Positions 1 through 64,000 of a DNA stretch of 64,000 nucleotides are shown piece after piece; within the stretch, counting starts at the first letter, position 1, and each line of letters begins with the position of its first letter. This stretch comes from a virus. Below the pieces are notes generated by a model. That model saw only the letters and a program-made list of their open reading frames with translations, was not told the origin of the DNA and ran no database searches. Made by a program: the position numbers and the translations under genes. Location: positions 1 through 64,000 of the IMG/VR virus record IMGVR_UViG_3300020193_000009. One strand, given 5' to 3'.

Positions 1-30
1 CAAAGGGAGACAAGGTGAAAAAGAGATAAT

Positions 31-80
31 GGGGCGCACACGCTTACCCTCCGAGCGTGTGCGCCCCACCCTTTTTTTGT
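31..80 (+). terminator. Terminator of a cassette cut by the left window edge
   Basis: A 13-bp stem (GGGGCGCACACGC with GCGTGTGCGCCCC) has an 11-nt loop and is followed by CTTTTTTT. It has the same loop sequence as the terminator at 2249. It shows that the cassette array continues to the left of the window; no end of a gene can be recognised in bases 1-30. Confidence 0.85.
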
Positions 81-86
81 CTTTTT

Positions 87-187
87 GCAGGGCGGGCGCT
101 AGGTGCGCATAGCAGCTTGCACGCCCTTTCTCACGATGTATGCCATTACAAGGTTTAGTATGGTTTCTTGGTGTAATGATACGCTGG
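87..187 (+). repeat. Cassette boundary element, copy 1 (hairpin + promoter-like block)
   Basis: The hairpin half has core GGTGC-GCATA-GCAGC, with one mismatch at the second pair, inside a GGGCG/CGCCC outer stem. It is followed by the conserved block AAGGTTTAGTATGGTTTCTT and a TANNNT -10-like hexamer TACGCT at 180-185. The ORF at 235 follows. Confidence 0.9.
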
Positions 188-234
188 TAGTGTCGTTGAG
201 ATTACAACCGAGACACTCACGACAGGAGACAATA

Positions 235-588
235 ATGAATACGCAGGTCATCATCAGGGCTATCCTTACTGCGATGAGCAGTCTGGACAGCAAGCACCCG
301 AATGTCGGCGTGTGGTTGCCAGAAGCGACCATTGCTCGCTTGGGTGAGCGAGATGAGAAGGCAGACAGGCAGATGCTCCAGCAATGGTTCAATCGCATTG
401 TCGCTGTTGCTGGCAATGTGAATGTCGGCTGGGTTCACACCGTTATGTTCGACAATGACGGGATGTGGAATGTGTCGGAGTGCTATCTGGCGTTGGCTGG
501 TCACACACCGACTGTGTTCATCGGCAAGCGTTACGGCGTTGGAACGCAAGTCATTCCAGGGCAACCGATGAGCGAATGGTTGTGGTAG
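235..588 (+). CDS. Cassette protein A, unknown function (family A/E)
   Basis: The product is a 117-residue soluble protein with no recognised domain. I chose ATG 235 because GACAGGAG lies just upstream; a longer in-frame ORF from 103 would run through the promoter block. It is a paralog of the cassette protein at 2452: both share HP..VWLP, QQWFNRI..VAG.VNV.WVH and a SECYL or CECYL segment. It sits alone between its own promoter element and terminator, so it should be made from a monocistronic mRNA. Codon use is more GC-rich than in the minus-strand genes. Confidence 0.8.
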   Translation: MNTQVIIRAILTAMSSLDSKHPNVGVWLPEATIARLGERDEKADRQMLQQWFNRIVAVAGNVNVGWVHTVMFDNDGMWNVSECYLALAGHTPTVFIGKRYGVGTQVIPGQPMSEWLW

Positions 589-596
589 GAAGTTTC

Positions 597-642
597 GGGC
601 GAGGGGCGCAAGCCCCTCGCCCACTTTCTTTTATCTTTTTTT
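597..642 (+). terminator. Terminator of cassette A
   Basis: An 11-bp stem GGGCGAGGGGC/GCCCCTCGCCC is closed by a GCAA tetraloop and followed by T-rich sequence (CTTTCTTTTATCTTTTTTTT). Confidence 0.9.
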
Positions 643-643
643 T

Positions 644-743
644 GCCGGGAGGGCGATCGGTGCGCATAGCACCTTGCACGCCCGCACACACGGTGTATGG
701 GTTTCTGGGTTTAGTAAGGTTTCTTGGCATACTGATACGCTGG
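644..743 (+). repeat. Cassette boundary element, copy 2
   Basis: Hairpin core GGTGC-GCATA-GCACC lies inside GGGCG/CGCCC. The promoter-like block GGGTTTAGTAAGGTTTCTTG is followed by a TACGCT -10-like hexamer at 736-741. Confidence 0.9.
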
Positions 744-790
744 TTGATGTCGGGGAAACACCAATAGACACCCCGACAAGGAGACAAGTA

Positions 791-1108
791 ATGAACACGG
801 AAACGAATGGGATAACGGTCGGCAATATGGCGACCATTCTCAGCGAGGTGATACTGGTAATGCTCGGCGGCATTCGCCTAGCGTTCCCAGTCGCAAGGCA
901 ATACGACATCGACAACCTCGGCTGGCTGGATAGTGGAATGCAGAATGCTGACGAGGCAATCAACTACTTCGTTCAGGTCGCAACCCACGAGTTCCGCAAC
1001 GAGGGCGAACCCAACAACTACGAGTTCGCACTTGATGCAATCAAGGAGGAAACGACCAAGTTGGTAAAGTGGTACAGCAACCTCAAACCCAACTACCAAT
1101 CACGATAG
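791..1108 (+). CDS. Cassette protein B, unknown function
   Basis: The product is a 105-residue protein, mostly helical by composition, not recognised. ATG 791 follows AAGGAGACAAGTA, a good ribosome-binding site; the longer ORF from 674 would start inside the boundary element. A hydrophobic patch (ILSEVILVMLGGIRLAF, about residues 16-32) could be a buried helix or a membrane segment. The leader contains GACACCCCGACAAGGAG, also seen in similar form before the ORF at 1901. Confidence 0.75.
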   Translation: MNTETNGITVGNMATILSEVILVMLGGIRLAFPVARQYDIDNLGWLDSGMQNADEAINYFVQVATHEFRNEGEPNNYEFALDAIKEETTKLVKWYSNLKPNYQSR

Positions 1109-1128
1109 CCCAGACAGACGGGCAAGAG

Positions 1129-1178
1129 ACGAGCGCACCGACAAGCGGTGCGCTCGTTTCTTTTTTGTCTTTTTTTTC
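1129..1178 (+). terminator. Terminator of cassette B
   Basis: A 12-bp stem ACGAGCGCACCG/CGGTGCGCTCGT with a 5-nt loop is followed by two runs of T. Confidence 0.9.
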
Positions 1179-1278
1179 GTGGGAGGGCATTAGGTGCGCA
1201 TAGCACCTTGCACGCCCACTCACACGGTAGATGTCGTTTCCGGGTTTAGTACGGTTTCTTGGTGTAATGATAGTGTGG
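1179..1278 (+). repeat. Cassette boundary element, copy 3
   Basis: Hairpin core GGTGC-GCATA-GCACC. The block GGGTTTAGTACGGTTTCTTG is followed by a TAGTGT -10-like hexamer at 1271-1276. Confidence 0.9.
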
Positions 1279-1390
1279 TAGGTGTAAGCGGGCAGTCGTG
1301 CGCCCGATACAATCGTCTGCTGGCAGACCAGCGACTCAAGCACGGCTAGTCTGCCACCCAACAACGGCAGTCGTTCGGATAATGACTGCC
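1279..1390 (+). promoter_or_regulatory. Long structured leader of cassette C
   Basis: This leader is longer than the others. It holds an 8-bp perfect inverted repeat TGGCAGAC (1321-1328) / GTCTGCCA (1349-1356). A second hairpin at 1366-1390 has 10 pairs (GGCAGTCGTT/AATGACTGCC, one G-T) and loop CGGAT, just before the ribosome-binding site. The CGGAT-loop hairpin recurs before the ORFs at 3496, 4038 and 4577. Confidence 0.6.
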
Positions 1391-1404
1391 AGAGAGGAAT
1401 GGCA

Positions 1405-1695
1405 ATGTCAGACTACTCAGCCAAGAGTCGGCACATCACTCAGCGTGGTTCACGAGAGCAGGAGTTCATCACCTTCCTGCTTGACCGAGCCTGCCCTGCG
1501 GAGGTGGAACTGGTCACGAACGAATGGCACGAGGACGGTACGGAAGTTGTTCGCAAGACCTTCCTTATCGACCTATGCTGCCAGCGTGTGGAGGTCACTG
1601 CCGAGCGCAACCCTGACAACACTTGGTCACTCATCAAGTGGAATGAATACGCCGTTCTCACCCGATACGAGGACGGGGTGGTAACAGCAGAATGA
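1405..1695 (+). CDS. Cassette protein C, unknown function
   Basis: The product is a 96-residue, probably beta-rich soluble protein, not recognised. Two ATGs are in frame, at 1399 and 1405. AGAGGA ends at 1398, which gives workable spacing only for 1405, so I prefer that start (sequence MSDYSAKSRH). The central part alternates charged and hydrophobic residues (TEVVRKTFLIDLCCQRVEVT). It is monocistronic and follows an unusually long structured leader. Confidence 0.75.
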   Translation: MSDYSAKSRHITQRGSREQEFITFLLDRACPAEVELVTNEWHEDGTEVVRKTFLIDLCCQRVEVTAERNPDNTWSLIKWNEYAVLTRYEDGVVTAE

Positions 1696-1700
1696 GATGT

Positions 1701-1750
1701 GGGAGTCGAGGCGAAAGCCTCGGCTCCCCTCTTTTTTTGTCTTTTTTTTC
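1701..1750 (+). terminator. Terminator of cassette C
   Basis: Stem GGGAGTCGAGGC/GCCTCGGCTCCC (one G-T pair) with a GAAA tetraloop, then CTCTTTTTTTG and a second T run. Confidence 0.9.
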
Positions 1751-1850
1751 GTGGGCGGGCGCTAGGTGCGCATAGCAACTTGCACGCCCACTCACACGAT
1801 AGAACGCATTACAAGGTTTAGTACGGTTTCTTGGCATAAAGGTAGCGTGG
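1751..1850 (+). repeat. Cassette boundary element, copy 4
   Basis: Hairpin core GGTGC-GCATA-GCAAC (one mismatch) lies within GGGCG/CGCCC. The promoter block is followed by a TAGCGT -10-like hexamer at 1843-1848. Confidence 0.9.
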
Positions 1851-1900
1851 TGGTGTCGGGAGCAACACCAATAGACACTCCCGATAAGGAGCAATACGCA

Positions 1901-2233
1901 ATGACCATATTCACACTACTCGTGGTGTTGGTTGCCACGACTGCGAGCGCACTCACAATGACGCTCGCATACACAATGACCAAGCGACTAGTTGCGTCGG
2001 AAACGAAACAACTACGCAGGCAACTCCACCAAGCCCAACTGAAACTCCGATACCGAACGGAGCGCCACCAGCGGGATTTGGAGAGCGCTCTAACTATCGC
2101 ACGACACGCAATAAGGGCAAGGGATTATTTCAAGACTTTCGCCCCGTCATCCGCAATGGGTACATTTGACCAAGATGGCAAATACATCCCCAGTGCGGTG
2201 GCTGCGATGAAACGGCGTGAGAACAACCTGTAA
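1901..2233 (+). CDS. Cassette protein D, membrane-anchored coiled-coil protein
   Basis: The product is a 110-residue protein. Residues about 3-25 (FTLLVVLVATTASALTMTLAY) form one hydrophobic segment, either a membrane anchor or a signal-like helix. They are followed by a basic, heptad-like helix (about 33-70, rich in Q, R, L) and a polar C-terminus. The family is not recognised. ATG 1901 follows AAGGAG with suitable spacing. It could be an envelope-associated phage protein acting on the host, but this is inference from topology alone. Confidence 0.75.
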   Translation: MTIFTLLVVLVATTASALTMTLAYTMTKRLVASETKQLRRQLHQAQLKLRYRTERHQRDLESALTIARHAIRARDYFKTFAPSSAMGTFDQDGKYIPSAVAAMKRRENNL

Positions 2234-2248
2234 TACCGAAGCCGAGAT

Positions 2249-2302
2249 GCCCCACGCGCTTACCCTCCGAGCGCGTGGGGCGTTTCTCTTTGTCTTTTTT
2301 TT
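2249..2302 (+). terminator. Terminator of cassette D
   Basis: An 11-bp stem GCCCCACGCGC/GCGCGTGGGGC with loop TTACCCTCCGA (identical to the loop at 31-67) is followed by GTTTCTCTTTGTCTTTTTTT. Confidence 0.9.
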
Positions 2303-2403
2303 GCCGGGAGGGCATTAGGTGCGCATAGCACCTTGCACGCCCGCACACACGGTGTATGCCATTACAAGGTTTAGTACGGTTTCTTGATGTAATGATAGTG
2401 TGT
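2303..2403 (+). repeat. Cassette boundary element, copy 5
   Basis: Hairpin core GGTGC-GCATA-GCACC, the conserved promoter block, and a TAGTGT -10-like hexamer at 2396-2401. Confidence 0.9.
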
Positions 2404-2451
2404 TGGGTGTTGAGGAGATTACAACCTAGACACTCCCAACAGGAGAAAGTA

Positions 2452-2754
2452 ATGGAAACGTTCACCCAAGCGATTACGCAGGCAATGGCAAGCCTGTCTC
2501 CTAGCCACCCAGAAACTGCGGTGTGGTTGCCAATGGCAACCTACACCCAGCGGGGCGAAGGGCTGGATGCGCAGATGTGGTACGACCACTACCAGCAGTG
2601 GTTCAACCGCATTGCGTTCGTCGCAGGGCAGGTCAATGTTCACTGGGTTCACTCGGTGCGTATTGATGAGAACGGCATCTCGCAAGTCTGCGAGTGCTAT
2701 CTCAGCCCGACAGGCTCGGTAGAGCCGATAAGGGTTATCGGCGTTCGTGGTTAG
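2452..2754 (+). CDS. Cassette protein E, unknown function (family A/E)
   Basis: The product is a 100-residue protein, clearly paralogous to the one at 235 along most of its length; the C-terminal tail differs and is shorter. ATG 2452 follows AGGAGAAAGTA. The leader (GAGATTACAACC..AGACACTC) is also nearly the same as that of the ORF at 235, so gene and leader were probably duplicated together. Function unknown. Three other cassettes lie between the two copies. Confidence 0.8.
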   Translation: METFTQAITQAMASLSPSHPETAVWLPMATYTQRGEGLDAQMWYDHYQQWFNRIAFVAGQVNVHWVHSVRIDENGISQVCECYLSPTGSVEPIRVIGVRG

Positions 2755-2807
2755 AACGCCATAACTGCGCCAAGGTTATTAGGCACGGAGTGCCACTTGA
2801 CGCAGGA

Positions 2808-2857
2808 GTTGGGGCGGGTGCGAAAGCACCCGCCCCAACTTTCTTTATCTTTTTTTC
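2808..2857 (+). terminator. Terminator of cassette E
   Basis: A 14-bp stem GTTGGGGCGGGTGC/GCACCCGCCCCAAC with a GAAA tetraloop, then TTTCTTTATCTTTTTTT. The stop at 2754 is about 50 nt upstream, a longer 3' gap than in neighbouring cassettes. Confidence 0.9.
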
Positions 2858-2957
2858 GTGGGCGGGCGATCAGTGCGCATAGCACCTTGCACGCCCACTC
2901 ACACGGTAGATACGATTACAAGGTTTAGTACGGTTTCTTGATGTAAAGGTAGTGTGG
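2858..2957 (+). repeat. Cassette boundary element, copy 6
   Basis: Hairpin core (A)GTGC-GCATA-GCAC(C), the promoter block, and a TAGTGT -10-like hexamer at 2950-2955. Confidence 0.9.
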
Positions 2958-3006
2958 TGGGTATCACCAACGCCTGAACAAGAAGTAGGGCAAGGGGGTA
3001 TCTGTA

Positions 3007-3297
3007 ATGGTAAAATTCAAACGGCGTTATGTAAGTCCGAAAGTTAGGGCTCGCTTCTATCTGAATGCTCGGGAGCGCACCAAAATGCTTGAGGACAATC
3101 GGGGAAACGCATTTATGTGTCGGTTGATATTCCTAGCGTCTATCAATCGGGGTGCTCTGGAGAACTTCCTTCAGAAAGTGCGTGATGAAACTCCTTTCAC
3201 CCCCGAAGTTATTAGACCAAGCGAGCGTGCTCTGACCAAGGGGCGTTCGCCCAAGCGTCAAGGTACAAGCAAGAAGTTTCCGAGACTTGGAGACTAA
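3007..3297 (+). CDS. Cassette protein F, basic protein of unknown function
   Basis: The product is a 96-residue, strongly basic protein with K/R-rich N- and C-termini (MVKFKRRYVSPKVRAR; GRSPKRQGTSKKFPR) around a short helical centre. The charge suggests nucleic-acid binding, but no fold is recognised. ATG 3007 follows CAAGGGGGTATCTGTA. It is monocistronic. Confidence 0.75.
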   Translation: MVKFKRRYVSPKVRARFYLNARERTKMLEDNRGNAFMCRLIFLASINRGALENFLQKVRDETPFTPEVIRPSERALTKGRSPKRQGTSKKFPRLGD

Positions 3298-3303
3298 GAA
3301 AGT

Positions 3304-3340
3304 GGGCGAGACGCGCAAGCGTCTCGCCCCTTTTTCTTGT
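3304..3340 (+). terminator. Terminator of cassette F
   Basis: An 11-bp stem GGGCGAGACGC/GCGTCTCGCCC, GCAA tetraloop, then CTTTTTCTTGT. It starts 6 nt after the stop codon. Confidence 0.9.
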
Positions 3341-3344
3341 CCCG

Positions 3345-3446
3345 GGGCGGGTGGGCGATCGGTGCGCATAGCACCTTGCACGCCCGTTCACACGATAGAC
3401 ACGATTACAAGGTTTAGTACGGTTTCTTGATGTAATGATAGTGTGG
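3345..3446 (+). repeat. Cassette boundary element, copy 7
   Basis: A clean example. Outer stem GGGCG (3353-3357) / CGCCC (3381-3385); an asymmetric internal loop ATC/TTGCA; inner stem GGTGC/GCACC; loop GCATA. The promoter block is followed by TAGTGT at 3439-3444. Confidence 0.9.
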
Positions 3447-3460
3447 GTCTTACCAACAGC

Positions 3461-3479
3461 AGTCGTTCAGATAACGACT
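3461..3479 (+). promoter_or_regulatory. Leader hairpin with CAGAT loop
   Basis: A 7-bp stem AGTCGTT/AACGACT closes loop CAGAT, about 17 nt before the start codon at 3496. It matches the leader hairpins at 1366, 4004 and 4542; the stem at 4004 has compensating changes. Confidence 0.6.
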
Positions 3480-3495
3480 ACGGAAATGAGATGAA

Positions 3496-3834
3496 ATGAC
3501 CACAGACAAAATACTCCATACAGTTGAACTTCCACTCAACCCAGACAACCACTATGGAACGGCAAGCACAGCGCTTGACTTGTTTCATCGGGTGAGTATT
3601 GCCCACATAATGGGTGAAGCGTCTGGCGAACTGATTCAGGTATGGCTAGGTACACCGACTAATGCCAAACTGTTCACGCTCGTAGGTACTGCCAAGAAAG
3701 ACGGAAAGATAGTCTTTGTTGGTGAGTGTGCTGACCCCGATTTCCCAAAGGAGGTTGACGGTATTCGCGTCAATAATCTCTTTGCGTTTGAGGCAACACC
3801 GAACACTCGGATAAATGTAAAGACACAGCAATAA
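3496..3834 (+). CDS. Cassette protein G, unknown function
   Basis: The product is a 112-residue soluble protein of mixed alpha/beta composition, not recognised. The region around residues 49-75 (LIQVWLGTPTNAKLFTLVGT.. KIVFVGECADPDFP) looks like consecutive beta strands. The start at 3496 has only a weak ribosome-binding site (GAGATGAA), shared with the cassettes at 4038 and 4577. All three carry the small leader hairpin instead of an AGGAG-type leader. Confidence 0.75.
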   Translation: MTTDKILHTVELPLNPDNHYGTASTALDLFHRVSIAHIMGEASGELIQVWLGTPTNAKLFTLVGTAKKDGKIVFVGECADPDFPKEVDGIRVNNLFAFEATPNTRINVKTQQ

Positions 3835-3840
3835 GAAAGT

Positions 3841-3887
3841 GGGCGAGAGGCGCAAGCCTCTCGCCCCTTTTCTTTGTCTTTTTTTTT
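3841..3887 (+). terminator. Terminator of cassette G
   Basis: An 11-bp stem GGGCGAGAGGC/GCCTCTCGCCC, GCAA tetraloop, then CTTTTCTTTGTCTTTTTTTT. Confidence 0.9.
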
Positions 3888-3988
3888 GCAGGGTGGGCGA
3901 TCGGTGCGCATAGCAGCTTGCACACCCTTTCACACGATACACGGTGTTTCTAGGTTTAGTACGGTTTCTTGGCATAAAGATAGTGTGC
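3888..3988 (+). repeat. Cassette boundary element, copy 8
   Basis: Hairpin core GGTGC-GCATA-GCAGC. The outer 3' arm reads CACCC here and can pair with GGGTG just upstream, an alternative outer stem. A TAGTGT -10-like hexamer lies at 3981-3986. Confidence 0.88.
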
Positions 3989-4000
3989 TTACCAACAACA

Positions 4001-4023
4001 GCAACCGTTCGGATAACGGTAGC
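4001..4023 (+). promoter_or_regulatory. Leader hairpin with CGGAT loop
   Basis: Stem ACCGTT/AACGGT (4004-4009 / 4015-4020) closes loop CGGAT and can be extended by GC/GC. Compared with GTCGTT/AACGAC at 4542, both arms have changed together, so the pairing is kept. Confidence 0.6.
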
Positions 4024-4037
4024 AGAAACGAGATGAA

Positions 4038-4376
4038 ATGAAACACAACAACAACAACAACTTGTATTGGACATTCGGTAGGCTGGGGGAAATCGTTGCG
4101 ACGAATACCGCAGTCACGCTCAACACAGAACATTTCACCCAGCAGGAATGGGGGTGGATAAACGAAGCAACGGATGGTTGGCGGCAGGATGTCGCTATCG
4201 CCTGTTTCGTTCGTTCGTGGTATCGCTTCAATCGACAGATGAGCGAGAACGGACTTCCATGCAAGTGGTGCTCGTTCGTTGAGGATGAGACAACTGAACA
4301 CGGATGGGTGTGGCTGACCTGCAACGACCCAGCACAGTCAATCACGTCAGAGGGTTGCGATTGGGGAAACTGCTAA
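4038..4376 (+). CDS. Cassette protein H, unknown function, Cys/Trp-rich
   Basis: The product is a 112-residue protein rich in Trp and Cys. It begins with a poly-Asn run (MKHNNNNN, encoded by an AAC repeat). C-terminal half: PCKWCSFVEDETTEHGWVWLTCNDP..CDWGNC. The pairs CKWC and CDWGNC, with a His between, could bind a metal, but spacing fits no family I know. It is monocistronic with a CGGAT-loop leader. Confidence 0.75.
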   Translation: MKHNNNNNLYWTFGRLGEIVATNTAVTLNTEHFTQQEWGWINEATDGWRQDVAIACFVRSWYRFNRQMSENGLPCKWCSFVEDETTEHGWVWLTCNDPAQSITSEGCDWGNC

Positions 4377-4382
4377 GAAATC

Positions 4383-4422
4383 GGGCGAGAGGCGCAAGCC
4401 TCTCGCCCACTTTCTTTGTCTT
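4383..4422 (+). terminator. Terminator of cassette H
   Basis: An 11-bp stem GGGCGAGAGGC/GCCTCTCGCCC, GCAA loop (same stem as at 3841), then CTTTCTTTGTCTT. Confidence 0.88.
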
Positions 4423-4525
4423 GCGGCGGGTGGGCATTAGGTGCGCATAGCAACTTGCACGCCCGCACACACGATAGACACGATTACAAGGTTTAGTACG
4501 GTTTCTTGGCATAAAGATAGTCTGG
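4423..4525 (+). repeat. Cassette boundary element, copy 9
   Basis: Hairpin core GGTGC-GCATA-GCAAC, the promoter block, and a TAGTCT -10-like hexamer at 4518-4523. Confidence 0.9.
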
Positions 4526-4541
4526 TGGGTATCTACAAGCA

Positions 4542-4558
4542 GTCGTTCGGATAACGAC
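4542..4558 (+). promoter_or_regulatory. Leader hairpin with CGGAT loop
   Basis: Stem GTCGTT/AACGAC closes loop CGGAT, about 18 nt before the start codon at 4577. Confidence 0.6.
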
Positions 4559-4576
4559 AGCAGAAAAGAGAATGAG

Positions 4577-4885
4577 ATGAAAGAGTACGAAGCAGCAAAG
4601 TCATTTGACCCGATGTTCATCATCACCGTTCAGGGGCTGGTGCGTTCAGCACTTGTCTCGCTCAAGCGTTCACGCAAGGCAGGTGGAGTGCCTATCGTGA
4701 CGTGGCGAGAGACCGTTGGTAATCCCAACATTGAGTTGATGAAAGCAATGCTCACCTACGCAACTCGTGTTGTGGCTGAGGAACTCAACCGTGATGTTGA
4801 GACCTACTTCATCCAAGAAGTCGTGGACAACGCACGACGCTTGGAAATCACGGCAATGGTTCAGCGAACGGAGTGGGACGGATGA
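4577..4885 (+). CDS. Cassette protein I, unknown function
   Basis: The product is a 102-residue helical protein, not recognised. Hydrophobic and charged residues alternate as in a helical bundle (IELMKAMLTYATRVVAEELNRDVETYFIQEVVDNARRLEI). The leader carries the CGGAT hairpin and a weak GAGATGA-like site. It is monocistronic. Confidence 0.75.
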   Translation: MKEYEAAKSFDPMFIITVQGLVRSALVSLKRSRKAGGVPIVTWRETVGNPNIELMKAMLTYATRVVAEELNRDVETYFIQEVVDNARRLEITAMVQRTEWDG

Positions 4886-4892
4886 AAGATTC

Positions 4893-4939
4893 GGGGTGGG
4901 GGCGCAAGCCTCCACCCCACTTCTTTTTTTATCTTTTTT
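4893..4939 (+). terminator. Terminator of cassette I
   Basis: Stem GGGGTGGGGGC/GCCTCCACCCC (one G-T pair), GCAA tetraloop, then ACTTCTTTTTTTATCTTTTTT. Confidence 0.9.
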
Positions 4940-5040
4940 GCCGGGTGGGCGGTAGGTGCGCATAGCACCTTGCACGCCCGTTCACACGATGAAGCCATAA
5001 TGAAGGTTTAGTACGGTTTCTAGGCATAGTGTTAGCGTGG
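4940..5040 (+). repeat. Cassette boundary element, copy 10
   Basis: Hairpin core GGTGC-GCATA-GCACC within GGGCG/CGCCC. The downstream block is slightly diverged (CGGTTTCTAGGCATAGTGT), with TAGCGT at 5033-5038. Confidence 0.9.
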
Positions 5041-5090
5041 GGAGTGCCGATGAGATAACAAACCTAGACACTCACGGCAAGGAAAGAACA

Positions 5091-5396
5091 ATGGCAAAGG
5101 TAAACCTGAAGGACATACAAGCAAGGCTCGTGAAGCGTGGGCGTGAAGCCTACGAGAACGAGAGCCTGAGCGCAGAACTGCTTGCGCTCACGCACGACAC
5201 GACTGACGCTTTCATCTTTGATGAAGCGACTTTCGCTGGCGAAGCGAAGGCAGACAACCCCGACTATGTGAACCACAAGAACTTGTGGCGCAACCGTGTC
5301 GGTTCCATTGCTGAGCGCAACGGAATCCCAAAGGATTCGCTGAGCGTTCAATGGACTGTTGATGGCGAGATGGTAGTCTCGTACAAACAGTCGTAG
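5091..5396 (+). CDS. Cassette protein J, unknown function (family J/K/L)
   Basis: The product is a 101-residue protein and the first of three consecutive paralogs. Shared features are the N-terminal VNLKDIQ.RLVKRGR(E/D)A, a central DAF(I/L)(F/Y)EA, then HKN..RNRV and a C-terminal VQWT..GE.VVS strand. ATG 5091 follows AAGGAAAGAACA. The longer ORF from 5037 would begin inside the promoter element. No known domain is recognised; the fold looks alpha plus beta and soluble. Confidence 0.82.
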   Translation: MAKVNLKDIQARLVKRGREAYENESLSAELLALTHDTTDAFIFDEATFAGEAKADNPDYVNHKNLWRNRVGSIAERNGIPKDSLSVQWTVDGEMVVSYKQS

Positions 5397-5412
5397 GCAT
5401 ACGCAAGGAAGG

Positions 5413-5443
5413 CGCCCGACCCGAAAGGGTCGGGCGTTTCTTT
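5413..5443 (+). terminator. Terminator of cassette J
   Basis: A 10-bp stem CGCCCGACCC/GGGTCGGGCG, GAAA tetraloop, then TTTCTTT. Confidence 0.88.
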
Positions 5444-5444
5444 G

Positions 5445-5484
5445 GCTGGGGTTCAAGGTGCTACTCGCACCATTGAACCCCAGC
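5445..5484 (+). repeat. Inverted copy of the boundary hairpin, copy 1
   Basis: A 12-bp arm GCTGGGGTTCAA pairs with TTGAACCCCAGC, inner stem GGTGC/GCACC, loop TACTC and one bulged A. Read on the minus strand, the core (GGTGCGAGTAGCACCTTG) matches the boundary hairpins that precede the cassettes. It is therefore an inverted copy placed behind the terminator. Confidence 0.85.
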
Positions 5485-5530
5485 TGGCTCCGGGGTGCTC
5501 TCTAGATCTCTTTAATACATATTCTCAGCT

Positions 5531-5633
5531 TGTGCGGGCGGGCGCTGATGCGTATAGCATCTAGAACGCCCGCCCCATAGGAATAGGTGTTTCACAAGGT
5601 TTAGCACGGTTTCTAGGCATAGTGATAGCGTGG
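5531..5633 (+). repeat. Cassette boundary element, copy 11 (variant)
   Basis: A 9-bp outer stem GGGCGGGCG/CGCCCGCCC (5536-5544 / 5567-5575), inner stem GATGC/GCATC, loop GTATA. Both arms of the inner stem changed relative to GGTGC/GCACC, keeping the pair. TAGCGT lies at 5626-5631. Confidence 0.88.
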
Positions 5634-5682
5634 AGGGTGCGGGGAGCAATACCAACCAAACAACCCGCAAGGAGAAACAACT

Positions 5683-5985
5683 ATGAAAGTAAACCTGAAA
5701 GAAATCCAATCCCGCCTCGTCAAGCGAGGGCGTGAGGCATACGAGAACGCAAATCTCGTAGCCGAACTCCAAGCGCTGGACGCTGGCGACCCAACGGATG
5801 CTTTCCTCTTCGAGGAAGCGACCTACGAGGGTGAGTGCTCGTCAACGAACGAGGACTACACGAACCACAAGAACCTGTGGCGCAACCGTGTGTCGTCGCT
5901 CGCTGGTCGCTACCTCGGGGACGAGGTGGAAATCTCCGTCCAGTGGACGGATAAGGGCGAAATGATAGTCTCGTTCCGCCAGTAA
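5683..5985 (+). CDS. Cassette protein K, unknown function (family J/K/L)
   Basis: The product is a 100-residue paralog of the proteins at 5091 and 6268, closest to 5091. ATG 5683 follows AAGGAGAAACAACT. Same layout: VNLKEIQSRLVKRGREAYEN, DAFLFEEA, NHKNLWRNRV, VQWTDKGEMIVSF. It has its own promoter element and terminator. Function unknown. Confidence 0.82.
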   Translation: MKVNLKEIQSRLVKRGREAYENANLVAELQALDAGDPTDAFLFEEATYEGECSSTNEDYTNHKNLWRNRVSSLAGRYLGDEVEISVQWTDKGEMIVSFRQ

Positions 5986-6000
5986 TACCGCAATAAGGAG

Positions 6001-6031
6001 CGCCCCGCCGAGCAATCGGCGGGGCGTTTCT
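6001..6031 (+). terminator. Terminator of cassette K
   Basis: An 11-bp stem CGCCCCGCCGA/TCGGCGGGGCG with a GCAA tetraloop, then TTTCT. The T-tract is short; the inverted hairpin at 6036 follows at once. Confidence 0.8.
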
Positions 6032-6035
6032 CGGC

Positions 6036-6071
6036 GGTCGTTCAAGGTGCTATTCGCACCATTGAACGACC
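6036..6071 (+). repeat. Inverted copy of the boundary hairpin, copy 2
   Basis: Arms GGTCGTTCAA/TTGAACGACC, inner stem GGTGC/GCACC, loop TATTC, bulged A. The outer arm differs from the copies at 5445 and 6607 with matching changes on both sides. Confidence 0.85.
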
Positions 6072-6120
6072 GGCTGTGAGAATGCCTATCTCACTTACTT
6101 TTAATATGCATTTCTATTTA

Positions 6121-6222
6121 TGGCGGGGGTTCGATGGAGCGTATAGCTCCTTGAACACCCGCTCTCTAGGCAAGCGCATAAATAGGCGTTTAGTATGTTC
6201 TCAATACACAAAGATACGCTGG
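6121..6222 (+). repeat. Cassette boundary element, copy 12 (variant)
   Basis: Stem GCGGG/CCCGC, then GTTC/GAAC, then inner stem GGAGC/GCTCC with loop GTATA. This is a second set of paired changes relative to GGTGC/GCACC. The promoter block is the most diverged (GGCGTTTAGTATGTTCTCAA); the -10-like hexamer is TACGCT at 6215-6220. Confidence 0.85.
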
Positions 6223-6267
6223 ATGTTGTGAACGGGATACCAAACACAAAGAAAGGCAGGTAGCACT

Positions 6268-6549
6268 ATGAAAGTGAACCTGAAAGACATCCAATCCCGA
6301 CTAGTCAAGCGTGGGCGTGACGCATTCCAGGACCCAATCCTGGAAGCCGACCTACTCGCACTTGACCCTGCGAACGAAGATGATGCGTTCATCTACGAAG
6401 CAGGACAAGGCAATCCCGACGACGATAACTTCGTTGCGCACAAGAATAAGGTGCGCAATCGGGTTATCTCAATGGCGAAGACACACTCGCTAGAAGTCAG
6501 CATCCAATGGACTGACTTAGGCGAGTGCGTTGTTAGCCTAGCCAAATAA
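6268..6549 (+). CDS. Cassette protein L, unknown function (family J/K/L)
   Basis: The product is a 93-residue protein, the shortest and most diverged of the J/K/L paralogs, and the last plus-strand gene. N-terminus VNLKDIQSRLVKRGRDAF is nearly identical to K; the centre is shortened; the C-terminus is IQWTDLGECVVSL. The start at 6268 follows AAAGGCAGGTAGCACT, a moderate ribosome-binding site. Function unknown. Confidence 0.82.
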   Translation: MKVNLKDIQSRLVKRGRDAFQDPILEADLLALDPANEDDAFIYEAGQGNPDDDNFVAHKNKVRNRVISMAKTHSLEVSIQWTDLGECVVSLAK

Positions 6550-6575
6550 CCAATGGTATTCCCGTTCACACGGAG

Positions 6576-6607
6576 TGCGTGCGCCGAAAGGCGCACGCAT
6601 TTTCGTT
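6576..6607 (+). terminator. Terminator of cassette L
   Basis: A 10-bp stem TGCGTGCGCC/GGCGCACGCA with a GAAA tetraloop, then TTTTCGTTT. Confidence 0.85.
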
Positions 6608-6644
6608 TGGTGTTCAAGGTGCTATTCGCACCATTGAACACCAA
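6607..6644 (+). repeat. Inverted copy of the boundary hairpin, copy 3
   Basis: Arms TTGGTGTTCAA/TTGAACACCAA, inner stem GGTGC/GCACC, loop TATTC, bulged A. It marks the right end of the recognisable array. Confidence 0.85.
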
Positions 6645-6701
6645 TTTTTATGTATTTCTATTTCCTTAACTTGATTACATATTCTCAAACTAAACCTTTT
6701 C

Positions 6702-6744
6702 ATGGGTGTTCCAAATAAAAATGTATTTTTATTTGCACACCCAT
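6702..6744. terminator. Long AT-rich hairpin, possible bidirectional terminator
   Basis: Nested arms ATGGGTGT/ACACCCAT and AAATAAAAAT/ATTTTTATTT, with small internal loops, are followed on the plus strand by TTATTTTTATTTATTT. It starts and ends like the variant boundary hairpin at 6121 (GGGTGTTC .. ACACCC), so it may instead be a decayed array hairpin. Confidence 0.5.
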
Positions 6745-7198
6745 TTATTTTTATTTATTTATGCCTTTACTTTAATCTATATTCCTAACTAAAACTATTT
6801 ATTTGTTTATGTGTTTCAAATTCTATTTAGTTTTGCCTATGCCGGCGCAGACAAAATTTTTTAGGGGCTACCCTTGTGTGCCAATGGCTGGGTAGTATCC
6901 TGTATCTATCCGTATACAGACAACTCGATCAATCCCGCAATTATTTGATGGGTAATAACACCGTTGTAATCAATCCGGCTTTAACTGTATATTAAAAATC
7001 GTTGATTAGTCGTTTGAACTATGCTAAAAATACTCGAGAGTTCTCTCGATTAAAGTGTCGATAGTTTCGGCTATAAAAAAATGTGGATTTGTATCGATTA
7101 ATTTCTATTTTACTTTAAATATGTCCAGAATAGGCTATAGAAGCCCTAATAAGCGTTCTCAAATTATAAGTGTTTCACAATTGCACATTTTTTCTATC

Positions 7199-7274
7199 TT
7201 TTACCCCATTTTGCCCCACTTTTACCCACTTTTTACCACTTTTTACTATGTTTTGCCTATTTTTATTTATTTTT
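7199..7274. repeat. Phased T-tracts, predicted curved DNA
   Basis: Runs of four or five T begin at 7199, 7209, 7220, 7230, 7240, 7251, 7260 and 7270. The spacings of 9-11 bp are close to one helical turn. Most units read TTTTACCCA or a close variant, so the stretch is also an imperfect tandem repeat of about 10 bp. Such phasing is known to bend DNA and is common at origins and at sites of nucleoid proteins; its role here is inference. Confidence 0.65.
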
Positions 7275-7285
7275 ATATGCCATTT

Positions 7286-7337
7286 TAGGCAAATTTTTTT
7301 GGGAATATGCCTATATTAAAGCATATTCCTTTGCCTA
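7286..7337. repeat. Nested inverted repeat next to the parS-like site
   Basis: Outer arms TAGGCAAA (7286-7293) / TTTGCCTA (7330-7337) enclose inner arms GGAATATGC (7302-7310) / GCATATTCC (7321-7329). It abuts the palindrome at 7338. No T run follows on either strand in the position expected for a terminator. Confidence 0.6.
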
Positions 7338-7353
7338 TGTTCCACGTGGAACA
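7338..7353. promoter_or_regulatory. parS-like palindrome (candidate ParB binding site)
   Basis: TGTTCCACGTGGAACA is a perfect 16-bp palindrome that fits the chromosomal parS consensus TGTTNCACGTGNAACA. It is one base away from the classical TGTTCCACGTGAAACA. Only one copy is seen in the window. No full ParB (N-domain plus HTH) is encoded here, so host ParB or a protein encoded elsewhere would be the reader. Confidence 0.55.
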
Positions 7354-7438
7354 ATGAACTATAATCTATTTTAATATTTATAACGAAGTTTGAACTCTCG
7401 TCTCTTACTATTTGACAATGTATAGGGTTGCGTATAAC

Positions 7439-7519
7439 TTAAACTCCTGGATTGTCAAAGACTATGAGAAGCAATACGATTACACCCCATACTAAAGCTA
7501 ATACTTTATTGATCATCAT
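7439..7519 (-). CDS. Tiny membrane protein, 26 residues
   Basis: Twenty-six residues, almost all one hydrophobic helix (KVLALVWGVIVLLLIVF) with a short polar tail DNPGV. Start ATGATG at 7519; GGAGGG lies about 9 nt upstream, inside the 3' end of the neighbouring tiny gene. It is the last gene of the minus-strand accessory block. Single-span phage peptides may be holin-like or envelope-targeting, but nothing here decides it. Confidence 0.6.
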   Translation of the reverse strand: MMINKVLALVWGVIVLLLIVFDNPGV

Positions 7520-7523
7520 ATTA

Positions 7524-7604
7524 TTAATCCCTCCAATAATCAAATGCTACGACTACAAATACAGCGATTACAAATATAGAGAATACTAATTTATCCCAAT
7601 CCAT
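7524..7604 (-). CDS. Tiny membrane protein, 26 residues
   Basis: Twenty-six residues: a polar start MDWDK, one hydrophobic span (LVFSIFVIAVFVVVAF) and tail DYWRD. It begins 1 nt after the stop of the gene at 7606 and ends 4 nt before the start of the next tiny gene, so the two small membrane proteins are probably translated together. Not recognised. Confidence 0.6.
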   Translation of the reverse strand: MDWDKLVFSIFVIAVFVVVAFDYWRD

Positions 7605-7605
7605 A

Positions 7606-7941
7606 TTACTTACCCCGCATTTTTCTTTGTTTTGCTTTGATACGACGCTCTGTATCTTCCAATTCATTTAAACATGCCCCACAAGTTGTTTCATCTTCGG
7701 CATATTCTTCTGGTAGTTTATATCCACATCCTTGATCACACCATCTAATTTCTTCCCGGCTTTCTGGTTGGCTATTTGGTTGGTCATCCCATTCCTGTGC
7801 ATTTACTTCCCATTCATGCCTTTTAATTAGCCCCGTCAGGACTCTATGGCTAATTATTTCAATTGCTTCATCTTCAGAGTCGGCAATAACCCAGTCAGAA
7901 TAATATGCAGATATCAAGTATCTTTTCTTATCTTTAGCCAT
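7606..7941 (-). CDS. Small zinc-ribbon-like protein
   Basis: The product has 111 residues. The N-terminus (about 7-35) has the pattern YLISAYYSDWVIADSEDEAIEI, resembling small DpnD/PcfM-like domains and the N-termini of the products at 7934, 10710 and 16024. The second half has C..GCGYK....CGACL, a probable zinc ribbon, then a basic tail (RRIKAKQRKMRGK). The start at 7941 follows GAGGAAACAA and overlaps the upstream gene by 8 bp. Function unknown. Confidence 0.75.
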   Translation of the reverse strand: MAKDKKRYLISAYYSDWVIADSEDEAIEIISHRVLTGLIKRHEWEVNAQEWDDQPNSQPESREEIRWCDQGCGYKLPEEYAEDETTCGACLNELEDTERRIKAKQRKMRGK

Positions 7942-8203
7942 TTGTTTCCTCTACTTCATCGCACATCCAACCACTTAAATCTAAGTCGTAATAATCATCC
8001 ATTTGTTCAATTGCCTTATCAATTGCTTCATCTTCATCAGATGCGGCTACCGTTGTTTGTAGAGTTGCAAAGTCGTCTGAGAAAGAAACTGTGTAATACT
8101 TCTCTTTTTTTTGTTTCTTTTGTTTTAATTCTGCCTCTAACTCTGGACTTAGTAAACGTATAATTTCGCCACCACCCGGCATATTAAATTTTTTTACTCC
8201 CAT
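7934..8203 (-). CDS. Small protein with DpnD/PcfM-like segment
   Basis: The product has 89 residues. After a K/E-rich helix (ELEAELKQKKQKKEK) comes YYTVSFSDDFATLQTTVAASDEDEAIDKAI, a strand-strand-helix pattern also seen in the products at 7606 and 10710. The C-terminus is acidic. It overlaps both neighbours by 8-10 bp. No function can be assigned. Confidence 0.7.
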   Translation of the reverse strand: MGVKKFNMPGGGEIIRLLSPELEAELKQKKQKKEKYYTVSFSDDFATLQTTVAASDEDEAIDKAIEQMDDYYDLDLSGWMCDEVEETNG

Positions 8204-8418
8204 GTCACAAATCCTTCTTTCGTAATGTATGTGTATCCTTCTGGATTATCTCTTACTCTTTCTTCAATAAGTAATCTAATGTATTCTCGAGCCTCCTCCA
8301 GATAACTATAACAAAGGTTATAATCCCCGATAGGAAGAGGAATAGCCATATCTTCCAACTCTTGAAAAACGAGGTGAACATAATTAATTTTCTCCTCCAG
8401 CTCTTTTAGTTTGATCAT
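8194..8418 (-). CDS. Small helical protein, unknown function
   Basis: The product has 74 residues, largely helical (MIKLKELEEKINYVHLVFQEL; LEEAREYIRLLIEERV), with a short C-terminal strand region. Not recognised. Its end overlaps the start of the gene at 7934 by 10 bp. About 40 nt separate it from the preceding gene. Confidence 0.65.
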   Translation of the reverse strand: MIKLKELEEKINYVHLVFQELEDMAIPLPIGDYNLCYSYLEEAREYIRLLIEERVRDNPEGYTYITKEGFVTWE

Positions 8419-8457
8419 ATTTGTCCTTGTGATAATTTATTAAATATATTAGTACAA

Positions 8458-8670
8458 TTATTTGTTATTTTTCTTTTCTTTCTTAACTTTTTTTTTAGCT
8501 TTTTTCTTGGCTACTGCTTCTTCAAGAATAAAAATGGCATAATCCATACCATTAACATAACCATCCCAAAAAGCACAATCTAAATCACCATCTGCTTCTG
8601 AATATTCTCTTGCAGTCATAGCATCTTTTCTTGCTTCTTTTATTTTGCTAATTTTATTTTGAATATTCAT
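8458..8670 (-). CDS. Small protein with lysine-rich tail
   Basis: The product has 70 residues. It has an N-terminal basic helix, a central aromatic/acidic part (YSEADGDLDCAFWDGYVNGMDYAI) and a C-terminal run made almost only of Lys with Glu and Ala. The tail could bind nucleic acid. The start overlaps the upstream stop as ATGA. Not recognised. Confidence 0.65.
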   Translation of the reverse strand: MNIQNKISKIKEARKDAMTAREYSEADGDLDCAFWDGYVNGMDYAIFILEEAVAKKKAKKKVKKEKKNNK

Positions 8671-8930
8671 TCGTCTATTACCTCAATTTGTTCGTCTGGA
8701 TTGTATGGTACTTCTGTTATTAGATAATTAATTCTATTAACCCAAGCAAAGCGGTTGATAATAACTAGATCTTCATCAGCCTGAACAAGTGTCCAAATAT
8801 TGTTACGATTTGCTTTCTTTATTAACTCATAGTCATTCCCGTATGTTTCATAATAGATGAAACCATTTTTAGAATCAGGGTGAGAAATCGGTTTATATTT
8901 TTCTACCCAATCATCCCATTTAATTTGCAT
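8667..8930 (-). CDS. Small acidic protein, unknown function
   Basis: The product has 87 residues, rich in aromatic and acidic residues, with beta-strand-like segments (NNIWTLVQADEDLVIINRF). The start at 8930 has GGGAGAG upstream, within the end of the small gene at 8935. It ends in an ATGA overlap with the next gene. Not recognised. Confidence 0.65.
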   Translation of the reverse strand: MQIKWDDWVEKYKPISHPDSKNGFIYYETYGNDYELIKKANRNNIWTLVQADEDLVIINRFAWVNRINYLITEVPYNPDEQIEVIDE

Positions 8931-8934
8931 AACA

Positions 8935-9093
8935 TTACTCTCCCGGAAGATATTCGTATTTATCCATTAACCATTGCATCCATTCTCGATATGCATTTTC
9001 ATCTTCTTCTTCTGTTAAATAATCTGCTTGCGCCTCGAGCAATTTTACTAAATCTAATATTAGATCAGCTTCAGTTTTAAAATGTCTTTTCAT
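8935..9093 (-). CDS. Small helical protein, 52 residues
   Basis: This short ORF fills the gap between two neighbours exactly: it starts in an ATGA overlap with the gene at 9090 and ends 4 nt before the next start. The protein is acidic and helical (EADLILDLVKLLEAQADYLTEEEDENAYREWMQWLMDKYEYLPGE in segments). Not recognised; the tight packing supports that it is real. Confidence 0.6.
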   Translation of the reverse strand: MKRHFKTEADLILDLVKLLEAQADYLTEEEDENAYREWMQWLMDKYEYLPGE

Positions 9094-9323
9094 ACTGGTC
9101 CCCATCCAAGTGGTTCATTTGTTTCATCATCAAACCATTCAATTGTTCCACCTTCATTGCTAGATAAATCCTCTTGCAAAAATTCAAGAATTAATTCTTT
9201 GACTTTCTTTAGCTGAGATTCTTTATCTAAATCTTTATAAGATTCTATTATATCGTGAGTTGAATATACAAATTCAAATGAAACATTGGCTCTAACATAA
9301 GATGGTATATATGTATCTATCAT
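9090..9323 (-). CDS. Small protein, unknown function
   Basis: The product has 77 residues. It has strand-like segments at the N-terminus (IPSYVRANVSFEFVYSTHDII), a central helix and a C-terminal EWFDDETNEPLGWGP. The start follows GGAGAAAAGCTA and overlaps the stop of the upstream gene by one base. It ends in ATGA with the next gene. Not recognised. Confidence 0.65.
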   Translation of the reverse strand: MIDTYIPSYVRANVSFEFVYSTHDIIESYKDLDKESQLKKVKELILEFLQEDLSSNEGGTIEWFDDETNEPLGWGPV

Positions 9324-9889
9324 TAGCTTTTCTCCAATTTAGTTTTTTCACCGGTTGTTTTTTGAATTTGTCTAATTAATACTTCACATGCACTTGGTAT
9401 TGCTTCATCTAACAAATCATATGAAATACATTCTTCGCTAGAATTTGGACATTCGCTCCAACTAGAATATACATCAAACCAGGGATTATTATGCATAACA
9501 AGTCTATCTTCATCTAGGGCATCAACAAATTGTTTTTGTGTTTTGAAGTGTGTTAACAACTCTGTATGGTCTCTGATTAAAATACTATTATTTTTATCAG
9601 TATATCTAGTAATCCCATCAGCATAAATATCAACAGATAAATAAGTTTCATCGTGAGCAATAGTGCATACATATATGTGTGTGCTTCTGTTGCTAAAATA
9701 TTCTGCTGATGACCAACCATCTCTTAAAGCCCCATAAAATATAGGATCGGCAAAAACTTTGAATTGATCAACTAGTTTATGATGTTGTTTTGGTGTAAAC
9801 CAGTACATAGGCTTCTTGTAAATTTTAGTCAATTCACAAATGTCTGTAGATTTTTCTTTTTTCTTCTTTTTACTCACAGTCGTGCCCAT
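9323..9889 (-). CDS. Unknown phage protein, 188 residues
   Basis: The product has a basic N-terminus (SKKKKKEK) and then a mixed alpha/beta body with many aromatics (YKKPMYWFTPKQHHKL; HIYVCTIAHDETYLSVDIYADG). I do not recognise the family. The start at 9889 lies 20 bp inside the upstream small gene and has AGAGG upstream. Confidence 0.65.
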   Translation of the reverse strand: MGTTVSKKKKKEKSTDICELTKIYKKPMYWFTPKQHHKLVDQFKVFADPIFYGALRDGWSSAEYFSNRSTHIYVCTIAHDETYLSVDIYADGITRYTDKNNSILIRDHTELLTHFKTQKQFVDALDEDRLVMHNNPWFDVYSSWSECPNSSEECISYDLLDEAIPSACEVLIRQIQKTTGEKTKLEKS

Positions 9890-10037
9890 AACTAGCCTCT
9901 TCTGCTGTTAATTTTTTACCACACTCTATACATTTTTTTACATAAATTACGTTGTCTTTATCGACAAGTAATTTAACCTTGTCGATAAAGACAACTTTAC
10001 CATTTATCTGTGCAGTTTCTTGATTATCTTGACTCAT
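9870..10037 (-). CDS. Small zinc-binding-like protein containing an 18-bp inverted repeat
   Basis: The product has 55 residues. The C-terminal half CIECGKK..........GHDC (C-x2-C then H-x2-C, with D between) looks like a zinc knuckle. The middle is encoded by a perfect 18-bp inverted repeat (9951-9968 / 9978-9995, 9-nt spacer), which gives the protein the segment VVFIDKVKLLVDKDNV. The start overlaps the upstream stop as ATGA, and the end overlaps the next gene by 20 bp. Confidence 0.6.
   Translation of the reverse strand: MSQDNQETAQINGKVVFIDKVKLLVDKDNVIYVKKCIECGKKLTAEEASYGHDCE
9951..9995. repeat. Perfect 18-bp inverted repeat inside a coding region
   Basis: GTTGTCTTTATCGACAAG and its exact reverse complement are separated by TAATTTAAC. 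No T run follows. It would form a very stable hairpin in the minus-strand mRNA and is also a candidate dyad binding site. Confidence 0.85.
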
Positions 10038-10720
10038 ACTAGCTCTTGATCTTTGACTTCTTCTTTCATTTCCGGCGTATCAACATTGAAAATTTTCTTG
10101 TTTTTAACCGCTTTAAATTCTTCCATTTTCTCATCTAGCGTTTCATTCATTGCACAAGTAGAAACTAAATCAAGATAAACTGTTTTATTTGCTAAATGAA
10201 TTGCGTGATCTTCTAATTCTGCTTCTTGCTCAAGACCAGTACCTTGATTAATGTACTTCCTACTATCCCGTAATTGTTTGAATGCTATAAAATTCCCATC
10301 TTCATCAAACTCTTTGGAATACATTTCAAATATATCATCCCAATCTTCAACTAAATAACGATCGTGAATTTGTTGAAGAATCCAAATCATATCCGCAGAA
10401 GAAGATGTAAATTTCCATTCTGGATTTGATTTCATAACTACTGCAATTACATCTACATCATCTGCTGTTTGATTTTCAATATCATAATCTTTAGTTGCTA
10501 TGCCTCTATTCATTATGAAACCAAGCGCACATCTAGTAGCTGTATGTTTAGTTGGTGACCAGCCAAAATACTTCATTGCATCACCTGGCATTTCTTCACC
10601 AGTTTCATCATCGGTATAGGTATCCATACCTTTTTCACCCTGTTTTTTCATTTCTTGCCAGACATAATAAAAAATTGCTTTGTCTGTCTTAAGCATTGTT
10701 TCTACATTTTCATTTTTCAT
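10034..10720 (-). CDS. DUF6197-like protein (CAxG family), large member
   Basis: The product has 228 residues. It shares with the products at 23546 and 23964 a CA(L/I/V)G segment (here TRCALGFIMNRG) followed 60-70 residues later by IHDR.....W. This resembles the small actinobacterial/phage family DUF6197 as I remember it, of unknown function. I place the start at ATG 10720, which has CAGGAGATAGCA upstream; the open frame extends to 10771 without a better site. It ends as ATGA with the next gene. Confidence 0.65.
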   Translation of the reverse strand: MKNENVETMLKTDKAIFYYVWQEMKKQGEKGMDTYTDDETGEEMPGDAMKYFGWSPTKHTATRCALGFIMNRGIATKDYDIENQTADDVDVIAVVMKSNPEWKFTSSSADMIWILQQIHDRYLVEDWDDIFEMYSKEFDEDGNFIAFKQLRDSRKYINQGTGLEQEAELEDHAIHLANKTVYLDLVSTCAMNETLDEKMEEFKAVKNKKIFNVDTPEMKEEVKDQELV

Positions 10721-10946
10721 TGCTATCTCCTGTTTCTGAATTGTTATTTGGAATTGTATAATTATGACCATTCTGTATTTCAGCTTCGTTTATATCTATT
10801 TCACCATTCATTGCTACTTTTTGATCCATACCAAGAGCGGCAAGAGATGCTATTGCTAATGCATTTTCTTCATCAATAGCATTTACAAAATAAGTAGTAT
10901 TAAATGATACTGTAAATGGGTATTCTTTACTATTTAAGTTACTCAT
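10710..10946 (-). CDS. Small protein with DpnD/PcfM-like segment
   Basis: The product has 78 residues. The N-terminal half YPFTVSFNTTYFVNAIDEENALAIASLAA has the strand-strand-helix pattern found in the products at 7606 and 7934. The C-terminal half is polar and Asn-rich, probably disordered. It overlaps the start of the gene at 10034 by 11 bp. Function unknown. Confidence 0.65.
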   Translation of the reverse strand: MSNLNSKEYPFTVSFNTTYFVNAIDEENALAIASLAALGMDQKVAMNGEIDINEAEIQNGHNYTIPNNNSETGDSNEK

Positions 10947-10948
10947 TA

Positions 10949-11773
10949 TTATACTGCTTTAGACTTTTGTTTTAATTTTGGATTAAGCATAATTCCGCCA
11001 TCATTATGATTCTCTTGATGGAATATAATTCTACCTTCGATAATGTCTGTTAACATATTAACTGCATCTTTGTAAGATATTGAATTTAGATCAATGCCTA
11101 CGTTGAGCCAAGACTCATCGTTATCTTCATCAATTTCGCCTGATTCAGTGTGTAAATGTCCGTAAGCATCACCTAGTAAATGACTGTATTGTTTGGAAAA
11201 TGACCAAACACTTGCTTCATCTCCATAAAATAACTTTCTGCCAACCCAAAGTGGAATATTCAAATAACTGCAGGCGATTATTTCAAATTCTTGATGAAAA
11301 TCACGCGAGTCATTTTTGTTCAACCAGTTTGGTATTTCCCAATCAAATGCTACTGCAGTTGCAAATCCGGCAATACAGCCAACACTTGTGCAATTAAATT
11401 TATTGGTTGTTTTGTCAACAACAGGATCATTAACTATGTCAAGGTGATTGATTAAATTACTTCTTGCAACTTCGTGAACATAATTGTAATAATTATCCCA
11501 GTTCTTGTTAAGATAACCAAGAAATGTAGACATATTAAAGTTTGTTAAACCATTTTCTTCAATAGTTGAGATCAACTTTTGAAATGCTTCAACATCATAA
11601 TCTTTATATGTGTTTCTTTGTAACTTTGTTGTTATTTGATCAAGTTTATTTTCAACTTTTTCTTGTTGTAAATCAAATTCTTCTGACCAACCGTGTTGAA
11701 GATAAACTTTATTAAGTCTTATATGTTCATTTATTGCTTTTATTGTTGCTTTAACTCTATTATTTGCTTTCAT
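10949..11773 (-). CDS. Paralog of the protein at 12129, unknown function
   Basis: The product has 274 residues. It shares with the 311-residue protein at 12129 the block TT.(A/K)FNC(S/T).VGCIAGFA.AVA.DW and, about 45 residues later, (A/C)C.(F/Y)LN(I/M)P..(V/I)GRKLFYG(E/D). An N-terminal basic helical part and an acidic centre differ. The CIAGFA element may be a distant form of the CAxG element in the DUF6197-like proteins nearby. Function unknown. Start with AGGAGAATAAC. Confidence 0.7.
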   Translation of the reverse strand: MKANNRVKATIKAINEHIRLNKVYLQHGWSEEFDLQQEKVENKLDQITTKLQRNTYKDYDVEAFQKLISTIEENGLTNFNMSTFLGYLNKNWDNYYNYVHEVARSNLINHLDIVNDPVVDKTTNKFNCTSVGCIAGFATAVAFDWEIPNWLNKNDSRDFHQEFEIIACSYLNIPLWVGRKLFYGDEASVWSFSKQYSHLLGDAYGHLHTESGEIDEDNDESWLNVGIDLNSISYKDAVNMLTDIIEGRIIFHQENHNDGGIMLNPKLKQKSKAV

Positions 11774-11774
11774 G

Positions 11775-12119
11775 TTATTCTCCTTGTTTTTTGATTTTAT
11801 TTACTAATTTTAATACCTTATATTTATTCCATGAAATAATGTATTCTGAACCAAACTGCTCAGTCCAGGCAAAATCTTTATCTAATTTTCGCTCAAGACC
11901 CATAGCAATCATTGTATCTAAAAAATCAAAATACTCTTGAGAGTCAACTTTGAGTTTAACTAACAATTTTGTAACAGGATTCTTTATATGAATTACAGTT
12001 TGATCAACAACCGGCATAATAAGACTATAATTTGAATTAATTACTGCCTGAATTGTCAGTTCAAGTTCAGTCTTAGAGTCCTTTTTTTGCTCAACTTTCT
12101 TTTGTTTTTTTAGTGGCAT
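11775..12119 (-). CDS. Small protein, unknown function
   Basis: The product has 114 residues. It has a K/E-rich N-terminus (LKKQKKVEQKKDSKTELE), then alternating strand and helix segments (HIKNPVTKLLVKLKVDSQEYFDFLDTMIAMGLE in parts). It sits between the two paralogs at 10949 and 12129. Not recognised. Confidence 0.65.
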   Translation of the reverse strand: MPLKKQKKVEQKKDSKTELELTIQAVINSNYSLIMPVVDQTVIHIKNPVTKLLVKLKVDSQEYFDFLDTMIAMGLERKLDKDFAWTEQFGSEYIISWNKYKVLKLVNKIKKQGE

Positions 12120-12128
12120 ACAACTTAA

Positions 12129-13064
12129 TCACTCCATATTTTGTATTTTGTTTGATTTGGCAATAACCATCTCGTATTTATCCGAAATGACCGGCATTGT
12201 ATTTGTATCCAAATAAATATCACCATCACGAATTAATTCAAGTACTTTTGCAGCCATTGAATAATTAATAGAAGCCATATCTATTTCTGGATATCGTTCA
12301 TCATCTCCATCTCCATAATTGTATGGTTGCTCAAGTTTTCTAAATACATCTAACTCTGTAGCATTAGGATTTCTATCTTTTAGATCACACAGCATAGCCC
12401 AAATACTATTAGCTTCGCCATAAAATAACTTTCTGCCTATGATCACCGGCATATTTAAGAAGTTGCAAGCAACTTGTTCAAATAACACTTGTTGATTACT
12501 GTAATACCTTGAAGCTTCAACTATCAAATCTTCTTTCCAATCCAATGCTACTGCCATAGCAAATCCAGCAATACAACCAACAGTGCTACAATTGAATGCT
12601 TTTGTTGTTGAAATAAAAGCACTGTATGTCCTTGTTTCACTATCAAGTGGACTAAGATAATCACAGCTGACTGCACTTACTGTTTCAAATCCATCTAAAC
12701 TAGTTGTTTTCACTTCATCTTCATCATAGTCAGATATGTCTTCAAGGATTCCAAGAAACAACTGCATATTAAAGTGCTTTGAACCGTTAAGTTCAATTGA
12801 TGCAATTAGTTTATTAAAGTTTGTGATATTAAAATCCTTTGGTTTCATCAAAGAAAGATATCCGTTATTTTGCTCTATAATATCATGCCATTTTTGAACT
12901 ATGTGAGCAACTTCTTCGTCTTCGAAATATTTAAAACCAATATCTTGAATCTCTATATTACAATCGATATAAGTGGTAAAAAGGTCGTTAACTGATGGTT
13001 TAGTTAAGACTATCTGCTCTCTCACTTCTTCGAGTACTTTATTGTTGTTGATAACCGTGCTCAT
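12129..13064 (-). CDS. Paralog of the protein at 10949, unknown function
   Basis: The product has 311 residues. The conserved block is CSTVGCIAGFAMAVALDW followed by FLNMPVIIGRKLFYGEANSIWAM. The N-terminal half is acidic and contains an insertion relative to the paralog. The start follows CAGGAGAAAATAA. Pattern and local duplication suggest accessory phage proteins under diversification; no reaction can be named. Confidence 0.7.
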   Translation of the reverse strand: MSTVINNNKVLEEVREQIVLTKPSVNDLFTTYIDCNIEIQDIGFKYFEDEEVAHIVQKWHDIIEQNNGYLSLMKPKDFNITNFNKLIASIELNGSKHFNMQLFLGILEDISDYDEDEVKTTSLDGFETVSAVSCDYLSPLDSETRTYSAFISTTKAFNCSTVGCIAGFAMAVALDWKEDLIVEASRYYSNQQVLFEQVACNFLNMPVIIGRKLFYGEANSIWAMLCDLKDRNPNATELDVFRKLEQPYNYGDGDDERYPEIDMASINYSMAAKVLELIRDGDIYLDTNTMPVISDKYEMVIAKSNKIQNME

Positions 13065-13093
13065 TTATTTTCTCCTGTTGTTTGTTGATTTAC

Positions 13094-13258
13094 TTAATCG
13101 TTATATTCGTTTGGATATTCGTATTCTTCCCAATATTCAGTTAAGTTACTAACTTTTGTTTTGTACCAGCACCCACAATATCTACAATAAAAATGTGCTA
13201 TTTCACCCATTATTGTAAACACGCCATTTTGTTCGTAACAGCCGGGGCAATTAATCAT
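13094..13258 (-). CDS. Small zinc-ribbon-like protein, 54 residues
   Basis: A short ORF with CPGC near the N-terminus and CRYCGCWY about 20 residues later: two cysteine pairs typical of a zinc ribbon, followed by an acidic aromatic tail. It overlaps the stop of the gene at 13255 by 4 bp (ATGA type). About 30 nt separate it from the next start. Confidence 0.6.
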   Translation of the reverse strand: MINCPGCYEQNGVFTIMGEIAHFYCRYCGCWYKTKVSNLTEYWEEYEYPNEYND

Positions 13259-13461
13259 ATATCTACCTCATAATAATCACTATCTTCTGGCACACTGTGT
13301 GCAACTGTTTTCATCACAGAAATGTCTGTAATCTGTGTACCTTTAATTGATTTCATATAATCTACTTGATGGCGTACAAATTGATAACCTGAATACAGGG
13401 TTCTAATTTGTAAAATTTTATCGTTATGCCATAATATAATTGCGTAGTTGTCTTTTTCCAT
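13255..13461 (-). CDS. Small protein, unknown function
   Basis: The product has 68 residues, mostly strand-like (YAIILWHNDKILQIRTLYSGYQFV), with an acidic C-terminus. The start follows CTGGAGAGTAGC and is one base from the upstream stop. Not recognised. Confidence 0.65.
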   Translation of the reverse strand: MEKDNYAIILWHNDKILQIRTLYSGYQFVRHQVDYMKSIKGTQITDISVMKTVAHSVPEDSDYYEVDI

Positions 13462-13462
13462 G

Positions 13463-13828
13463 CTACTCTCCAGAGTTGATAATTGCTTGATAGTTTCTCA
13501 CTAATGGCATAATGCTAATAAGTTCATCGTCATTAAATCCAATTAATTCACCTCCTCCGTCACCTTTTGTTAAAATAACATCACCAACAATTATTCTATT
13601 TGTTCTCCATGCTGCAAAAAAGTTTATATCTAAACCTTTTATTAAACCTTCTTCATCAACAACTACAACTGTATTGTCTGGAAAGAAGGAATTTTCTCCT
13701 CTGTCTAAATTTACAACTTCAATCCAACCATTAATTAAATCATTACATTCATCAAATGTAAGTCCTTCATTATACTTACCTTCATAAATTGAAATTTCAT
13801 TTGTGGTTTTGATTAATATATGTTTCAT
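13463..13828 (-). CDS. DUF3846-like protein
   Basis: The product has 121 residues. The pattern L..LINGWIEVVNLD...(V)VVVDEEGLIKGLDINFFAAW...(I)IVGDVILTKGDGGG matches the DUF3846 family found in phages and plasmids, function unknown. I place the start at ATG 13828 after GGAG; a GTG just before it is in frame. It is the first gene after tRNA-Arg in the direction of transcription. Confidence 0.75.
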   Translation of the reverse strand: MKHILIKTTNEISIYEGKYNEGLTFDECNDLINGWIEVVNLDRGENSFFPDNTVVVVDEEGLIKGLDINFFAAWRTNRIIVGDVILTKGDGGGELIGFNDDELISIMPLVRNYQAIINSGE

Positions 13829-13846
13829 CACTCTCCTTTTTAATAA

Positions 13847-13923
13847 TGGCGTTTCCGATAGGATTTGAACCTATAACCTATAGATTAGAAGTCTATTGCT
13901 CTATCCAATTGAGCTACGGAAAC
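13847..13923 (-). tRNA. tRNA-Arg (anticodon UCU)
   Basis: Complete cloverleaf: acceptor GTTTCCG/CGGAAAC, D arm GCTC/GAGC, anticodon stem ATAGA/TCTAT with loop CTTCTAA (anticodon TCT), T arm ATAGG-TTCAAAT-CCTAT, discriminator G and an encoded CCA. It reads AGA, a codon common in AT-rich genes like those on the minus strand. Confidence 0.95.
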
Positions 13924-13971
13924 AAAAACCACGCAAAATAAGTGTCTCAGCACTTTATTATTTTGCGTGGT
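13924..13971 (-). terminator. Hairpin with T run between gene and tRNA-Arg
   Basis: A 12-bp stem ACCACGCAAAAT/ATTTTGCGTGGT with inner AAGTG/CACTT and loop is followed on the minus strand by TTTTT. It lies downstream of the gene at 13991 and directly before the tRNA. It is either a terminator or a processing hairpin; if it terminates, the tRNA must rely on read-through or its own promoter. Confidence 0.7.
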
Positions 13972-13990
13972 ATCAGGGGGATTGTATAGA

Positions 13991-14587
13991 TTACTTTGTT
14001 GATTTTTCTTGCTCTTGTTGATACTTATCCATCATTTGCCAGAACCTTAAATTTTCTCTCTCAGCATTTTTTTTATGAGCTGCCAGGGTAATAAGATTGC
14101 CTGTAGTTTTATAAACCACTTTGCCAGTATGATAAAACATCCTTCCATCTTTGAAAGTATGTTTCCACTTTTCACCCTCTTCGCCAGACCAAATTATATA
14201 TGATCCATCTTCAATATAATATGCTAGTGCGCAAAGAAAGATATCTTCATTGCCGGTTTTGCTATTATACCAAAGAGAGTTAATTCCTCTTTCATCTTCG
14301 TGTACATCAAACCCAAGACCATGTAATATTTCTTGGAGTGTCTTATACTTTAAGTGATAATCTGCTGGCATCCAACTATACCATTTAGCTGGATGATAAT
14401 CTAATCCATCCGGTCTAATAGATTTTTTGTCTAATTCACCACCATATGAACCACCAGATTTCATTACATCAAAATCTGGGTCTGTATTCAACCAGCATAA
14501 ATTCTTGTATGCTTCATCAAATTTTTCTTTCTTGATGAACACATCATTAGGTGAATAGCATTCATCAATGTTTACATAGTAACCCAT
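13991..14587 (-). CDS. Unknown phage protein, 198 residues
   Basis: A soluble protein with conserved-looking segments GYYVNIDECYSP, YSWMPADY, ILHGLGFDVHEDERGINSLWYNSK. Proteins with this layout occur in other phages as far as I recall, without known function. The start follows GAAGATAAAAC. It ends 20 nt before the hairpin at 13971. Confidence 0.65.
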   Translation of the reverse strand: MGYYVNIDECYSPNDVFIKKEKFDEAYKNLCWLNTDPDFDVMKSGGSYGGELDKKSIRPDGLDYHPAKWYSWMPADYHLKYKTLQEILHGLGFDVHEDERGINSLWYNSKTGNEDIFLCALAYYIEDGSYIIWSGEEGEKWKHTFKDGRMFYHTGKVVYKTTGNLITLAAHKKNAERENLRFWQMMDKYQQEQEKSTK

Positions 14588-14610
14588 GTTTTATCTTCTT
14601 TCTTTTGTTG

Positions 14611-15141
14611 TTATAATGACCAGTGACTAGCGCCACCGTTATCGTATAAATATCTTGCTACTTTAAGATTACAATCAACATCAAACAGACCATTAATTGA
14701 TGTTCCACAAATGTTTTTTGTAACTGTTTTCCAAGTCGAATTAACTTGCAGCAATCCTAAATCACTCGAGCCATCTTTATTCAATGTGGTATTGTGTGCT
14801 TTAGGATTACATCTACTTTCACGCCACGCTATATAAGAAAATAGCTTTGGTGGTAAGCCATACTCAACAAATTTAGACTCCCATTCAGGACATCTTTCAG
14901 ACTTGTCTCTTGGGATTCTATTCTTTGTAATTTGCTCAACTTTTGCCATTGGCAATGTTGTTGTAGTAGATGTAGTAGATGTAGTAGATGTTGTAGTGAT
15001 TGTTGTTTCTTCAACAATTACAACTTCAACAACAGATTGTTTTTGGTAAGAATCTTCTACTACTGTTTTTGTAATGATAGCGCCTGCAAAAGCGCCATAT
15101 ATTAAGCCTATAATTGCTATATAAGGCTGTGATTGAAACAT
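14611..15141 (-). CDS. Membrane-anchored lytic transglycosylase (SLT/lysozyme-like)
   Basis: The product has 176 residues. A membrane span lies at about residues 7-25, then a Thr/Ser-rich linker (about 46-62), then an SLT-type domain: YIAWRESRCNPKA (catalytic Glu about 108), SDLGLLQVNSTW, and C-terminal helices. It should cleave murein glycan strands outside the membrane, for lysis or for DNA entry. The domain is short, as in small resuscitation-factor-like and phage enzymes. The start has GGAGGAAATATT. The linker is coded by a short TAGTAGATG-type microsatellite, which may vary in length. Confidence 0.8.
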   Translation of the reverse strand: MFQSQPYIAIIGLIYGAFAGAIITKTVVEDSYQKQSVVEVVIVEETTITTTSTTSTTSTTTTLPMAKVEQITKNRIPRDKSERCPEWESKFVEYGLPPKLFSYIAWRESRCNPKAHNTTLNKDGSSDLGLLQVNSTWKTVTKNICGTSINGLFDVDCNLKVARYLYDNGGASHWSL

Positions 15142-15280
15142 AATATTTCCTCCATAGTTTGGTTTTGCGTTTTATCGCATTAGCATTTCTAAGAAAAGAA
15201 ACGTCAGTAAATCAACAACTTTACTTACGAATCTTGGCTTTCACTTTATATAGAACCTCCATTGTTAGTTTTATGATAAG

Positions 15281-15357
15281 TGCTGGCGATGAGACTTGAA
15301 CTCATATGTCACCAGTTAATCTTTCTACACTTTATAAGAGTGAGGGTATACGCCAGC
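15281..15357 (-). tRNA. tRNA-like sequence with abnormal core
   Basis: The acceptor stem (GCTGGCG/CGCCAGC), discriminator A and T arm (ATGAG-TTCAAGT-CTCAT) are perfect. The 45 nt between them do not fold as D and anticodon arms. The only stem is CACT-CTTATAA-AGTG, which as an anticodon arm would give TAT (Ile) but leaves no D arm and a 20-nt variable region. No CCA follows. It is a decayed tRNA, an unusual tRNA, or a tRNA mimic. Confidence 0.4.
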
Positions 15358-15365
15358 TTTGGCTA

Positions 15366-15746
15366 TTAGTTATCCTCTTCAAATAGATCGTCTAATTCTA
15401 TTAGAGTCATCAGCTCTTTGTGTTTACTTGGCTTGTTAGACATATTTTCCGAAAGTAGTGGTCTAATATAATTATTGTAGTGAATTGTGTACACATTTCT
15501 TACATCACTAATATTTGCATTTTGTGCTGCAGCAATTTCCGTAAATATAACATTCATATGTGTCATAAATGCGTATATCAATGCAGGCATAAAGAACGGA
15601 TTATCTCCGTAATCGGCACTAATTGAATTGAATAATGTCTCCAGAATTTTTTTGTTATCTTCCGGTTCATTATCATCAGCATTAGCAAATGTGGTAAACA
15701 GTTGTAATGCAATGTCTGTGTACAGGAATTCATCTTTATTGTTCAT
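15366..15746 (-). CDS. Acidic helical protein, unknown function
   Basis: The product has 126 residues, acidic ends and a hydrophobic helical centre (FFMPALIYAFMTHMNVIFTEIAAA, about residues 50-73) that is probably buried rather than membrane-spanning. It ends 9 nt before the tRNA-like sequence. Not recognised. Confidence 0.65.
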   Translation of the reverse strand: MNNKDEFLYTDIALQLFTTFANADDNEPEDNKKILETLFNSISADYGDNPFFMPALIYAFMTHMNVIFTEIAAAQNANISDVRNVYTIHYNNYIRPLLSENMSNKPSKHKELMTLIELDDLFEEDN

Positions 15747-15752
15747 AATTTT

Positions 15753-15941
15753 TTATCTATATTCACTAAGTACATAATATGTATAAACATCTCGATTAGA
15801 GATTAACCATTCTAGCATAGTTATCTCGTTTTGTCTAGTAAGATATTCAATTACATACTGAAATGAGTATATATTTCCTCCTTCTTTGGAAATTTGTTTT
15901 GTTATTTCTTTTAGTTTTGTTGGTATAATTGTTTGTTTCAT
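15753..15941 (-). CDS. Small protein starting just after tRNA-Leu
   Basis: The product has 62 residues, mixed helix (TKQISKEGGNIYSFQYVIEYLTRQ). The ATG at 15941 lies 3 nt beyond the discriminator base of tRNA-Leu, and there is no room for a ribosome-binding site outside the tRNA. Cleavage at the tRNA 3' end would leave an almost leaderless mRNA. Function unknown. Confidence 0.6.
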   Translation of the reverse strand: MKQTIIPTKLKEITKQISKEGGNIYSFQYVIEYLTRQNEITMLEWLISNRDVYTYYVLSEYR

Positions 15942-15944
15942 ATG

Positions 15945-16017
15945 TGGGTGTGATGGGTTTCGAACCCATACTTTATTGATTTTAAGTCAATTGCCTCTGC
16001 CGTTGGGCTACACACCC
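15945..16017 (-). tRNA. tRNA-Leu (anticodon UAA), short variable loop
   Basis: Complete cloverleaf: acceptor GGGTGTG/CACACCC, D arm GCC/GGC, anticodon stem ATTGA/TCAAT with loop CTTAAAA (anticodon TAA), variable loop of 5 nt, T arm ATGGG-TTCGAAA-CCCAT, discriminator A, no encoded CCA. Leu tRNAs of bacteria normally have a long variable arm, so identity is by anticodon only. Confidence 0.85.
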
Positions 16018-16023
16018 TAACAA

Positions 16024-16356
16024 TTATTCCACATCTTCTTCCATTTGCTTTGTTAATTCCATTATGTCAGATGGTGATTCACCTTTCTGTATTAGATCAT
16101 TATGATAAGCTACATTCTTTGTTATCTCCCTAATTGATACAGAATGTGGATTATAAAAGTATTCTTTAACTATCCCGGGCTGTTTTTCACCAACAGAATA
16201 TTCAAATATTCTTGCGTTCCAATTATCCGGCTTAAAACCGTGTAATCTTTCACAAACTCTGTTAGCAATTGCTACAGCTTCAATTACAGTAGATGTATCT
16301 TCTACTCTAACTGGAAATCGATACTCAACTATGTAATAGTTATCGAATTTCGGCAT
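16024..16356 (-). CDS. Small protein with DpnD/PcfM-like segment
   Basis: The product has 110 residues. The N-terminus YYIVEYRFPVRVEDTSTVIEAVAIANRVC has the same strand-strand-helix arrangement as the products at 7606, 7934 and 10710. The C-terminus is acidic (SPSDIMELTKQMEEDVE). The start is one base from the stop of the small gene at 16357. Function unknown. Confidence 0.65.
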   Translation of the reverse strand: MPKFDNYYIVEYRFPVRVEDTSTVIEAVAIANRVCERLHGFKPDNWNARIFEYSVGEKQPGIVKEYFYNPHSVSIREITKNVAYHNDLIQKGESPSDIMELTKQMEEDVE

Positions 16357-16485
16357 CTACAATCCTTTGCCAACATAGAATAATAATACAAAGAATGGTA
16401 ATGCTAATATCCAAAGACCACAAATTAATAATAGGAAAAGACCAATTGGAAGGAATATGAACTTCAATACTTGCTCTTCGGTCAT
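16357..16485 (-). CDS. Small two-span membrane protein, 42 residues
   Basis: Begins MTEEQVLK, then is nearly all hydrophobic with two possible helices (FIFLPIGLFLLLICGLWIL and ALPFFVLLFYVG) and ends GKGL. It overlaps the end of the GHKL gene by 4 bp. It could be holin-like, since the transglycosylase gene is about 1.2 kb downstream, but tiny hydrophobic proteins occur throughout this block. Confidence 0.55.
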   Translation of the reverse strand: MTEEQVLKFIFLPIGLFLLLICGLWILALPFFVLLFYVGKGL

Positions 16486-18137
16486 TTCAACTCCTTTATG
16501 AAAATGCTATCATCTTTTAGTGGACTAAAGAATGCGTTTGTAATAGATAAAGAAATATTATCATCACAGGGTGTCAGACTACCAATAAGATTACTTACAA
16601 TTTCATTTGACTTAACTAAGAATGTCTTAGTGCCAACATTTACAATTGAACCGTCAAGTATATCTGATTTCTGAATCTTGAAATTTAAACCTTGCAAATA
16701 TGGTAGATCAGATATCTTAACTTTGATATCACGACTACCTTTCTTCACATTGAGCACTTTTGCCTTGTAGTTTTTAACCATCAACTCTCCGATTCTTTTA
16801 TCTGCTAGGTCTCTAAAATCTGGATGACTATCACTCATACCTGTTGAGTAATGATCAAATTCATGAACTAATGTACCAACAATGCCTTCAATTGATGAAG
16901 TTTTAGCGTGAGACTTTGTTATCAAAATTTGTCTTTGAGAAATAGGTTGTCTTGAATTTATGGTAAGACCAAGAATTTCTACAGAGTTTGGTGAAAATAA
17001 AGCAACTTTCTTTTCCATATCAATAAATTCAGGGATGTAGTCGCCAACTATCTTCATTGCTTGTACAAAATTTGGGTATTCTTCATAATCATAAGACAAA
17101 TCATATGATAGTTCTTGACCAGCAATTACAGCAAGTGTTTTTACACCGGCAGATTTTAAGATCATATAAAGATTATCTGATTTACACCTAATTGGCACAT
17201 AATCAAGTTCTTTTACTTTCCTATCAACTCCGGGGATAGTATACTCTAATAAACCCAGCAATACTGCTTTTTCACCAAACTTATTGGTGAATCTTTCTTG
17301 CCACATTTTACTTGCCTTAAGATATTCAAATGCTGTACTTGGAAATGACCAAAACTCAGTAGAATTTGAATCATATGGATTATCTCCAATTGTGTTTTGT
17401 AACACTTCATCAATTGCTTCTTTATTAGTCATTGAAACAATTGCTCTAGCAATATCATATTGAAGACCGTAATAGTTTGCAAGTTTTCGTTCTTCATTCA
17501 ACTTAGCAGACTTTACATTGTAATGAAAATAGCTTGTTTCTTGTTCATCTTCATGAACTAATACACTCTTGCAATATATAGCCAAATTCCCGTAGTTATT
17601 TTTTAAGATGGAAATATCATCATCGAAGCGATGAAAAACTGGAGTGTTGTCACAATAATAATATTCATGTCTTGAAGCAATACTTCTCATTTCAGGAGTT
17701 GCTGAAATAAATACAGAAAACTCTCCATAATGATGTTTAGCTTCTCTTACAATTTCAAAACCCCAATCTGATGGAGTTATGGCGCTGTCTTTAGCATTGC
17801 TAACAACTTCTCGATAAATTTGCCATTCAGACTCCCAAGAAAGTCTGCCAGCATCAACCGTAAATGAAGATGGAATTTTGTTTATTCCATAGTCGTAATG
17901 AATGACTTCAATACCTTTAATATTAACTGGGGTGTATCGTAGTTCATACAACCCATCTTCATCTTCACCAAAAATTGCAAAATCAATTTCTTTTCTCAGT
18001 GCTAGAATTGGTGCATATTTAATACCGGAACCAAATTGACCAATTGTTTCATCATCATCACGCTTAGTAGATAGACCAAGATATTGCAAATGCAGCCTGT
18101 TTACTCCATCTGATTTATTCCATACCCTGATATACAT
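16482..18137 (-). CDS. GHKL-type ATPase fused to an HEFDH metallopeptidase-like domain
   Basis: The product has 551 residues. The N-terminus has TIGQFGSGIKYAPILALR (about 31-48), like the G1 box of GHKL (Hsp90/MutL/histidine kinase) ATP-binding domains. The region EWQIYREVVSNAKDSA (about 110) could be the N-box helix, although this order is unusual. A second part has VGTLVHEFDHYSTGMSDSH (about 420-440): HExxH with further Asp/His, as in zinc peptidases. The C-terminus is beta-rich. The start follows AAGGAGATAT. Target and role are unknown. Confidence 0.6.
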   Translation of the reverse strand: MYIRVWNKSDGVNRLHLQYLGLSTKRDDDETIGQFGSGIKYAPILALRKEIDFAIFGEDEDGLYELRYTPVNIKGIEVIHYDYGINKIPSSFTVDAGRLSWESEWQIYREVVSNAKDSAITPSDWGFEIVREAKHHYGEFSVFISATPEMRSIASRHEYYYCDNTPVFHRFDDDISILKNNYGNLAIYCKSVLVHEDEQETSYFHYNVKSAKLNEERKLANYYGLQYDIARAIVSMTNKEAIDEVLQNTIGDNPYDSNSTEFWSFPSTAFEYLKASKMWQERFTNKFGEKAVLLGLLEYTIPGVDRKVKELDYVPIRCKSDNLYMILKSAGVKTLAVIAGQELSYDLSYDYEEYPNFVQAMKIVGDYIPEFIDMEKKVALFSPNSVEILGLTINSRQPISQRQILITKSHAKTSSIEGIVGTLVHEFDHYSTGMSDSHPDFRDLADKRIGELMVKNYKAKVLNVKKGSRDIKVKISDLPYLQGLNFKIQKSDILDGSIVNVGTKTFLVKSNEIVSNLIGSLTPCDDNISLSITNAFFSPLKDDSIFIKELK

Positions 18138-18146
18138 ATATCTCCT

Positions 18147-19037
18147 TTAGTTGAGTATTTTTTGATTTACTGCATTAATAAATTCATCACGAACATAAGC
18201 TTTTACATTATCAGAAAGCTCAAGTTTGTTAATAAAATCTCGTACATCTGCAACACTTAATTTTGGATCAAAGCCATCAACTTCTCTTCCATCAACTAAA
18301 TGTGCATCAACTACATCTTCTTTTGGTTTAAGGTATTCATCTCTGTTGGCAAGATACTTCTGCTTTTCTTCTTCAATAACTTTCTTAGTGACATTCTCAG
18401 ATACAGTAGTTATCAGTTTAACAAGATCAATAACCATTGTATCTAAACGTGGAAATTTTATCAGATCAACACTGCCTTCTTGAATCTTGTCCAAATGCAA
18501 TGAAATATCTGAATTAACAGTATGGCAAATAGCATTCCAAACTGATTTACCAAGTGAACAAAGATTTGCTGGATTTTGACCTTGATATGAATCAAGTTGA
18601 TTTTCAATCCATTCTTCTGTTACTTCAGAATCTTGTGCATTGGTAATTGCATTATTAACATCGCTTTCAATTGTATCCCATACATTATCTGAATTAAGAT
18701 AGTCAGACATTTTATCTTCAATTTGGTATGCAACTACACTTTCAACATTGTCTTTAACCAGTAATTCAACATCATCTGAAATAGATTCCTTCATTTGCTC
18801 ATAGACAACATCAATGAATTTCTCGTCTTTTGCCAAAGCATCTATAGCTACTTTTACTGGGACTGTGAGAGTAACTATGTGAGCAAATTCTTTGTCTAGA
18901 TTGTCAATTACTTGCATTTCGTTTTCCATTTTATTCTCCTCTTGGTGTTTTATTGTAGTTGTAATTACATTTCCAGCAGCCTCTGTTCTTTCAAGATGCT
19001 CTGTTTGTTTCATATCATAGGTATCTCTACTTGTCAT
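18147..19037 (-). CDS. Long helical acidic protein, unknown function
   Basis: About 296 residues from ATG 19037 (AGGAGAAAAA upstream). A second in-frame start at 18929 has an equally good site (GAGGAGAATAAA), so two products are possible. The protein is acidic and helical with periodic hydrophobics (FIDVVYEQMKESISDDVELLVKDNVESVV). No domain recognised. It precedes the GHKL ATPase gene by 9 nt and may act with it; that is inference from position. Confidence 0.6.
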   Translation of the reverse strand: MTSRDTYDMKQTEHLERTEAAGNVITTTIKHQEENKMENEMQVIDNLDKEFAHIVTLTVPVKVAIDALAKDEKFIDVVYEQMKESISDDVELLVKDNVESVVAYQIEDKMSDYLNSDNVWDTIESDVNNAITNAQDSEVTEEWIENQLDSYQGQNPANLCSLGKSVWNAICHTVNSDISLHLDKIQEGSVDLIKFPRLDTMVIDLVKLITTVSENVTKKVIEEEKQKYLANRDEYLKPKEDVVDAHLVDGREVDGFDPKLSVADVRDFINKLELSDNVKAYVRDEFINAVNQKILN

Positions 19038-19060
19038 TTTTTCTCCTGTCTCAAGAAACA

Positions 19061-19534
19061 TCACCTATAAGCATGACCATACATATCATAAAACCAATTA
19101 GCATATTCATACATATTTGAGTTTTCTGGGACTATCATTGATGCACCATCAAACCAATCTTGGTAATGATACACAACGTTATCAATATCTTCTTCGTCAG
19201 GATATCCTGACAAGAATATCTCAATAAAATCAGCTGGACCACCCCAACTAAATTGAACTTTAATTACTCTGTGACAAGATACGCCAATTGGGAACTCGTC
19301 AAGACTAGTTTCTGTATACTCGTGATTTTTATGTTGCTCTTCAATAAATTTACTTACTTCATCTTCAGTTGGCTCTTCGCCAGATGAAGTAGTTACTTTT
19401 TCGATAAACTCTTCAACTAACTCTCGAAGTTGTTCATCAAATTCTCCGTTAACCATTGCTGTCATTTCTTTAATCATTTGGTCGCGGGATTCAAACTTTT
19501 CTTGAATCAGTTCTAGACAAGTTTTTTTTTCCAT
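19061..19534 (-). CDS. Unknown phage protein with FSWGGPADF motif
   Basis: The product has 157 residues. The N-terminal half is an acidic helix; the C-terminal half has VQFSWGGPADFIEIFLSGYPD and ends YDMYGHAYR. I remember similar SWGGP(A/S)D segments in hypothetical phage proteins, but no function. Start with AAGGAGAGTTT. It overlaps the extended frame of the next gene by 4 bp. Confidence 0.65.
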   Translation of the reverse strand: MEKKTCLELIQEKFESRDQMIKEMTAMVNGEFDEQLRELVEEFIEKVTTSSGEEPTEDEVSKFIEEQHKNHEYTETSLDEFPIGVSCHRVIKVQFSWGGPADFIEIFLSGYPDEEDIDNVVYHYQDWFDGASMIVPENSNMYEYANWFYDMYGHAYR

Positions 19535-19553
19535 AAACTCTCCTTAATTTGCA

Positions 19554-20519
19554 TTAACCTTTTTGAGTCCATACTTGTTGAGCAAGTAAATTCATTGGGA
19601 AATCGGTAAGGCGATTAGTCTTCAATTTCACATTGTATCTACTAACAATAAGATATGGCAATGAAGTGAAAGTAACTACTTGACCACTACTAATCATTGC
19701 TTGTGCTTGAGCAATCACTAATGAAGGGTTGCCAATCTTTGCCAATACTTCTGACAATCGTTGTTGATCAACTTTCTTACCGTATCTGTTAAATATACAG
19801 GCAACAGCAGAAATCATTTGATCACGAAACATTTCATTGTTATTTGGATACGCAGCTTTTAGCGTCTGTAGTGTCTTTAGCAATACGGTTGCGCCGGCAT
19901 TGTCATACACTTTACGCAATGTTGCAACACAACGAACATTATCTGGACCAGGGGCAAAATGAATTTTTGCTCCGACTTTCTCGACAATTTCATTGATAGC
20001 AATTGCTGATTTGTCTCCAGCAACAATACCAGCTTTAAAGATTTGCGCCGGCGTTGGCTTTGTATGTTCTTTATTAGTCAGAGCAAAGATGTGTGCTTCA
20101 TCTTCAATTGATAGACCAAAGTAAACAAGTGCGTTTACATTTGCGTCTTTCATTCCCATAGCAATAAGCGAGTGATACCTATGGCTACCGTCAATGATTG
20201 CCAATGTGTTATCATCACGCATTGAGACTGTGATTACACCAAGCAAATCTGGGTTAAAATTCTTTGTGATACGGTTGATTTTTGCCTTCAACGGCTGTCG
20301 TTGATAGGTATAATCAACAAACATATCAGAAATTTTGATCAAAGACGACATCTTTGAGATGTGTCCAACATCAAAGTTTGCACCAAGAGATTCGTGTTTA
20401 GTAGCAATTGCTACTTTCAAATCTTTGTTTACTTGTTTTGTGGTTAATTGCTTGGATGTAGTTTTGTTTTTCACTACTGTCTCCTTGTTGTTTAATTTGG
20501 ATAATTGCTTATTTTTCAT
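19554..20519 (-). CDS. ParB N-terminal-domain-like protein
   Basis: The product has 321 residues. Residues about 65-160 resemble the ParB/Srx domain: YQR near 72, then DLLGVITVSMRDDNTLAIIDGSHRYHSLIAMG, with the GSHRY box at 111-115 in the place of the GERR box of ParB. A classical ParB helix-turn-helix is not evident. Related phage proteins are often of unknown function; ParB-family domains bind CTP. The start follows TAGGAGGCTAATC. A possible link to the parS-like site at 7338 is speculative. Confidence 0.65.
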   Translation of the reverse strand: MKNKQLSKLNNKETVVKNKTTSKQLTTKQVNKDLKVAIATKHESLGANFDVGHISKMSSLIKISDMFVDYTYQRQPLKAKINRITKNFNPDLLGVITVSMRDDNTLAIIDGSHRYHSLIAMGMKDANVNALVYFGLSIEDEAHIFALTNKEHTKPTPAQIFKAGIVAGDKSAIAINEIVEKVGAKIHFAPGPDNVRCVATLRKVYDNAGATVLLKTLQTLKAAYPNNNEMFRDQMISAVACIFNRYGKKVDQQRLSEVLAKIGNPSLVIAQAQAMISSGQVVTFTSLPYLIVSRYNVKLKTNRLTDFPMNLLAQQVWTQKG

Positions 20520-20521
20520 GA

Positions 20522-20731
20522 TTAGCCTCCTAGGTTAATCTTATCTCTTTCGGCAATTTTTCTGCCGTGGTTGTATTCTTCTATAACATTTACTTTTAAA
20601 GTTTCTAAAAAGTATTCTTGTAAATCAAGATTGGGTGGATTGTTTACATTATTCATACAATCATTGTATCCAATAGCAAACCAATACTTTGCTGTATAAG
20701 AAACACCTTTAGATTTAACACTATATGCCAT
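20522..20731 (-). CDS. Small protein, unknown function
   Basis: The product has 69 residues with GVSYTAKYWFAIGYNDCMNN and HGRKIAERDKINLGG. The start overlaps the stop of the WhiB-like gene as TAATG, so translation is probably coupled. Not recognised. Confidence 0.65.
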   Translation of the reverse strand: MAYSVKSKGVSYTAKYWFAIGYNDCMNNVNNPPNLDLQEYFLETLKVNVIEEYNHGRKIAERDKINLGG

Positions 20732-21081
20732 TAGAGTTCATTTTTCTGAAGTTTATATTTAATCATATGCATAGTCTTATTTACCACTTTAGAAGCAACA
20801 GATTTATAATCTTCTTGTCTAAATAAACTGCGTAAAGTACCACGTTCTCTTGAAGTGAAACCACCCCATACTCCAAATTTAATATCTTCATTTAGAGCAT
20901 AAGTTAAGCATTGTTCAATAACAGGGCATTCTTTACAATAAGCTTTTGCTTTGTCTGTTTCTTTCTTTATATTTCTATTTTCTTCATCTGATTCAAAGTA
21001 AAATACATCAATAGGTACGCCTTTACAGGCTGCCCTATCGCGCCATATTTCTTTAATTGGACTAAATAATTTACGATTCAT
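20731..21081 (-). CDS. WhiB-like transcription factor
   Basis: The product has 116 residues with the WhiB signature: Cys19, Cys49, Cys52 and Cys58 as iron-sulfur ligands, followed by GVWGG (70-74) and a basic C-terminus. WhiB-like proteins bind a 4Fe-4S cluster and usually act with the main sigma factor; phage versions can shut off or redirect host genes. The family is restricted to actinobacteria and their phages, so it is strong evidence for the host. It overlaps the gene at 21071 by 11 bp. Confidence 0.92.
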   Translation of the reverse strand: MNRKLFSPIKEIWRDRAACKGVPIDVFYFESDEENRNIKKETDKAKAYCKECPVIEQCLTYALNEDIKFGVWGGFTSRERGTLRSLFRQEDYKSVASKVVNKTMHMIKYKLQKNEL

Positions 21082-21439
21082 AGTACGGAATAACTGGCTT
21101 TTCTACTAGTGGATTAAGTAATGTTTGCTCGTAAGATTCATAATACTTTTCAAGTGGCAAACCAATTGCTTTTAGTGAAGAAATTAGATGTGAGATGTGC
21201 GATGACATTGCAATAATAACATTCACCGCTTTGTTAACATCTACTTCTCCATCTTCTCCACAACACAAATTGATTAGTTCAAGACCATAAACTGTCCTGC
21301 CTTGTGATGTATCATAGTTTGTAGATTTAAACAGATTAGTTACCTGTTGTAATGTATTGACGAAATCTGTCTCGTCAGACATTCCATCAGGAATTTTGTT
21401 TTCTACGTTTGCATTTTCTATGTCTTTTTTGTTGTACAT
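21071..21439 (-). CDS. Unknown protein, 122 residues
   Basis: I start it at ATG 21439 (MYNKKDIEN) because AAGGAAAAT lies upstream; the frame is open to 21487. It is a helical protein with a polar N-terminus (VTNLFKS.., VYGLELINLCCGEDGEVDVNKAVNVIIAMSSHISHLISSLKAIG). Not recognised. Confidence 0.6.
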   Translation of the reverse strand: MYNKKDIENANVENKIPDGMSDETDFVNTLQQVTNLFKSTNYDTSQGRTVYGLELINLCCGEDGEVDVNKAVNVIIAMSSHISHLISSLKAIGLPLEKYYESYEQTLLNPLVEKPVIPYYES

Positions 21440-21446
21440 ATTTTCC

Positions 21447-22001
21447 TTAATACCAAATTGATGAACCATCGGCGCTTTTTGATACAAAATTTAACCACCA
21501 AGCAGCGTATATCCAATCGGCAATTAATTCTTGTGGATCACAATCTTCTTCTTTTGATGCATAAGCGTATGCCTGCTCAGCAAATTTTTCTGCATTATCT
21601 TTCATCCATTTTGACATTTCTGAACAATATTCTGCTGACATACCTTCTTTCCCATCTTCAAATCCTTCACCATAAAAGTGATATGTTGTATTTTCATATG
21701 CATCAAAATCACCATTTTCAAGCAAAGAAATTAAAGCATTTCCATACTTTCCGCGATACCAACAACCAGTTCCAAGCATTCCGTATGATGGTTTTGATTT
21801 AGATACCATTGGATCTAAATTAAACTCAATATGCCAAGGACAATTGTTTTTAGCAATTGTTTCATCGCAATCTATTCTCCCATCTTCAGAATATATAACA
21901 GTTCCGGCTTTTACACACGGATATTCGTGTGGTATATTATCTAACCCCACAACCTTGTTTCTCCTCTCTTGCTTTTTGTTTTCTAGCTCTTCTTCTTTCA
22001 T
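21447..22001 (-). CDS. Unknown protein, about 184 residues
   Basis: The start is uncertain: ATG 22001 lies inside the neighbouring gene, and a GTG at 21950 (AGAGGAG upstream) is an alternative giving about 167 residues. The body has four Cys and many aromatics (PWHIEFNLDPMV; MLGTGCWYRGKYGNALISLL; YHFYGEGFEDG; WIYAAWWLNFV). Such proteins occur in phages as hypothetical genes as far as I recall. Function unknown. Confidence 0.6.
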   Translation of the reverse strand: MKEEELENKKQERRNKVVGLDNIPHEYPCVKAGTVIYSEDGRIDCDETIAKNNCPWHIEFNLDPMVSKSKPSYGMLGTGCWYRGKYGNALISLLENGDFDAYENTTYHFYGEGFEDGKEGMSAEYCSEMSKWMKDNAEKFAEQAYAYASKEEDCDPQELIADWIYAAWWLNFVSKSADGSSIWY

Positions 22002-22308
22002 TATTTTTAGCTTTGTATTGCTTTTGCCTTGAAATATTAATAGTTTTTTCCCACTTAGGAGTCTTAACAATTTTTTTGTCTCTAAATTTAGACTCAATCC
22101 ATTTATTGTGGGCAGTAAAGGCATACTTTTCATCGTGTTCAAATAGCATCTTTACCGATAGAATATCTACATTTTTGTAATGATACTCAAGACCACTTTG
22201 ATATTCAACTACTAACTTACCAATGTTACTAGATGTATTGTAATCAAATTTTGCTTTATTGATAACAATGTCATCAAATACTTTACTTATCTTTTTTCTG
22301 TTACTCAT
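21937..22308 (-). CDS. Basic protein, unknown function
   Basis: The product has 123 residues from ATG 22308 (MSNRKKISK), which overlaps the upstream stop by 8 bp; the frame stays open to 22425 but only through the neighbouring gene. The central part is strand-rich. The C-terminal 40 residues are strongly basic (KQYKAKNNERRRARKQKAR), suggesting nucleic-acid binding. Confidence 0.6.
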   Translation of the reverse strand: MSNRKKISKVFDDIVINKAKFDYNTSSNIGKLVVEYQSGLEYHYKNVDILSVKMLFEHDEKYAFTAHNKWIESKFRDKKIVKTPKWEKTINISRQKQYKAKNNERRRARKQKAREEKQGCGVR

Positions 22309-22723
22309 AATCTTCTCCAAATTGTGCTTCCATTTCCATAAAATCTTCTTCATCAGCCACAGGATAATTTTCCAATTTATCTTGCCAGAACATTGCTGAT
22401 TTAAAAGCTTCAGTAATATTATCAATTACTACACCAGATTCTTTATCTTTCAGCACACGGCATAATAGTCTATCAATACTACCGACAGCCCAATGCCTGT
22501 ATGTTTCTATTCGGAAATCATCTGGGAATCTCTCCATTAGGTCTGAGGAAATTACTTTAAAATTTGACAACTCAAGAGCATCTGAATCTCTGGTTTTATC
22601 AAATCCACAAAATCCCCAAGTTACAAATGTATCTTCTGGACCCCAATACCCAAAGTCTTCTGGCTTTTCAATTGCATCACCAGCACACTTTAAAAGATTT
22701 TCCGAATAAATAAATTTAGTCAT
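22301..22723 (-). CDS. Unknown phage protein with WGPEDTFVTWGF motif
   Basis: The product has 140 residues. Segments DFGYWGPEDTFVTWGFCGF, SDALELSNFKVI and RHWAVGSIDRLLCRVL recall a family of hypothetical phage proteins (HWAVGWVE type) as I remember it. Function unknown. It overlaps the upstream gene by 8 bp and the gene at 21937 by 8 bp. Confidence 0.65.
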   Translation of the reverse strand: MTKFIYSENLLKCAGDAIEKPEDFGYWGPEDTFVTWGFCGFDKTRDSDALELSNFKVISSDLMERFPDDFRIETYRHWAVGSIDRLLCRVLKDKESGVVIDNITEAFKSAMFWQDKLENYPVADEEDFMEMEAQFGEDYE

Positions 22724-23180
22724 TTGATCTCCAGTTTTCCATAAACTCTGTAAATGCTACTTGCAATGAACCTCTGGCAGTCATATAATTAAATACATCT
22801 TCACCTTCACCAGCAATTGATAGCATAGAGGCATATTGAATTGCTGTATTACCAACTAATGTCATTTTAACTCTTTTTCTATCAGGATGTTCAGATGGTG
22901 GTAAATGGCTATTTTCATCATTGTCGTTATTAGGCGCAGCCCAACCAGCAGTCAATACGGCAAGTAAATTGTATTCATTTAACTTGATCGCCTTAATTGT
23001 TCTTTTGCTACTTAGCAATTTGTAAATATCACCATTTGAATTAACAGTTTCGTATTGAACACCTTCATCTGACATTTTAATGCCAACTAGTGTTGCAGCT
23101 TTTACTTCTCTGTATTTATCTACATCTGTATGAATATTTCTTACAATTTGTTCAAATAGCTCTTCTGGATAAATTTCCAT
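22716..23180 (-). CDS. Unknown protein, 154 residues
   Basis: A mixed alpha/beta protein with a polar insertion (PNNDNDENSHLPPSEHPDRKRVK) followed by a strand and helix segment (MTLVGNTAIQYASMLSIAGEGEDVFNYM). The start follows GGAGAAAACA. Not recognised. Confidence 0.65.
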   Translation of the reverse strand: MEIYPEELFEQIVRNIHTDVDKYREVKAATLVGIKMSDEGVQYETVNSNGDIYKLLSSKRTIKAIKLNEYNLLAVLTAGWAAPNNDNDENSHLPPSEHPDRKRVKMTLVGNTAIQYASMLSIAGEGEDVFNYMTARGSLQVAFTEFMENWRSND

Positions 23181-23201
23181 TGTTTTCTCCTGTTTTGTTG
23201 T

Positions 23202-23546
23202 TTATTTGTATAACATTTCATTAGTTTTATCACTTGCCCATCTAAAAGCATCATCTTCTGATGTTTCACCAAAAAATTGCTCACACCTTACTTCATTTAT
23301 TTCTTCGCGCCATACTTCGGCATAGGCAAACATTCCACCGTATGTACGATTTTGTTTTGGATCATATCCACTAGATGTCCAGATATAAACAGTTACAATT
23401 TTATTTGTAAATGACTCAAATGGGCTATCTTCTTTTTGAAAATCATATGTTTTGACCCAATCGTGTAAGACAGTCATACCTGTTTTATCTGCTTCATCAA
23501 TATTAAACGATCTAAATTTCATTGGAAATGTTTTTATCTCTTCCAT
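23202..23546 (-). CDS. Unknown protein, 114 residues
   Basis: ATG 23546 overlaps the stop of the upstream gene as TAATG, with GGAG upstream. Strand-rich middle (NKIVTVYIWTSSGYDP; YGGMFAYAEVWREE) and a helical C-terminus (SEDDAFRWASDKTNEML). Not recognised. Confidence 0.65.
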   Translation of the reverse strand: MEEIKTFPMKFRSFNIDEADKTGMTVLHDWVKTYDFQKEDSPFESFTNKIVTVYIWTSSGYDPKQNRTYGGMFAYAEVWREEINEVRCEQFFGETSEDDAFRWASDKTNEMLYK

Positions 23547-23914
23547 TACCAATCTCCTTTTTCTTGTCTAATTAAAATTTCAAAGTTATTCAACCATGCA
23601 TCTACTGGTAATCTATCGTGAATAGTTTGCAATCTATCAATTAAAATTAAATCAACTTTCCAGTTTGGAAGTGATTTTTGCAAAGCTTCGACAATTGCTT
23701 TATTTGGACGCATATTTGCGTCTAATACTGTATTGCCTTCAAATTCTATATCATAAAAACTATCATCAATAAGGCAACCAACTGCACATTTTGTACCGTC
23801 TGTTGTACGATAATTGCAAGAAATTGGTTGTTTTGGTTGTTTTTGATTTTTAAAAAAATCACGAACATATTCAATTACATCAATGTTTGTATGTAACTCA
23901 TTTAATGTTTTCAT
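23546..23914 (-). CDS. DUF6197-like protein, copy 2
   Basis: The product has 122 residues. It contains KCAVGCLIDDSFYDIEFEG and, further on, LPNWKVDLILIDRLQTIHDRLPVDAWL. The same elements are in the gene at 23964. I start it at ATG 23914, where the upstream AAATGGAGTGAAAAAT is nearly identical to the site of the paralog. Function unknown. Confidence 0.68.
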   Translation of the reverse strand: MKTLNELHTNIDVIEYVRDFFKNQKQPKQPISCNYRTTDGTKCAVGCLIDDSFYDIEFEGNTVLDANMRPNKAIVEALQKSLPNWKVDLILIDRLQTIHDRLPVDAWLNNFEILIRQEKGDW

Positions 23915-23963
23915 ATTTTTCACTCCATTTATCATAATTGGGTATGTATTTGCTTTTGTCATA

Positions 23964-24317
23964 TTAGTACGACACCATCAATCTACTAAATTTCCATTCC
24001 CATTCATTTGGTTGAAAATGATCGTGAATATTTTGAAATTCTTGCAATAACTCCATATCAATTTTCCAATTTGGAACTGATTTTTCAACAGCACTATACA
24101 CTCTACGGTCAGTTATTGTTTTATCTTCAAAAGATGTTTGATACCATTCATCATCTATAAGCCAACCAATAGCGCACTTTAAATCGTAATCTTTACCACC
24201 ACGATACTTACAGTTCCCATTATAGACTGATCGACTTTGTTTTCCTTGACTAATTAAGCGATCACGAACATATTCAATAACCTGATGATTTGTTTTTAAT
24301 TTACTCAGTGATTTCAT
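23964..24317 (-). CDS. DUF6197-like protein, copy 1
   Basis: The product has 117 residues, paralogous to the next gene: MK(S/T)L..L.TN..VIEYVRD, then C.YR...(D/G)..KCA(I/V)G.LIDD..Y, then (V/L)PNWK.D..L....Q.IHD....(N/D).W. The start at 24317 overlaps the upstream stop by 17 bp. It is a tandem duplicate; conserved Cys residues may bind metal or be structural. Confidence 0.68.
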   Translation of the reverse strand: MKSLSKLKTNHQVIEYVRDRLISQGKQSRSVYNGNCKYRGGKDYDLKCAIGWLIDDEWYQTSFEDKTITDRRVYSAVEKSVPNWKIDMELLQEFQNIHDHFQPNEWEWKFSRLMVSY

Positions 24318-24777
24318 ATCTTCCACTCCATTTATCGTATTGATAAATATGATAATTAACAATTGCTTTTACGAATTTGGCATCTGGGGAAACAGATTTG
24401 TTATTTCGAATAAAGTTATTAACCCATTCAGAAAGTGTTCTAGTGCTGTGATTTGTTCCAAGACCAATATGACTTTTTACATCATTCATTGTCATAAACA
24501 AATCAAATGGCTTCCATTCGTCATTTTCATCTTTCTTCCACTCTTCCATAAATGATCGACCAGTAATTTCTTCAATTGCTTTAGAACGACCATAATATTC
24601 AGCAGCGTTGCTTTCTTTAATTTCACCAATGGCAACAGCACCACCCCAGAATATAAATGTTTTAGTTACCGGTACTAAATCAAATACTTTGACTCCGCCT
24701 TCTAATCTTTCAATATAGGCAGAATCAATGTTGTCTTTATACATTGCAATTTCACCAATATTCCATGATAATGGCAT
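24301..24777 (-). CDS. Unknown protein, 158 residues
   Basis: The product has an N-terminal strand-rich part (YIERLEGGVKVFDLVPVTKTFIFWGGAVAIGEI) and a C-terminal helical part (LSEWVNNFIRNNKSVSPDAKFVKAIVNYHIYQYDKW). The start follows AAGGAGATGAATA within the upstream gene. Not recognised. Confidence 0.65.
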   Translation of the reverse strand: MPLSWNIGEIAMYKDNIDSAYIERLEGGVKVFDLVPVTKTFIFWGGAVAIGEIKESNAAEYYGRSKAIEEITGRSFMEEWKKDENDEWKPFDLFMTMNDVKSHIGLGTNHSTRTLSEWVNNFIRNNKSVSPDAKFVKAIVNYHIYQYDKWSGRYEITE

Positions 24778-24980
24778 TATTCATCTCCTTGTGGTGTATT
24801 ATTTTTATCGTATTCTTTTCTTGCTGCACTAATTTCTTCTTGAACAGGCATACCTAGTTCTTCAAGAATAAAAATGATTTGGTCTAGGATTTCACCATCA
24901 TTCATTTCTTCACCAGGTGTTGCTATTATTTTCATTATATGTAATAATGCAGATGATTCACTCATTGTCATTTTATTCAT
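24777..24980 (-). CDS. Small protein, unknown function
   Basis: The product has 67 residues, acidic and helical (ALLHIMKIIATPGEEMNDGEILDQIIFILEELG in parts). The start overlaps the end of the small membrane gene at 24973 by 8 bp. Not recognised. Confidence 0.65.
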   Translation of the reverse strand: MNKMTMSESSALLHIMKIIATPGEEMNDGEILDQIIFILEELGMPVQEEISAARKEYDKNNTPQGDE

Positions 24981-25065
24981 CCTCCATTGTTAAACCTTTA
25001 ATTGCTATTGCTACCATAATGCCGGCTATTGATAGAATCAATAACATTAAAACTGCTTCAAACAT
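24973..25065 (-). CDS. Tiny membrane protein, 30 residues
   Basis: Thirty residues: one hydrophobic helix (AVLMLLILSIAGIMVAIAI) and tail KGLTMEDE. Its 3' end (ATGGAGGATGAA) also supplies the ribosome-binding site of the next gene, which fits real coupled translation. Start overlaps the upstream gene by 8 bp. Confidence 0.6.
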   Translation of the reverse strand: MFEAVLMLLILSIAGIMVAIAIKGLTMEDE

Positions 25066-25546
25066 TTTGTCTCCCATCTTCTATAAATCCGATTTCACCA
25101 TATTTATCTTCAAAATTTGCTTTGGCTGATTCATAAACCCATTCAAATTGTGGATGGTCTTCTATTGGACCATCAAATAAATGTAAATGTGCGTACTCTG
25201 TCATTCTATCAAATGTTTTTTCAATAAATCTTTCCATATATTCTTCAGACAAATCTTCAAAAGTATGGCAAGTTTTAAATGAAAACCCACACAACAATCG
25301 TATTTTATTTTGAACAACTTGATCTTTTCCATTGTCAAAATCATTGCTTGAATGCCAAGAATTATATTTAGCTTTACAAGCAGCAAGAAGTCTTTCTTTA
25401 TCAACAAGAGATAAATTTACAGTATCTTTTAAAATACCTTCTTGTATCAAAAAATTTGCTCGCCATACACTGTTGTCATCTGAGTATTCAAATGTATGAT
25501 CAAAAAGAACAATTCTTTCTTTGAGCTTTTCTAATGTAGATTCCAT
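25058..25546 (-). CDS. Unknown helical protein, 162 residues
   Basis: Acidic, helix-rich protein (MESTLEKLKERIVLFDHTF; VNLSLVDKERLLAACKAKYNSWHSS; EDLSEEYMERFIEKTFDRM). No domain recognised. It starts 2 nt after the upstream stop. Confidence 0.65.
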   Translation of the reverse strand: MESTLEKLKERIVLFDHTFEYSDDNSVWRANFLIQEGILKDTVNLSLVDKERLLAACKAKYNSWHSSNDFDNGKDQVVQNKIRLLCGFSFKTCHTFEDLSEEYMERFIEKTFDRMTEYAHLHLFDGPIEDHPQFEWVYESAKANFEDKYGEIGFIEDGRQNV

Positions 25547-25548
25547 TA

Positions 25549-25956
25549 TTAATATCCCCTCGCTAGTTGGTTAAATGCTATTTCATCTGTTTTATCATTT
25601 TGAATTTCAAGACGCTTCTTTATCATAAAGAAGTAATCTTCTACCTTCATTAATTTATTCAATGATACTTCATCCCATTGTTCCGGGAAATTGTTATCAA
25701 TATCATACACAAGTTTGTGGTCTGGAATGTCTGAATTATAAACTATCTTGATACCTATATACCTACCAAAATCGTGGTCATTATATGTTTTTTTGAAGTC
25801 TAAACCAAGTGGGTATGCTTGTGGAAATGTTCGCTTCAATTGATCAATCAATACATTGGCTTCTAAAGTTGCCAGATTCCAATAATTTTCATGACCAATT
25901 TGTACACAAGGTTCATTAGAAGGAACTGTGTCAAATTCTAAATAATCGGTTGGCAT
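25549..25956 (-). CDS. Unknown protein, 135 residues
   Basis: Soluble alpha/beta protein (NYWNLATLEANVLIDQLKRTFPQAYPLGLDFKKTY; YIGIKIVYNSDIPDHKLVYDI). The start follows AGGAGAAAAATA. It is the first gene after the structured region at 25996-26165, whose transcript would form its leader. Not recognised. Confidence 0.65.
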   Translation of the reverse strand: MPTDYLEFDTVPSNEPCVQIGHENYWNLATLEANVLIDQLKRTFPQAYPLGLDFKKTYNDHDFGRYIGIKIVYNSDIPDHKLVYDIDNNFPEQWDEVSLNKLMKVEDYFFMIKKRLEIQNDKTDEIAFNQLARGY

Positions 25957-25995
25957 TATTTTTCTCCTGTTGTTGTTTATTGATATTATAAATAC

Positions 25996-26165
25996 AATAG
26001 AAATAGGCGGGAAATATTTATATCCGTGTATTCATCTGTAAGTACAAACCCAACTAAGCCTTACAGATATAGTTATCATAATGATAACAAATACTTTGAT
26101 ATGATCATTACAATCATACATATTTCCCTTCACCCGTGAAAGGAGAGGGCTAGCCTATTTCTATT
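25996..26165 (-). ncRNA. Candidate structured RNA, multi-helix junction
   Basis: A gene-free gap with five nested or adjacent helices: a closing stem AATAGAAATAGGC (25996-26008) / GCCTATTTCTATT (26153-26165), 13 bp; a second stem GGGAAATAT (26009-26017) / ATATTTCCC (26120-26128), 9 bp; then three hairpins inside, ATCTGTAAG/CTTACAGAT (9 bp, 17-nt loop), GTTATCA/TGATAAC (7 bp) and TATGAT/ATCATA (6 bp, 7-nt loop). A small TTCA/TGAA hairpin lies in the 24-nt side arm. Strand is inferred from the flanking minus-strand genes. No known RNA family is recognised. Confidence 0.6.
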
Positions 26166-26169
26166 CTAT

Positions 26170-26550
26170 TTATAGTTCTTCCCAGATTCTACGATATTGA
26201 AAAACTTCATCATCATTACCAACTAAATATAATGAGATTACGTGTTTTCCAAGTTTTCTATCATCTGAACCAATGTATGGATAAATCATTTGAATTGCAA
26301 ATTTCCATTTACGAATAAATTTAATGTTGTCTCGATTATTGCTATTCCATTTATACTGAGTAATGTTGTAATCAGTATTTAAATACTCTTTGATAGTTCC
26401 GAGAAATACATATTCAAAGTGTTTATCTGGCACTGGTCTTGGCGTAAATCCATCATTTTTAATTGCATTATCAAATAACCATTGCTTTTCCAAAACCATA
26501 AGATATTGCCCATCAGTGGTTGTCTTGAATCTATTGTAGTATTTTTTCAT
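26170..26550 (-). CDS. Unknown protein, 126 residues
   Basis: A basic, aromatic-rich protein (NRFKTTTDGQYLMVLEKQWLFDNAI; FIRKWKFAIQMIYPYIGSD; HVISLYLVGNDDEVFQYRRIWEEL). The start follows AAAGGAGAACCCGTA. Its stop lies 5 nt before the structured region. Not recognised. Confidence 0.65.
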   Translation of the reverse strand: MKKYYNRFKTTTDGQYLMVLEKQWLFDNAIKNDGFTPRPVPDKHFEYVFLGTIKEYLNTDYNITQYKWNSNNRDNIKFIRKWKFAIQMIYPYIGSDDRKLGKHVISLYLVGNDDEVFQYRRIWEEL

Positions 26551-26750
26551 TACGGGTTCTCCTTTAAGGTTTTGATTATGTTAATAATTTGATCTTCTAA
26601 TAGAGATACTCTATCTGACAAATTAGATGTGCAGCTTTTAAGATTTTCCAATATCTCCGTTACAACTTTTGTATTTGATGATTCTTGAGCAATTGCTTGC
26701 TGCATTAATTCAGCAAACTTTATAATTTCGTTACTGTCAATTTCACTCAT
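26550..26750 (-). CDS. Small coiled-coil protein
   Basis: The product has 66 residues with a heptad pattern over most of its length (NEIIKFAELMQQAIAQ; VTEILENLKSCTSNLSDRVSLLEDQIINIIKTL). Probably oligomeric. Stop and next start share one base. Not recognised. Confidence 0.65.
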   Translation of the reverse strand: MSEIDSNEIIKFAELMQQAIAQESSNTKVVTEILENLKSCTSNLSDRVSLLEDQIINIIKTLKENP

Positions 26751-27012
26751 ATTGGTCTCCTTTGTTTTGCATTTCTAAATCCCACAATTTAAAATCCGCA
26801 TTCATTTCTAAATCCAATTTCCAATCGTATGGATCAATTATTTCGTGCATACCAAGAACTTCTTTTGTAATGCAATATTGCCAATTTTTTCGATAATTAT
26901 TCATTGTTGTACCTTTCCATTTGATTTTGACTGTTTCTTCATTTTTAACATCTGCTAATTTTCTGATTATCTTTTGATTTTCAAACACCCATTTATAAAA
27001 TTCATTACTCAT
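26743..27012 (-). CDS. Small protein, unknown function
   Basis: The product has 89 residues from ATG 27012, which overlaps the upstream stop by 8 bp. Rich in Trp, Lys and Asn (FYKWVFENQKIIRKLADVK; IDPYDWKLDLEMNADFKLWDLEMQ). Not recognised. Confidence 0.62.
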   Translation of the reverse strand: MSNEFYKWVFENQKIIRKLADVKNEETVKIKWKGTTMNNYRKNWQYCITKEVLGMHEIIDPYDWKLDLEMNADFKLWDLEMQNKGDQYE

Positions 27013-27193
27013 CAAATTTACCTTCTTTCTTTGCTTCCCAAAGTTTAGCTATAATCATTGCTTTATCAGCATCTGTCATTCCACGAATTTTTTCAGCAAT
27101 GTTATAGCATTCATTTCCTTCTCGATGTTTTCCAATGGCATAGTAATGGTTTCCCAATTCTTCCCACTCTTTCCATTCTTGTTGCTTATCCAT
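27005..27193 (-). CDS. Small helical protein
   Basis: The product has 62 residues: EWEELGNHYYAIGKHREGNECYNIAEKIRGM resembles a single TPR-like helical hairpin, followed by another helix (ADKAMIIAKLWEAKKEG). Overlaps both neighbours by 8 bp. The TPR comparison is by eye only. Confidence 0.62.
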   Translation of the reverse strand: MDKQQEWKEWEELGNHYYAIGKHREGNECYNIAEKIRGMTDADKAMIIAKLWEAKKEGKFDE

Positions 27194-27524
27194 AAAGTTT
27201 CCCTTCTTTTAACTCCATAATTCGAACAAATTTATCAATACTAAATACGCAATCAAGAGCACTTTCACCACAATAAATTGCACCATTGATAACAAAATTG
27301 TTGCTTCTCTCACCATTAGATAGCACTAAATCTATATAATTAATTATTTTGTATTTGTTGGTAAATCTAACAAAGACATCTCTATCTCCATCATAATGTA
27401 AAATTACCATACGAATCATATAGTATGATTCAAAGTTTTCGTGATTTTTATCTTTTTGCTTTTTCCAAGCAAGTATTTCGGTTTCTCGATGGAACAATGT
27501 TTGTTTATCGTAAATTTTAGTCAT
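27186..27524 (-). CDS. Unknown protein, 112 residues
   Basis: ATG 27524 overlaps the upstream stop as TAATG with AGAGGA upstream; another ATG is in frame at 27530. Strand-rich middle (YYMIRMVILHYDGDRDVFVRFTNKYKIINYIDLVL). Not recognised. Confidence 0.65.
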   Translation of the reverse strand: MTKIYDKQTLFHRETEILAWKKQKDKNHENFESYYMIRMVILHYDGDRDVFVRFTNKYKIINYIDLVLSNGERSNNFVINGAIYCGESALDCVFSIDKFVRIMELKEGKLYG

Positions 27525-27865
27525 TAGCATTCCTCTCTTAGATGTTCTTCAATAGTTTTATCAATATCTTTATCTGTAAAACACCATTCACAACATCTTG
27601 AACCATCAGAATTTATTGTGTAATGTCCACCTTTTTGTGTAAGATTTGGATCAACTATTTTCATTACTTTAACTGCACAACTGTGACAGAGTGAAATTTT
27701 AAGTCTATCTTTTTCACCAATTGTATCAAAGAATTCACCATATCCACCAAAAATGTCAAATGATAATCCATTGTCTATTTGCCACAATTTATCATCTTGA
27801 AATGGAAATTGTTCAAATACGGGAATTATTTCTTCTGAACAAGATGTACAAACATATTTACTCAT
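27524..27865 (-). CDS. Small protein with several cysteine pairs
   Basis: The product has 113 residues with three Cys groups: CTSCS near the N-terminus, CHSCAVKV in the middle and CCEWC near the end. The first two resemble halves of a zinc ribbon. Function unknown. Coupled to the next gene by TAATG. Confidence 0.65.
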   Translation of the reverse strand: MSKYVCTSCSEEIIPVFEQFPFQDDKLWQIDNGLSFDIFGGYGEFFDTIGEKDRLKISLCHSCAVKVMKIVDPNLTQKGGHYTINSDGSRCCEWCFTDKDIDKTIEEHLREEC

Positions 27866-27867
27866 TT

Positions 27868-28062
27868 TCAGTAATGCTCCTCGTTTATTAGATATTTACA
27901 AATCTTGAATATTTTATTTAAGTTTTTATGATCTGGGTTATTTATACTTGCATTACGCAATAACCAATGTGGGTCTCTTTGTCTTTGAAAAGGAATATCC
28001 ATTACCTTTGTCAAATTTTCAAGTTCATTGAGAAGTTGATTTTTGGTTTTGTTATCTATCAC
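27868..28062 (-). CDS. Small protein, unknown function
   Basis: The product has 64 residues, helical (NQLLNELENLTKVM; NLNKIFKICKYLINEEHY), with a short polar middle. Starts as ATGA with the upstream stop. Not recognised. Confidence 0.62.
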   Translation of the reverse strand: MIDNKTKNQLLNELENLTKVMDIPFQRQRDPHWLLRNASINNPDHKNLNKIFKICKYLINEEHY

Positions 28063-28637
28063 TCTAATCCTTTTGCTTTTCGAACTTCGGCAATTTGTTT
28101 TCTAAACTCTTCTAACTCTTTTTGCTTTTGTTCAGGATTGTTATTGGTTTTATTACCATAACGAATCCACATTAGTTTTTCCAAAGTTTGTTTCTTGCTT
28201 TCTTGTCTTTCAATTTCATCTTTCTCCAACTTATCAAGTTCAATTTTGATTTCCTTGATGTTTTCATCATTAGATTGCTCAACACAATCATCAATAGTTA
28301 CATCAACACCTGATTGAAGTAGACTAATAATAAGTTTGAGTTGATTGATTTGATTTAGTCGAAGGAATAAATCTTCATCACCTAAGTCAATAACAATGCC
28401 TTTACGAGCATTTGTAATAACTCTTACACGAAGTAATGACATAATAAATTGAATTTCTTCTGCTGTATCGTATGTCACACACTTTACATACTGCTTTACT
28501 GCCGGCTTTTTCTTTCGCCTGCGAATACGACCAGACTTTATCAAATCAGATAGATTGACTTTGTTAGAGTTTGGATTTGGAATAGCCTTATGCTTTACAA
28601 TACGGGCTTCCACATCTGTGAGTTTGATTTTAGTCAT
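28059..28637 (-). CDS. Basic/coiled-coil protein, unknown function
   Basis: The product has 192 residues. N-terminal basic patch (SGRIRRRKKKPAVKQY), a middle alpha/beta part (IQFIMSLLRVRVITNARKGIVIDLGDEDLFLRL), and a long C-terminal charged helix (KEIKIELDKLEKDEIERQ..). It may bind nucleic acid; not recognised. Confidence 0.65.
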   Translation of the reverse strand: MTKIKLTDVEARIVKHKAIPNPNSNKVNLSDLIKSGRIRRRKKKPAVKQYVKCVTYDTAEEIQFIMSLLRVRVITNARKGIVIDLGDEDLFLRLNQINQLKLIISLLQSGVDVTIDDCVEQSNDENIKEIKIELDKLEKDEIERQESKKQTLEKLMWIRYGNKTNNNPEQKQKELEEFRKQIAEVRKAKGLE

Positions 28638-29062
28638 TACTTTTTACCTTTCTTTCCATAAGTGTAATAATCAAATTGTGACGGGTGAATAAATGATGAA
28701 CTTGTAATAACATTTCCTTTTCTACTACGCTTTGGCTTTACCCAATTTTCTGCGTAATCAGAACCTTGTGGATAAACAATTTCTACGCCATTTGCTTTCA
28801 ATTCAATAAGTCTGAGCAAATACATTAGTTGTTCACACTCAAACTCAAAGCCTTTGTCTGTGACTGCGTATGTGCGTATGTCGCGTTGTTTTTCACAAGA
28901 TTTGAAATAGGTAATAGTGCCATACTCAATTGTTCCAAACGCTAACTCTAAGCCAAAGAGTTTGCGATAAACTTTGAGGAAATAATAATCTATGTTGGCA
29001 TTACGCAGTGCGTATGCCAATGCGTCTGTGTAAGACTGTTTGTAATCCGATAGATTTGTCAT
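28637..29062 (-). CDS. Unknown protein, first gene of the accessory block
   Basis: The product has 141 residues, mixed alpha/beta, with a basic C-terminal third (WVKPKRSRKGNVITSSS; YYTYGKKGKK). It is the first gene after the 400-nt gap at 29063-29464. Start with AAAGGGATTTACT upstream, a moderate site. Not recognised. Confidence 0.65.
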   Translation of the reverse strand: MTNLSDYKQSYTDALAYALRNANIDYYFLKVYRKLFGLELAFGTIEYGTITYFKSCEKQRDIRTYAVTDKGFEFECEQLMYLLRLIELKANGVEIVYPQGSDYAENWVKPKRSRKGNVITSSSFIHPSQFDYYTYGKKGKK

Positions 29063-29464
29063 AGTAAATCCCTTTCATTGATTGTTTATTTTTTTATTTG
29101 AATAGTTATTTTTGGGCGTAATCGTGGTCGTGGGGGCAAGGGTACAGCATAGAATAAAAAACAGCAACCTCACAGCAAATAAATATTTTGAAAAGATTAT
29201 TTCGCATAGGCAATCGCACAGGGCTAAACAGCCATCATAAAGGCTTTATTAAAGAATGATCGGACAGCTATGTAAATAACTATTTTGCGGGGCTCGTTAT
29301 GAAGTAAATAATAAACGAAATTTAGTACACGCTTACCAAGCATTACTAAATAATATGATATATGAACTACCCGTGTTTTTTTCTATTTACAGGAAAATTT
29401 GAGTATATATTTTTCAGAGTCTAAGGGTCTGAGAAAAAAATCCATTTTCGTAACTGATTTCAGA
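29063..29464. other. Gene-free junction between core and accessory blocks
   Basis: No credible ORF. It holds an imperfect hairpin at 29321-29350 with arms TTTAGTA/TACTAAA and inner GCTT/AAGC, and a weak CAGA/TCTG dyad near 29415-29435. On the minus strand TTGCTG and TATTCT, 16 bp apart about 80-110 nt before the start at 29062, could be a promoter for the accessory genes; this is a weak match. Confidence 0.5.
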
Positions 29465-30283
29465 TTATTCCAATACCGTTGCGTGCTTCTCTATGAATGA
29501 CATCAGAGTTCCTTTATATTTCATACGACCTATATGTGTTAATTCAATACTCGGCTCTACCCAAATCTTTCCACCAATGTTTTGCCAATACCTACAGAAA
29601 CCATAATCTTCAGAAAGAAATCTATTAAGATGCGGATCGATATACGAATTGAAGAATGCATAAGTCCATTTCTTTTCTGCATCATTCAAAGCACCGGTGT
29701 CATCATTATATTTTAACTCTGGATACTTCTTAATTAATTTATGAATAACTTCCCTTTTAATCAACATAAACCCCGTGCCGGCATCAAAGATTTCTATTGC
29801 ACCATTACTTACATTAAGAGTTCTATTATCTGCACTTTTAACAGGGTTGATTACAAATCTTACGCTATTTTCTAATAGCAGATCTTTCGACATACTAGCT
29901 TTTACATTTTCCTCAACTCTATTCCACTCAATTTGTTTTATTGGATAGGCTGCAGTAACAACCTCTTTATTATGCCAAAGAAGTTTTATAATTGCCTCCG
30001 GCTCCCACGCAATATCTGCATCAATAAACATTAAATGCGTTGCTTGTTCATACGCCATAAACTTAGCGATTACATTATTACGCGCTCGATTAATTAAACT
30101 GTCAGTAATTGTGCAGAGACCAAATTTAATTCCGTGATCTCTAAAATACATCATAGTTTTGATTAATGATAAAACTGTTGGTTCAGATATTAATTGATCA
30201 TAACAAGGTATTGCGAATAGAACATTCCATTTGGAAGCTACATCTTGACTAATCTCGATTTTTTGTGTCTCAAATAATGGCAT
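29465..30283 (-). CDS. Glycosyltransferase, family 2-like
   Basis: The product has 272 residues. A nucleotide-sugar-transferase-like N-terminal half: VLFAIPCYDQLIS, SLINRARNNVIAKFM, HLMFIDADIAWEPEAI (DxD-type metal site), then VTAAYPIK. A later DYGFCRYWQNIGGKIWVEPSIELTHIG resembles the C-terminal acceptor region of such enzymes. It could modify virion proteins, DNA bases or host surface glycans. TATAAT lies 6 nt before ATG and there is no ribosome-binding site, so the mRNA may be leaderless. Confidence 0.75.
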   Translation of the reverse strand: MPLFETQKIEISQDVASKWNVLFAIPCYDQLISEPTVLSLIKTMMYFRDHGIKFGLCTITDSLINRARNNVIAKFMAYEQATHLMFIDADIAWEPEAIIKLLWHNKEVVTAAYPIKQIEWNRVEENVKASMSKDLLLENSVRFVINPVKSADNRTLNVSNGAIEIFDAGTGFMLIKREVIHKLIKKYPELKYNDDTGALNDAEKKWTYAFFNSYIDPHLNRFLSEDYGFCRYWQNIGGKIWVEPSIELTHIGRMKYKGTLMSFIEKHATVLE

Positions 30284-30289
30284 ACAAAA

Positions 30290-30295
30290 ATTATA
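30290..30295 (-). promoter_or_regulatory. -10 hexamer just upstream of the start codon
   Basis: TATAAT on the minus strand, 6 nt before the ATG at 30283 and directly behind the terminator at 30297. A transcript starting here would begin at or next to the ATG. No good -35 is visible. Confidence 0.45.
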
Positions 30296-30296
30296 C

Positions 30297-30323
30297 TAAA
30301 AAAAAGTGGGGCTTGCGCCCCAC
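30297..30323 (-). terminator. Terminator of the terminase operon
   Basis: On the minus strand, stem GTGGGGC/GCCCCAC with a GCAA tetraloop followed by TTTTTTTT. It lies downstream of the gene at 30360. The design is the same as in the plus-strand cassette terminators. Confidence 0.88.
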
Positions 30324-30359
30324 CCGAAAAAATATTGCTATTTGTTTCTAAATTGTTAA

Positions 30360-30701
30360 TTACGCCTTAACAGTTGTCTTGACGTTTTTAACATCTTTTG
30401 CTTTTACTGAAGTATTTTTGGTAATCGTAACTTCAGCATCATTCTTCCCCGGCACTCTGAAATAGAGCGTTTCATTGACTTTATCAAAGTGAATCTGAAC
30501 TTGCAGATTCAACTTTTTAGCCTGCGCTCTAATTCTCTGTTGCATTGAATTGTATTTCTTACCAGCAACAATTCCCGTAATTGAGAATGCGTTACCAGTT
30601 TCAGATGACAACACCAATGTGTCGATAATTTGCTGTAACTCAGCAGATGTACGACCACTGCGTGAAATAACAGGGAAATTGCTTGCTTGATTAATTTGCA
30701 T
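30360..30701 (-). CDS. Small protein, unknown function
   Basis: The product has 113 residues. A helical part with SGRTSAELQQIIDTLVLSSETGNAFSITGI, then GKKYNSMQQRIRAQAKKLNLQVQIHF, a basic helix, and a strand-rich C-terminus ending in Lys/Val repeats. DNA binding is possible from the basic helix. The start follows TAGGAGCATAAA. A terminator follows 37 nt downstream. Not recognised. Confidence 0.68.
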   Translation of the reverse strand: MQINQASNFPVISRSGRTSAELQQIIDTLVLSSETGNAFSITGIVAGKKYNSMQQRIRAQAKKLNLQVQIHFDKVNETLYFRVPGKNDAEVTITKNTSVKAKDVKNVKTTVKA

Positions 30702-30788
30702 TTTATGCTCCTATTTACTAGTTGTTTTTGTCGCCTTGTGACGACAACACAGATAGTAGCAGGTCAATTAAAAACTACACAGTGTTCG

Positions 30789-30965
30789 CTAAACTATTTT
30801 CGAAGAGTTTTTTTCTTGTTCCTGCTTGATCATCTTTACCAAACCATTTATCTGTGCAGTAAGCACCGCGTTTTGAGCTACTAAATCAGCAATTTTATCT
30901 GTAAGAATTGCTATAATATCTGCCGCTTCTACCTGTATGTTTTTGTTTATATCGATTCTATCCAC
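30789..30965 (-). CDS. Small coiled-coil protein starting with GTG
   Basis: The product has 58 residues in a different frame from the terminase gene end, overlapping it by 19 bp. The site AGGAGGTGGGAAA before GTG is excellent. The protein is a heptad-like helix (VEAADIIAILTDKIADLVAQNAVLTAQINGLVKMI in parts), probably oligomeric. Not recognised; strong start signal and fit into the gap support it. Confidence 0.62.
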   Translation of the reverse strand: MDRIDINKNIQVEAADIIAILTDKIADLVAQNAVLTAQINGLVKMIKQEQEKNSSKIV

Positions 30966-32686
30966 TTTCCCACCTCCTGTCCTGGTACATTTAATTCCTT
31001 ATATCCGGGCGTGAATTCTCTCAAATTATGATTATACACGCTTGCTGTGCCAAATTCTTCGAGATCTTCATCAATCTCTGACTGCATAGAAAAATCTAAG
31101 ATTTCTACTTCTACTTCTTGTTCGACCGCCATATTTTCTACACAATTAAATACCGAACCAGCCAAAGAATCTGCCATATCTTTTGAACCACCAGATGGGT
31201 GATCAATTTTATTATTACTAAATAATCTAAGCTTAAGTAGCTCTTCATTTACCAATATCTCGTTCCAATATCCTCTTAATCTTGTATCGTATATAGATGT
31301 CATTAATGTGTCATAGTCAGTCTTTTTTACGCTATGAAAATCAGCTGCGATTCCTTGCGCTCTCAAACTTTGAATCATTTCAATAGATTGCCATCTATCA
31401 AATGTAACTTTAGCTACATCAAACTTTCTACACAAATCGACTATCATTTGCCTCACAGATGCAAAATTAATTTCTTCGCCTGGTGCGGCTTGCCAAGAAT
31501 ATATTAAATCAACATTTATTACCGGAAGCTTTTCTACGCCCATAGAAGTTTTAATTTCTTTAAACCCAGCACAATGTGTCAAACAAAGAGCTGATCTATC
31601 TCTTTTAAATCCTAAGTCAACATGTATAAATCTTCTGTGACCATCTGAATTATTAAACCATTTATGAAACCTTCCATCTTCATCAATCGGATCATCTGCA
31701 TACATAAATGCTTTTCTAACTAAATCTTCATCTCTAAAATATGCGTCTTCCATTGTAGGTGGTTCACATTCAAATCTCGATGCAGCTTCAATAGGATTTC
31801 TTATGTATTCAGACTCAAGATCAGATCTCTTAATTGTTGGATTAACTTCCCAGGTAGCTGCTTTTATATACCATGTTTTTGGCTCGTTTTTTTCATGAGC
31901 ACCAAAATATCTTTGTTGAATAAAATCACCTTTATATCTAGGGAATGATAATAAAATTACTTTACCTACTTCTGGGAATCGTGACATCACAGATAACTTG
32001 CTCATATTATATATTGCAGAAGCTGACCCTTTAGCTCTTGTATCACCTTTTAATTCGATATCTGTTTTAAAAGCAGAGATCTCGTCTAAGACTATAGTTA
32101 ATACTTCATAACCTTCCCATCCTTCACTTTCTGAGTGACCGGAGAATAGCCTTACTGGTCTGGAAAAGAAAAAGATTTCTGACACTCTAGGTTCAAACCC
32201 AACGCTATTAAAATACGGAGATCCAAGCAATAGGTTTTTTAACGGCTCAAAGAAAACCCTTTGAGCTTGCTGTGCGTTTACAGCTAGGTTTAGTAGGTCA
32301 ACATATACGCCATTTGCTTTACCGTAGTAACTGAGAGGATCGCGTAAACAATGTAGCAAATAAGCCGTATATGCGATTGAAATTCTGCTACAATGGTCTT
32401 TGCCAGACCCCTTACCTAACATACAAATTACTTCATTATCAGTATATTTTTTATAGTATTCGAGACCATTATGTTCACCCATAAGCTTTTGCAAAGTCGG
32501 CAATTTAAATATTTGCGTACTGTGTCGAACTATTTCAAGCTGTATATTAGACAATGGCGGCAAGCCAAGATATTTTTTTTCTTGTACAAATGTTTCAATA
32601 GATACCGGTTGTTCCATCAATTCATCTTGTCTAAGCAATCTATCAAAGTCTGCAAATTCCAAATTAATTCCAAGGTACTCAGACAT
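30947..32686 (-). CDS. terL: Terminase large subunit
   Basis: The product has 579 residues. N-terminal ATPase: MLGKGSGKD (about 89-97) as Walker A-like loop, VLTIVLDEISAF (about 200) as Walker B with catalytic Glu. C-terminal RNase H-like nuclease: FIHVDLGFKRDRSAL (about 350), VTFDRW (about 427) and DMADSLAGSVF (about 520) supply acidic residues. It packages DNA into the prohead. It follows the small subunit, with a short repeat region between. Confidence 0.88.
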   Translation of the reverse strand: MSEYLGINLEFADFDRLLRQDELMEQPVSIETFVQEKKYLGLPPLSNIQLEIVRHSTQIFKLPTLQKLMGEHNGLEYYKKYTDNEVICMLGKGSGKDHCSRISIAYTAYLLHCLRDPLSYYGKANGVYVDLLNLAVNAQQAQRVFFEPLKNLLLGSPYFNSVGFEPRVSEIFFFSRPVRLFSGHSESEGWEGYEVLTIVLDEISAFKTDIELKGDTRAKGSASAIYNMSKLSVMSRFPEVGKVILLSFPRYKGDFIQQRYFGAHEKNEPKTWYIKAATWEVNPTIKRSDLESEYIRNPIEAASRFECEPPTMEDAYFRDEDLVRKAFMYADDPIDEDGRFHKWFNNSDGHRRFIHVDLGFKRDRSALCLTHCAGFKEIKTSMGVEKLPVINVDLIYSWQAAPGEEINFASVRQMIVDLCRKFDVAKVTFDRWQSIEMIQSLRAQGIAADFHSVKKTDYDTLMTSIYDTRLRGYWNEILVNEELLKLRLFSNNKIDHPSGGSKDMADSLAGSVFNCVENMAVEQEVEVEILDFSMQSEIDEDLEEFGTASVYNHNLREFTPGYKELNVPGQEVGKWIESI

Positions 32687-32688
32687 AA

Positions 32689-32778
32689 TTATTTACCAAC
32701 ATATGACTTAGAGGCTTCAAAACCCGTTCTCAAATTCTGGACATAAAGGCTCAAAAACCCGTTCTCAAATTCTGACAT
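32689..32778 (-). CDS. Possible 29-residue peptide between terminase genes
   Basis: An ORF (starting MSEFENGF) made almost entirely of the 35-bp repeat that also encodes the end of the small terminase. It is preceded by AAGGGG and ends 3 nt before the large terminase ATG. It may be translated for coupling or may be only a by-product of the repeat. Confidence 0.35.
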   Translation of the reverse strand: MSEFENGFLSLYVQNLRTGFEASKSYVGK

Positions 32779-32809
32779 AAAACCCCTTAATTACCGTTCT
32801 CAAATTCTG
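32724..32809. repeat. 35-bp tandem direct repeat, three units
   Basis: CCGTTCTCAAATTCTG begins at 32724, 32759 and 32794, an exact period of 35 bp; the flanking ACATAAA and CAAAA sequences are shared between units. The right-most unit (32794) encodes SEFENG at the end of the small terminase. Since 35 is not a multiple of 3, the copies fall in different frames. Confidence 0.85.
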
Positions 32810-33395
32810 ATGAATTTGTATCAATGGCTGATTCTTTTGAAAGATCTATTCTTTCACCTGACATAATTTCAAATGCAATTTCTAATTCTTTTCTGACCTC
32901 TTCTGCAATCGCGGGATGTTTTGCAATAACATCTCTTAGTATTTTAGAAAGAATTTGATTAACATTTTCCGCTTTCTGCATTCTTGCAATGTACTCCCCA
33001 TCAGCTTGATTGCCGCCCATAAGTTTATGCAATTGAGCTTTTTTAGATGCAATCTCCCCGGCAAGCTTGATTGCCTGAATTCTTGCGGCAACCATACCAT
33101 TGTCTGTTGCAATTGCAATTGTTTCCCAAGCCTCTTTGCTTAGTTGATCAAACTCCTGCAATGCTTTAATTGTATTAAATTGAACCCTTTCAAGAAAATA
33201 AGGATCTTCATCAACAGTTTTATTTAAGATAATTTTATATTCTTCTACATATTCTTTTACTTCATTTGGTTTTAGCGACATCAATGCGCCAATCTCTCTA
33301 TTACTATAGCCCTTTACATGAAGTAAACCAACTTGTTCTACATCTTTAATTTTATCAATTAAAGATTTATTTTTAATTGGTTCGATATCTGACAT
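32787..33395 (-). CDS. Terminase small subunit-like protein
   Basis: The product has 202 residues. The N-terminal helix-turn-helix VGLLHVKGYSNREIGALMSLKPNEVKEYVEEY fits a DNA-recognition domain of small terminases; the rest is helical (oligomerisation). It sits directly upstream of the large subunit in transcription order. It ends within the 35-bp repeat, so its C-terminus SSEFENGN is repeat-derived. Overlaps the glycosyltransferase gene by 37 bp. Confidence 0.72.
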   Translation of the reverse strand: MSDIEPIKNKSLIDKIKDVEQVGLLHVKGYSNREIGALMSLKPNEVKEYVEEYKIILNKTVDEDPYFLERVQFNTIKALQEFDQLSKEAWETIAIATDNGMVAARIQAIKLAGEIASKKAQLHKLMGGNQADGEYIARMQKAENVNQILSKILRDVIAKHPAIAEEVRKELEIAFEIMSGERIDLSKESAIDTNSSEFENGN

Positions 33396-34453
33396 AATCT
33401 CTCTTTATACTCTTGACTCACTTTCTCCCAGGTAAGATTTTTATGGACCCATTTTGCGCCATGAAAAGTTTTATCTGCTACTTCATCGTAGTTATTTACA
33501 ACATATAACATTTTATCACATAAATCATCGAAATCCGGCTCTGCCCAGTCACCGCACCCTTCGTATATTCCGAACATATTCATAGTTCCCCACTTATAAT
33601 TAAGCGGCACAGACAGATGTGCAAACTCAGTACAAGCAGTAGCGTTAGTGCAAATAGTTGGAATACCTTTTGCTATACCTTGCAATGGAAGCAACCCCCA
33701 CCCTTCACCACTTGTAGGGTATAAAACACAGTCCACTTCATCATAAATTTTTGCAAGATCTGAATCAGTGGTTTGCCAATCAATTACTTTAATTCTATCG
33801 TGGTCTTTCAAATACATTCTAGAACCATCATTAAAGTAAATTCTTGCATCTGCATGCCCATTTGATTTATAAATAAGATTAAAGCGGTCATCTTTGCCAA
33901 ACAGCTTTAGAAAAGCGTTTACAGACATCTGGGAGTTCTTTCTGGTCGACGGAGAGCCTATACTTAAGAAAGTAAATCGCCCCGGTTTCCTCAATATTCT
34001 TGGCTCAGAGGGCATTGAGTAGATTACATCATTAACACCAAGTTTAAAATCATAAACAGGTATCTTAACTCCAGAGTTGATAAAGACATTTTTAGCCCAT
34101 GCAGATGTTGTCCAAAACTCATCAGCGCTATTAATTAGATCAATCCAGTTTGCTGGTATTTTATTTGTTTCCCAATATGTAAAACAAACATTGTAGCCAG
34201 GTTTTTTATTAAAAAATATTGGCAAAGCATTATAGATATATATATCAGCAGAATTTGTAGATTTTTCATATAGAAAATTTATGCCCGCATTATGCAGTTT
34301 GTTAATTTCTTCTACCCGCTCTTTGCTTTGATCAGTAATATTTTCTTCTATTAGGTCAAAATCATTTTTCAAATATGATTTTAGATATGAAGCAGAATCA
34401 CTGTACCCTTCAGACTTGTTCAATATTACTGCTGTAGTCCATTGCACTCTCAT
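33359..34453 (-). CDS. Glycosyltransferase, family 4-like (GT-B)
   Basis: The product has 364 residues. The C-terminal half has the GT-B donor-site pattern: FTFLSIGSPSTRKN, then DCVLYPTSGEGWGLLPLQGIAKGIPTICTNATACTEF (E-x7-E-like motif). N-terminal half: NVCFTYWETNKIPANWIDLINSADEFWTTSAWAKNVF. It should transfer a sugar to an acceptor that cannot be named. It overlaps the gene at 34410 by 44 bp. Confidence 0.8.
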   Translation of the reverse strand: MRVQWTTAVILNKSEGYSDSASYLKSYLKNDFDLIEENITDQSKERVEEINKLHNAGINFLYEKSTNSADIYIYNALPIFFNKKPGYNVCFTYWETNKIPANWIDLINSADEFWTTSAWAKNVFINSGVKIPVYDFKLGVNDVIYSMPSEPRILRKPGRFTFLSIGSPSTRKNSQMSVNAFLKLFGKDDRFNLIYKSNGHADARIYFNDGSRMYLKDHDRIKVIDWQTTDSDLAKIYDEVDCVLYPTSGEGWGLLPLQGIAKGIPTICTNATACTEFAHLSVPLNYKWGTMNMFGIYEGCGDWAEPDFDDLCDKMLYVVNNYDEVADKTFHGAKWVHKNLTWEKVSQEYKERLCQISNQLKINL

Positions 34454-35201
34454 CTATTTTAAACCCAATCTCTCCGCCTGCCGCAGCCGCTTCTTCTTTC
34501 AATCTTGGCAAAGGTAAGCCGTGAATTTTTGTATACTCAACTCTATAATTATACCACCCTTGAACAGCTCGCCACATTCTATCATCAGTAGTTCGTGCAA
34601 GTTCTTCAAGCTCCTCAGTTGATATTAAAAAACTAAGAACGCCCAATGGCATATATACAACCACGTCATAGCTTGAATTTTTTCCCTCTGCATATTTTTT
34701 TAAGAGCAATTGAAATTGCCTAATTGTATCCTCTACAGGCTCGCCGGCAAAAAAATCAATATTACCATATGCATTTCTAATCCGAGGGCAGTAATCATCA
34801 ACTCCTACAATCGTACCATAACTTCTGCAAACCATCGGGCGATGATCATAAATTGTGCATCCATTTTTATAGAATGCGCACCACTTTTCAGTTTCGCCGC
34901 CAAACTCCCAACTAGTGTCATTCATTGCTTCTTTTAACTTTAGTATAACTGCATTAAAAGATTGTTTGGCAAATTCTTCACCTTTATTTTCTAGATCTAA
35001 ATAATATTTCCTATTTATATTGTATGCAATATTTGCACACTCAGCCATATGAATAGTAACACCAATCTTACAGCATTTACCTGAACCGAGGCACTTAAAC
35101 TTACCACTATTTTGACGAGCCTCAAGCACGCGAACATGATTGTAAAGCATATCTATTTCGCCAAAAATTGCAATATCACTAAGCGCTACTTTTCTTTGCA
35201 C
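34410..35201 (-). CDS. YkgJ-like cysteine-cluster protein
   Basis: The product has 263 residues. A cysteine set CLGSGKCCKIGV....ECANIA ... WCAFYKNGCTIYDHRPMVCRSYG ... DYCPRI fits the YkgJ (putative zinc/iron chelating) family, with the RP..CR element typical of it. Biochemical role is unknown; members are often near enzymes acting on glycans or peptides. Neighbours are a glycosyltransferase and a small HTH protein. Confidence 0.75.
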   Translation of the reverse strand: MQRKVALSDIAIFGEIDMLYNHVRVLEARQNSGKFKCLGSGKCCKIGVTIHMAECANIAYNINRKYYLDLENKGEEFAKQSFNAVILKLKEAMNDTSWEFGGETEKWCAFYKNGCTIYDHRPMVCRSYGTIVGVDDYCPRIRNAYGNIDFFAGEPVEDTIRQFQLLLKKYAEGKNSSYDVVVYMPLGVLSFLISTEELEELARTTDDRMWRAVQGWYNYRVEYTKIHGLPLPRLKEEAAAAGGEIGFKIDESAMDYSSNIEQV

Positions 35202-35497
35202 TATCTACCGTAACCTTTCTTTCTCATTTGTATTTCTTTTCTTTTTTGTCGCTTTCGTTTTTCAACTTCTTTTTGCATTGGCGATTGCGGTCGCCGCTTT
35301 GCTGTTGAAGAAAGATTCCTGCCTTTTCCTCTAAATCTTAACAACTGATATTTTTCACACCAGTTATACAAACCTTGTGGGGTAATTTCTATATTATAAG
35401 TTTGTTTTAATAGTTTAACTATGTCTGTAAGGTTCATCCTCTTGCGAACATAATGTTCGTAAAGCCAGATTTTATCTTTGTACGGTTCTAGTGCCAT
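35201..35497 (-). CDS. HTH protein with basic tail
   Basis: The product has 98 residues. DIVKLLKQTYNIEITPQGLYNWCEKYQL reads as a helix-turn-helix like those of small terminases or transposase N-domains, followed by a highly basic tail (KRRPQSP..EVEKRKRQKRKEIQMRKKGYGR). DNA binding is likely. It could be an alternative small-terminase candidate. It overlaps the RuvC-like gene by 26 bp. Confidence 0.65.
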   Translation of the reverse strand: MALEPYKDKIWLYEHYVRKRMNLTDIVKLLKQTYNIEITPQGLYNWCEKYQLLRFRGKGRNLSSTAKRRPQSPMQKEVEKRKRQKRKEIQMRKKGYGR

Positions 35498-36137
35498 TTG
35501 CGCTCAACATTAAATAATACCACAAACCAATGCCAACTGCATCGATAATATCGTCATCATCAAGATCTTCATTTGTCATTTCAAAGTAATCAGTTATAAT
35601 GTCTCTGACCCTATCTTTTCTTTCTTTTTTTCTACTTGATTCTGTAATTAAGTGCTCTTTATCTTCCTTGGAAAGATTTTTATACCCTATGCCTCGTTTC
35701 CATATCATCGGATTTATATCAACAACTTTCGAGCAATGCTCCTGAGCAACGCCCCAAGAATAACCTATAATATAAGAAATTATTCTACTTGTTTGAAAAT
35801 TTTGAATATACACAGATTGCTCTATCACGCATTCATTTGGTTTATATTTGGCACACACCTCAACTAAACCATCCCTTACAGCCCGAAATTTAATATGCAT
35901 TTCTGTAGACTTGGGAAATTTAATCTTTCCACACTTTATCAAACGAGGTTGCTTAACTCCCATCTCAATTACAGCCCAACCTAAAGAATGTGATGATGGA
36001 TCTAAAGATAAAACTTTAGTAAAATTATTTTTAGCAATAGACTTTATACTCACATTTTTTCTTTTCGAAGCTTTTCTTCGTCCCATCCCCAGCTTATGAG
36101 TCTTTGAATGAATCTTTCGTCTTTGCATCTTTCGCAT
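35472..36137 (-). CDS. RuvC-like Holliday junction resolvase
   Basis: The product has 221 residues with a basic N-terminal extension. RNase H-fold motifs: VLSLDPSSHSLGWAVIEMG (first Asp), NECVIEQSVYIQNF (Glu), and NEDLDDDDIIDAVGIGLWYY (C-terminal acidic residues). It would resolve replication and recombination intermediates before packaging. An internal ATG (MGRRKASK) could be the true start. Next to a Cas4-like nuclease and RecA-like protein. Confidence 0.8.
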   Translation of the reverse strand: MRKMQRRKIHSKTHKLGMGRRKASKRKNVSIKSIAKNNFTKVLSLDPSSHSLGWAVIEMGVKQPRLIKCGKIKFPKSTEMHIKFRAVRDGLVEVCAKYKPNECVIEQSVYIQNFQTSRIISYIIGYSWGVAQEHCSKVVDINPMIWKRGIGYKNLSKEDKEHLITESSRKKERKDRVRDIITDYFEMTNEDLDDDDIIDAVGIGLWYYLMLSANGTRTVQR

Positions 36138-36391
36138 ATGTTTTCCTTGTTGTAACGAGATAAAATTGTATTACACTCCGGTGTTTCACAGACTCTTTTT
36201 TTATTCTTGTTACGTTTTTTTTCGTAATAATTTTCTAATAATTTTTTGTTAGTAACTACCCTTCTGCATTCTGCAGAACAATATATACTGTTGTAAACTT
36301 TTGCTTCAAACTTCTTTTTGCATTTTTCGTTTTTGCAAATTCTAAAAACACCACTACCCACTGTCTCCCCAGCATAAAGCAGCCAAATCAC
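36050..36391 (-). CDS. Zinc-finger-like protein
   Basis: The product has at most 113 residues; the first 15 lie over the neighbouring gene, and a GTG start near residue 11 is possible. Two cysteine modules: CKNEKCKKKF..YCSAECRR and CETPECNTIL....CERCKDE. Both look like treble-clef or zinc-ribbon pairs. Probably nucleic-acid binding. Function unknown. Confidence 0.65.
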   Translation of the reverse strand: MIWLLYAGETVGSGVFRICKNEKCKKKFEAKVYNSIYCSAECRRVVTNKKLLENYYEKKRNKNKKRVCETPECNTILSRYNKENICERCKDERFIQRLISWGWDEEKLRKEKM

Positions 36392-37079
36392 AAGAAGAAC
36401 AATTTTTTGATGTTCGCTTGTATGGTCTGTCAGGAATACTTTGTGTTATAAAGTTTCCATAATATTCTCTGTACTTTTTGAATAATTTATTTATAAAGTC
36501 TTGATCTTTTTGAATATATATTGGTAATATCTCTTGATTATTTTTGTTTTCATAAATCACGAAACCAGAATCAAGATTTAAACATTGCATGTATATTTGA
36601 GCTTGACGATAGTGTTCATCTTTTGGTTTTTTATAAATCTGTCTATAATGGAAACCCTCAGAGCTAATTGATTTTAACTCTATCAGCTTATCTCCATACC
36701 AATTAATAATACCATCTGCCGTGCCCTCAATTGGCGGATCAGAATAAGTAACTGGTATTTCTTCATCTACAAGAATACCCATATCTCTAAAATATCCGTA
36801 TAATCTGTCATGTACAGCATGACCATTATCAAATATTCTATGCGTTTGTGGACTAAAATCTGAAGCTACATCTACACCATCAAATAAATAATACCAATAT
36901 CTAGAGCATTGATTGGTATAGCTTGGATGAAACCCACTAACTTTTTTAAATATTGTCTCGTTTTTCTTTAAAAGCTGGTCATCTATTGCTTTACACAAAG
37001 TGTTTTCTAAATCCGTTGGAGATTTAGACTCAACAACAACCACATCCTTTGGCTTTCTTAACTGTTTTAATGATTTCAT
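36354..37079 (-). CDS. PD-(D/E)XK nuclease, Cas4/RecB-like
   Basis: The product has 241 residues. PSYTNQCSRYWYYLF (first Cys), IEGTADGIINW (Asp), LIELKSIS (E-x-K), QAQIYMQCL, and a C-terminal CSSCDLAALC. The four cysteines and the nuclease core fit the Cas4/AddB-type exonuclease with an iron-sulfur cluster, common in phages for recombination. It starts in ATGA overlap with the upstream gene. Confidence 0.78.
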   Translation of the reverse strand: MKSLKQLRKPKDVVVVESKSPTDLENTLCKAIDDQLLKKNETIFKKVSGFHPSYTNQCSRYWYYLFDGVDVASDFSPQTHRIFDNGHAVHDRLYGYFRDMGILVDEEIPVTYSDPPIEGTADGIINWYGDKLIELKSISSEGFHYRQIYKKPKDEHYRQAQIYMQCLNLDSGFVIYENKNNQEILPIYIQKDQDFINKLFKKYREYYGNFITQSIPDRPYKRTSKNCSSCDLAALCWGDSG

Positions 37080-37399
37080 TGGTTATAACCGCCCTTTCCG
37101 GCAATTTTTAATGCATTTATATTTTCTGTTAGAGCTTCGTACATAGTTTTCCAAATATCATTTACAAACTTATCTTGGTCTGTCATAACCGCAGACTTTC
37201 TTTTGAATGCCTGTGATTTTACAATCATTAGTGTTCTATACGCAGCAAGTATATTAGCATACTTAATCGCTTGAGTTCCTAAATAATGATCTGGATTGTC
37301 AATAATATCTTGAACAATCCTGATGCATTCAATAAATTCATCAGCTTTATCACCCATTTGCTCAGCAATAATTTCTTTATTAATAATAATGTCTGGCAT
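37076..37399 (-). CDS. Unknown protein, 107 residues
   Basis: Helical protein (IAEQMGDKADEFIECIRIVQDIIDN; AIKYANILAAYRTLMIVKSQAF). It lies between two nuclease-like genes with start-stop overlaps on both sides, so a role in recombination or replication is plausible by position only. Confidence 0.65.
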   Translation of the reverse strand: MPDIIINKEIIAEQMGDKADEFIECIRIVQDIIDNPDHYLGTQAIKYANILAAYRTLMIVKSQAFKRKSAVMTDQDKFVNDIWKTMYEALTENINALKIAGKGGYNQ

Positions 37400-37698
37400 T
37401 ATTCGTACTCGCTTCCTTTAACTAGCTCTTTAAAAACTTCCCAATCAATTATTGCAACTTTTGTTTCAGAATCTTTGCCCATGACTACAGATACGCACGG
37501 ATATCTATAATTGTTATTCCAAGCATCTTTTGTAATCTTTTTCCAAAATTTATGTGTAAGCGTAAATGTTTTTTCATTATGCTTATAGTCAAGCACAAAT
37601 TTATTCATAACCGCATCACCCTTCTTAATTCCTCTACCGGAATTTTTAACAGCCTTTGCCTTGTCTTTTTTTATTTCTTCCTTCTCAGTTCTTTTCAT
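37399..37698 (-). CDS. Probable small PD-(D/E)XK nuclease
   Basis: The product has 99 residues. KNSGRGIKKGDAVMNKFVLDYKHNEKTFTL has GD followed by LDYK, the D..(D/E)xK arrangement of resolvase-type nucleases, then FWKKITKDAW...PCVSVVM and a C-terminal strand. It resembles phage Holliday-junction or recombination endonucleases in layout. It overlaps the recA-like gene by 4 bp. Confidence 0.5.
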   Translation of the reverse strand: MKRTEKEEIKKDKAKAVKNSGRGIKKGDAVMNKFVLDYKHNEKTFTLTHKFWKKITKDAWNNNYRYPCVSVVMGKDSETKVAIIDWEVFKELVKGSEYE

Positions 37699-38609
37699 CC
37701 AAGAATCGCTTTCCCAATTTCTGCACGCTGTTTGTCTGTGAATTCAATAGCGGTAAGACCGTTCCACTTCTGATCTTCGTAAGAATACCACGCGCCTTTG
37801 CGCTGAATGATCTCCATTGCAATAGCGATATCGATTAGTTCTCTATCAACATCTATTTTACCTTCTTGTGGAAGAACATAATAATAACCCGTAGTGCCGA
37901 TGCTTGGTAACTGCTTTGTCTTTTCAATTGTCCATGTAGCACGTTGACTAGTAATAAGGTTTGTGTCATCTCTTTCCATTTCACTCTTCGACATTGACAG
38001 AAACAGTTTAACAATATTATGCATATTGTGATGCACTGTATTACCCATCTTTGCTTTTGTTACAGCAAACATACCACTAAGATCAACTGTCTGGTGAGCA
38101 ACAAAAAGCATAATATTTCTTTCCTTATGCAAATAGTTAACTAGCTTCTGCATAAGGAATCCTTGTGATCTTGATTGAAGACCCATTGCCTTACCGCCCT
38201 CCGGCTTATCATAGAACTCTTCTTTAATAATGTTAGAGAGGCTGTCAAATAAAAAGATGTGCTTTTCGGTTAAATGTGTCAGATATTCATAAATATTTTT
38301 CAATATCTCCTCTACAATTGTTGACTGCACCACTACAATATCTTTAATATCGATACCGCACTTAGCTGCATATTCATCATTATAAGATGATTCTGAATCA
38401 ATAATTATTGGTCGATAGCCGAGTTTCTGTGCTTCAGCAAGAATTCTAAAGCACATTGTTGTCTTACCAACAGAAGGTGTACCCCAGAATAAATGCGTTG
38501 CACCAGTGTTCAACCCACCGCCAAGTGCTCTATTTAATCCAATGCTTGGTGTCGGTATCACTTCGTGTACCGGCATTAAATCGCCCTTGCGTTTATCTAC
38601 TAATAGCAT
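37695..38609 (-). CDS. RecA/UvsX-like recombinase
   Basis: The product has 304 residues. Walker A GTPSVGKT at 43-50, Walker B-like HIFLFDSLSN, then GLQSRSQGFLMQKLVNYLHKERNIMLFVAHQ (the RecA/UvsX loop region). Shorter than bacterial RecA, as usual in phages. It should form filaments on ssDNA for strand exchange and recombination-dependent replication. The start follows AAAGGAGAAAA. Confidence 0.85.
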   Translation of the reverse strand: MLLVDKRKGDLMPVHEVIPTPSIGLNRALGGGLNTGATHLFWGTPSVGKTTMCFRILAEAQKLGYRPIIIDSESSYNDEYAAKCGIDIKDIVVVQSTIVEEILKNIYEYLTHLTEKHIFLFDSLSNIIKEEFYDKPEGGKAMGLQSRSQGFLMQKLVNYLHKERNIMLFVAHQTVDLSGMFAVTKAKMGNTVHHNMHNIVKLFLSMSKSEMERDDTNLITSQRATWTIEKTKQLPSIGTTGYYYVLPQEGKIDVDRELIDIAIAMEIIQRKGAWYSYEDQKWNGLTAIEFTDKQRAEIGKAILG

Positions 38610-39099
38610 TTTTCTCCTTTAATGTGTAAAGTGTTCTATCTTGAAATGGTGGATGACCAGGTGTTTCAACAACTGGCATTTTAAAGTTAATTTCGTTCTC
38701 CACAACAAGTCCAGTTCTTGACAATATTGTATCAAATTGGTGCTGCGAAGGCGTGTGTTGTTTTGAAAATTCTATCACGACAACAGAAGATTTTTTTATC
38801 AAATCAACTACGCAATCAAATTCTTTTTCTTCACCTTCAATATGAAGACCTAAAATTACTGTTGCAATTTTTTTATCATGTAATTCACTTGAGTGTGCTG
38901 AATACCAGTCTGAAATACTTCCATGAAATGTATCTTCAAGTGTTTTAAGCGGATCAATGCAATATAGTTTTTTATTTGTTTTTATTTTTTTCCTATACGT
39001 TCCTATGTCAATGACAACATCAATATCATCAAGATAATATTCAGCAACATGATGTCTAATTGAATATGATTTTGTGTAAAGATATTCCCACCTGTCCAT
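38593..39099 (-). CDS. SAM-methyltransferase-like protein
   Basis: The product has 168 residues from ATG 39099, which overlaps the upstream stop as TAATG. VVIDIGTYRKKIKTNKKLYCIDPL has the order of Rossmann motif I and II, but the glycine-rich loop is reduced (IGTY), then DCVVDLIKKSSVVVIEFS. It may be an inactive or divergent class I methyltransferase. Partner of the next gene by coupling. Confidence 0.55.
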   Translation of the reverse strand: MDRWEYLYTKSYSIRHHVAEYYLDDIDVVIDIGTYRKKIKTNKKLYCIDPLKTLEDTFHGSISDWYSAHSSELHDKKIATVILGLHIEGEEKEFDCVVDLIKKSSVVVIEFSKQHTPSQHQFDTILSRTGLVVENEINFKMPVVETPGHPPFQDRTLYTLKEKNAISR

Positions 39100-39695
39100 T
39101 AGATTCCAACCTTTGGCATAATCAATGCTGTTCCACACCCGATTGTAAAATTAACAAATCCATAATTATTTTCCTCAGCCCATTGCTTTGAAGCTTGATA
39201 ACAACCAATCCCAAGATTACCAATCTTGGCTCCTACGTTATTTGTATCATGAACAGTAATTGCCCAATTTTCTCTTCTCATTCTACTTCCATAATTGCAT
39301 AAGTCTTTATATACTTGCTCATATGTATGATCTGCATCAACATGTAAATATGCAATATTGTTAAAATTTTCAAAAGCAGAATCGGTTAATTGTTTATATA
39401 TTTTAATCCCCTCATATCCATCTATTACATTTTCATATACAGGTCTGCCCCAAATACCAATATCTGCATCAACAAGTGATGTGTCTATTTTATGAATTAT
39501 TTGTTCTCTCATTAATACTTCTTGTGCATAATGCATCAGTTTTGGTACAAAACCAGCCCCAGAACCTAAACAAACACATACATCCGCTTTTAATGAATAT
39601 GGTAGGGCATAATAAATTGCACCAAGACCAGCAAAATCATTATCTGCACCGTGAGATTCTGACCATTTTGATGTTTCAATTATATCTCTATACAT
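39099..39695 (-). CDS. Class I SAM-methyltransferase-like protein
   Basis: The product has 198 residues. VCVCLGSGAGFVPKLM as motif I, AYLHVDADHTYEQVYKDL (the D-x-D-H element of the Methyltransf_24 type) and WAITVHDTNNVG. The substrate may be a sugar or small molecule rather than DNA, since this subfamily often acts with glycosyltransferases. It precedes the divergent methyltransferase-like gene. Confidence 0.7.
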   Translation of the reverse strand: MYRDIIETSKWSESHGADNDFAGLGAIYYALPYSLKADVCVCLGSGAGFVPKLMHYAQEVLMREQIIHKIDTSLVDADIGIWGRPVYENVIDGYEGIKIYKQLTDSAFENFNNIAYLHVDADHTYEQVYKDLCNYGSRMRRENWAITVHDTNNVGAKIGNLGIGCYQASKQWAEENNYGFVNFTIGCGTALIMPKVGI

Positions 39696-39697
39696 TT

Positions 39698-42600
39698 TTA
39701 AACCATTTCTATTTGCATTTTTTTGATCTGCTTGCGCTCAATATAGTCTTCTATCGTAATTATTTTATCAGCAGAATCGAGCTTAAAAGAGTCAAGTCGA
39801 TTAAGTGTTTCTTTATCTTCGACCCTTGATAGTCGTGCTACATACCACTCACCTTTCTTTAACAAACCTTTCACTTTTTTATACACTGCTGCAAAAATAA
39901 CTACCTTAAAAAACTGTTTTCCATCCCAACAATACACACTTGCCATCTCTTTACCTGACGATGTTATAAAATTTCTAATATTGAATACATACATCATTGT
40001 TTTTGGATCATTAATAAAACCAATATCATGTTTATACACCCAGGCATATTTGTGATCTAGCCCTTGTTTCTTCATCATCATTACATTAAACAATTTCGAA
40101 TCTTGCGCTTGATACACGTCACAATATGCGTGCAATGTTCTGTCGCCAATTAGAGCATAAACATAATCCCTCTGTGCCAATTCTGTATTTCTTTCACCAA
40201 AAACAGTGCAGGAACCGGAATGATCTTCAAATTCAACACGCAAATAATTCTGAGCTTTCTTTGTAGACCTCACCACAGCTTTAATCAAGGTAAGGCTTGA
40301 CATTGTTTCATGAAAATCCGCAGCATTTTCAACAAATTCATCAATCTCTGTTTTAAATTCACTTGACTTGATTGGAAATCCAAGCACAGGTAGGTAATAT
40401 CTTTGATGATCAAACTGCGATACGTGACCCATTGAATCAAATGCGCCAACTTTATCAAAATTCTCTCGCAACGGAGCCTTCACCGCAGATTTAGAACACT
40501 TATTATTAAACTCTTCAAAGGAATTAAAAGGTCTTTTGTCAAAAATCTCTTTAATTGCGCTCACACCACAGCCAGTTACATTAGTAAGACCGAACCTAAT
40601 GCCTTCATCTTCACCCGGCAGTGACATTGAGAAGAATTCTTGTGACTTATTGATGTCTGGCGGATAAATTTTAAGCCCTAAGCGTTGTGCTTCCATCAAG
40701 TATGCAGTGATTTTGTCAGTTGCTGACTCATTGTACAAAAGAGCCCATACAAATTCGAGCGGATAATTGACTTTTAACCACATTGTCTGATACGACATCA
40801 AAGAATAGGCAACAGCATGAGATTTATTAAACATATACAACGCCGACATCTCAAATTCAGACCATATTTTGTCCGATTTTGATTTGGTCAAGTAAGGATT
40901 GCTAATAAACTTCTCCTTGAATTTATCAAACTCGGCTACATCACGTTTTTTACCAATAATTTTGCGCAATGAGTCTGCTTCTGACCAAGAAAATCCCGCC
41001 AACAGCACCGCCATTTGCATGAGTTGCTCTTGGAAGATAACTGTGCCATATGTTTCTTCTAAAATTGACTTCACAACCTCATGTGGATACTTCGGATCAG
41101 CATCACCCTTCTTACAGTCAATATATTTCTGCCCTTGCGACAACAAAGCGCCGGGTCTAACCAGGGCATTTGACACCACAAGGTCGTTAAAGTTATCAAT
41201 ACCCATTCTTTCAATCAAATTACGGTAGGCGGCGGCATCAGTTTGAAAAATACCCACCGTATTGATGTTATTAAAGTTCTCATACACCCCTTGGTCATCC
41301 AGAGCCAGGGATTGTGCCTCCACATCAAGCCCATAGCGCTCTCTAATCATCGCTAGCGCGTCTTTAATGACCGATACGGTCTTGAGACCCAAAACATCTA
41401 TTTTTATAAGCCCAACGGCTTCTGCGTCTTCCATCGCAAACGCTGTAACCGCACTTCGCTCCCCGCCTTGAGAGACCTTTCTTGACTCCACAGGGCATAC
41501 TTCTGTTAATGGTACGGCAGATACCACCATTCCTGCAGCATGCACGCCCGCTGTACGCACACGCTCTTGCAATCTCTCTGCCAATACCGGAATATCGGGA
41601 TATTTGCGAACAAATATCTTTCCCTTTTCCGTATTCTTTAATTCTTCGATTGTTTCAAAAAATGGGGTGATGGAATTGATTTCAGCATACGGAACCTGTA
41701 GAATTCGGGCAACATCTTTGACCGCACTCTTTGGCTTAAACGTGCCATAGATCGAAATTGCCGCAACCTTATCTTCACCCCAGCGCGTGGCAAGATAATT
41801 TTTGACTTCATCTCTGCGTTTATCTTCAAAGTCCAGGTCAATGTCGGGATAGTCGTTTCTTTCGGGGTTAATAAATCGGGAAAACAAAAGGTTGTATTTT
41901 ATCGGGTCTACTTTGGTAATGTCGAGCAAGTACGCCAGCACGCTACCGCCAACGGAGCCTCGCCCTGTGCCTCTGCCAATGTTGTTGTTGTCTGCCCATT
42001 TAACAAGATCCCATACAATCAAGAAATAGTCGGCAAAGCCGAGCTGTTTAATAATCTCCAACTCCTCGTTAAGTCGTTGCACATATTCTTCACCCAAGCC
42101 CAGCTCTTTTAGGCGAAAGCTTGTAACTTCAGCCAAATAATCGTCCGAATTTATTGTACGCATAAATTTTGGCAACAGATTCTTTCGCTTTTCCAACTTG
42201 GCAGTGCATTTTTGCGCTACCTCTATCGTATTTTCCAGAATATCGGTACGATCATACCCGGCATCTTTAAACCACGAAGCCACCTCGTCTACATTTGCCA
42301 CATATGGATTAATCTTATCAAACCTAAGAAACCGGTTAGGATACATATTATTAATTTTTGCTACCATATCAATTCCAGCCACATGAATGCAATCAGCATG
42401 CTCTTTAGCATGCCTTTGTTCTGCTGCGTTAAGGCTGGGGTATTGTGAAAGCATTAATAGGATTTCTTCACATCCTTTGTCATGCTTTGTTGGGAAATGA
42501 CAATCTGCTGTTGCTACGACAGGTCTATTATATGTACCCGCCAAACTTATAAGACCGTCATTTAACTCTTTTGGATTCCAAGCCTGTATTTCATAGTAAA

Positions 42601-43105
42601 AATCATCTTTAAATATCTTTAAAAAGCGCTCCGATAACTCTTGAGCCCTATTTGTATCTCCCGCCAAAATTGATTTTGATATAGCACTCGCCATACAACC
42701 GGAAAGCGCAATAATATCATTGTCTACCAATTCTTCAAGAAGATTAAAATCCATTCTAGGCTTGTAGTAAAAATTGTCGCTCCAAGCTTTTTGATTCATC
42801 TTAAATAATTTTTGCAAACCTTCATTTGTTTTAGCAAGGAGTATTAAATGAAACCTTTCGCTTGTGTCTTTTGCATCGTGTTCAATTGATGGTACAAAGT
42901 AGGCTTCAATACCAAACAATGGTTTAACATTGTGTTTATTACAAGCATCTTGGAATTTTAACACACCGCCCATTGTACCGTGGTCTGTAATTGCGGCGGC
43001 AATTTGTCCATTAGTGCTAGTAATTTTGGCAATTTCATCCGGCGTTGACATTCCATCAAGCAGTGAATATTCAGAATGACAATGTAAGTGAACAAATTCA
43101 GTCAC
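39698..43105 (-). CDS. dnaE: DNA polymerase III alpha subunit (DnaE-type)
   Basis: The product has 1135 residues, full length for DnaE. PHP domain: HLHCHSEYSLLDG (6-18), DHGTMGG, GIEAYF. Polymerase core: GRGTGRGSVGGSVLAYLLDI, then PDIDLDFEDKRRDEV with catalytic Asp residues. C-terminal OB-fold: LTLIKAVVRSTKKAQNYLRVEFEDHSGSCTVFG. GTG start at 43105 with AAGGAGAAAAA. The PHP histidines look intact, so proofreading-type metal binding is possible. It is the main replicative polymerase of the phage. Confidence 0.95.
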   Translation of the reverse strand: MTEFVHLHCHSEYSLLDGMSTPDEIAKITSTNGQIAAAITDHGTMGGVLKFQDACNKHNVKPLFGIEAYFVPSIEHDAKDTSERFHLILLAKTNEGLQKLFKMNQKAWSDNFYYKPRMDFNLLEELVDNDIIALSGCMASAISKSILAGDTNRAQELSERFLKIFKDDFYYEIQAWNPKELNDGLISLAGTYNRPVVATADCHFPTKHDKGCEEILLMLSQYPSLNAAEQRHAKEHADCIHVAGIDMVAKINNMYPNRFLRFDKINPYVANVDEVASWFKDAGYDRTDILENTIEVAQKCTAKLEKRKNLLPKFMRTINSDDYLAEVTSFRLKELGLGEEYVQRLNEELEIIKQLGFADYFLIVWDLVKWADNNNIGRGTGRGSVGGSVLAYLLDITKVDPIKYNLLFSRFINPERNDYPDIDLDFEDKRRDEVKNYLATRWGEDKVAAISIYGTFKPKSAVKDVARILQVPYAEINSITPFFETIEELKNTEKGKIFVRKYPDIPVLAERLQERVRTAGVHAAGMVVSAVPLTEVCPVESRKVSQGGERSAVTAFAMEDAEAVGLIKIDVLGLKTVSVIKDALAMIRERYGLDVEAQSLALDDQGVYENFNNINTVGIFQTDAAAYRNLIERMGIDNFNDLVVSNALVRPGALLSQGQKYIDCKKGDADPKYPHEVVKSILEETYGTVIFQEQLMQMAVLLAGFSWSEADSLRKIIGKKRDVAEFDKFKEKFISNPYLTKSKSDKIWSEFEMSALYMFNKSHAVAYSLMSYQTMWLKVNYPLEFVWALLYNESATDKITAYLMEAQRLGLKIYPPDINKSQEFFSMSLPGEDEGIRFGLTNVTGCGVSAIKEIFDKRPFNSFEEFNNKCSKSAVKAPLRENFDKVGAFDSMGHVSQFDHQRYYLPVLGFPIKSSEFKTEIDEFVENAADFHETMSSLTLIKAVVRSTKKAQNYLRVEFEDHSGSCTVFGERNTELAQRDYVYALIGDRTLHAYCDVYQAQDSKLFNVMMMKKQGLDHKYAWVYKHDIGFINDPKTMMYVFNIRNFITSSGKEMASVYCWDGKQFFKVVIFAAVYKKVKGLLKKGEWYVARLSRVEDKETLNRLDSFKLDSADKIITIEDYIERKQIKKMQIEMV

Positions 43106-43114
43106 TTTTTCTCC

Positions 43115-43678
43115 TTAAAGCTTAGAAGGATCTGAACTTACCGTAATATCAAATAATGTATCAATGGTATTATATTCTCCCCAATACTTTTGGTTGTACC
43201 ATTGTTTTCTAAGATAACACTTAATACCGTTTTCCTGCAATTTATTTATTTCTGCAGGATTGTCTTCTACCACAAATATTGGATCAATATTTTTAATAAT
43301 GTCAATTTTATTTCCAACTGTTGAGAAATGTGGCAACCTTGAATTTATATTCCACTTTTCCAACCAAGGCAACGCCTGCTCTTTTGATGCTACTTGCTGT
43401 CGTGCTGTAACAATTTCAATATCGTATCCAATGCTAAACCAATAATTTATTTGATACCAAGCATCTTCATACGGCTTCATATTTGCCCAAAATAATACAT
43501 TGTTAAATATTTTTAACATGTCCGGGTCATTTACTTTAGATATTAGTAAGTCGCCATAATTCATTTCATTAACTGGCACACCGATACTGCAAAGCCAATT
43601 GTACATTGCAGTGTCAATGTCGGCAATAACACCATCTAAATCAAATACCATTGTAGGATTGCTTTTTGTTATTTTCAT
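43115..43678 (-). CDS. HAD-family 5'(3')-deoxyribonucleotidase-like phosphatase
   Basis: The product has 187 residues. MVFDLDGVIADIDT (motif I), IEIVTARQQ (motif II, T), a Lys in the third motif, and PIFVVEDNPAEI (motif IV acidic pair). This layout fits phage nucleotidases or polynucleotide phosphatases. It may adjust dNMP pools or repair DNA ends. Between DNA polymerase and tRNA-Ala. Confidence 0.78.
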   Translation of the reverse strand: MKITKSNPTMVFDLDGVIADIDTAMYNWLCSIGVPVNEMNYGDLLISKVNDPDMLKIFNNVLFWANMKPYEDAWYQINYWFSIGYDIEIVTARQQVASKEQALPWLEKWNINSRLPHFSTVGNKIDIIKNIDPIFVVEDNPAEINKLQENGIKCYLRKQWYNQKYWGEYNTIDTLFDITVSSDPSKL

Positions 43679-43691
43679 TTTCCCTCTTTCG

Positions 43692-43765
43692 TGGAGACAA
43701 AGGGACTTGAACCCTTAGCCTTCTGCTTGCAAAGCAGATGCTCTTGCCAGTTGAGCTATGCCCCC
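43692..43765 (-). tRNA. tRNA-Ala (anticodon UGC)
   Basis: Complete cloverleaf: acceptor GGGGGCA/TGTCTCC (two G-T pairs), D arm GCTC/GAGC, anticodon stem TCTGC/GCAGA with loop TTTGCAA (anticodon TGC), T arm AAGGG-TTCAAGT-CCCTT, discriminator A, no encoded CCA. The G-T acceptor pairs include one near position 3, in keeping with alanine identity. Confidence 0.93.
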
Positions 43766-43773
43766 TGCCTTAA

Positions 43774-44415
43774 TCACCAACTATCTTTTAATTCACCGGT
43801 AGTCAAGAACACTTGCTGCTTTTCATATGGCAGTCTCATGTAAACATTGTCTAACTGATGCATTGGTAGATCTGTTATAGCCTTAAGCTCGGGCGACACA
43901 TCCAGAGGAATAAGCGAATAATTTGTATCCGCCGCCGTTGAGCCAGTACGTGAATACTTATAATATCTATCAGTAACCGTACTAAACTCTTTTGCATACT
44001 CAATAAGTGTCAAACCAACATGTCGTTGGTTAAATGTTGTATCCAATACTCTTGGCTCCCAAACACCCGGCTCTGTTTCAACCGCAATATTGATAAGTAG
44101 GTGTGGCTTTGGTCTCCACGCTTTATCAACTACTGCCTGCTCACTTGCCCAACATCTATAGTTAAATTCTTCCATAGATGCAGTGGATGCAACTCTCCAT
44201 TTCCAATTGACTGGTGAAGTTACAACCGGTACAGTAATGCCTGTGCCAATAGTTTCAGAATAATTTTTAGAGTCTTCTGTTAATTCTTGTCTAAATCTAA
44301 TTCTAAATGACTGCCCTGCTTGAACAGTAAAGAATCGTTTCGGACCGCTCTTTCCACCTGCCGGTGCTACTGCCTTTTCAAGGTCTTTTAGTGTTTTAAC
44401 TGATGTAAATGCCAT
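43774..44415 (-). CDS. Probable single-stranded DNA-binding protein
   Basis: The product has 213 residues, beta-rich, aromatic and basic in the core (VQAGQSFRIRFRQELTE; VNWKWRVASTASMEEFNYRCWASEQAVVDKAWRPKPHLLINIAVE). Placed between primase and polymerase, as phage SSB genes often are. No classical OB signature can be named, so this is mainly by context. The start follows AGGAGAAAATTAC. Confidence 0.5.
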   Translation of the reverse strand: MAFTSVKTLKDLEKAVAPAGGKSGPKRFFTVQAGQSFRIRFRQELTEDSKNYSETIGTGITVPVVTSPVNWKWRVASTASMEEFNYRCWASEQAVVDKAWRPKPHLLINIAVETEPGVWEPRVLDTTFNQRHVGLTLIEYAKEFSTVTDRYYKYSRTGSTAADTNYSLIPLDVSPELKAITDLPMHQLDNVYMRLPYEKQQVFLTTGELKDSW

Positions 44416-44426
44416 GTAATTTTCTC

Positions 44427-45368
44427 CTATATAATTTGATTTTTGTTGTTAATTGCTTGTTGTATTTCATTACTACCCATCTCACCAGGATCTTTCAATC
44501 CCAGCGGGATGCTTGCGAACGAGAGATTTTTCCCTCGACACATCTCTATGATAGCACGCCGCATGGCATGTCCAGCCTCGTCGTTGTCAGAAAATATGAT
44601 AATTTCATCAAAAAATTTTCGTATCATTTTTATTTGTTTTTCAGACACAGCCGCCCCTAGTGTTGCGACAGTGTTTGGAAAACCAGCTTGGTGAACAAAC
44701 ATGCAATCAATACTACCCTCAACAATTATACACGATGGGTGTTTTTTTGCATTTGATATGTTGAACAAATTATCTGCTCTTTTAAAGCCTTTGTTGTAGA
44801 GATACCTTGGCTCTTGATGTGATTCTATCGCTCTACCAATAAAGCCTGTTAACCTATAGTTGTGCGACCTCACCGGAATAACTACCCTGTTCTTTTGATC
44901 GGAGAAGCCAACTTCAAAATATTTTAAGGTATTAATTGACAACCCCCTTTCAATTAATGTTTTTACCTTTTGCACTTGACTATCATCATCATAATTAATT
45001 AAAACACTGTCAATCACAAGTTCATCAATATCTTCTTTTACATATTTGTAACTATTAAGTTGTTTTTCAACAGATAACTTGTCCAGCGCAAAATCTTTAC
45101 CATATGACTTTCCTGTAAAGTGAAAATACAGTTGCCTAAAATTACCTTTCTTACCGCATGATGGATTAAAGCACTGCCATAAACCTGTTTTAACATTAAT
45201 GTACATAGCGGCTGTATGTACATTTTTGTGAAAAGGGCAAAATACATTTAACTCCTCACCAGCCGCAGACTGCACCGGCACAGAGTATTTTGCAAAGAGA
45301 TTGTAAATCTCTTCCTCTAATTGTTTAGACGAAAATTTTGAATTTATAGACATTACGTTTTGCATCAT
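44427..45368 (-). CDS. DNA primase (DnaG-type)
   Basis: The product has 313 residues. Zinc-binding domain: VFCPFHKNVHTAAMYINVKTGLWQCFNPSCGKKGNF (C..H..C..C). Toprim domain: CIIVEGSIDCMFVHQAG, then IIIFSDNDEAGHAMRRA. It lacks the long C-terminal helicase-interaction domain of DnaG, common in phages with a separate helicase. Start overlaps the upstream gene by 44 bp; a later ATG (MSINSKF) is possible. Confidence 0.85.
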   Translation of the reverse strand: MMQNVMSINSKFSSKQLEEEIYNLFAKYSVPVQSAAGEELNVFCPFHKNVHTAAMYINVKTGLWQCFNPSCGKKGNFRQLYFHFTGKSYGKDFALDKLSVEKQLNSYKYVKEDIDELVIDSVLINYDDDSQVQKVKTLIERGLSINTLKYFEVGFSDQKNRVVIPVRSHNYRLTGFIGRAIESHQEPRYLYNKGFKRADNLFNISNAKKHPSCIIVEGSIDCMFVHQAGFPNTVATLGAAVSEKQIKMIRKFFDEIIIFSDNDEAGHAMRRAIIEMCRGKNLSFASIPLGLKDPGEMGSNEIQQAINNKNQII

Positions 45369-45507
45369 AGTCTGTAATTAAACTTGTTTTTCCAAACTCA
45401 CCCTTTTTCTTTTTTGCTTCTTCTTCCATCCAGGATCTTAATCTAGACAGCGTTTCAATATCTATAACTTCGCCTGAAACAATAACTTTGTTAATTTTCT
45501 TACGCAT
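45325..45507 (-). CDS. Small protein between helicase and primase
   Basis: The product has 60 residues from ATG 45507, which overlaps the helicase stop as TAATG with AGGAG upstream. VSGEVIDIETLSRLRSWMEEEAKKKKGEFGKTSLI: a short strand followed by a charged helix. May bridge helicase and primase; this is from position only. Confidence 0.6.
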   Translation of the reverse strand: MRKKINKVIVSGEVIDIETLSRLRSWMEEEAKKKKGEFGKTSLITDYDAKRNVYKFKIFV

Positions 45508-46721
45508 TAAATATCCCACTCCTCTGTCCATTTTCCTGTTTCTAAGTTCCACCTAAGATAGAAGCCGAAATGCGGAGCTCGCCTTACTTTCCTAGATACC
45601 ACTTGAAATAAGTCTGACGATATTTCTCTATGTATCGCCAATACTAAGTCGGCATCATATGCCAACTGTTTACTCCAAGCGACTTCTTCCAACTCCGGTG
45701 GTCTTTCCGAGTGACCATCAGCCATTGTTACAGCAGCAACATCTACAATTGGAACATTGTTTTTTACCGCCATTCGTTTAAAGGATTTAGATAAGTTCTT
45801 TGCTTTTTCAGTCTCTGTTCTAGAACCTGATGCGTCATCAAATAAGCCATGATAATCTAAAATAACAATGTCCGGATGATATTGATCTATCTTTGCTTGC
45901 ACCATATTTTGGTCTGCAGTTTCAAGACCTTCTGACGTAACAAGATGAATTGCGTGTTTGCCAGTAAATGTTGCTTCAGCCCATTTTTCGTATGTCTCAA
46001 TAATCGCCGGATTGGCTTTTACCAAATCGCTATTGGTAAAATGCCCTTCGCCATTATTTAAAAGAGTATCTAACCTTTGCCCCTCTTGTTGTTTATTCAT
46101 TTCAAGAGAAATAATTAAAGGTCTATATCCAGCTTTCCATGCGTTCACTGCAAACAATCTTGCAATAAATGATTTACCAACGCCTGTCCAGCCTAAAAGA
46201 ACAACAAAGTCTCCAGGTTGCCAACCACCAAACACTTTGTCAATAACATTGATGCCTGAAGGTATTCCTTGAATTTCTTTTTTATTCTTAGATCTTTCCT
46301 TTAAATCCTCTGACCTATCTTTCCACTCACCAACCAAGTCAGTATCTTTTAAATTACTTGAAAACTTGTAGAGCTTAGATGTCTCCTCCATTAAATAAGA
46401 CAGCGCTTGCCTTGCGCCGGTGTCACTAATAAGGCTGTGAGCTTTAGAGACGATGCTTCTTGTTTGATATGCTAAAGATTCTTTTTTTGCCTCATCAATA
46501 TAATATTCAATTGGCTCAGGTGTTGATATAAACTCAAAATCTGGATGGTGTTGCTTAATTGTTTCTTTAGATGGTACACGCTTGTGATTTTCATAATGAT
46601 TGACAATAAAATTCCAGATATCACGGTACTCTAAGAAAACATTTTCAACTCCACCATTTACGGAAGAAATATAATCTTTGGACTCAATAATTGCATTAAG
46701 CAATCTAACTTCGTAATTCAT
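45507..46721 (-). CDS. Replicative DNA helicase, DnaB-like
   Basis: The product has 404 residues. An N-terminal helical domain, then the RecA-fold: IPSGINVIDKVFGGWQPGDFVVLLGWTGVGKS (Walker A around residue 170-180), PLIISLEMNKQQEGQRLDTLL, PDIVILDYHGLFDD (Walker B), and VVSRKVRRAPHFGFYLRWN near the end. It would unwind DNA at the fork as a hexamer. One base separates it from the gene upstream. Confidence 0.88.
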   Translation of the reverse strand: MNYEVRLLNAIIESKDYISSVNGGVENVFLEYRDIWNFIVNHYENHKRVPSKETIKQHHPDFEFISTPEPIEYYIDEAKKESLAYQTRSIVSKAHSLISDTGARQALSYLMEETSKLYKFSSNLKDTDLVGEWKDRSEDLKERSKNKKEIQGIPSGINVIDKVFGGWQPGDFVVLLGWTGVGKSFIARLFAVNAWKAGYRPLIISLEMNKQQEGQRLDTLLNNGEGHFTNSDLVKANPAIIETYEKWAEATFTGKHAIHLVTSEGLETADQNMVQAKIDQYHPDIVILDYHGLFDDASGSRTETEKAKNLSKSFKRMAVKNNVPIVDVAAVTMADGHSERPPELEEVAWSKQLAYDADLVLAIHREISSDLFQVVSRKVRRAPHFGFYLRWNLETGKWTEEWDI

Positions 46722-47024
46722 TTACGATTCCAGTCTTTTTTTAGTTTCCTGTACAATGTCCTTAAACCTATCCTGTGATTTCTTCTCAAATTCTACCCTT
46801 TCAACGAATGTTCTAGATTCTATCGCAAAATCAAATACTAAAAATGGACCCGGACGATTTTTTATAAAATATTCAACGGCTGCCTCAAGATTATCTTTTT
46901 TATAAAAAGATGCCAATGCATCAGCAACTTGCTCCTGCCTTGGAGAATCGGGTATAAAAAGCTTATGATACTTTTTGCAACAACTTTTGAAGTACTCTAT
47001 CAGTTCGCTTCCAGTTAGTATCAT
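46722..47024 (-). CDS. Unknown protein before the helicase gene
   Basis: The product has 100 residues, helical (GSELIEYFKSCCKKYHKLFI; QEQVADALASFYKKDNLEAAVEYFIKNR; RVEFEKKSQDRFKDIVQETKKRL). Position directly before the helicase is typical of helicase loaders, but no motif confirms this. Overlaps the WhiB-like gene by 62 bp. Confidence 0.6.
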   Translation of the reverse strand: MILTGSELIEYFKSCCKKYHKLFIPDSPRQEQVADALASFYKKDNLEAAVEYFIKNRPGPFLVFDFAIESRTFVERVEFEKKSQDRFKDIVQETKKRLES

Positions 47025-47253
47025 CTCCTTTACTCACCTCTTTCCAAGTCTCCTGCATTACATCAAACTCTGACAAGCCGCCATTTACGCCGTAAAAAGA
47101 ATCCGTTTGCCACATATTAAGAATACATTCTTTTCTTACAGTGCATGACTTGCAAACATTTTTTGCATACTGCACTTCTTCATATTTATAAGAAAACCAA
47201 CGTTTACTATTTTTATCTATAAGGCAAAGCGCACGCTTTCTCCAAGAACTCAT
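46963..47253 (-). CDS. WhiB-like protein, second copy in the window
   Basis: The product has 96 residues with four cysteines at 10, 34, 37 and 43 (C..C-x2-C-x5-C) and GVNGGLS in the place of the GVWGG turn. It fits a divergent WhiB-like iron-sulfur protein. It starts as ATGA with the upstream gene. It lies in the replication operon, unlike the classical WhiB at 20731, so the two may act at different times. Confidence 0.8.
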   Translation of the reverse strand: MSSWRKRALCLIDKNSKRWFSYKYEEVQYAKNVCKSCTVRKECILNMWQTDSFYGVNGGLSEFDVMQETWKEVSKGDDTNWKRTDRVLQKLLQKVS

Positions 47254-47471
47254 GATTTTTCTGTATCCAGCTCCTGCAGTTTAGCTTCAATTTGAGAGTC
47301 AACTGCTTCCCATAATTTCTCCCAACCTTCTTCGTCTTCAATTCCTTTGCAAACAACTCTTGCACCAGCATCTAATCTGAGTGACTCGTAGTTACCAAGA
47401 TTTTTGGTAATACCAACGGATGCCCAAATCTCAACCTGATCTTGTTGTAGCTGTTTATTTACTTGTGCCAT
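47250..47471 (-). CDS. Small acidic protein, unknown function
   Basis: The product has 73 residues: QVEIWASVGITKNLGNYESLRLDAGARVVCKGIEDEEGWEKLWEAVDSQIEAKLQEL. Strands followed by a C-terminal helix. I recall similar small proteins in actinophages near replication genes, with no function. ATGA overlap with the WhiB-like gene. Confidence 0.68.
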   Translation of the reverse strand: MAQVNKQLQQDQVEIWASVGITKNLGNYESLRLDAGARVVCKGIEDEEGWEKLWEAVDSQIEAKLQELDTEKS

Positions 47472-47473
47472 AA

Positions 47474-47908
47474 CTATCTCCTTTTTAATTTTATTTTTTG
47501 TGACATTCTTATAACCTTAGCCTGAACTGGTTTACTGCTAGACGGTCTCCCCGGTGTTCTGCCATTAAAAAAAGCAACCATATCGTAGACATCTTGCTTT
47601 TCATAATATCGCCAATTTTTATACCCATCGCAAGTTTCGCTAAACTTTTTCCCGCTTGGTATTAGATTACGTTTTTCATATTTTCTAATCGTATCTGGTC
47701 TTTTCTCTACTATCTTTGCAACCTCTCCTATTGTATATATTCTATGCAAAATAAGTTCTGCATTTTGAAATGGAAATATATTTTCTTGCTTTGTCAATAA
47801 ATCAACCGCATAAACTTGATTCATATTCTTAACAATTTTTTTTATTTTAACAATTGTATTAGAATATTTGTAAAATTTATTTTTGATAATTTTGTCATGT
47901 AATGACAT
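47474..47908 (-). CDS. MerR-like DNA-binding protein
   Basis: The product has 144 residues from ATG 47908 (AAGGAAAGAT upstream; frame open to 47935). YTIGEVAKIVEKRPDTIRKYEKRNLIPSGKKF...WRYYEKQDVYDMVAFFNGR is a MerR-type winged helix. C-terminus basic. Probably a phage regulator or excision-type factor. Upstream of the WhiB-like and helicase genes. Confidence 0.72.
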   Translation of the reverse strand: MSLHDKIIKNKFYKYSNTIVKIKKIVKNMNQVYAVDLLTKQENIFPFQNAELILHRIYTIGEVAKIVEKRPDTIRKYEKRNLIPSGKKFSETCDGYKNWRYYEKQDVYDMVAFFNGRTPGRPSSSKPVQAKVIRMSQKIKLKRR

Positions 47909-48152
47909 ATCTTTCCTTAACTGGCTTAAATCCAAACTCTTTAAGAATTATATTTAACTCGCCTATTTCTATATCAACGCCCCTAGCGCACCCAATACAT
48001 GTTAAATCAATATAATTTTTCTTTAATGCAAAGTATTGAACACCCAACAGCATTTTATTATGACACCTTACACATCTTAACTCTCTATTGCGATAATAAC
48101 TTTTTAATTCCGGTATATCAATTCTTTTATTTTTAGATTTATCATTCATCAT
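47895..48152 (-). CDS. Small zinc-ribbon protein
   Basis: The product has 85 residues. CVRCHNKMLLG and, after 20 residues, CIGCARGV form a zinc ribbon. Flanks are basic and strand-like. Starts within the end of the phosphoesterase gene (overlap 11 bp). Function unknown. Confidence 0.68.
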   Translation of the reverse strand: MMNDKSKNKRIDIPELKSYYRNRELRCVRCHNKMLLGVQYFALKKNYIDLTCIGCARGVDIEIGELNIILKEFGFKPVKERYVIT

Positions 48153-49314
48153 CTAACCAGCAATTATATTCTGCTGTTACCATTCCTTTCTCGGGATGTA
48201 TAAATATTAATGATTGTGATGGTCTACCTGCAGCAGCTAAAGTTTCAGCAGCATATGTATTTACAGATTCCGGACTGCCTGAAATTCTTAATTGAACAGT
48301 ATTAAAAGTCATCTTCGTTGGGGCATGAAAATGACCAATATAAATATCATCAAAGTCTTCTTCTATTGCACCAACTTTCCAACCATACGCTTTCTTTTGA
48401 AAGGTATAAAAAGACGAAAAACTTTTAAACTGATCGCCGTGACAAAGTAATGCTCTATATTTACCAACTTTATCAATTGCATACCAATGTCGATCACCAC
48501 GTCCATCTGGAATAATGAATTTGATTCGGGGCTCTTTCTCAAACATTAACTGAGTAATACGGTACAGCATTCTGTCTCCGTTTGTTTCTGGGTCGTGGTC
48601 TTTGCTTGCCCTACCACCGATTCTACCGTGATTACCAATAACACCAACAAATGTAACCTTTTCAAAATTTTCAAGCATTATATTAATAAAATTTTTCATT
48701 ATTCTTGGACCATCTACAGTAATTTGTCTATACAAACCACCATCTACTAAGAATGATTGACCAGGAAATATAAGCTCACCTTCTATTAAATCACCAAGAG
48801 CCCATATTCTTATTTCTTTTACTGGATGATCTTTTCTTTGTATATTTGTAAGATTAATAACTTTTTCTGCATACTTATAAATTCTTTGTTCACATATAGA
48901 AGAATTATAGTCTGGTGTTATCTTTGACAACTGCCAATCGGATAAAATAGCAGCAGCAACTTCTTCATTGCCGCGTCTTTTATCAATTTTTGGCTTTGGT
49001 GCTGGCTTATATTTTGCTGAAATAATTTCATCCCTTACAGCTTCATATACTGCCGAAGCAAGGTCATCACTCTTTGTCTTTAATTTATTATACTCTTGCA
49101 ACAATCTAGTATATGCAACTTTTATTTCCGCTTCCGACTCAGGCTTCTTACCTGAAACTGGATCTGTTGGCACTTCAAATAACCCCTTTTCTCTACGAAA
49201 TTTACAAAGACCATTAATATCGACCGACCTGCGACATTCTTTATCCGCATATTTTTGATTTGCTGTTTTGGGTTCGAATTCTTGGTCGCAACCATCTGTG
49301 TCGCAAATTTTCAT
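48142..49314 (-). CDS. Calcineurin-like metallophosphoesterase with N-terminal Cys module
   Basis: The product has 390 residues. The first 40 have ICDTDGCDQEF....YADKECRR, a small zinc-binding piece like that at 36050. The body has the phosphoesterase motifs: WALGDLIEGE, VTFVGVIGNHGRIG, ALLCHGDQFKSF, DDIYIGHFHAPTKM. Such phage enzymes may be DNA exonucleases (SbcD/Mre11-like) or phosphatases. Last gene before the HNH and tail genes. Confidence 0.75.
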   Translation of the reverse strand: MKICDTDGCDQEFEPKTANQKYADKECRRSVDINGLCKFRREKGLFEVPTDPVSGKKPESEAEIKVAYTRLLQEYNKLKTKSDDLASAVYEAVRDEIISAKYKPAPKPKIDKRRGNEEVAAAILSDWQLSKITPDYNSSICEQRIYKYAEKVINLTNIQRKDHPVKEIRIWALGDLIEGELIFPGQSFLVDGGLYRQITVDGPRIMKNFINIMLENFEKVTFVGVIGNHGRIGGRASKDHDPETNGDRMLYRITQLMFEKEPRIKFIIPDGRGDRHWYAIDKVGKYRALLCHGDQFKSFSSFYTFQKKAYGWKVGAIEEDFDDIYIGHFHAPTKMTFNTVQLRISGSPESVNTYAAETLAAAGRPSQSLIFIHPEKGMVTAEYNCWLDDE

Positions 49315-49322
49315 AAGGTCAA

Positions 49323-49772
49323 TTATACACCATCGCTGTAAAATTTTTGATCGCCCGAAACATTCTTTAAATTTATTTTAGACTTTTCTCTTAATTCATC
49401 ATTCTTCCGGCGCATCGTTTCTCGCATCTTAGCACGGTGCTTTTCAGATGGCTTTCTACCTTCTCTGTGTATCGCACTGTGTTCAGGAACTGTACATAAA
49501 AATAAATTTTCTACACGATTGTCTGTTTTTATTTCATTTATATGATGAACGGTTTCCCAAGGTTCAAGGTATCTATTTAGATATGCTTCAAAAACAAGCC
49601 GATGCTCATACACATATCCTTTAATATTATATTGATGTTCTGGATTTAAAATCCTAACATAGCCTTTATCATCTATATATTTACCACCACCATAATTTGG
49701 ATTATTTTCTCCATGAATTGTTTTAGCTGTCCATTCAATATCTTTTCTTTTAGAAGCTAAAGTTTCTTTCAT
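49323..49772 (-). CDS. HNH endonuclease (free-standing, homing type)
   Basis: The product has 149 residues. HRLVFEAYLNRYLEPWETVHHINEIKTDNRVENLFLCT is the HNH (beta-beta-metal) core with H-H-N, preceded by a segment GENNPNYGGGKYIDDKGYVRI common in phage homing endonucleases. It sits between a phosphoesterase and tail genes, a usual place for a mobile intronless endonuclease. Confidence 0.82.
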   Translation of the reverse strand: MKETLASKRKDIEWTAKTIHGENNPNYGGGKYIDDKGYVRILNPEHQYNIKGYVYEHRLVFEAYLNRYLEPWETVHHINEIKTDNRVENLFLCTVPEHSAIHREGRKPSEKHRAKMRETMRRKNDELREKSKINLKNVSGDQKFYSDGV

Positions 49773-50431
49773 TAAACAGCAGCGCCAGCATCTTCTATCA
49801 TTAATTGTAATCTTTCAGTTTGACTAGAAATAACGGCAACTTGTGGAGCGTTTGTTAAGTTAGATGTACCGCCAGTTCTTTCGACAGAAACTGAAAATGA
49901 TTCCGCAGTTAACCCACCACCGCTTGGTAGCAAAACAGAATACGTTCCGGCTCCAACATAAGCAATATCACCAGATTTTATAGTTGTAGCTATTGTGCTT
50001 GCATTTGCAGCTACATTGTAAAGTTCATAAGCAAACGGTGTAAAATTCCACACAGCTCTTGGGGATGTAGCCCCGTAGCCAGCCGATAGGGCATTCCATA
50101 TCTTTAATGACAATTTTGCATCCTCCGCGCCTTTTCCGGTAATTTGAAAACCAGGAAACACACATGTTATTTTATACAAACGATTTTGATCGACGGTTAC
50201 TCTTTGATCAGAACCACCATTTGGATTTGTCAAGGCTAATATTTGAGTATTACTTGTTACATTTGCAACTAAAGTTCCACTTGTATGCTCTATGTATTCT
50301 AAAACACCCTGTGGTTTTGAATCATTAGCATCTCTAATTTGTTCTATATTTAAAGACATCTGAGCTAGGCGGTCTGATGAAAGAGGTGTTCCATCGGTCC
50401 ATGAGACAAAGACGTAATTTTCGTAAGCCAT
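49772..50431 (-). CDS. Tail-associated structural protein
   Basis: The product has 219 residues. N-terminus MAYENYVFVSWTDGTPLSSDRLAQMSLNIEQIRDAND is typical of phage minor tail or fibre proteins; the rest is beta-rich (NRLYKITCVFPGFQITGKGAEDAKLSLKIWN). It follows the fibre gene directly. Exact place in the virion is not known. Confidence 0.65.
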   Translation of the reverse strand: MAYENYVFVSWTDGTPLSSDRLAQMSLNIEQIRDANDSKPQGVLEYIEHTSGTLVANVTSNTQILALTNPNGGSDQRVTVDQNRLYKITCVFPGFQITGKGAEDAKLSLKIWNALSAGYGATSPRAVWNFTPFAYELYNVAANASTIATTIKSGDIAYVGAGTYSVLLPSGGGLTAESFSVSVERTGGTSNLTNAPQVAVISSQTERLQLMIEDAGAAV

Positions 50432-51928
50432 TTAACTATTATACCCTAATTGCTGTTCCAGTGCTTTCAATCTGGCATTTAAATCTACAATAGCTGCCAG
50501 TAGATGCGGGATCATTTTTGCATAAATAACTTGATAATACCCTCCTGGGGTTTGAGGGGCTTCTACAAATTCTGGGAAATTAACCTTTAATTCATCCGCC
50601 ATAACACCAATACTATGTTTGCCTTGAAGCCAGGGACTGGAAATGTCTTTTTTATAATCAAATTCATAGATTTTTGTATTATAAATTTTTTGCAATACAT
50701 CAGAAGTAATTGATTGAATATTTTCTTTTAATCTTCTATCTGAATCATAGCCATCTGGGTAAAAGAATGGTCTAACATTTGGGTCATTGTTGACTATACA
50801 TGTCAGCTCGCCGGCGGCGTTATCCCAACCAAACGCTATTCCAAATCTGTCTCCAGCAAGATTAGATGCGTTATAATAAACACCAGTCCCCCCAGCGATA
50901 ATCGTATCGCCTGACTCAATCCCCCCGCCCGATTCAAGGGTTCCATCAGCATATATATCTGCATCAGAAATAATATCTACACCAGCATAAATAGTGTCAT
51001 TAGCAACAATAACGTCTCCCTCAATAACTCCGTTTGTTTCTATTTTAGAATATGTAGCATAAGAATAATTCCCACCACTTTGCAATCTCCAATTGTCATA
51101 CAAATATTCTGCACCTATAAAAACTCCAGCCATTGGATCACTGAATGGTGCATCTATTCGAAGCCCTGCTCTAACTTCGCCAGTATTTTGCCAATTACTG
51201 TGCAGAGGGGCAAGTCCAGATCCGTATGGAAATAATTTGCCTATATCCAGTGTCCCAAGGAAATTTCCACCGGTATGCATACTGTCTGGGGAATTAGCAT
51301 GCCCAATGTCAAATCCAGCAATCTTCCCACCTGTAGCTTGCAAATTACCAGTTGTGACATCTCCTGTAACAGACAGATCTGACCCATTAAATAACATAAA
51401 TTCAGAACTGCTGCCGACTCTAAAGTGTCCATTTGAATACCAATAATTATTATTATTAATAACTAAAGCACCGGCTGTGAGTGTTCCTCGAATAGTAGTT
51501 GCATCAAATGCAGCATCTCCAGCATATGTTATAGCCCAGCCCAGTGTGCCTTTTGATGTTATAGTACCATTTGCTGCAATTGTTCCATCAAAGTTACTAC
51601 TTCGTATAACATTGTTAATTAAAACAATATTTGCAGATAGTTCACCGGCAGTAACGGCTCCAGCTGCAATATGAACAGATTGAATTGAATTTGGCAACAG
51701 TCTGATTCCGGCAGGACCAAGAACGTCTGAGCTAACAATATCTGAAATAACAGCCTTAAGTGATTGAAAATTGGCTTCCTGCCTATTCCTTCTTGCGCTA
51801 CTAATTGTGCCTGTAAATCCTATATTAAAATCATATATAGAATATTTATCAGTTTTAATTAAAGAAGATGCATCGCCATCATGATCGTGACCACCTGGAA
51901 AAAATATTATAGAGTTTTCAGATGTCAT
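50432..51928 (-). CDS. Tail fibre with S74 intramolecular chaperone
   Basis: The product has 498 residues. The shaft is beta-rich with repeated IT.../ADGT/TITAG-like elements (AAGAVTAGELSANIVLIN; GVIEGDVIVANDTIYAGVDI). The C-terminal 105 residues begin DSDRRLKENIQSI, the S74 self-cleaving chaperone signature, then YEFDYKK, HSIGVMADE, VIYAKMIPHLLAAI and a coiled coil. It helps the trimer fold and is cut off at the Ser. Start overlaps as TAATG with the upstream gene. Confidence 0.82.
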   Translation of the reverse strand: MTSENSIIFFPGGHDHDGDASSLIKTDKYSIYDFNIGFTGTISSARRNRQEANFQSLKAVISDIVSSDVLGPAGIRLLPNSIQSVHIAAGAVTAGELSANIVLINNVIRSSNFDGTIAANGTITSKGTLGWAITYAGDAAFDATTIRGTLTAGALVINNNNYWYSNGHFRVGSSSEFMLFNGSDLSVTGDVTTGNLQATGGKIAGFDIGHANSPDSMHTGGNFLGTLDIGKLFPYGSGLAPLHSNWQNTGEVRAGLRIDAPFSDPMAGVFIGAEYLYDNWRLQSGGNYSYATYSKIETNGVIEGDVIVANDTIYAGVDIISDADIYADGTLESGGGIESGDTIIAGGTGVYYNASNLAGDRFGIAFGWDNAAGELTCIVNNDPNVRPFFYPDGYDSDRRLKENIQSITSDVLQKIYNTKIYEFDYKKDISSPWLQGKHSIGVMADELKVNFPEFVEAPQTPGGYYQVIYAKMIPHLLAAIVDLNARLKALEQQLGYNS

Positions 51929-54900
51929 TACACAACCTTCCTTATAACTAATTTTTGATTTAGTGATTTATTATAATCAAGATCACTGCTAATTACCCAA
52001 TAGTCACCATTTATTATATCAAAAGCATTAAAGCTAGATATTCTTATCCTATCTCCCAATTGAAGTTTTGCAACTGGTAATATTGAAATATTAATAATCG
52101 GTACAGGCTCACCCATTTTTGAAATTATAAAACTAGCTAATTTTCTAGCATATTCTAGATTTGTTATATATTCATTTTCTATAACCAGCTCTTTCAAACC
52201 ATATTTTCTAATGTTGTCATCAAGCACTTGTTTTTGCTCTTTAACATCTCCATTTGCATCAGTTATTGCAACAGGTATACCGGCTATACGAGATTGATGA
52301 GTTTCACCCGTTTCTGCATTTGTTCCTTCTAAATAAATAATATCACCAGAAAAAGTATTATTTGATGCAGCAATAATCATCATTGCACCATAAGGTGTTG
52401 GATTAAACCTAATCAATTCTAATTTTGGAGGTTTAACCTGTGTTATATTTGTTATTAGCGGAAGCTGGACCATGAAGGCAGGAGACTTGTCAAATTTTAA
52501 TTGATCGTATACTTTAACTTCTCGAACGAGAGCATTTTGATTATGACTAGCAGCAGCCGTATCATATTGAGCTCTATCAAGTATTAAAAATGAATTTGAA
52601 GTAGCATTTGAATATTTAATTATTTCATCATCAATTTTAACATAACCATTTTTTGGAAAGTACGGCTCATTTGTTGATTTTACACTCATACTTACATCAG
52701 CGCTTGTCATTGCGCTAGTTAAGTTTGTAACCGCTACAGATGTAGTTTCTGGATGCCAAAGACCTTGTTTAGAAGATTCTGGTTTTGAAACACCAGCTAC
52801 TTTAATTACAACTTTATTTGTTTGCAATTGAACATTAAAATCTGCTTCAATAATATTAGTTGAATCTGAAAATGTATACTGAACATTTGCATGTTGATCA
52901 ATAGATGGTTCAAAAAATCTAAAATAGTGATCATATTTTGCATTATTTAACTCATCAAAATATAATCTACCTAAATCAGCTATTGTTATATCATTTATAA
53001 TAGATTCTATTGTAGTATCATTTCCATATATAAATGGTAAAATTTGTATTGGTTGCATTTGTGTTTGTATATAGTTTTCCTTTACTTGTTGCGCATCGAA
53101 TGAGTCATTAAAAATTGCAAATTCATCTATGTAAAAAGATCTAGTAGTTGCCGGGGCAACCTCTCCAGCGCCAGCATTAAAACTTGAACCACGACCACCG
53201 ATTGTTATATCTTTATCTGTAAAATTCAAAAGACTTCCTGATGTTGTAACAGTATTTTTCAAATCCCCGTTTACATAATATTTTAAAGAATTATTACTAA
53301 AAGTAATACTAATTAAACTAGAATTAGTATTTGACAAAGCTGAATTAGAAGAAATAGTTTGTATTCCGTTAGAGGTTATAAATTTAAAACCATTTGATGA
53401 AGAATTAGAATAGAATTCAAATCCATTAGAAGGAGATGAATTATTAAAACAACTTAAATATTCACCATCATTTGAGAAAGATCCATTATGAAATTTACCA
53501 TATAATTCTATAGAAAATTTACCTGTATAATTATCTCCAGCAGAATTAAAAACATCAAAAGACTGGTGATATGGGATTCTAATATAGCTATTAGAATTTA
53601 ATAAAACACTTCTGTTGTCAGAATCAGAAACTACTCCAGAAAGTTCAGAAATTTTTGGTTCAGATAAATACAGCCCATTATTTCTGGTTCCAGATCTCTC
53701 AACAATATTTACGTTTGGAATCCCATTTACAATGGGAAGCGTAGGTGTCCACGAATTAGACGAAAAAGTAAGATATGAGTTGCTATTTTTAGAACCTACA
53801 TAATCGACCGCAGCAATTGTAAAGCATTCGTTACTGTATACCCAGTCAATACTTGCATTAAATTCTTTTTGTAGAAAAATTTGAAATGGCTCATTTGCAG
53901 GATTTTGTTCTGTAAAAAATTCAATTCTAATATCATAAACCTTACCGGCAGTTAGGTTGTATAAAGCAGAAGATACATATGCGGCACTATTGGTTCCTGT
54001 ATCCAGGTTGTACCATCTATCAATAATTTTTACATTATTTAAATACAGCCTTGCACCACCATTGTTTAAACCTAAAATCAATCTTTGATTACCGGTATTT
54101 TTTGGAATATAGTAGCCATCAAATACACCATTAAAATAACTTGTTACTGTCTCATTTGTTTTTGAAACAAATTGACCGGATATAAAATTTAAAGCTTTGC
54201 TCGCTCCAGCTTGAGTAGATATTTCTTTTGATGTTGTATGTAGAGATGGAGAAACAAATGTTCTTATCTCCAAAGCTCTTTCATATGATGATAAATATTT
54301 GTCATTAGCGTCTAGAACAATATCCCTTACCGAGTTAAGATCGGTATTTGGAACTTTAAACAATCTTGCTCTCAAAGAAGTAGCTACAGTTCTTTGATTA
54401 TTAGCTCTATCAACACTATTTTCATCAAAACCAAAATGCAATACTGCATTATTTTTACAATAAAATTCTTTTGGTTTTTTTAAATATTTTATATCTTTTT
54501 TAGGAAAATTTGTCATCATTAACAATTGTTCAATAGCTTTCCCAACAGTACTTTCTTGAATTAAATAACCTTTTGTGATCATTTTATCTTTAGAAAATTT
54601 TCCTCTATCTGTCAGATTAGCTTTTATAGACATACTGCTTGATGACCCCTGCCACTCATCAACATAAAAAACACCAACTGGAACATATTCAAATATGTCA
54701 AATACTACTGACGAATTAACTGTGTGATTTCTTGCTTTTGTATCCCCCACCCCTCTCTCTATAACATTAAAAGAATTCCCGCTTTCTTTTCTTGCAATGA
54801 TTCTTTCTTGATTTGTGGTTCCGGGATTTATTGTTAAGAGGTAATCATCTCCAGCCCCACCGGTTGGGAAATCGTTTACATTAAAAACGCTAATTGTATT

Positions 54901-55953
54901 TGCCACAGTTGAAACATTTGATGCGATAGTTGTGGTAATTTGATCACTAGGGTGTGATTGCCTCTCCCACCCTAAATATATATGACAACGTAAATCTTTT
55001 TTCATATACTTTCCAAATGTTGAGGAAGAGTTGAAAATATTAAAGTCTTTAAGTGAGTTGTCTAAATTTATAGAAGCAGAATTACTACCACCGCCTGCAA
55101 TCGGCAAACTGCTTTCATGAACATCTCTAGTTTTAGAACTATTAAAGTCCATAATATAATCTGTTAAATCATATCTATAAATTGGACATACCTCATTAAC
55201 TCTTGCATGATCTAATGGATTTTTAGTTGTATAAATTGTTAATAATATTTTATTAATATTATCATTACTAATAGATTCTAAATAATGATTAAAGTAATAA
55301 GAATTAGCTGGTATTTCTCCATCTTCATTATAAACAAGTGTATTGGTATTATAATATGCTTTAATATTATAAGCACATATTTGACCATTATACTCAGAAG
55401 TAATTATTTTAATTAAATTTACTTTTCTTTCTGTAAACAAATATGTTAATATTACTGGGGATGCAAATTCATAACCGGTAAATGTAGCATGAAGATTTGA
55501 TGTAGTTTTAGTAGATGATTCATAACCAAATTCATAATTTTCTTCTTTTGTAGGCGGCAGACAGTGCCACTGACCATTTGCCGTAATTGTTTTACCATAT
55601 TTATCTTTTGCATCACAAACACCCCACGTAAAAGATTGCCTTTCAATTCCATTTATAGATTCATTTGGCGTAAAATAAAAATCTTTTTGCCTAGCTTTGT
55701 TAAAAACTATTTCATTAGCAGAAAGCGCTCTTTGCTTTGCGAGGAGTCCGTTGGCATTATTAATTATATCTTGATTGGACTTTGATGTGTAGGTAGAATT
55801 AGACGATGCTATTTGCGTATTTCCAACTTTATCAACATGCCTGCTGTCCAGCCAGTCTATAATAATTAATGGTTTAACTCTTTGTGAAATTGCAGATATA
55901 GCAGTATTATAAGAAGATGAAAGATCAATATTATATTTGCCTTTTGTAAGCAT
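51928..55953 (-). CDS. Large tail protein with PA14-like and LamG-like domains
   Basis: The product has 1341 residues. N-terminal tail-hub-like part; a DDYLLTINPGTTNQERIIARKESGNSFNVIERGVG segment (about 370-410; a similar one near 1110-1150: VKIDDEIIKYSNAT); a PA14-like piece (YFNGVFDGYYIPKNTGNQRLILGLNNGGARLYLNN); then a LamG/concanavalin-like piece (FSIELYGKFHNGS..ITFSNNSLKYYVNGDL..DITIGGRG). C-terminus KLQLGDRIRISSFNAFDIINGDYWVISSD. The domains suggest glycan binding at the tail tip. Confidence 0.75.
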   Translation of the reverse strand: MLTKGKYNIDLSSSYNTAISAISQRVKPLIIIDWLDSRHVDKVGNTQIASSNSTYTSKSNQDIINNANGLLAKQRALSANEIVFNKARQKDFYFTPNESINGIERQSFTWGVCDAKDKYGKTITANGQWHCLPPTKEENYEFGYESSTKTTSNLHATFTGYEFASPVILTYLFTERKVNLIKIITSEYNGQICAYNIKAYYNTNTLVYNEDGEIPANSYYFNHYLESISNDNINKILLTIYTTKNPLDHARVNEVCPIYRYDLTDYIMDFNSSKTRDVHESSLPIAGGGSNSASINLDNSLKDFNIFNSSSTFGKYMKKDLRCHIYLGWERQSHPSDQITTTIASNVSTVANTISVFNVNDFPTGGAGDDYLLTINPGTTNQERIIARKESGNSFNVIERGVGDTKARNHTVNSSVVFDIFEYVPVGVFYVDEWQGSSSSMSIKANLTDRGKFSKDKMITKGYLIQESTVGKAIEQLLMMTNFPKKDIKYLKKPKEFYCKNNAVLHFGFDENSVDRANNQRTVATSLRARLFKVPNTDLNSVRDIVLDANDKYLSSYERALEIRTFVSPSLHTTSKEISTQAGASKALNFISGQFVSKTNETVTSYFNGVFDGYYIPKNTGNQRLILGLNNGGARLYLNNVKIIDRWYNLDTGTNSAAYVSSALYNLTAGKVYDIRIEFFTEQNPANEPFQIFLQKEFNASIDWVYSNECFTIAAVDYVGSKNSNSYLTFSSNSWTPTLPIVNGIPNVNIVERSGTRNNGLYLSEPKISELSGVVSDSDNRSVLLNSNSYIRIPYHQSFDVFNSAGDNYTGKFSIELYGKFHNGSFSNDGEYLSCFNNSSPSNGFEFYSNSSSNGFKFITSNGIQTISSNSALSNTNSSLISITFSNNSLKYYVNGDLKNTVTTSGSLLNFTDKDITIGGRGSSFNAGAGEVAPATTRSFYIDEFAIFNDSFDAQQVKENYIQTQMQPIQILPFIYGNDTTIESIINDITIADLGRLYFDELNNAKYDHYFRFFEPSIDQHANVQYTFSDSTNIIEADFNVQLQTNKVVIKVAGVSKPESSKQGLWHPETTSVAVTNLTSAMTSADVSMSVKSTNEPYFPKNGYVKIDDEIIKYSNATSNSFLILDRAQYDTAAASHNQNALVREVKVYDQLKFDKSPAFMVQLPLITNITQVKPPKLELIRFNPTPYGAMMIIAASNNTFSGDIIYLEGTNAETGETHQSRIAGIPVAITDANGDVKEQKQVLDDNIRKYGLKELVIENEYITNLEYARKLASFIISKMGEPVPIINISILPVAKLQLGDRIRISSFNAFDIINGDYWVISSDLDYNKSLNQKLVIRKVV

Positions 55954-57030
55954 TTAGACCTCTTCCAAACTCATAGAGCAGTCAAAGAAATAAATATCAT
56001 CAACCAAATCCCGTCGAATTAGAGTTTCACTGTAATCTTTCACCAATACATTATAACTTGTTTCTGTGTACGGCACATTACTATTTTCGTCCATATTTAC
56101 TATTTTTAATACATGATGCTGAGGTTTACCAGCTATTTCTTTTAGATAGTCCCTGCCTCGTTTCCCATCAACTGTATGAGAATGAGAATTTGGCACATAT
56201 GACCATGACAAATTAAAGGTTCTTCTTGCAGGTCTAGCGGACGATTTATAATATCTAGATTTTCTATTATTCCAGTTAATATTTTCTACAAAAATAGGAT
56301 CAACAGAAACTCCTAGTTTTCTATTATGATTTGTTATTGGCTTGTCATCGATTAACAAAACTGTTCTTATATCAGATAAATCGCTTGCAGATATTACATT
56401 TCCAACAATAAATTTAATCGCTTTGGTAGTAACATTGCCCATATTATTGATAATAATTTTTATTGTTGTCAATACAATTTTACCAACAATTGTTAGATTA
56501 ACAGAACCACTTAATGCAGAAGATATAGATTTAACACTTACTGCTACCGCAAAAACTTCTGAGGATGGCGCTATGACAGACGCGGCAAATGAATCTTTTT
56601 TAATTACTGTAACCATATTGCTTTCAATGTTAATTAAAATTTGAGCTTTCAAAATTTCTTGCGCAATTGCTACAGTAGACGTAATACTTGCAGAAATTGA
56701 TACCGAGGCAAACAAAATTTCTTTGGCAATTACTGTAGCACTAGATTCAATAGAAAGAACAGCTGATGCAAGTTTAATTTTTGTTCCAAGAGTTAACGTT
56801 GCACCATCTATTATAATTATAGATTGTGCAAGCTTAACTTTAGTAGCAGATATAATTAAATTACTTTCAACAGAAATATTAGAATAAATAAGACCCGCAC
56901 CAAAAGTCAAAGTTGCTATCGCAGATGAACTAATTGATATTTGTATTTGTGCTTCTTTAGCCTCATCTGGATTAAAAAAATCTAAACCTGATTTTAACGG
57001 TTCAGAAAATGAGTAAAAACTTGTTGTCAT
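55954..57030 (-). CDS. Tail protein with ~21-residue beta repeats and a shared C-domain
   Basis: The product has 358 residues. About residues 28-230 are a run of at least eight imperfect repeats of 20-22 residues (pattern A-x-I-x-I-x-S..I..K-I-x-L/F), probably beta strands. The C-terminal 125 residues (ITNHNRKLGVSVDP..RRTFNLSWSYVPNS..TVDGKRGRDYL) match the whole protein at 57032. It is likely part of the distal tail. Not otherwise recognised. Confidence 0.7.
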   Translation of the reverse strand: MTTSFYSFSEPLKSGLDFFNPDEAKEAQIQISISSSAIATLTFGAGLIYSNISVESNLIISATKVKLAQSIIIIDGATLTLGTKIKLASAVLSIESSATVIAKEILFASVSISASITSTVAIAQEILKAQILINIESNMVTVIKKDSFAASVIAPSSEVFAVAVSVKSISSALSGSVNLTIVGKIVLTTIKIIINNMGNVTTKAIKFIVGNVISASDLSDIRTVLLIDDKPITNHNRKLGVSVDPIFVENINWNNRKSRYYKSSARPARRTFNLSWSYVPNSHSHTVDGKRGRDYLKEIAGKPQHHVLKIVNMDENSNVPYTETSYNVLVKDYSETLIRRDLVDDIYFFDCSMSLEEV

Positions 57031-57031
57031 T

Positions 57032-57424
57032 TTATCTCTCCGTTAAAGTTAAAGAAACATCGTAATAAGAGCACTGGGAGGTATAATCTCGTCTTATTAG
57101 ATCTTCGCTATATGAATCTATATAGCAATCTAATGTTTGATACTGACCTGGCGATAATTCAATAATAATTGTCGCAGCAGCTGAGCCATTAGCTAACGAA
57201 TAAAGAAAATCTCTGCCTACCCGATTGTCCACAGTTTTTGATTGTAAACTTGGTAAATATGACCATTTTAAAGAAAATTGTTTTTTATTCCTTGAATAAT
57301 ATCTACGTTTATGACCCGATGCTAAATCAATATCATCAGCAGCAATCTGTTCACTAATAGATATTTTTCTGTTATGTTCTGTTATTTCTGTTGAGTTAAT
57401 TGATAAAAGTTTATGTATTGACAT
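57032..57424 (-). CDS. Small tail protein, distal-tail-like
   Basis: The product has 130 residues and corresponds to the C-terminal domain of the protein at 55954: EHNRK..S..IAADDIDLASGHKRRYYSRNKKQFSLKWSYLPS..TVDNRVGRDFL. Located directly after the tape measure gene, where the distal tail protein is normally found. ATG 57424 touches the tape measure stop (TGATG); an in-frame GTG lies just before it. Confidence 0.7.
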   Translation of the reverse strand: MSIHKLLSINSTEITEHNRKISISEQIAADDIDLASGHKRRYYSRNKKQFSLKWSYLPSLQSKTVDNRVGRDFLYSLANGSAAATIIIELSPGQYQTLDCYIDSYSEDLIRRDYTSQCSYYDVSLTLTER

Positions 57425-60400
57425 CACACGCCTCTATTTAAACCTGTATATGTTTTAATTACCCTATTTTCTAAACCAGCTGTTTTTTGATTTCTTGGCA
57501 AAACTTTTGTATTATATTCTTTCATCATTGAATTAAACCACTCTGGTTCACCAACAAATGTATCAACATAGATATTTACATTCTGCGTTGATGAACTCGT
57601 TCCACCAGCAGACTGCATTGCTGGCGCTGGAACCCTCATTGATGGAATTTGCGGGACAGAGAACTTTGCTTTATTAAGCTGAGTCAGGGCAGGTATGCCA
57701 ATCTTCCTTACAGCCTCTGCATTTAGAACAAATTCACCACCATGCAGAGTTGCAGGAATTGGCATAGATGGAGCGCCGGGTACATAACCACCTTCTTTTC
57801 TGTTCACGCTTGGCAATGGGATTGGTCCCAATTGATTCTTTGTACGATAAAATCTATCATAGTAATCCTTCGCTCTCCTTATCAAAATTCTTTCAATCCT
57901 TGTATTTATCGCAAGATTTTCTACAGGGACAGTGCCTATTTGCATAAAAGGATCTCTTCCAACTATTCTTGCAAAGGCATTGAAACTTGCCTTACCTTCA
58001 CCAAAGTAGTATAGTAAATTCTCAAAACCGTATAGGTCATCCGTCATGCCGTATGGTTGTCCTTTAGTAATATTTTTCAGACTAGAATATGAGCCAAGAA
58101 GGAAGTCATCAAAATGCCTTGCCATTCTTATATAATATTCCTGAAACTGCGCAAATTCACCAATGATTTTCCAAAGAGTTTGTGTTTGCACAACACTACT
58201 CAACCCGTGACCACCAATATCTGGATCAAATTTTTGCCTTTCTAAGATCGTTCGCCAACTATTCTCTAAAGCCTCGTCAAAGCTCTGACCAGGAATAAAA
58301 TCACGCATATCAAGACCTTGCAATCTTGCAAAAATCTCATTTAGTGCATACCGCTGTTCATTAGTATAGTTCTGAATTGGCAGATTCTTGTAATCAAGAA
58401 TTTCATACTTACCAGCAGGGAACCTGAGCCCCTCACCAGGTCTTGGAGTAAAATATGTGTCTACACCCATTATATTTTCAATTGCCCCGGGGTTAGCATC
58501 AATTAGATCTTTTAATTTAATGGCTATTAACCGACCTGTTTCCCGGGAAGCACTTCCTCTATTCATTATTGGTCGCACAAGGTGATTTAATGCAAAATGA
58601 ATTGTGTCTCTAATAATTTCATTATTATCACTATTCATAACCCTATAATGGTCACTTGTTGGACGTAAAATAGCATCACCAATTTCATTTATTTCAAATG
58701 GATATGATGTTTCATGAACAGCCATCAACTTATCAAGAGTCAACTCTCTCATCCCACGATCCAATTGAATACTCTTCATTATTTGTTCTTCGATAACTAC
58801 AGGCTTGTTTCTCGCAGCGACTTCTATGGCTGTTAGCCTCTTTCCTTCTAGCACTAAACGGGCATATTCAAGCTGAGCCTGAAGATTGTTTTTTACCTTG
58901 GCGGCATAAAGGAGCGCTGATACATATGTATCATTAACATCACCGCCAAAAGATTTATACCCAACGTGTGCTTCGAGCCATCCTCTTACCGTACTAACTG
59001 CATTTGGACCAATTTTTGATGTCCCAGTAATATCAAGGGGGTTTAAAGGAATATTTCGAACCTTTCTTAAATCCGGAAGAGCTTTTAATAAATCATCACT
59101 TAATCCAAATCCAACTGTTTCGCCTAAAATATTATGAATATACGCGCCTACTGATTCAGTAACTTCCGGGGACCCTTCGAGATGAGAAAATTCAAGTAAA
59201 CTTTCAGGCAAAATAGAGCGACCAGTCACTTTTTTAGTTTGTATGTTAAATTGTTTTTGAACTAAAGCAGGTAGATTTTTACCAGTAGTTCTTGTACCAG
59301 ATGGCAAAGCAAGTTGTCGAGGTATAAGATTTTTAACATCTGTTAATTTTGAAGATTCTTTTTGAAGGCTGGATACTATACCTTTTGCATCATTATTTAT
59401 TTTAATAGACCTATTTACTCTAAGCAAAGCTCTCTTTAACAAATCTTTTGTGAAAAACCCACCTCTTCTTCTAACTTGTTTTAGTATATTTACAAGTTCC
59501 ATATCGTCAATGTCAAGAGGAATTTCAGCCAATATTTTCTGGGTCCGTGTGCGCATACTAGTTGAGCCAGGGATATTGATATCTTCGAGGAGCCTGCCTC
59601 CTTTTGTTATATAGAAAGAACCTTTTGGACGGAGGATTGGAAGACTGGTTTCATCAATAGGAGAAAGATCGTAACCCAGTTTTCTAGCAATTTTTGCAGC
59701 ACGACCTTCTCCTTGAAATACATCGCCAGCAAACCCCCTGTCGTCTGCGTAGTACCTGGCAGAATTTACTATTTCTTCGACTTTACCTCTAACCCATGAA
59801 TAAGTATAATCTCCAAGATTATCTCCAGGACCAAACGATCTACCAGATAAAGATTCCGAAATAATATTATCTTTAATACCTTCTGGACCCACATGGATCC
59901 CAATTCTTCTTGAAGGTAACAGATTTAATGGATTTAGAGACCTTATTGCTTCGATTGCCTTAGTGATAGGTCCTGGTTGCAAGATTGCATCACGTGTTCT
60001 ATATGGCATTGATTCTTGTCTCAGGGCGGGTGGCATTGATTCATTAGCTATAAATGCTGCTTTATTTGCAGCTAATCTTGCATTTCTAATTGCAATATTA
60101 TCTGCTCTAATAAGATTATTAATTACGCCTTTAACACCAGCCTCTAAAGCATTGCCTTGTGGTGGATTTACAGAACCCTTAAGAGTGTTAACAACTTCTG
60201 GAATATAATTTTTTGCAACCTCAATTTTATCAACAACTGAACCTACCTTTTCTGCAATCACTCCAGCACGGATTTTTGCTGATTGACCAACAGTTAATCT
60301 TCCAGCTTTGGCAGCAGAGACCGCCTTTGCAGCTCTTGCAACATCATCAAACCTGCTAACCGCTGTCACTGGAGTACCGGATGCCGCTGTGCCGAGTATG

Positions 60401-63400
60401 TTGAGAGTGTGTAGACCTTTTTCAAAAGTACTTAATTCTTTACCGGAAGCCAATTGCATAGCGGATCTTGCTACCCCGACTACTGGAATGAATTGTGAAA
60501 CATTTAAAAGATCCTTCATCTTCCCCTTGCTTGCTATGTTTTCTTGAACTGGAGAAATGCCTAAACCTCGTGTAAGATTAGATGCTCCAGTTGCAGCGAC
60601 ATATGGATTCCTAGAAGCTGTAACTGCTCTGGACGCTGAACTTGATCTGTAAGAACCTGATGCATCATCAAAGTCGCCTTCTGCTGCACTAAATAACATT
60701 CCAAGGTTTGCAAAAGCAACAGATGCATTAACTAAACCGGTAGCAACAGACTTACCAATATTAGAAGCAGCACCTTTTACACCACCAACAACATTAGAAA
60801 TAGCATCACCAATACCACCAAATATTCCACCACCTTTACCGCCAGGGACTTTTCCGCCCTTAAAGTACCCACCGTGTCTCAAGTTATTTAATCTCTCAAG
60901 AGATCCAAGACCAATCTTTCTTACAGACTCTGCGTTTAATACATATTCACCACCATGCAGAGTTGCAGGAATTGGCATAGATGGAGCGCCGGGTACAAAT
61001 CCGCCTTTTTTATATTTAGGAATATATCCACCTTTATATTTTCCATACTTAAGTGAGTCCAAAATTCTTTGCAAATTTGGTGGTATTGGGTCTTCATCAT
61101 CAATTTCTTTTGGCAAAATTTGACCCTGTAATTGATATCTTATAAAATCAATATCTTGTTTTGTTAATTCTCCAGTATAATTAAGATAACTCATTATTGA
61201 ATTTGCACTTTTATTCAACATGGCATCATCTGTGGTAATATCAGGTGCTCCAAATATGGCATGCATTAATTCATGTTTAAGAACATGACCCTGATCATTA
61301 AGCCCTAATATTCCCTGGATACCAGATGGGAGGACCGCAAACCCTTCACTAGCTAATGATTTTTTATATTTTTCAGTTCTTGCTAATCCACTAAACATAC
61401 CTTCACCAGAGGTAATATTTATGTAACCTTTCATCAGATAATTAACTACTTCTTTAATTGGCTGTGGTATAAGATCAGTTGGAGCAAAAATTTTACTTGG
61501 TGTTATATAAATAGGAGTTGTAGATAAATACCTACCATATTTTTCATTTTCTTTAATATCGTTACCTACCGTATAATAACCGCCCTTGAAGGTAAGCATT
61601 TTCGGATCGTGAGTAATTTTAATAATGTAGCTAAGACCATTTTTGGTAATATACGCATTATCATCAAATTTCGTTGCATCTTTTACTGTAACTATTTTAT
61701 AATTAGCACCAGCTAAAGTTGCAATTTCCTTCATAGCGTTCTTATATTGATCATATCTTAACTGCCCTATTACACCATGTGTAATATCTTGAACAAATGT
61801 TATTGTATTATTAGATTTTCTTAATGCTGCAGCAAGAGCAGACTCTCCAATTTTTTGATCTCCTCCAACAAACGATGGGTATGAATTAATATCAAACGCC
61901 GGATCCATACCATAAGTCTCACCAAATATTCGATATATTTCTTTACCATATTGAAGGTAACTTCCCCTTCCTTTATCACCCGGGTTGTATCTAGCTCCTG
62001 TACGATATGCAAAAGGCAGAGGGTTTTCTACCCCACGAACTTGATACTTACTTGGCTGCCAATCCGGAATTTCGTCTTGGAATAAAACAGCAAAATCAAT
62101 TAATTGTTGTTTTGAAAGCGCAAATTTTATTCCTTTTTTCTTATAATACTCTTTAGCTTGTTTTACAACATGAGGATCATTGTAATAACGAGGATCATTG
62201 CTCTCGATATAATCTCTATAACGAACAGTTCCAGTAAATAAATCTTTTAATGTTCTTGGTGGAGCGCCAGCTTGAGATTTGTATTGATCTATATTAAATA
62301 ATTTCTTTACACCTTCAGTAGCCAAATATAGTGGTGATGTTTTAGAGTCATGCTGAATTATATCAAAAACCCTACCAAGCAGGGTTTTATCTTCATCATT
62401 ACCAAAGATTGCACCGCCAAGTGAACTAATACCACCAATGCCAAGCAATCCTTTTAATTTACCAAATTTACCACCGAATAACCCCGTCTGAACCCCAGAT
62501 CTCGCTTCTTGTAGATGACGAACAAGAGCCGCTACTGCCTTTGCTTTTTCTTCTGGGTTGTTTACAATTTTCTTTAGTAATTCTGGAGATACATTTAGTT
62601 CTCTTAATACATTTGCTCCAGTAAACCTTCTAGCTTCGCTAGCAAATAGATTTGTATCTCTTAATATTTTTGCACCCCTTTTAGCCTGAAGTATATAAAT
62701 TGATGCATTTTTTCCTTCAAATTGACCCTCTAAGAATCCAATCGCCCTATCTGCCAAATTTTTATCTGCCAGCCCTCTATATACTTTTGCGGCTTCTTCT
62801 ATTGGCATACCTCTTAATTTGTTTACTAATTTAACATTTGACAAACCTTTCATCCACGTATACACAGTTCCAAGGAGATGGTCTCCTGGTCCAGCCGGCT
62901 TAGCGTCCATCATTCCATGTTTTGTAAAATCATCAACACCTGGTCTGCCCACATGAATTCCAATTCTTCTGCTTGGAATCTTTGTAAGTGGATTTAAATT
63001 ATGCATAAGGTCTACAACTTTTGTAAATACACCCGGTGCTTTTGTAATGTTCTTTTGCATTCTAGCAATTACGCTATTGCCACCCGTAAACAAGGAACGA
63101 TATAATTCATCTTTCTCTAACAATTCGCTTAATACTGGATTTAACTTTTCGGTTGCGCCAAATTTAATATATGGATCAATTCCAACCTTTTTTGCAAACC
63201 TTTCAATATACATGCCCATTTGAGAATTTTTACCAACGCTAAGAGCTGAATAAGCTTTTTCTACGCCTTTAAATTGAAGCTCATTTCTTGCTCTTGCCAA
63301 CATTCCCAATGATCTACCAATCTTATTTATAAACCCGGGACCCTTTTGACCAACATTAGAACTCTCTGTCATTATCCCAGCATCAAAAGCCTCTCTAGTT

Positions 63401-64000
63401 AATTTAGGAGCAATCTTAATTTTCTCAGCAAACCCTAGTAAATTAGAAATAATTGGTCTATAAACACTTTGAGCAGTGTTGGTAGCCCTTTGCCCCTCAA
63501 ATGGAACCCCTGTTTTAGTTAAACCACCCCGGATTAATCTCTTTGTATCATCAATGACGCGCCTAATGATACCTGGCTGTTTTATATTTTCTATTACTTC
63601 ACCCTGAAGGTTGGTCACTAACTTAGAAACATCATCAGCAGATTTTGCAGTTAATGCAGAAGATGTAGAACGGAAAGGAGCAACGAGGCTAGAGCCAGCA
63701 GAAGCAAGCAACGACTTTAAATTTCCACCAGCCATAGTCTCTCTCGTTACTCCAGGCGGTGGTGTTGGTCCAAAGAAAAACGACTTAACTAGACCGCCCA
63801 CAGTTGCTTTTTTAGCAGATTCTTTTGCTGCCGCCTGCACCATTTTTTCAACTGCTAGTTCAGATGATGTTTTTGTAGACCCTTTAGCCATTGCACTCAG
63901 TGTTGCTTTCAAACCAACTTGACCGGCAGTAACAGCAGCTTTGCTTACGCCTCCAGTCAATATTGTTGCTGCAACATCAGCAGTATTTGTAGCAGATTCA
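57424..64000 (-). CDS. Tail tape measure protein with metzincin-like domain (5' end outside window)
   Basis: At least 2,178 residues; the frame stays open through 64000, so the TTG at 63960 is not the start. Tape-measure signs: great length, Ala/Lys/Gly-rich N-terminal part, and two copies of GGY/FVPGAPSMPIPATLHGGE.VLNAE.VRKIG, as found in actinophage tape measures. It also holds HELMHAIFGAPD followed by SIMSY (about residue 890 from 63960), the HExxHxxGxxD zinc site and Met-turn of metzincin peptidases. Two further repeated modules share SRRIGIHVG and GPGD.LG..YTW. It sets tail length and may cut the cell wall on entry. Confidence 0.85.
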   Translation of the reverse strand, partial: ESATNTADVAATILTGGVSKAAVTAGQVGLKATLSAMAKGSTKTSSELAVEKMVQAAAKESAKKATVGGLVKSFFFGPTPPPGVTRETMAGGNLKSLLASAGSSLVAPFRSTSSALTAKSADDVSKLVTNLQGEVIENIKQPGIIRRVIDDTKRLIRGGLTKTGVPFEGQRATNTAQSVYRPIISNLLGFAEKIKIAPKLTREAFDAGIMTESSNVGQKGPGFINKIGRSLGMLARARNELQFKGVEKAYSALSVGKNSQMGMYIERFAKKVGIDPYIKFGATEKLNPVLSELLEKDELYRSLFTGGNSVIARMQKNITKAPGVFTKVVDLMHNLNPLTKIPSRRIGIHVGRPGVDDFTKHGMMDAKPAGPGDHLLGTVYTWMKGLSNVKLVNKLRGMPIEEAAKVYRGLADKNLADRAIGFLEGQFEGKNASIYILQAKRGAKILRDTNLFASEARRFTGANVLRELNVSPELLKKIVNNPEEKAKAVAALVRHLQEARSGVQTGLFGGKFGKLKGLLGIGGISSLGGAIFGNDEDKTLLGRVFDIIQHDSKTSPLYLATEGVKKLFNIDQYKSQAGAPPRTLKDLFTGTVRYRDYIESNDPRYYNDPHVVKQAKEYYKKKGIKFALSKQQLIDFAVLFQDEIPDWQPSKYQVRGVENPLPFAYRTGARYNPGDKGRGSYLQYGKEIYRIFGETYGMDPAFDINSYPSFVGGDQKIGESALAAALRKSNNTITFVQDITHGVIGQLRYDQYKNAMKEIATLAGANYKIVTVKDATKFDDNAYITKNGLSYIIKITHDPKMLTFKGGYYTVGNDIKENEKYGRYLSTTPIYITPSKIFAPTDLIPQPIKEVVNYLMKGYINITSGEGMFSGLARTEKYKKSLASEGFAVLPSGIQGILGLNDQGHVLKHELMHAIFGAPDITTDDAMLNKSANSIMSYLNYTGELTKQDIDFIRYQLQGQILPKEIDDEDPIPPNLQRILDSLKYGKYKGGYIPKYKKGGFVPGAPSMPIPATLHGGEYVLNAESVRKIGLGSLERLNNLRHGGYFKGGKVPGGKGGGIFGGIGDAISNVVGGVKGAASNIGKSVATGLVNASVAFANLGMLFSAAEGDFDDASGSYRSSSASRAVTASRNPYVAATGASNLTRGLGISPVQENIASKGKMKDLLNVSQFIPVVGVARSAMQLASGKELSTFEKGLHTLNILGTAASGTPVTAVSRFDDVARAAKAVSAAKAGRLTVGQSAKIRAGVIAEKVGSVVDKIEVAKNYIPEVVNTLKGSVNPPQGNALEAGVKGVINNLIRADNIAIRNARLAANKAAFIANESMPPALRQESMPYRTRDAILQPGPITKAIEAIRSLNPLNLLPSRRIGIHVGPEGIKDNIISESLSGRSFGPGDNLGDYTYSWVRGKVEEIVNSARYYADDRGFAGDVFQGEGRAAKIARKLGYDLSPIDETSLPILRPKGSFYITKGGRLLEDINIPGSTSMRTRTQKILAEIPLDIDDMELVNILKQVRRRGGFFTKDLLKRALLRVNRSIKINNDAKGIVSSLQKESSKLTDVKNLIPRQLALPSGTRTTGKNLPALVQKQFNIQTKKVTGRSILPESLLEFSHLEGSPEVTESVGAYIHNILGETVGFGLSDDLLKALPDLRKVRNIPLNPLDITGTSKIGPNAVSTVRGWLEAHVGYKSFGGDVNDTYVSALLYAAKVKNNLQAQLEYARLVLEGKRLTAIEVAARNKPVVIEEQIMKSIQLDRGMRELTLDKLMAVHETSYPFEINEIGDAILRPTSDHYRVMNSDNNEIIRDTIHFALNHLVRPIMNRGSASRETGRLIAIKLKDLIDANPGAIENIMGVDTYFTPRPGEGLRFPAGKYEILDYKNLPIQNYTNEQRYALNEIFARLQGLDMRDFIPGQSFDEALENSWRTILERQKFDPDIGGHGLSSVVQTQTLWKIIGEFAQFQEYYIRMARHFDDFLLGSYSSLKNITKGQPYGMTDDLYGFENLLYYFGEGKASFNAFARIVGRDPFMQIGTVPVENLAINTRIERILIRRAKDYYDRFYRTKNQLGPIPLPSVNRKEGGYVPGAPSMPIPATLHGGEFVLNAEAVRKIGIPALTQLNKAKFSVPQIPSMRVPAPAMQSAGGTSSSTQNVNIYVDTFVGEPEWFNSMMKEYNTKVLPRNQKTAGLENRVIKTYTGLNRGV

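Follow-up and report, generated by a model that had tools for sequence, protein, structure and literature searches.

The window analysed here, 64,000 nucleotides of the virus record IMGVR_UViG_3300020193_000009 (positions 1 to 64,000) of a lake phage, carries at 87-6644 an array of small genes which, in our judgement, is probably made up of modules that are each transcribed as a single-gene unit. It would belong to a relative of lytic-type actinophages, lie in what is probably an early host-takeover region and be shuffled by homologous recombination. Comparison of sequences established the units and showed them to be conserved in about ten phages, variable in content and order, and mosaic at their boundaries. 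These uncultured, freshwater-type phages offer a sequence-defined system for asking how accessory genes are traded singly without loss of expression. The array resembles a shelf built into the genome for the exchange of rapidly changing genes, on which dozens of uncharacterised small proteins come already parsed into units.

Layout of the array

All 12 small plus-strand ORFs of the window array have an upstream element and a downstream terminator. The element is composed of a hairpin, a gap of about 21-29 nt from hairpin end to block start (in nearly every element), a block of 17-20 bp and a TANNNT hexamer, and it ends about 50 nt upstream of the ATG. TANNNT is positioned 26 or 27 nt downstream of TTTA/TTGA in 84 of the 85 elements pooled from the arrays of about ten related IMG/VR phages, against 2.3% at random array positions; in the window array the distance from TTTA is 26 nt and the gap between hairpin and block about 25 nt. 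A sequence-only reading had described twelve small plus-strand ORFs, each with a similar element and a terminator, and a hairpin, block and TANNNT at constant distance; both statements hold, the 12 units being complete in the window and the spacing as given above. Units mostly contain one small gene and sometimes two.

The following features are on the plus strand unless stated, the elements being located by a covariance model and the terminators by a terminator search. The terminator at 30-68, also placed by the L104 overlap, belongs to a left-neighbour cassette that starts in record L104. Element 1 (89-185; hairpin 89-128, block at about 152, TACGCT 180-185) precedes cassette 1 (235-588, 117 aa, family N, 47.5% aa identical to its paralogue, cassette 5) and terminator 1 (597-622). 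Element 2 (646-741; hairpin 646-685, block, TACGCT) is followed by cassette 2 (791-1108, 105 aa, an ORFan) and terminator 2 (1124-1162), and element 3 (1180-1276) by cassette 3 (1405-1695, 96 aa, family J, present too in the L127/L128 arrays) and terminator 3 (1701-1728). The fourth unit comprises element 4 (1752-1848), an ORFan of 110 aa with a hydrophobic N-terminus (1901-2233) and terminator 4 (2244-2286); the fifth comprises element 5 (2305-2401), the second family N gene (2452-2754, 100 aa) and terminator 5 (2805-2842).

Cassettes 6 to 9 are all ORFans: cassette 6 (3007-3297, 96 aa) between element 6 (2859-2955) and terminator 6 (3304-3329), cassette 7 (3496-3834, 112 aa) between element 7 (3348-3444) and terminator 7 (3841-3866), cassette 8 (4038-4376, 112 aa) between element 8 (3890-3986) and terminator 8 (4383-4408), and cassette 9 (4577-4885, 102 aa) between element 9 (4427-4523) and terminator 9 (4893-4918). 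The last three cassettes belong to family A. Element 10 (4942-5038) precedes cassette 10 (5091-5396, 101 aa) and terminator 10 (5420-5434, weak T-tract), element 11 (5535-5631) precedes cassette 11 (5683-5985, 100 aa) and terminator 11 (6001-6026, a symmetric stem with a weak T-tract, where the search made a minus-strand entry), and element 12 (6124-6220) precedes cassette 12 (6268-6549, 93 aa) and terminator 12 (6572-6603).

The block lies at 153 (or 152), 709, 1244, 1816, 2369, 2923, 3412, 3954, 4491, 5006, 5599 and 6188. Ten of the 12 copies are also alike across 122 nt (61-100% identity, spacing 489-572 nt); elements 11 and 12 have diverged from the others, block 12 being GTTTAGTATGTTCTCAATAC. 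Nowhere else in the 80,668-bp record from which the window comes does the block pattern occur; its matches all lie in the array and on the plus strand, and the reversed pattern gave 0 matches in that record. The array was claimed to continue leftward, and this was borne out by L104 (IMGVR_UViG_3300020214_000252), whose positions 14520-14715 are 100% identical to window 1-196 and which supplies three extra cassettes to the left, giving 15 altogether.

Searches of the cassette proteins against Pfam, PHROGs and PADLOC gave nothing over the cut-off. Paralogues are present among them, as in family N. The AlphaFold model of family A (pLDDT 88.6) had no fold match in the PDB and matched one uncharacterised phage protein in BFVD (E 4e-4).

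Hairpin, putative promoter block and terminators

A covariance model of the hairpin, whose training set consisted partly of the window copies themselves, matches all 12 window positions with E values of 9e-11 to 2e-8. Covariation reaches 0.284, compared with 0.126 +/- 0.012 after shuffling and at most 0.083 after sliding. At the level of sequence this establishes that compensatory changes maintain the hairpin, that is, selection on base pairs. Mismatching cells are G.T in 52 cases and A.C in 7, and the plus strand folds better in 49/56. The stem is imperfect, with a recurrent mismatch and an asymmetric loop, and its pairing is more conserved than its sequence. No copies were found outside the arrays in the 472 kb searched, and an Rfam search of five array loci returned tRNAs only.

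Inverted copies of the hairpin, which the sequence-only reading overlooked, come after terminators 10, 11 and 12. They lie on the minus strand at 5445-5483 (43.0 bits on this strand and 20.0 on the plus strand), at 6034-6072 (46.6 bits) and at 6607-6644 (43.9 bits), the last being the right end of the array. We considered these copies as an argument against a mutational strand bias behind the G.T excess; the argument fails because they are almost perfectly paired, with 0 G.T.

Terminator-like hairpins stand behind every cassette (24, versus 7.5 +/- 2.8 in shuffles), with weaker T-tracts in those of cassettes 10-12. Since the conserved hairpin is placed 3' of a terminator and 5' of the promoter, it should be untranscribed unless read-through occurs. 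It may act as a folded single strand, either read-through RNA or ssDNA, for example in insulating neighbouring units.

The block together with TANNNT is a putative promoter, in which the block would occupy about -38 to -20 and TANNNT would serve as the -10, and one independent transcript per cassette is predicted. A sigma-70 scan gave 0 sites at the elements, the block being unlike a sigma-70 -35, and a profile search found no phage sigma factor region 4 (PF04545). The block may depend on an activator or an alternative factor. We also considered it as a common host promoter, which was rejected because the 40 matches of TTGAATACACATTCTCA across 257 Gb of cellular genomes are close to the approximately 30 expected by chance and favour no taxon. 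Block identity is 88% inside the window array, 65% to the close relative G003 and 41-59% to most others. All units of one genome have a lineage-specific block in common, and it therefore seems, as can be tested, that the numerous sites and their regulator change jointly. The conserved hairpin and the unusual block point to as yet unknown regulators.

Relatives, proposed recombination and rival explanations

The same layout was found in nine further IMG/VR arrays (L105, L122, L124, L125, L126, L127/128, L129, L132/152 and L136), and L339 and L381 contain more such arrays; the records compared are metagenome contigs and possibly incomplete. We found no isolated phages with direct DNA similarity. 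The nearest isolates by terminase (41% aa) and DnaE (37% aa) are distantly related Streptomyces phages of the Stanwilliamsviridae.

The DnaE of the window is 92% identical to that of G003, yet only 4/15 cassettes are in common. Numerous cassettes are private to single phages and families E, H and I vary in position: the order is H-I in L105 versus I-H in L122, and E precedes B in L129, L136 and L132 and follows A' in L124 and L125. One element therefore stands beside unrelated genes in variable order, as the sequence-only reading had proposed to check, and an order fixed everywhere, which it had named as speaking against its idea, was not found among the relatives. Order is still partly constrained, as the right end is family A in every array and the middle run C-D-E-B-A' is semi-conserved.

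The left flanks of L136 and L125 are 96% identical along 5.35 kb. The L136 array itself is a mosaic, in which cassette 1 is that of L129, cassettes 2-3 are those of L125 and cassette 7 is nearest to that of L132. Identity between phages switches at the hairpin, the promoter block, the 5' UTR, the start codon or the terminator, with junctions at -68, -1, +38 to +96 or inside terminators. The suggestion that the repeat is a cassette boundary permitting gain, loss and shuffling is supported by the variable content and order and by these switches at the elements.

Each unit comprises a hairpin, a putative promoter, a Shine-Dalgarno sequence, one small gene (sometimes two) and a terminator. Because units begin and end with the same conserved DNA, we propose that boundaries could recombine by homology, whether inside a single genome or between relatives infecting the same cell, and single genes could be duplicated, deleted, reordered or swapped while each kept its expression. 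Homologous recombination is probably the simplest route, as neither a tyrosine recombinase (PF00589; controls 14/14 positive) nor a Y1 transposase (PF01797) was found in the 13 records, which are possibly incomplete contigs.

The selection on the hairpin as a folded strand (covariation, G.T excess, better folding of the plus strand) and its place between genes would also suit long read-through RNAs in which the hairpins are RNase III-like processing sites, where the RNA is cut to messages of one gene each, and the block serves in regulation instead of being every gene's promoter. We regard this as rather unlikely, since a strong terminator precedes almost every hairpin, the fixed spacing of TANNNT resembles that of a -10, and hairpins inverted onto the minus strand misfit a plus-strand processing role. 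It is distinctly unlikely, in our opinion, that a dedicated factor recognises the folded hairpin strand-specifically and both insulates or switches units and directs their movement, which would make the array a recombinase-distinct, integron-like phage cassette system. A dedicated recombinase that inserts, excises and reorders cassettes at the hairpin as a single-stranded site might be read from the single-gene cassettes in one orientation, from the imperfect stem conserved in pairing above sequence and from its confinement to arrays in the 472 kb; with 0/13 records carrying either enzyme, junctions spread over block, 5' UTR, start codon and terminator and not at one hairpin point, predicted promoters in the cassettes and unexpected inverted copies, we find it very improbable.

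The many copies, and the inverted ones that give both ends of family A cassettes the look of terminal inverted repeats, recall a selfish REP or MITE-like repeat that spread by itself and reached gene boundaries by chance. The fixed distance to the promoter, the lack of copies outside the arrays in the same 472 kb and the failure to find a transposase in the 13 records make this very unlikely. Just as little can be said for structural DNA sites in replication, packaging or partition with shuffling as a by-product: in G027 and L193 the related locus is densely set with GTAANNTTAC palindromes in place of the elements, as arrays of protein-binding sites would show, but the -10 hexamer, the rule of one gene per element and the terminators would be left unexplained.

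Comparison with known systems

The closest known kinds of system to the recombining single-gene units proposed here are the PeSLs of T4-type phages and the host-takeover module of phage SPO1. To our knowledge, no shared hairpin element is known in the latter. PeSLs (promoter early stem-loops; Arbiol 2010, Comeau 2014) are held to mediate shuffling between related T4-type phages (PMC4503421). As far as that account describes them, the window array shares with them a composite of promoter and stem-loop between small variable genes, here at the level of sequence, and shuffling between relatives, here seen in content, order and junctions. It differs in that the phage lineage is not that of a T4-like myovirus, being nearest to Stanwilliamsviridae, and in that the block is of non-sigma-70 type, with no site in the sigma-70 scan. 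Compared with the PeSLs so described, moreover, the hairpin stands apart from the terminator on the 5' side of the promoter, has a conserved structure and in some copies is inverted, and nearly all genes of the array possess a unit.

The SPO1 module occupies a terminal region of 12.4 kb, and its small genes, expressed early and strongly, have promoters of their own (PMC6873191). Small genes with own, here predicted, promoters and a presumably early timing are common to both, whereas the SPO1 genes are in operons (PMC6873191) and the window units are single-gene.

Streptomyces phage Yaboi (NC_048730; Stanwilliamsviridae), a distant homologue by terminase and DnaE, has arrays of gene, terminator, box and promoter inside a 12.4-kb terminal repeat; the terminal repeats of cluster BE1 phages are about 11 kb (PMC5764925). 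The comparable array in these repeats suggests an early host-takeover module, and by this analogy the window array may be terminally redundant and early. Common to both are small genes, many of which come with a terminator, a conserved box and a promoter (predicted in the window) of their own. However, the Yaboi box is AAGATCTTTT-CCGGGGCGG with sigma-70-type promoters (TTGnnn/TAGACT), and none of the window-type hairpin was seen in the Yaboi arrays. The likeness seen is one of layout.

The SAS/ESAS repeats of cluster K mycobacteriophages also precede many small non-structural genes and vary in consensus by subcluster; SAS has 13 bp (GGGATAGGAGCCC) and lies 3-7 bp ahead of the start codon, RNA pairing of ESAS was judged by the authors to have little support, and no per-gene terminator is described (PMC3203893). 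The window element differs from these in its end, about 50 nt upstream of the ATG, and in its sequence, which does not match GGGATAGGAGCCC. Integrons are one-orientation arrays of single genes with a folded boundary site, a tyrosine recombinase and recombination at one point. The window array shares with them the one-orientation single-gene array and the folded boundary site; it differs in its predicted cassette promoters, in junctions at several sites and in that no integrase was found (0/13 records). What is new here is a hairpin that is kept by compensatory changes, is confined to the arrays in the 472 kb searched and recurs in inverted form behind the genes of one family.

Architecture and extent of the array

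The array at 87-6644 on the plus strand consists of twelve units, each of which opens with a GC-rich hairpin of ~40 nt, followed after a ~25-nt spacer by the putative promoter block GGTTTAGTACGGTTTCTTGG, a TANNNT hexamer beginning 26 nt past TTTA, a leader of ~50 nt or longer with a Shine-Dalgarno-like sequence, one ORF of 93-117 codons with an ATG start and a closing terminator-like hairpin. All twelve are complete by sequence, so that the sequence-only reading, which had described twelve cassettes with a repeat element and a terminator for each ORF, was borne out. It had also let the array run on beyond the left end of the window, as it does: the first 196 bases of the window are the end of an overlapping contig, L104 (IMGVR_UViG_3300020214_000252), at 100% identity, and since L104 adds three units the whole array comprises 15. 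The window is the leading 64,000 bases of a record of 80,668 bases; its first 6 kb have a G+C content of 51-53% and are coding on the plus strand, and the part beyond has ~30-42% G+C with nearly all coding on the minus strand.

The block pattern is confined to the array, on a single strand, in the 80,668-bp record. A covariance model trained on the array hairpins was run over 472 kb of related sequence, with G013 and G027 covered from end to end, and matched only within arrays. Of 85 elements from ten phages, 84 carry the -10 hexamer at a distance of 26 or 27 nt (2.3% at random array positions), and terminator-like sites reached about three times the shuffled count.

Cassette order and junctions in related phages

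Relatives were sought with DnaE, the family A proteins, the ancestral block TTGAATACACATTCTCA and the flanking nuclease. Arrays were found in the related contigs L105, L122 (G003), L124, L125 (G013), L126, L127/L128, L129, L132/L152 and L136, with additional ones in L339 and L381. Where the left edge is reached, the array adjoins a nuclease/oxygenase-like gene region, directly after a conserved small terminator-like RNA; where the right edge was read, its neighbours on that side are an AT-rich stretch and genes on the minus strand. The DnaE-like polymerase (39698-43105) and the terminase (30947-32686), at 37% and 41% amino acid identity, tie the window phage distantly to Streptomyces Stanwilliamsviridae.

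With letters for protein families, dashes for singletons and A' for a divergent family A member, the 15-unit array reads -,-,H+I,N,-,J,-,N,-,-,-,-,A,A,A. Its relatives read H,I,-,B (L105); -,I,H,-,B,-,A,A,A (G003); O,G,C,D,B,A',E,A,A (L124); G,C,D,B,A',E,A,A (L125); F,G,C,D,E,B,A' (L136); F,G,C,-,D,E,B,A',A,A,A (L129); F,K,C,D,E,B,A',A (L132); K,O,-,-,-,-,A,A, with second genes L and M (L126); and F,R,S,J,T,A,A (L127). Order thus changes between relatives (H-I against I-H, E moved) and paralogues occur within arrays (N,N and A,A,A), yet the right end is constant, which points to semi-ordered rather than free shuffling. Arrays that extend to their right end close with 2-4 copies of family A (motif K-x-N-L...KRGR...NHKN-x-W-R-N-R-V...W; 5091-6549 in the window), whose structure is modelled well (pLDDT 88.6) but matched no solved fold.

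Over 5.35 kb of its left flank, L136 is 96.0% identical to L125. Yet cassette 1 is the one found in L129, with identity extending from the left flank up to roughly the start codon of cassette 2; cassettes 2 and 3 match L125 (94.7% from +38 to position -60 of the following element, 96.4% from +40), and cassette 7 is closest to that of L132 (93%). In a three-way alignment, one join passes from L129-type to L125-type identity across the common 5' UTR sequence GTCAAGGCAATCCCGCCGAGACAGA. The other identity blocks are entire elements preceding different ORFs: -68 to +82 (96.7%), terminator to +88 (95.3%) and terminator to +74 (94.4%). This pattern is what recombination within short conserved boundaries would be expected to leave, and at the sequence level it supports the earlier proposal that the repeat is a boundary allowing single genes to be gained, lost or shuffled. 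Searches of 13 records, none of them certified complete, turned up neither a tyrosine recombinase nor a Y1 transposase.

The putative promoter block and the hairpin

Blocks are 88% alike inside the window and 91% inside G003, and only 65% alike between the two, though their DnaE proteins are 92% identical; even in three orthologous family A cassettes they are just 60-70% alike. The units thus change in concert, following their genome and not their gene, either through homogenisation or through co-evolution with a factor that recognises the blocks. The block is neither sigma-70-like nor a host motif. A second TTTAATACATATTCTCA-like motif copy without a matching -10 lies ahead of each array's first hairpin, with ~140 nt between it and the first promoter block downstream (L104 12924, L105 15995, L122 5810, L125 5752, L127 6185, L129 4842); such copies also precede some inner hairpins and lie right of the array (window ~5513, ~6100, ~6669).

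In an alignment of 56 distinct hairpin sequences, which leaves out the L124, L125 and L126 lineage with its different, TTCA-like loop, the 14 proposed pairs form in 83.4% of cells; double-sided changes number 68, and the covariation score is 0.284 (shuffled 0.126 +/- 0.012; slid partners at most 0.083). The loop is mostly GNNTA with a C-G closing pair, and a G.A mismatch recurs between columns 8 and 37. Because G.T exceeds A.C (52 vs 7 cells, more than half at one pair) and the plus strand folds better in 49 of the 56, the folded plus strand is favoured as the form in play; a strand-biased mutation process could contribute to the G.T count. Behind the terminators of family A cassettes lie hairpin copies in inverted orientation, almost perfectly paired. 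The hairpin may act as an insulator or bind a protein, which is the weakest part of the explanation.

Neighbouring loci and known systems

Immediately to the left of the first element, all relatives that extend so far carry ACCTTAGGACCGTTATAG or its one-base variant CTTGGGACCGTTATAG, then a hairpin and usually a T-run (L104 ~12827-12900, L110 17776-17850, L122 5712, also L105, L124, L126, L127, L129, L132 and L136; reversed in L114, ~14780-14850). CTTAGGACCGTTATAG exactly reverse-complements the universal 23S rRNA H69-H71 sequence; in L114 the match spans ~31 nt, 2 of them differing. Viral sequences gave at least 115 matches; among the 115 examined, none lay within a 23S gene and most had the same RNA-plus-terminator look. 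One possible reading is a small RNA common among phages and antisense to 23S rRNA, for which one literature search found no precedent.

G027 and L193 have another array type at the corresponding place (L114 7792-13655, L193 9763-10631), with dense GTAANNTTAC palindromes, some inside genes: 37 in the 20-kb L114 (0.65 expected) and 8 in L193 (0.33 expected). Up to shortly before the array, L193 shares 85-90% DNA identity with L104, and its nuclease is 97% identical, so a whole array type can be replaced.

By architecture, the array works like the promoter early stem-loops (PeSLs) of T4-type phages, from which it differs in phage lineage and promoter type and so is not a PeSL, and like a host-takeover module. 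In the Streptomyces phage Yaboi (NC_048730), small genes lie in a 12.4-kb terminal repeat, most of them separated by a terminator, a box and a TTGnnn-TAGACT-like promoter, and the SPO1 host-takeover module offers a parallel for such a location (PMC6873191). On the strength of these two analogies, the window array may likewise belong to a terminal repeat.
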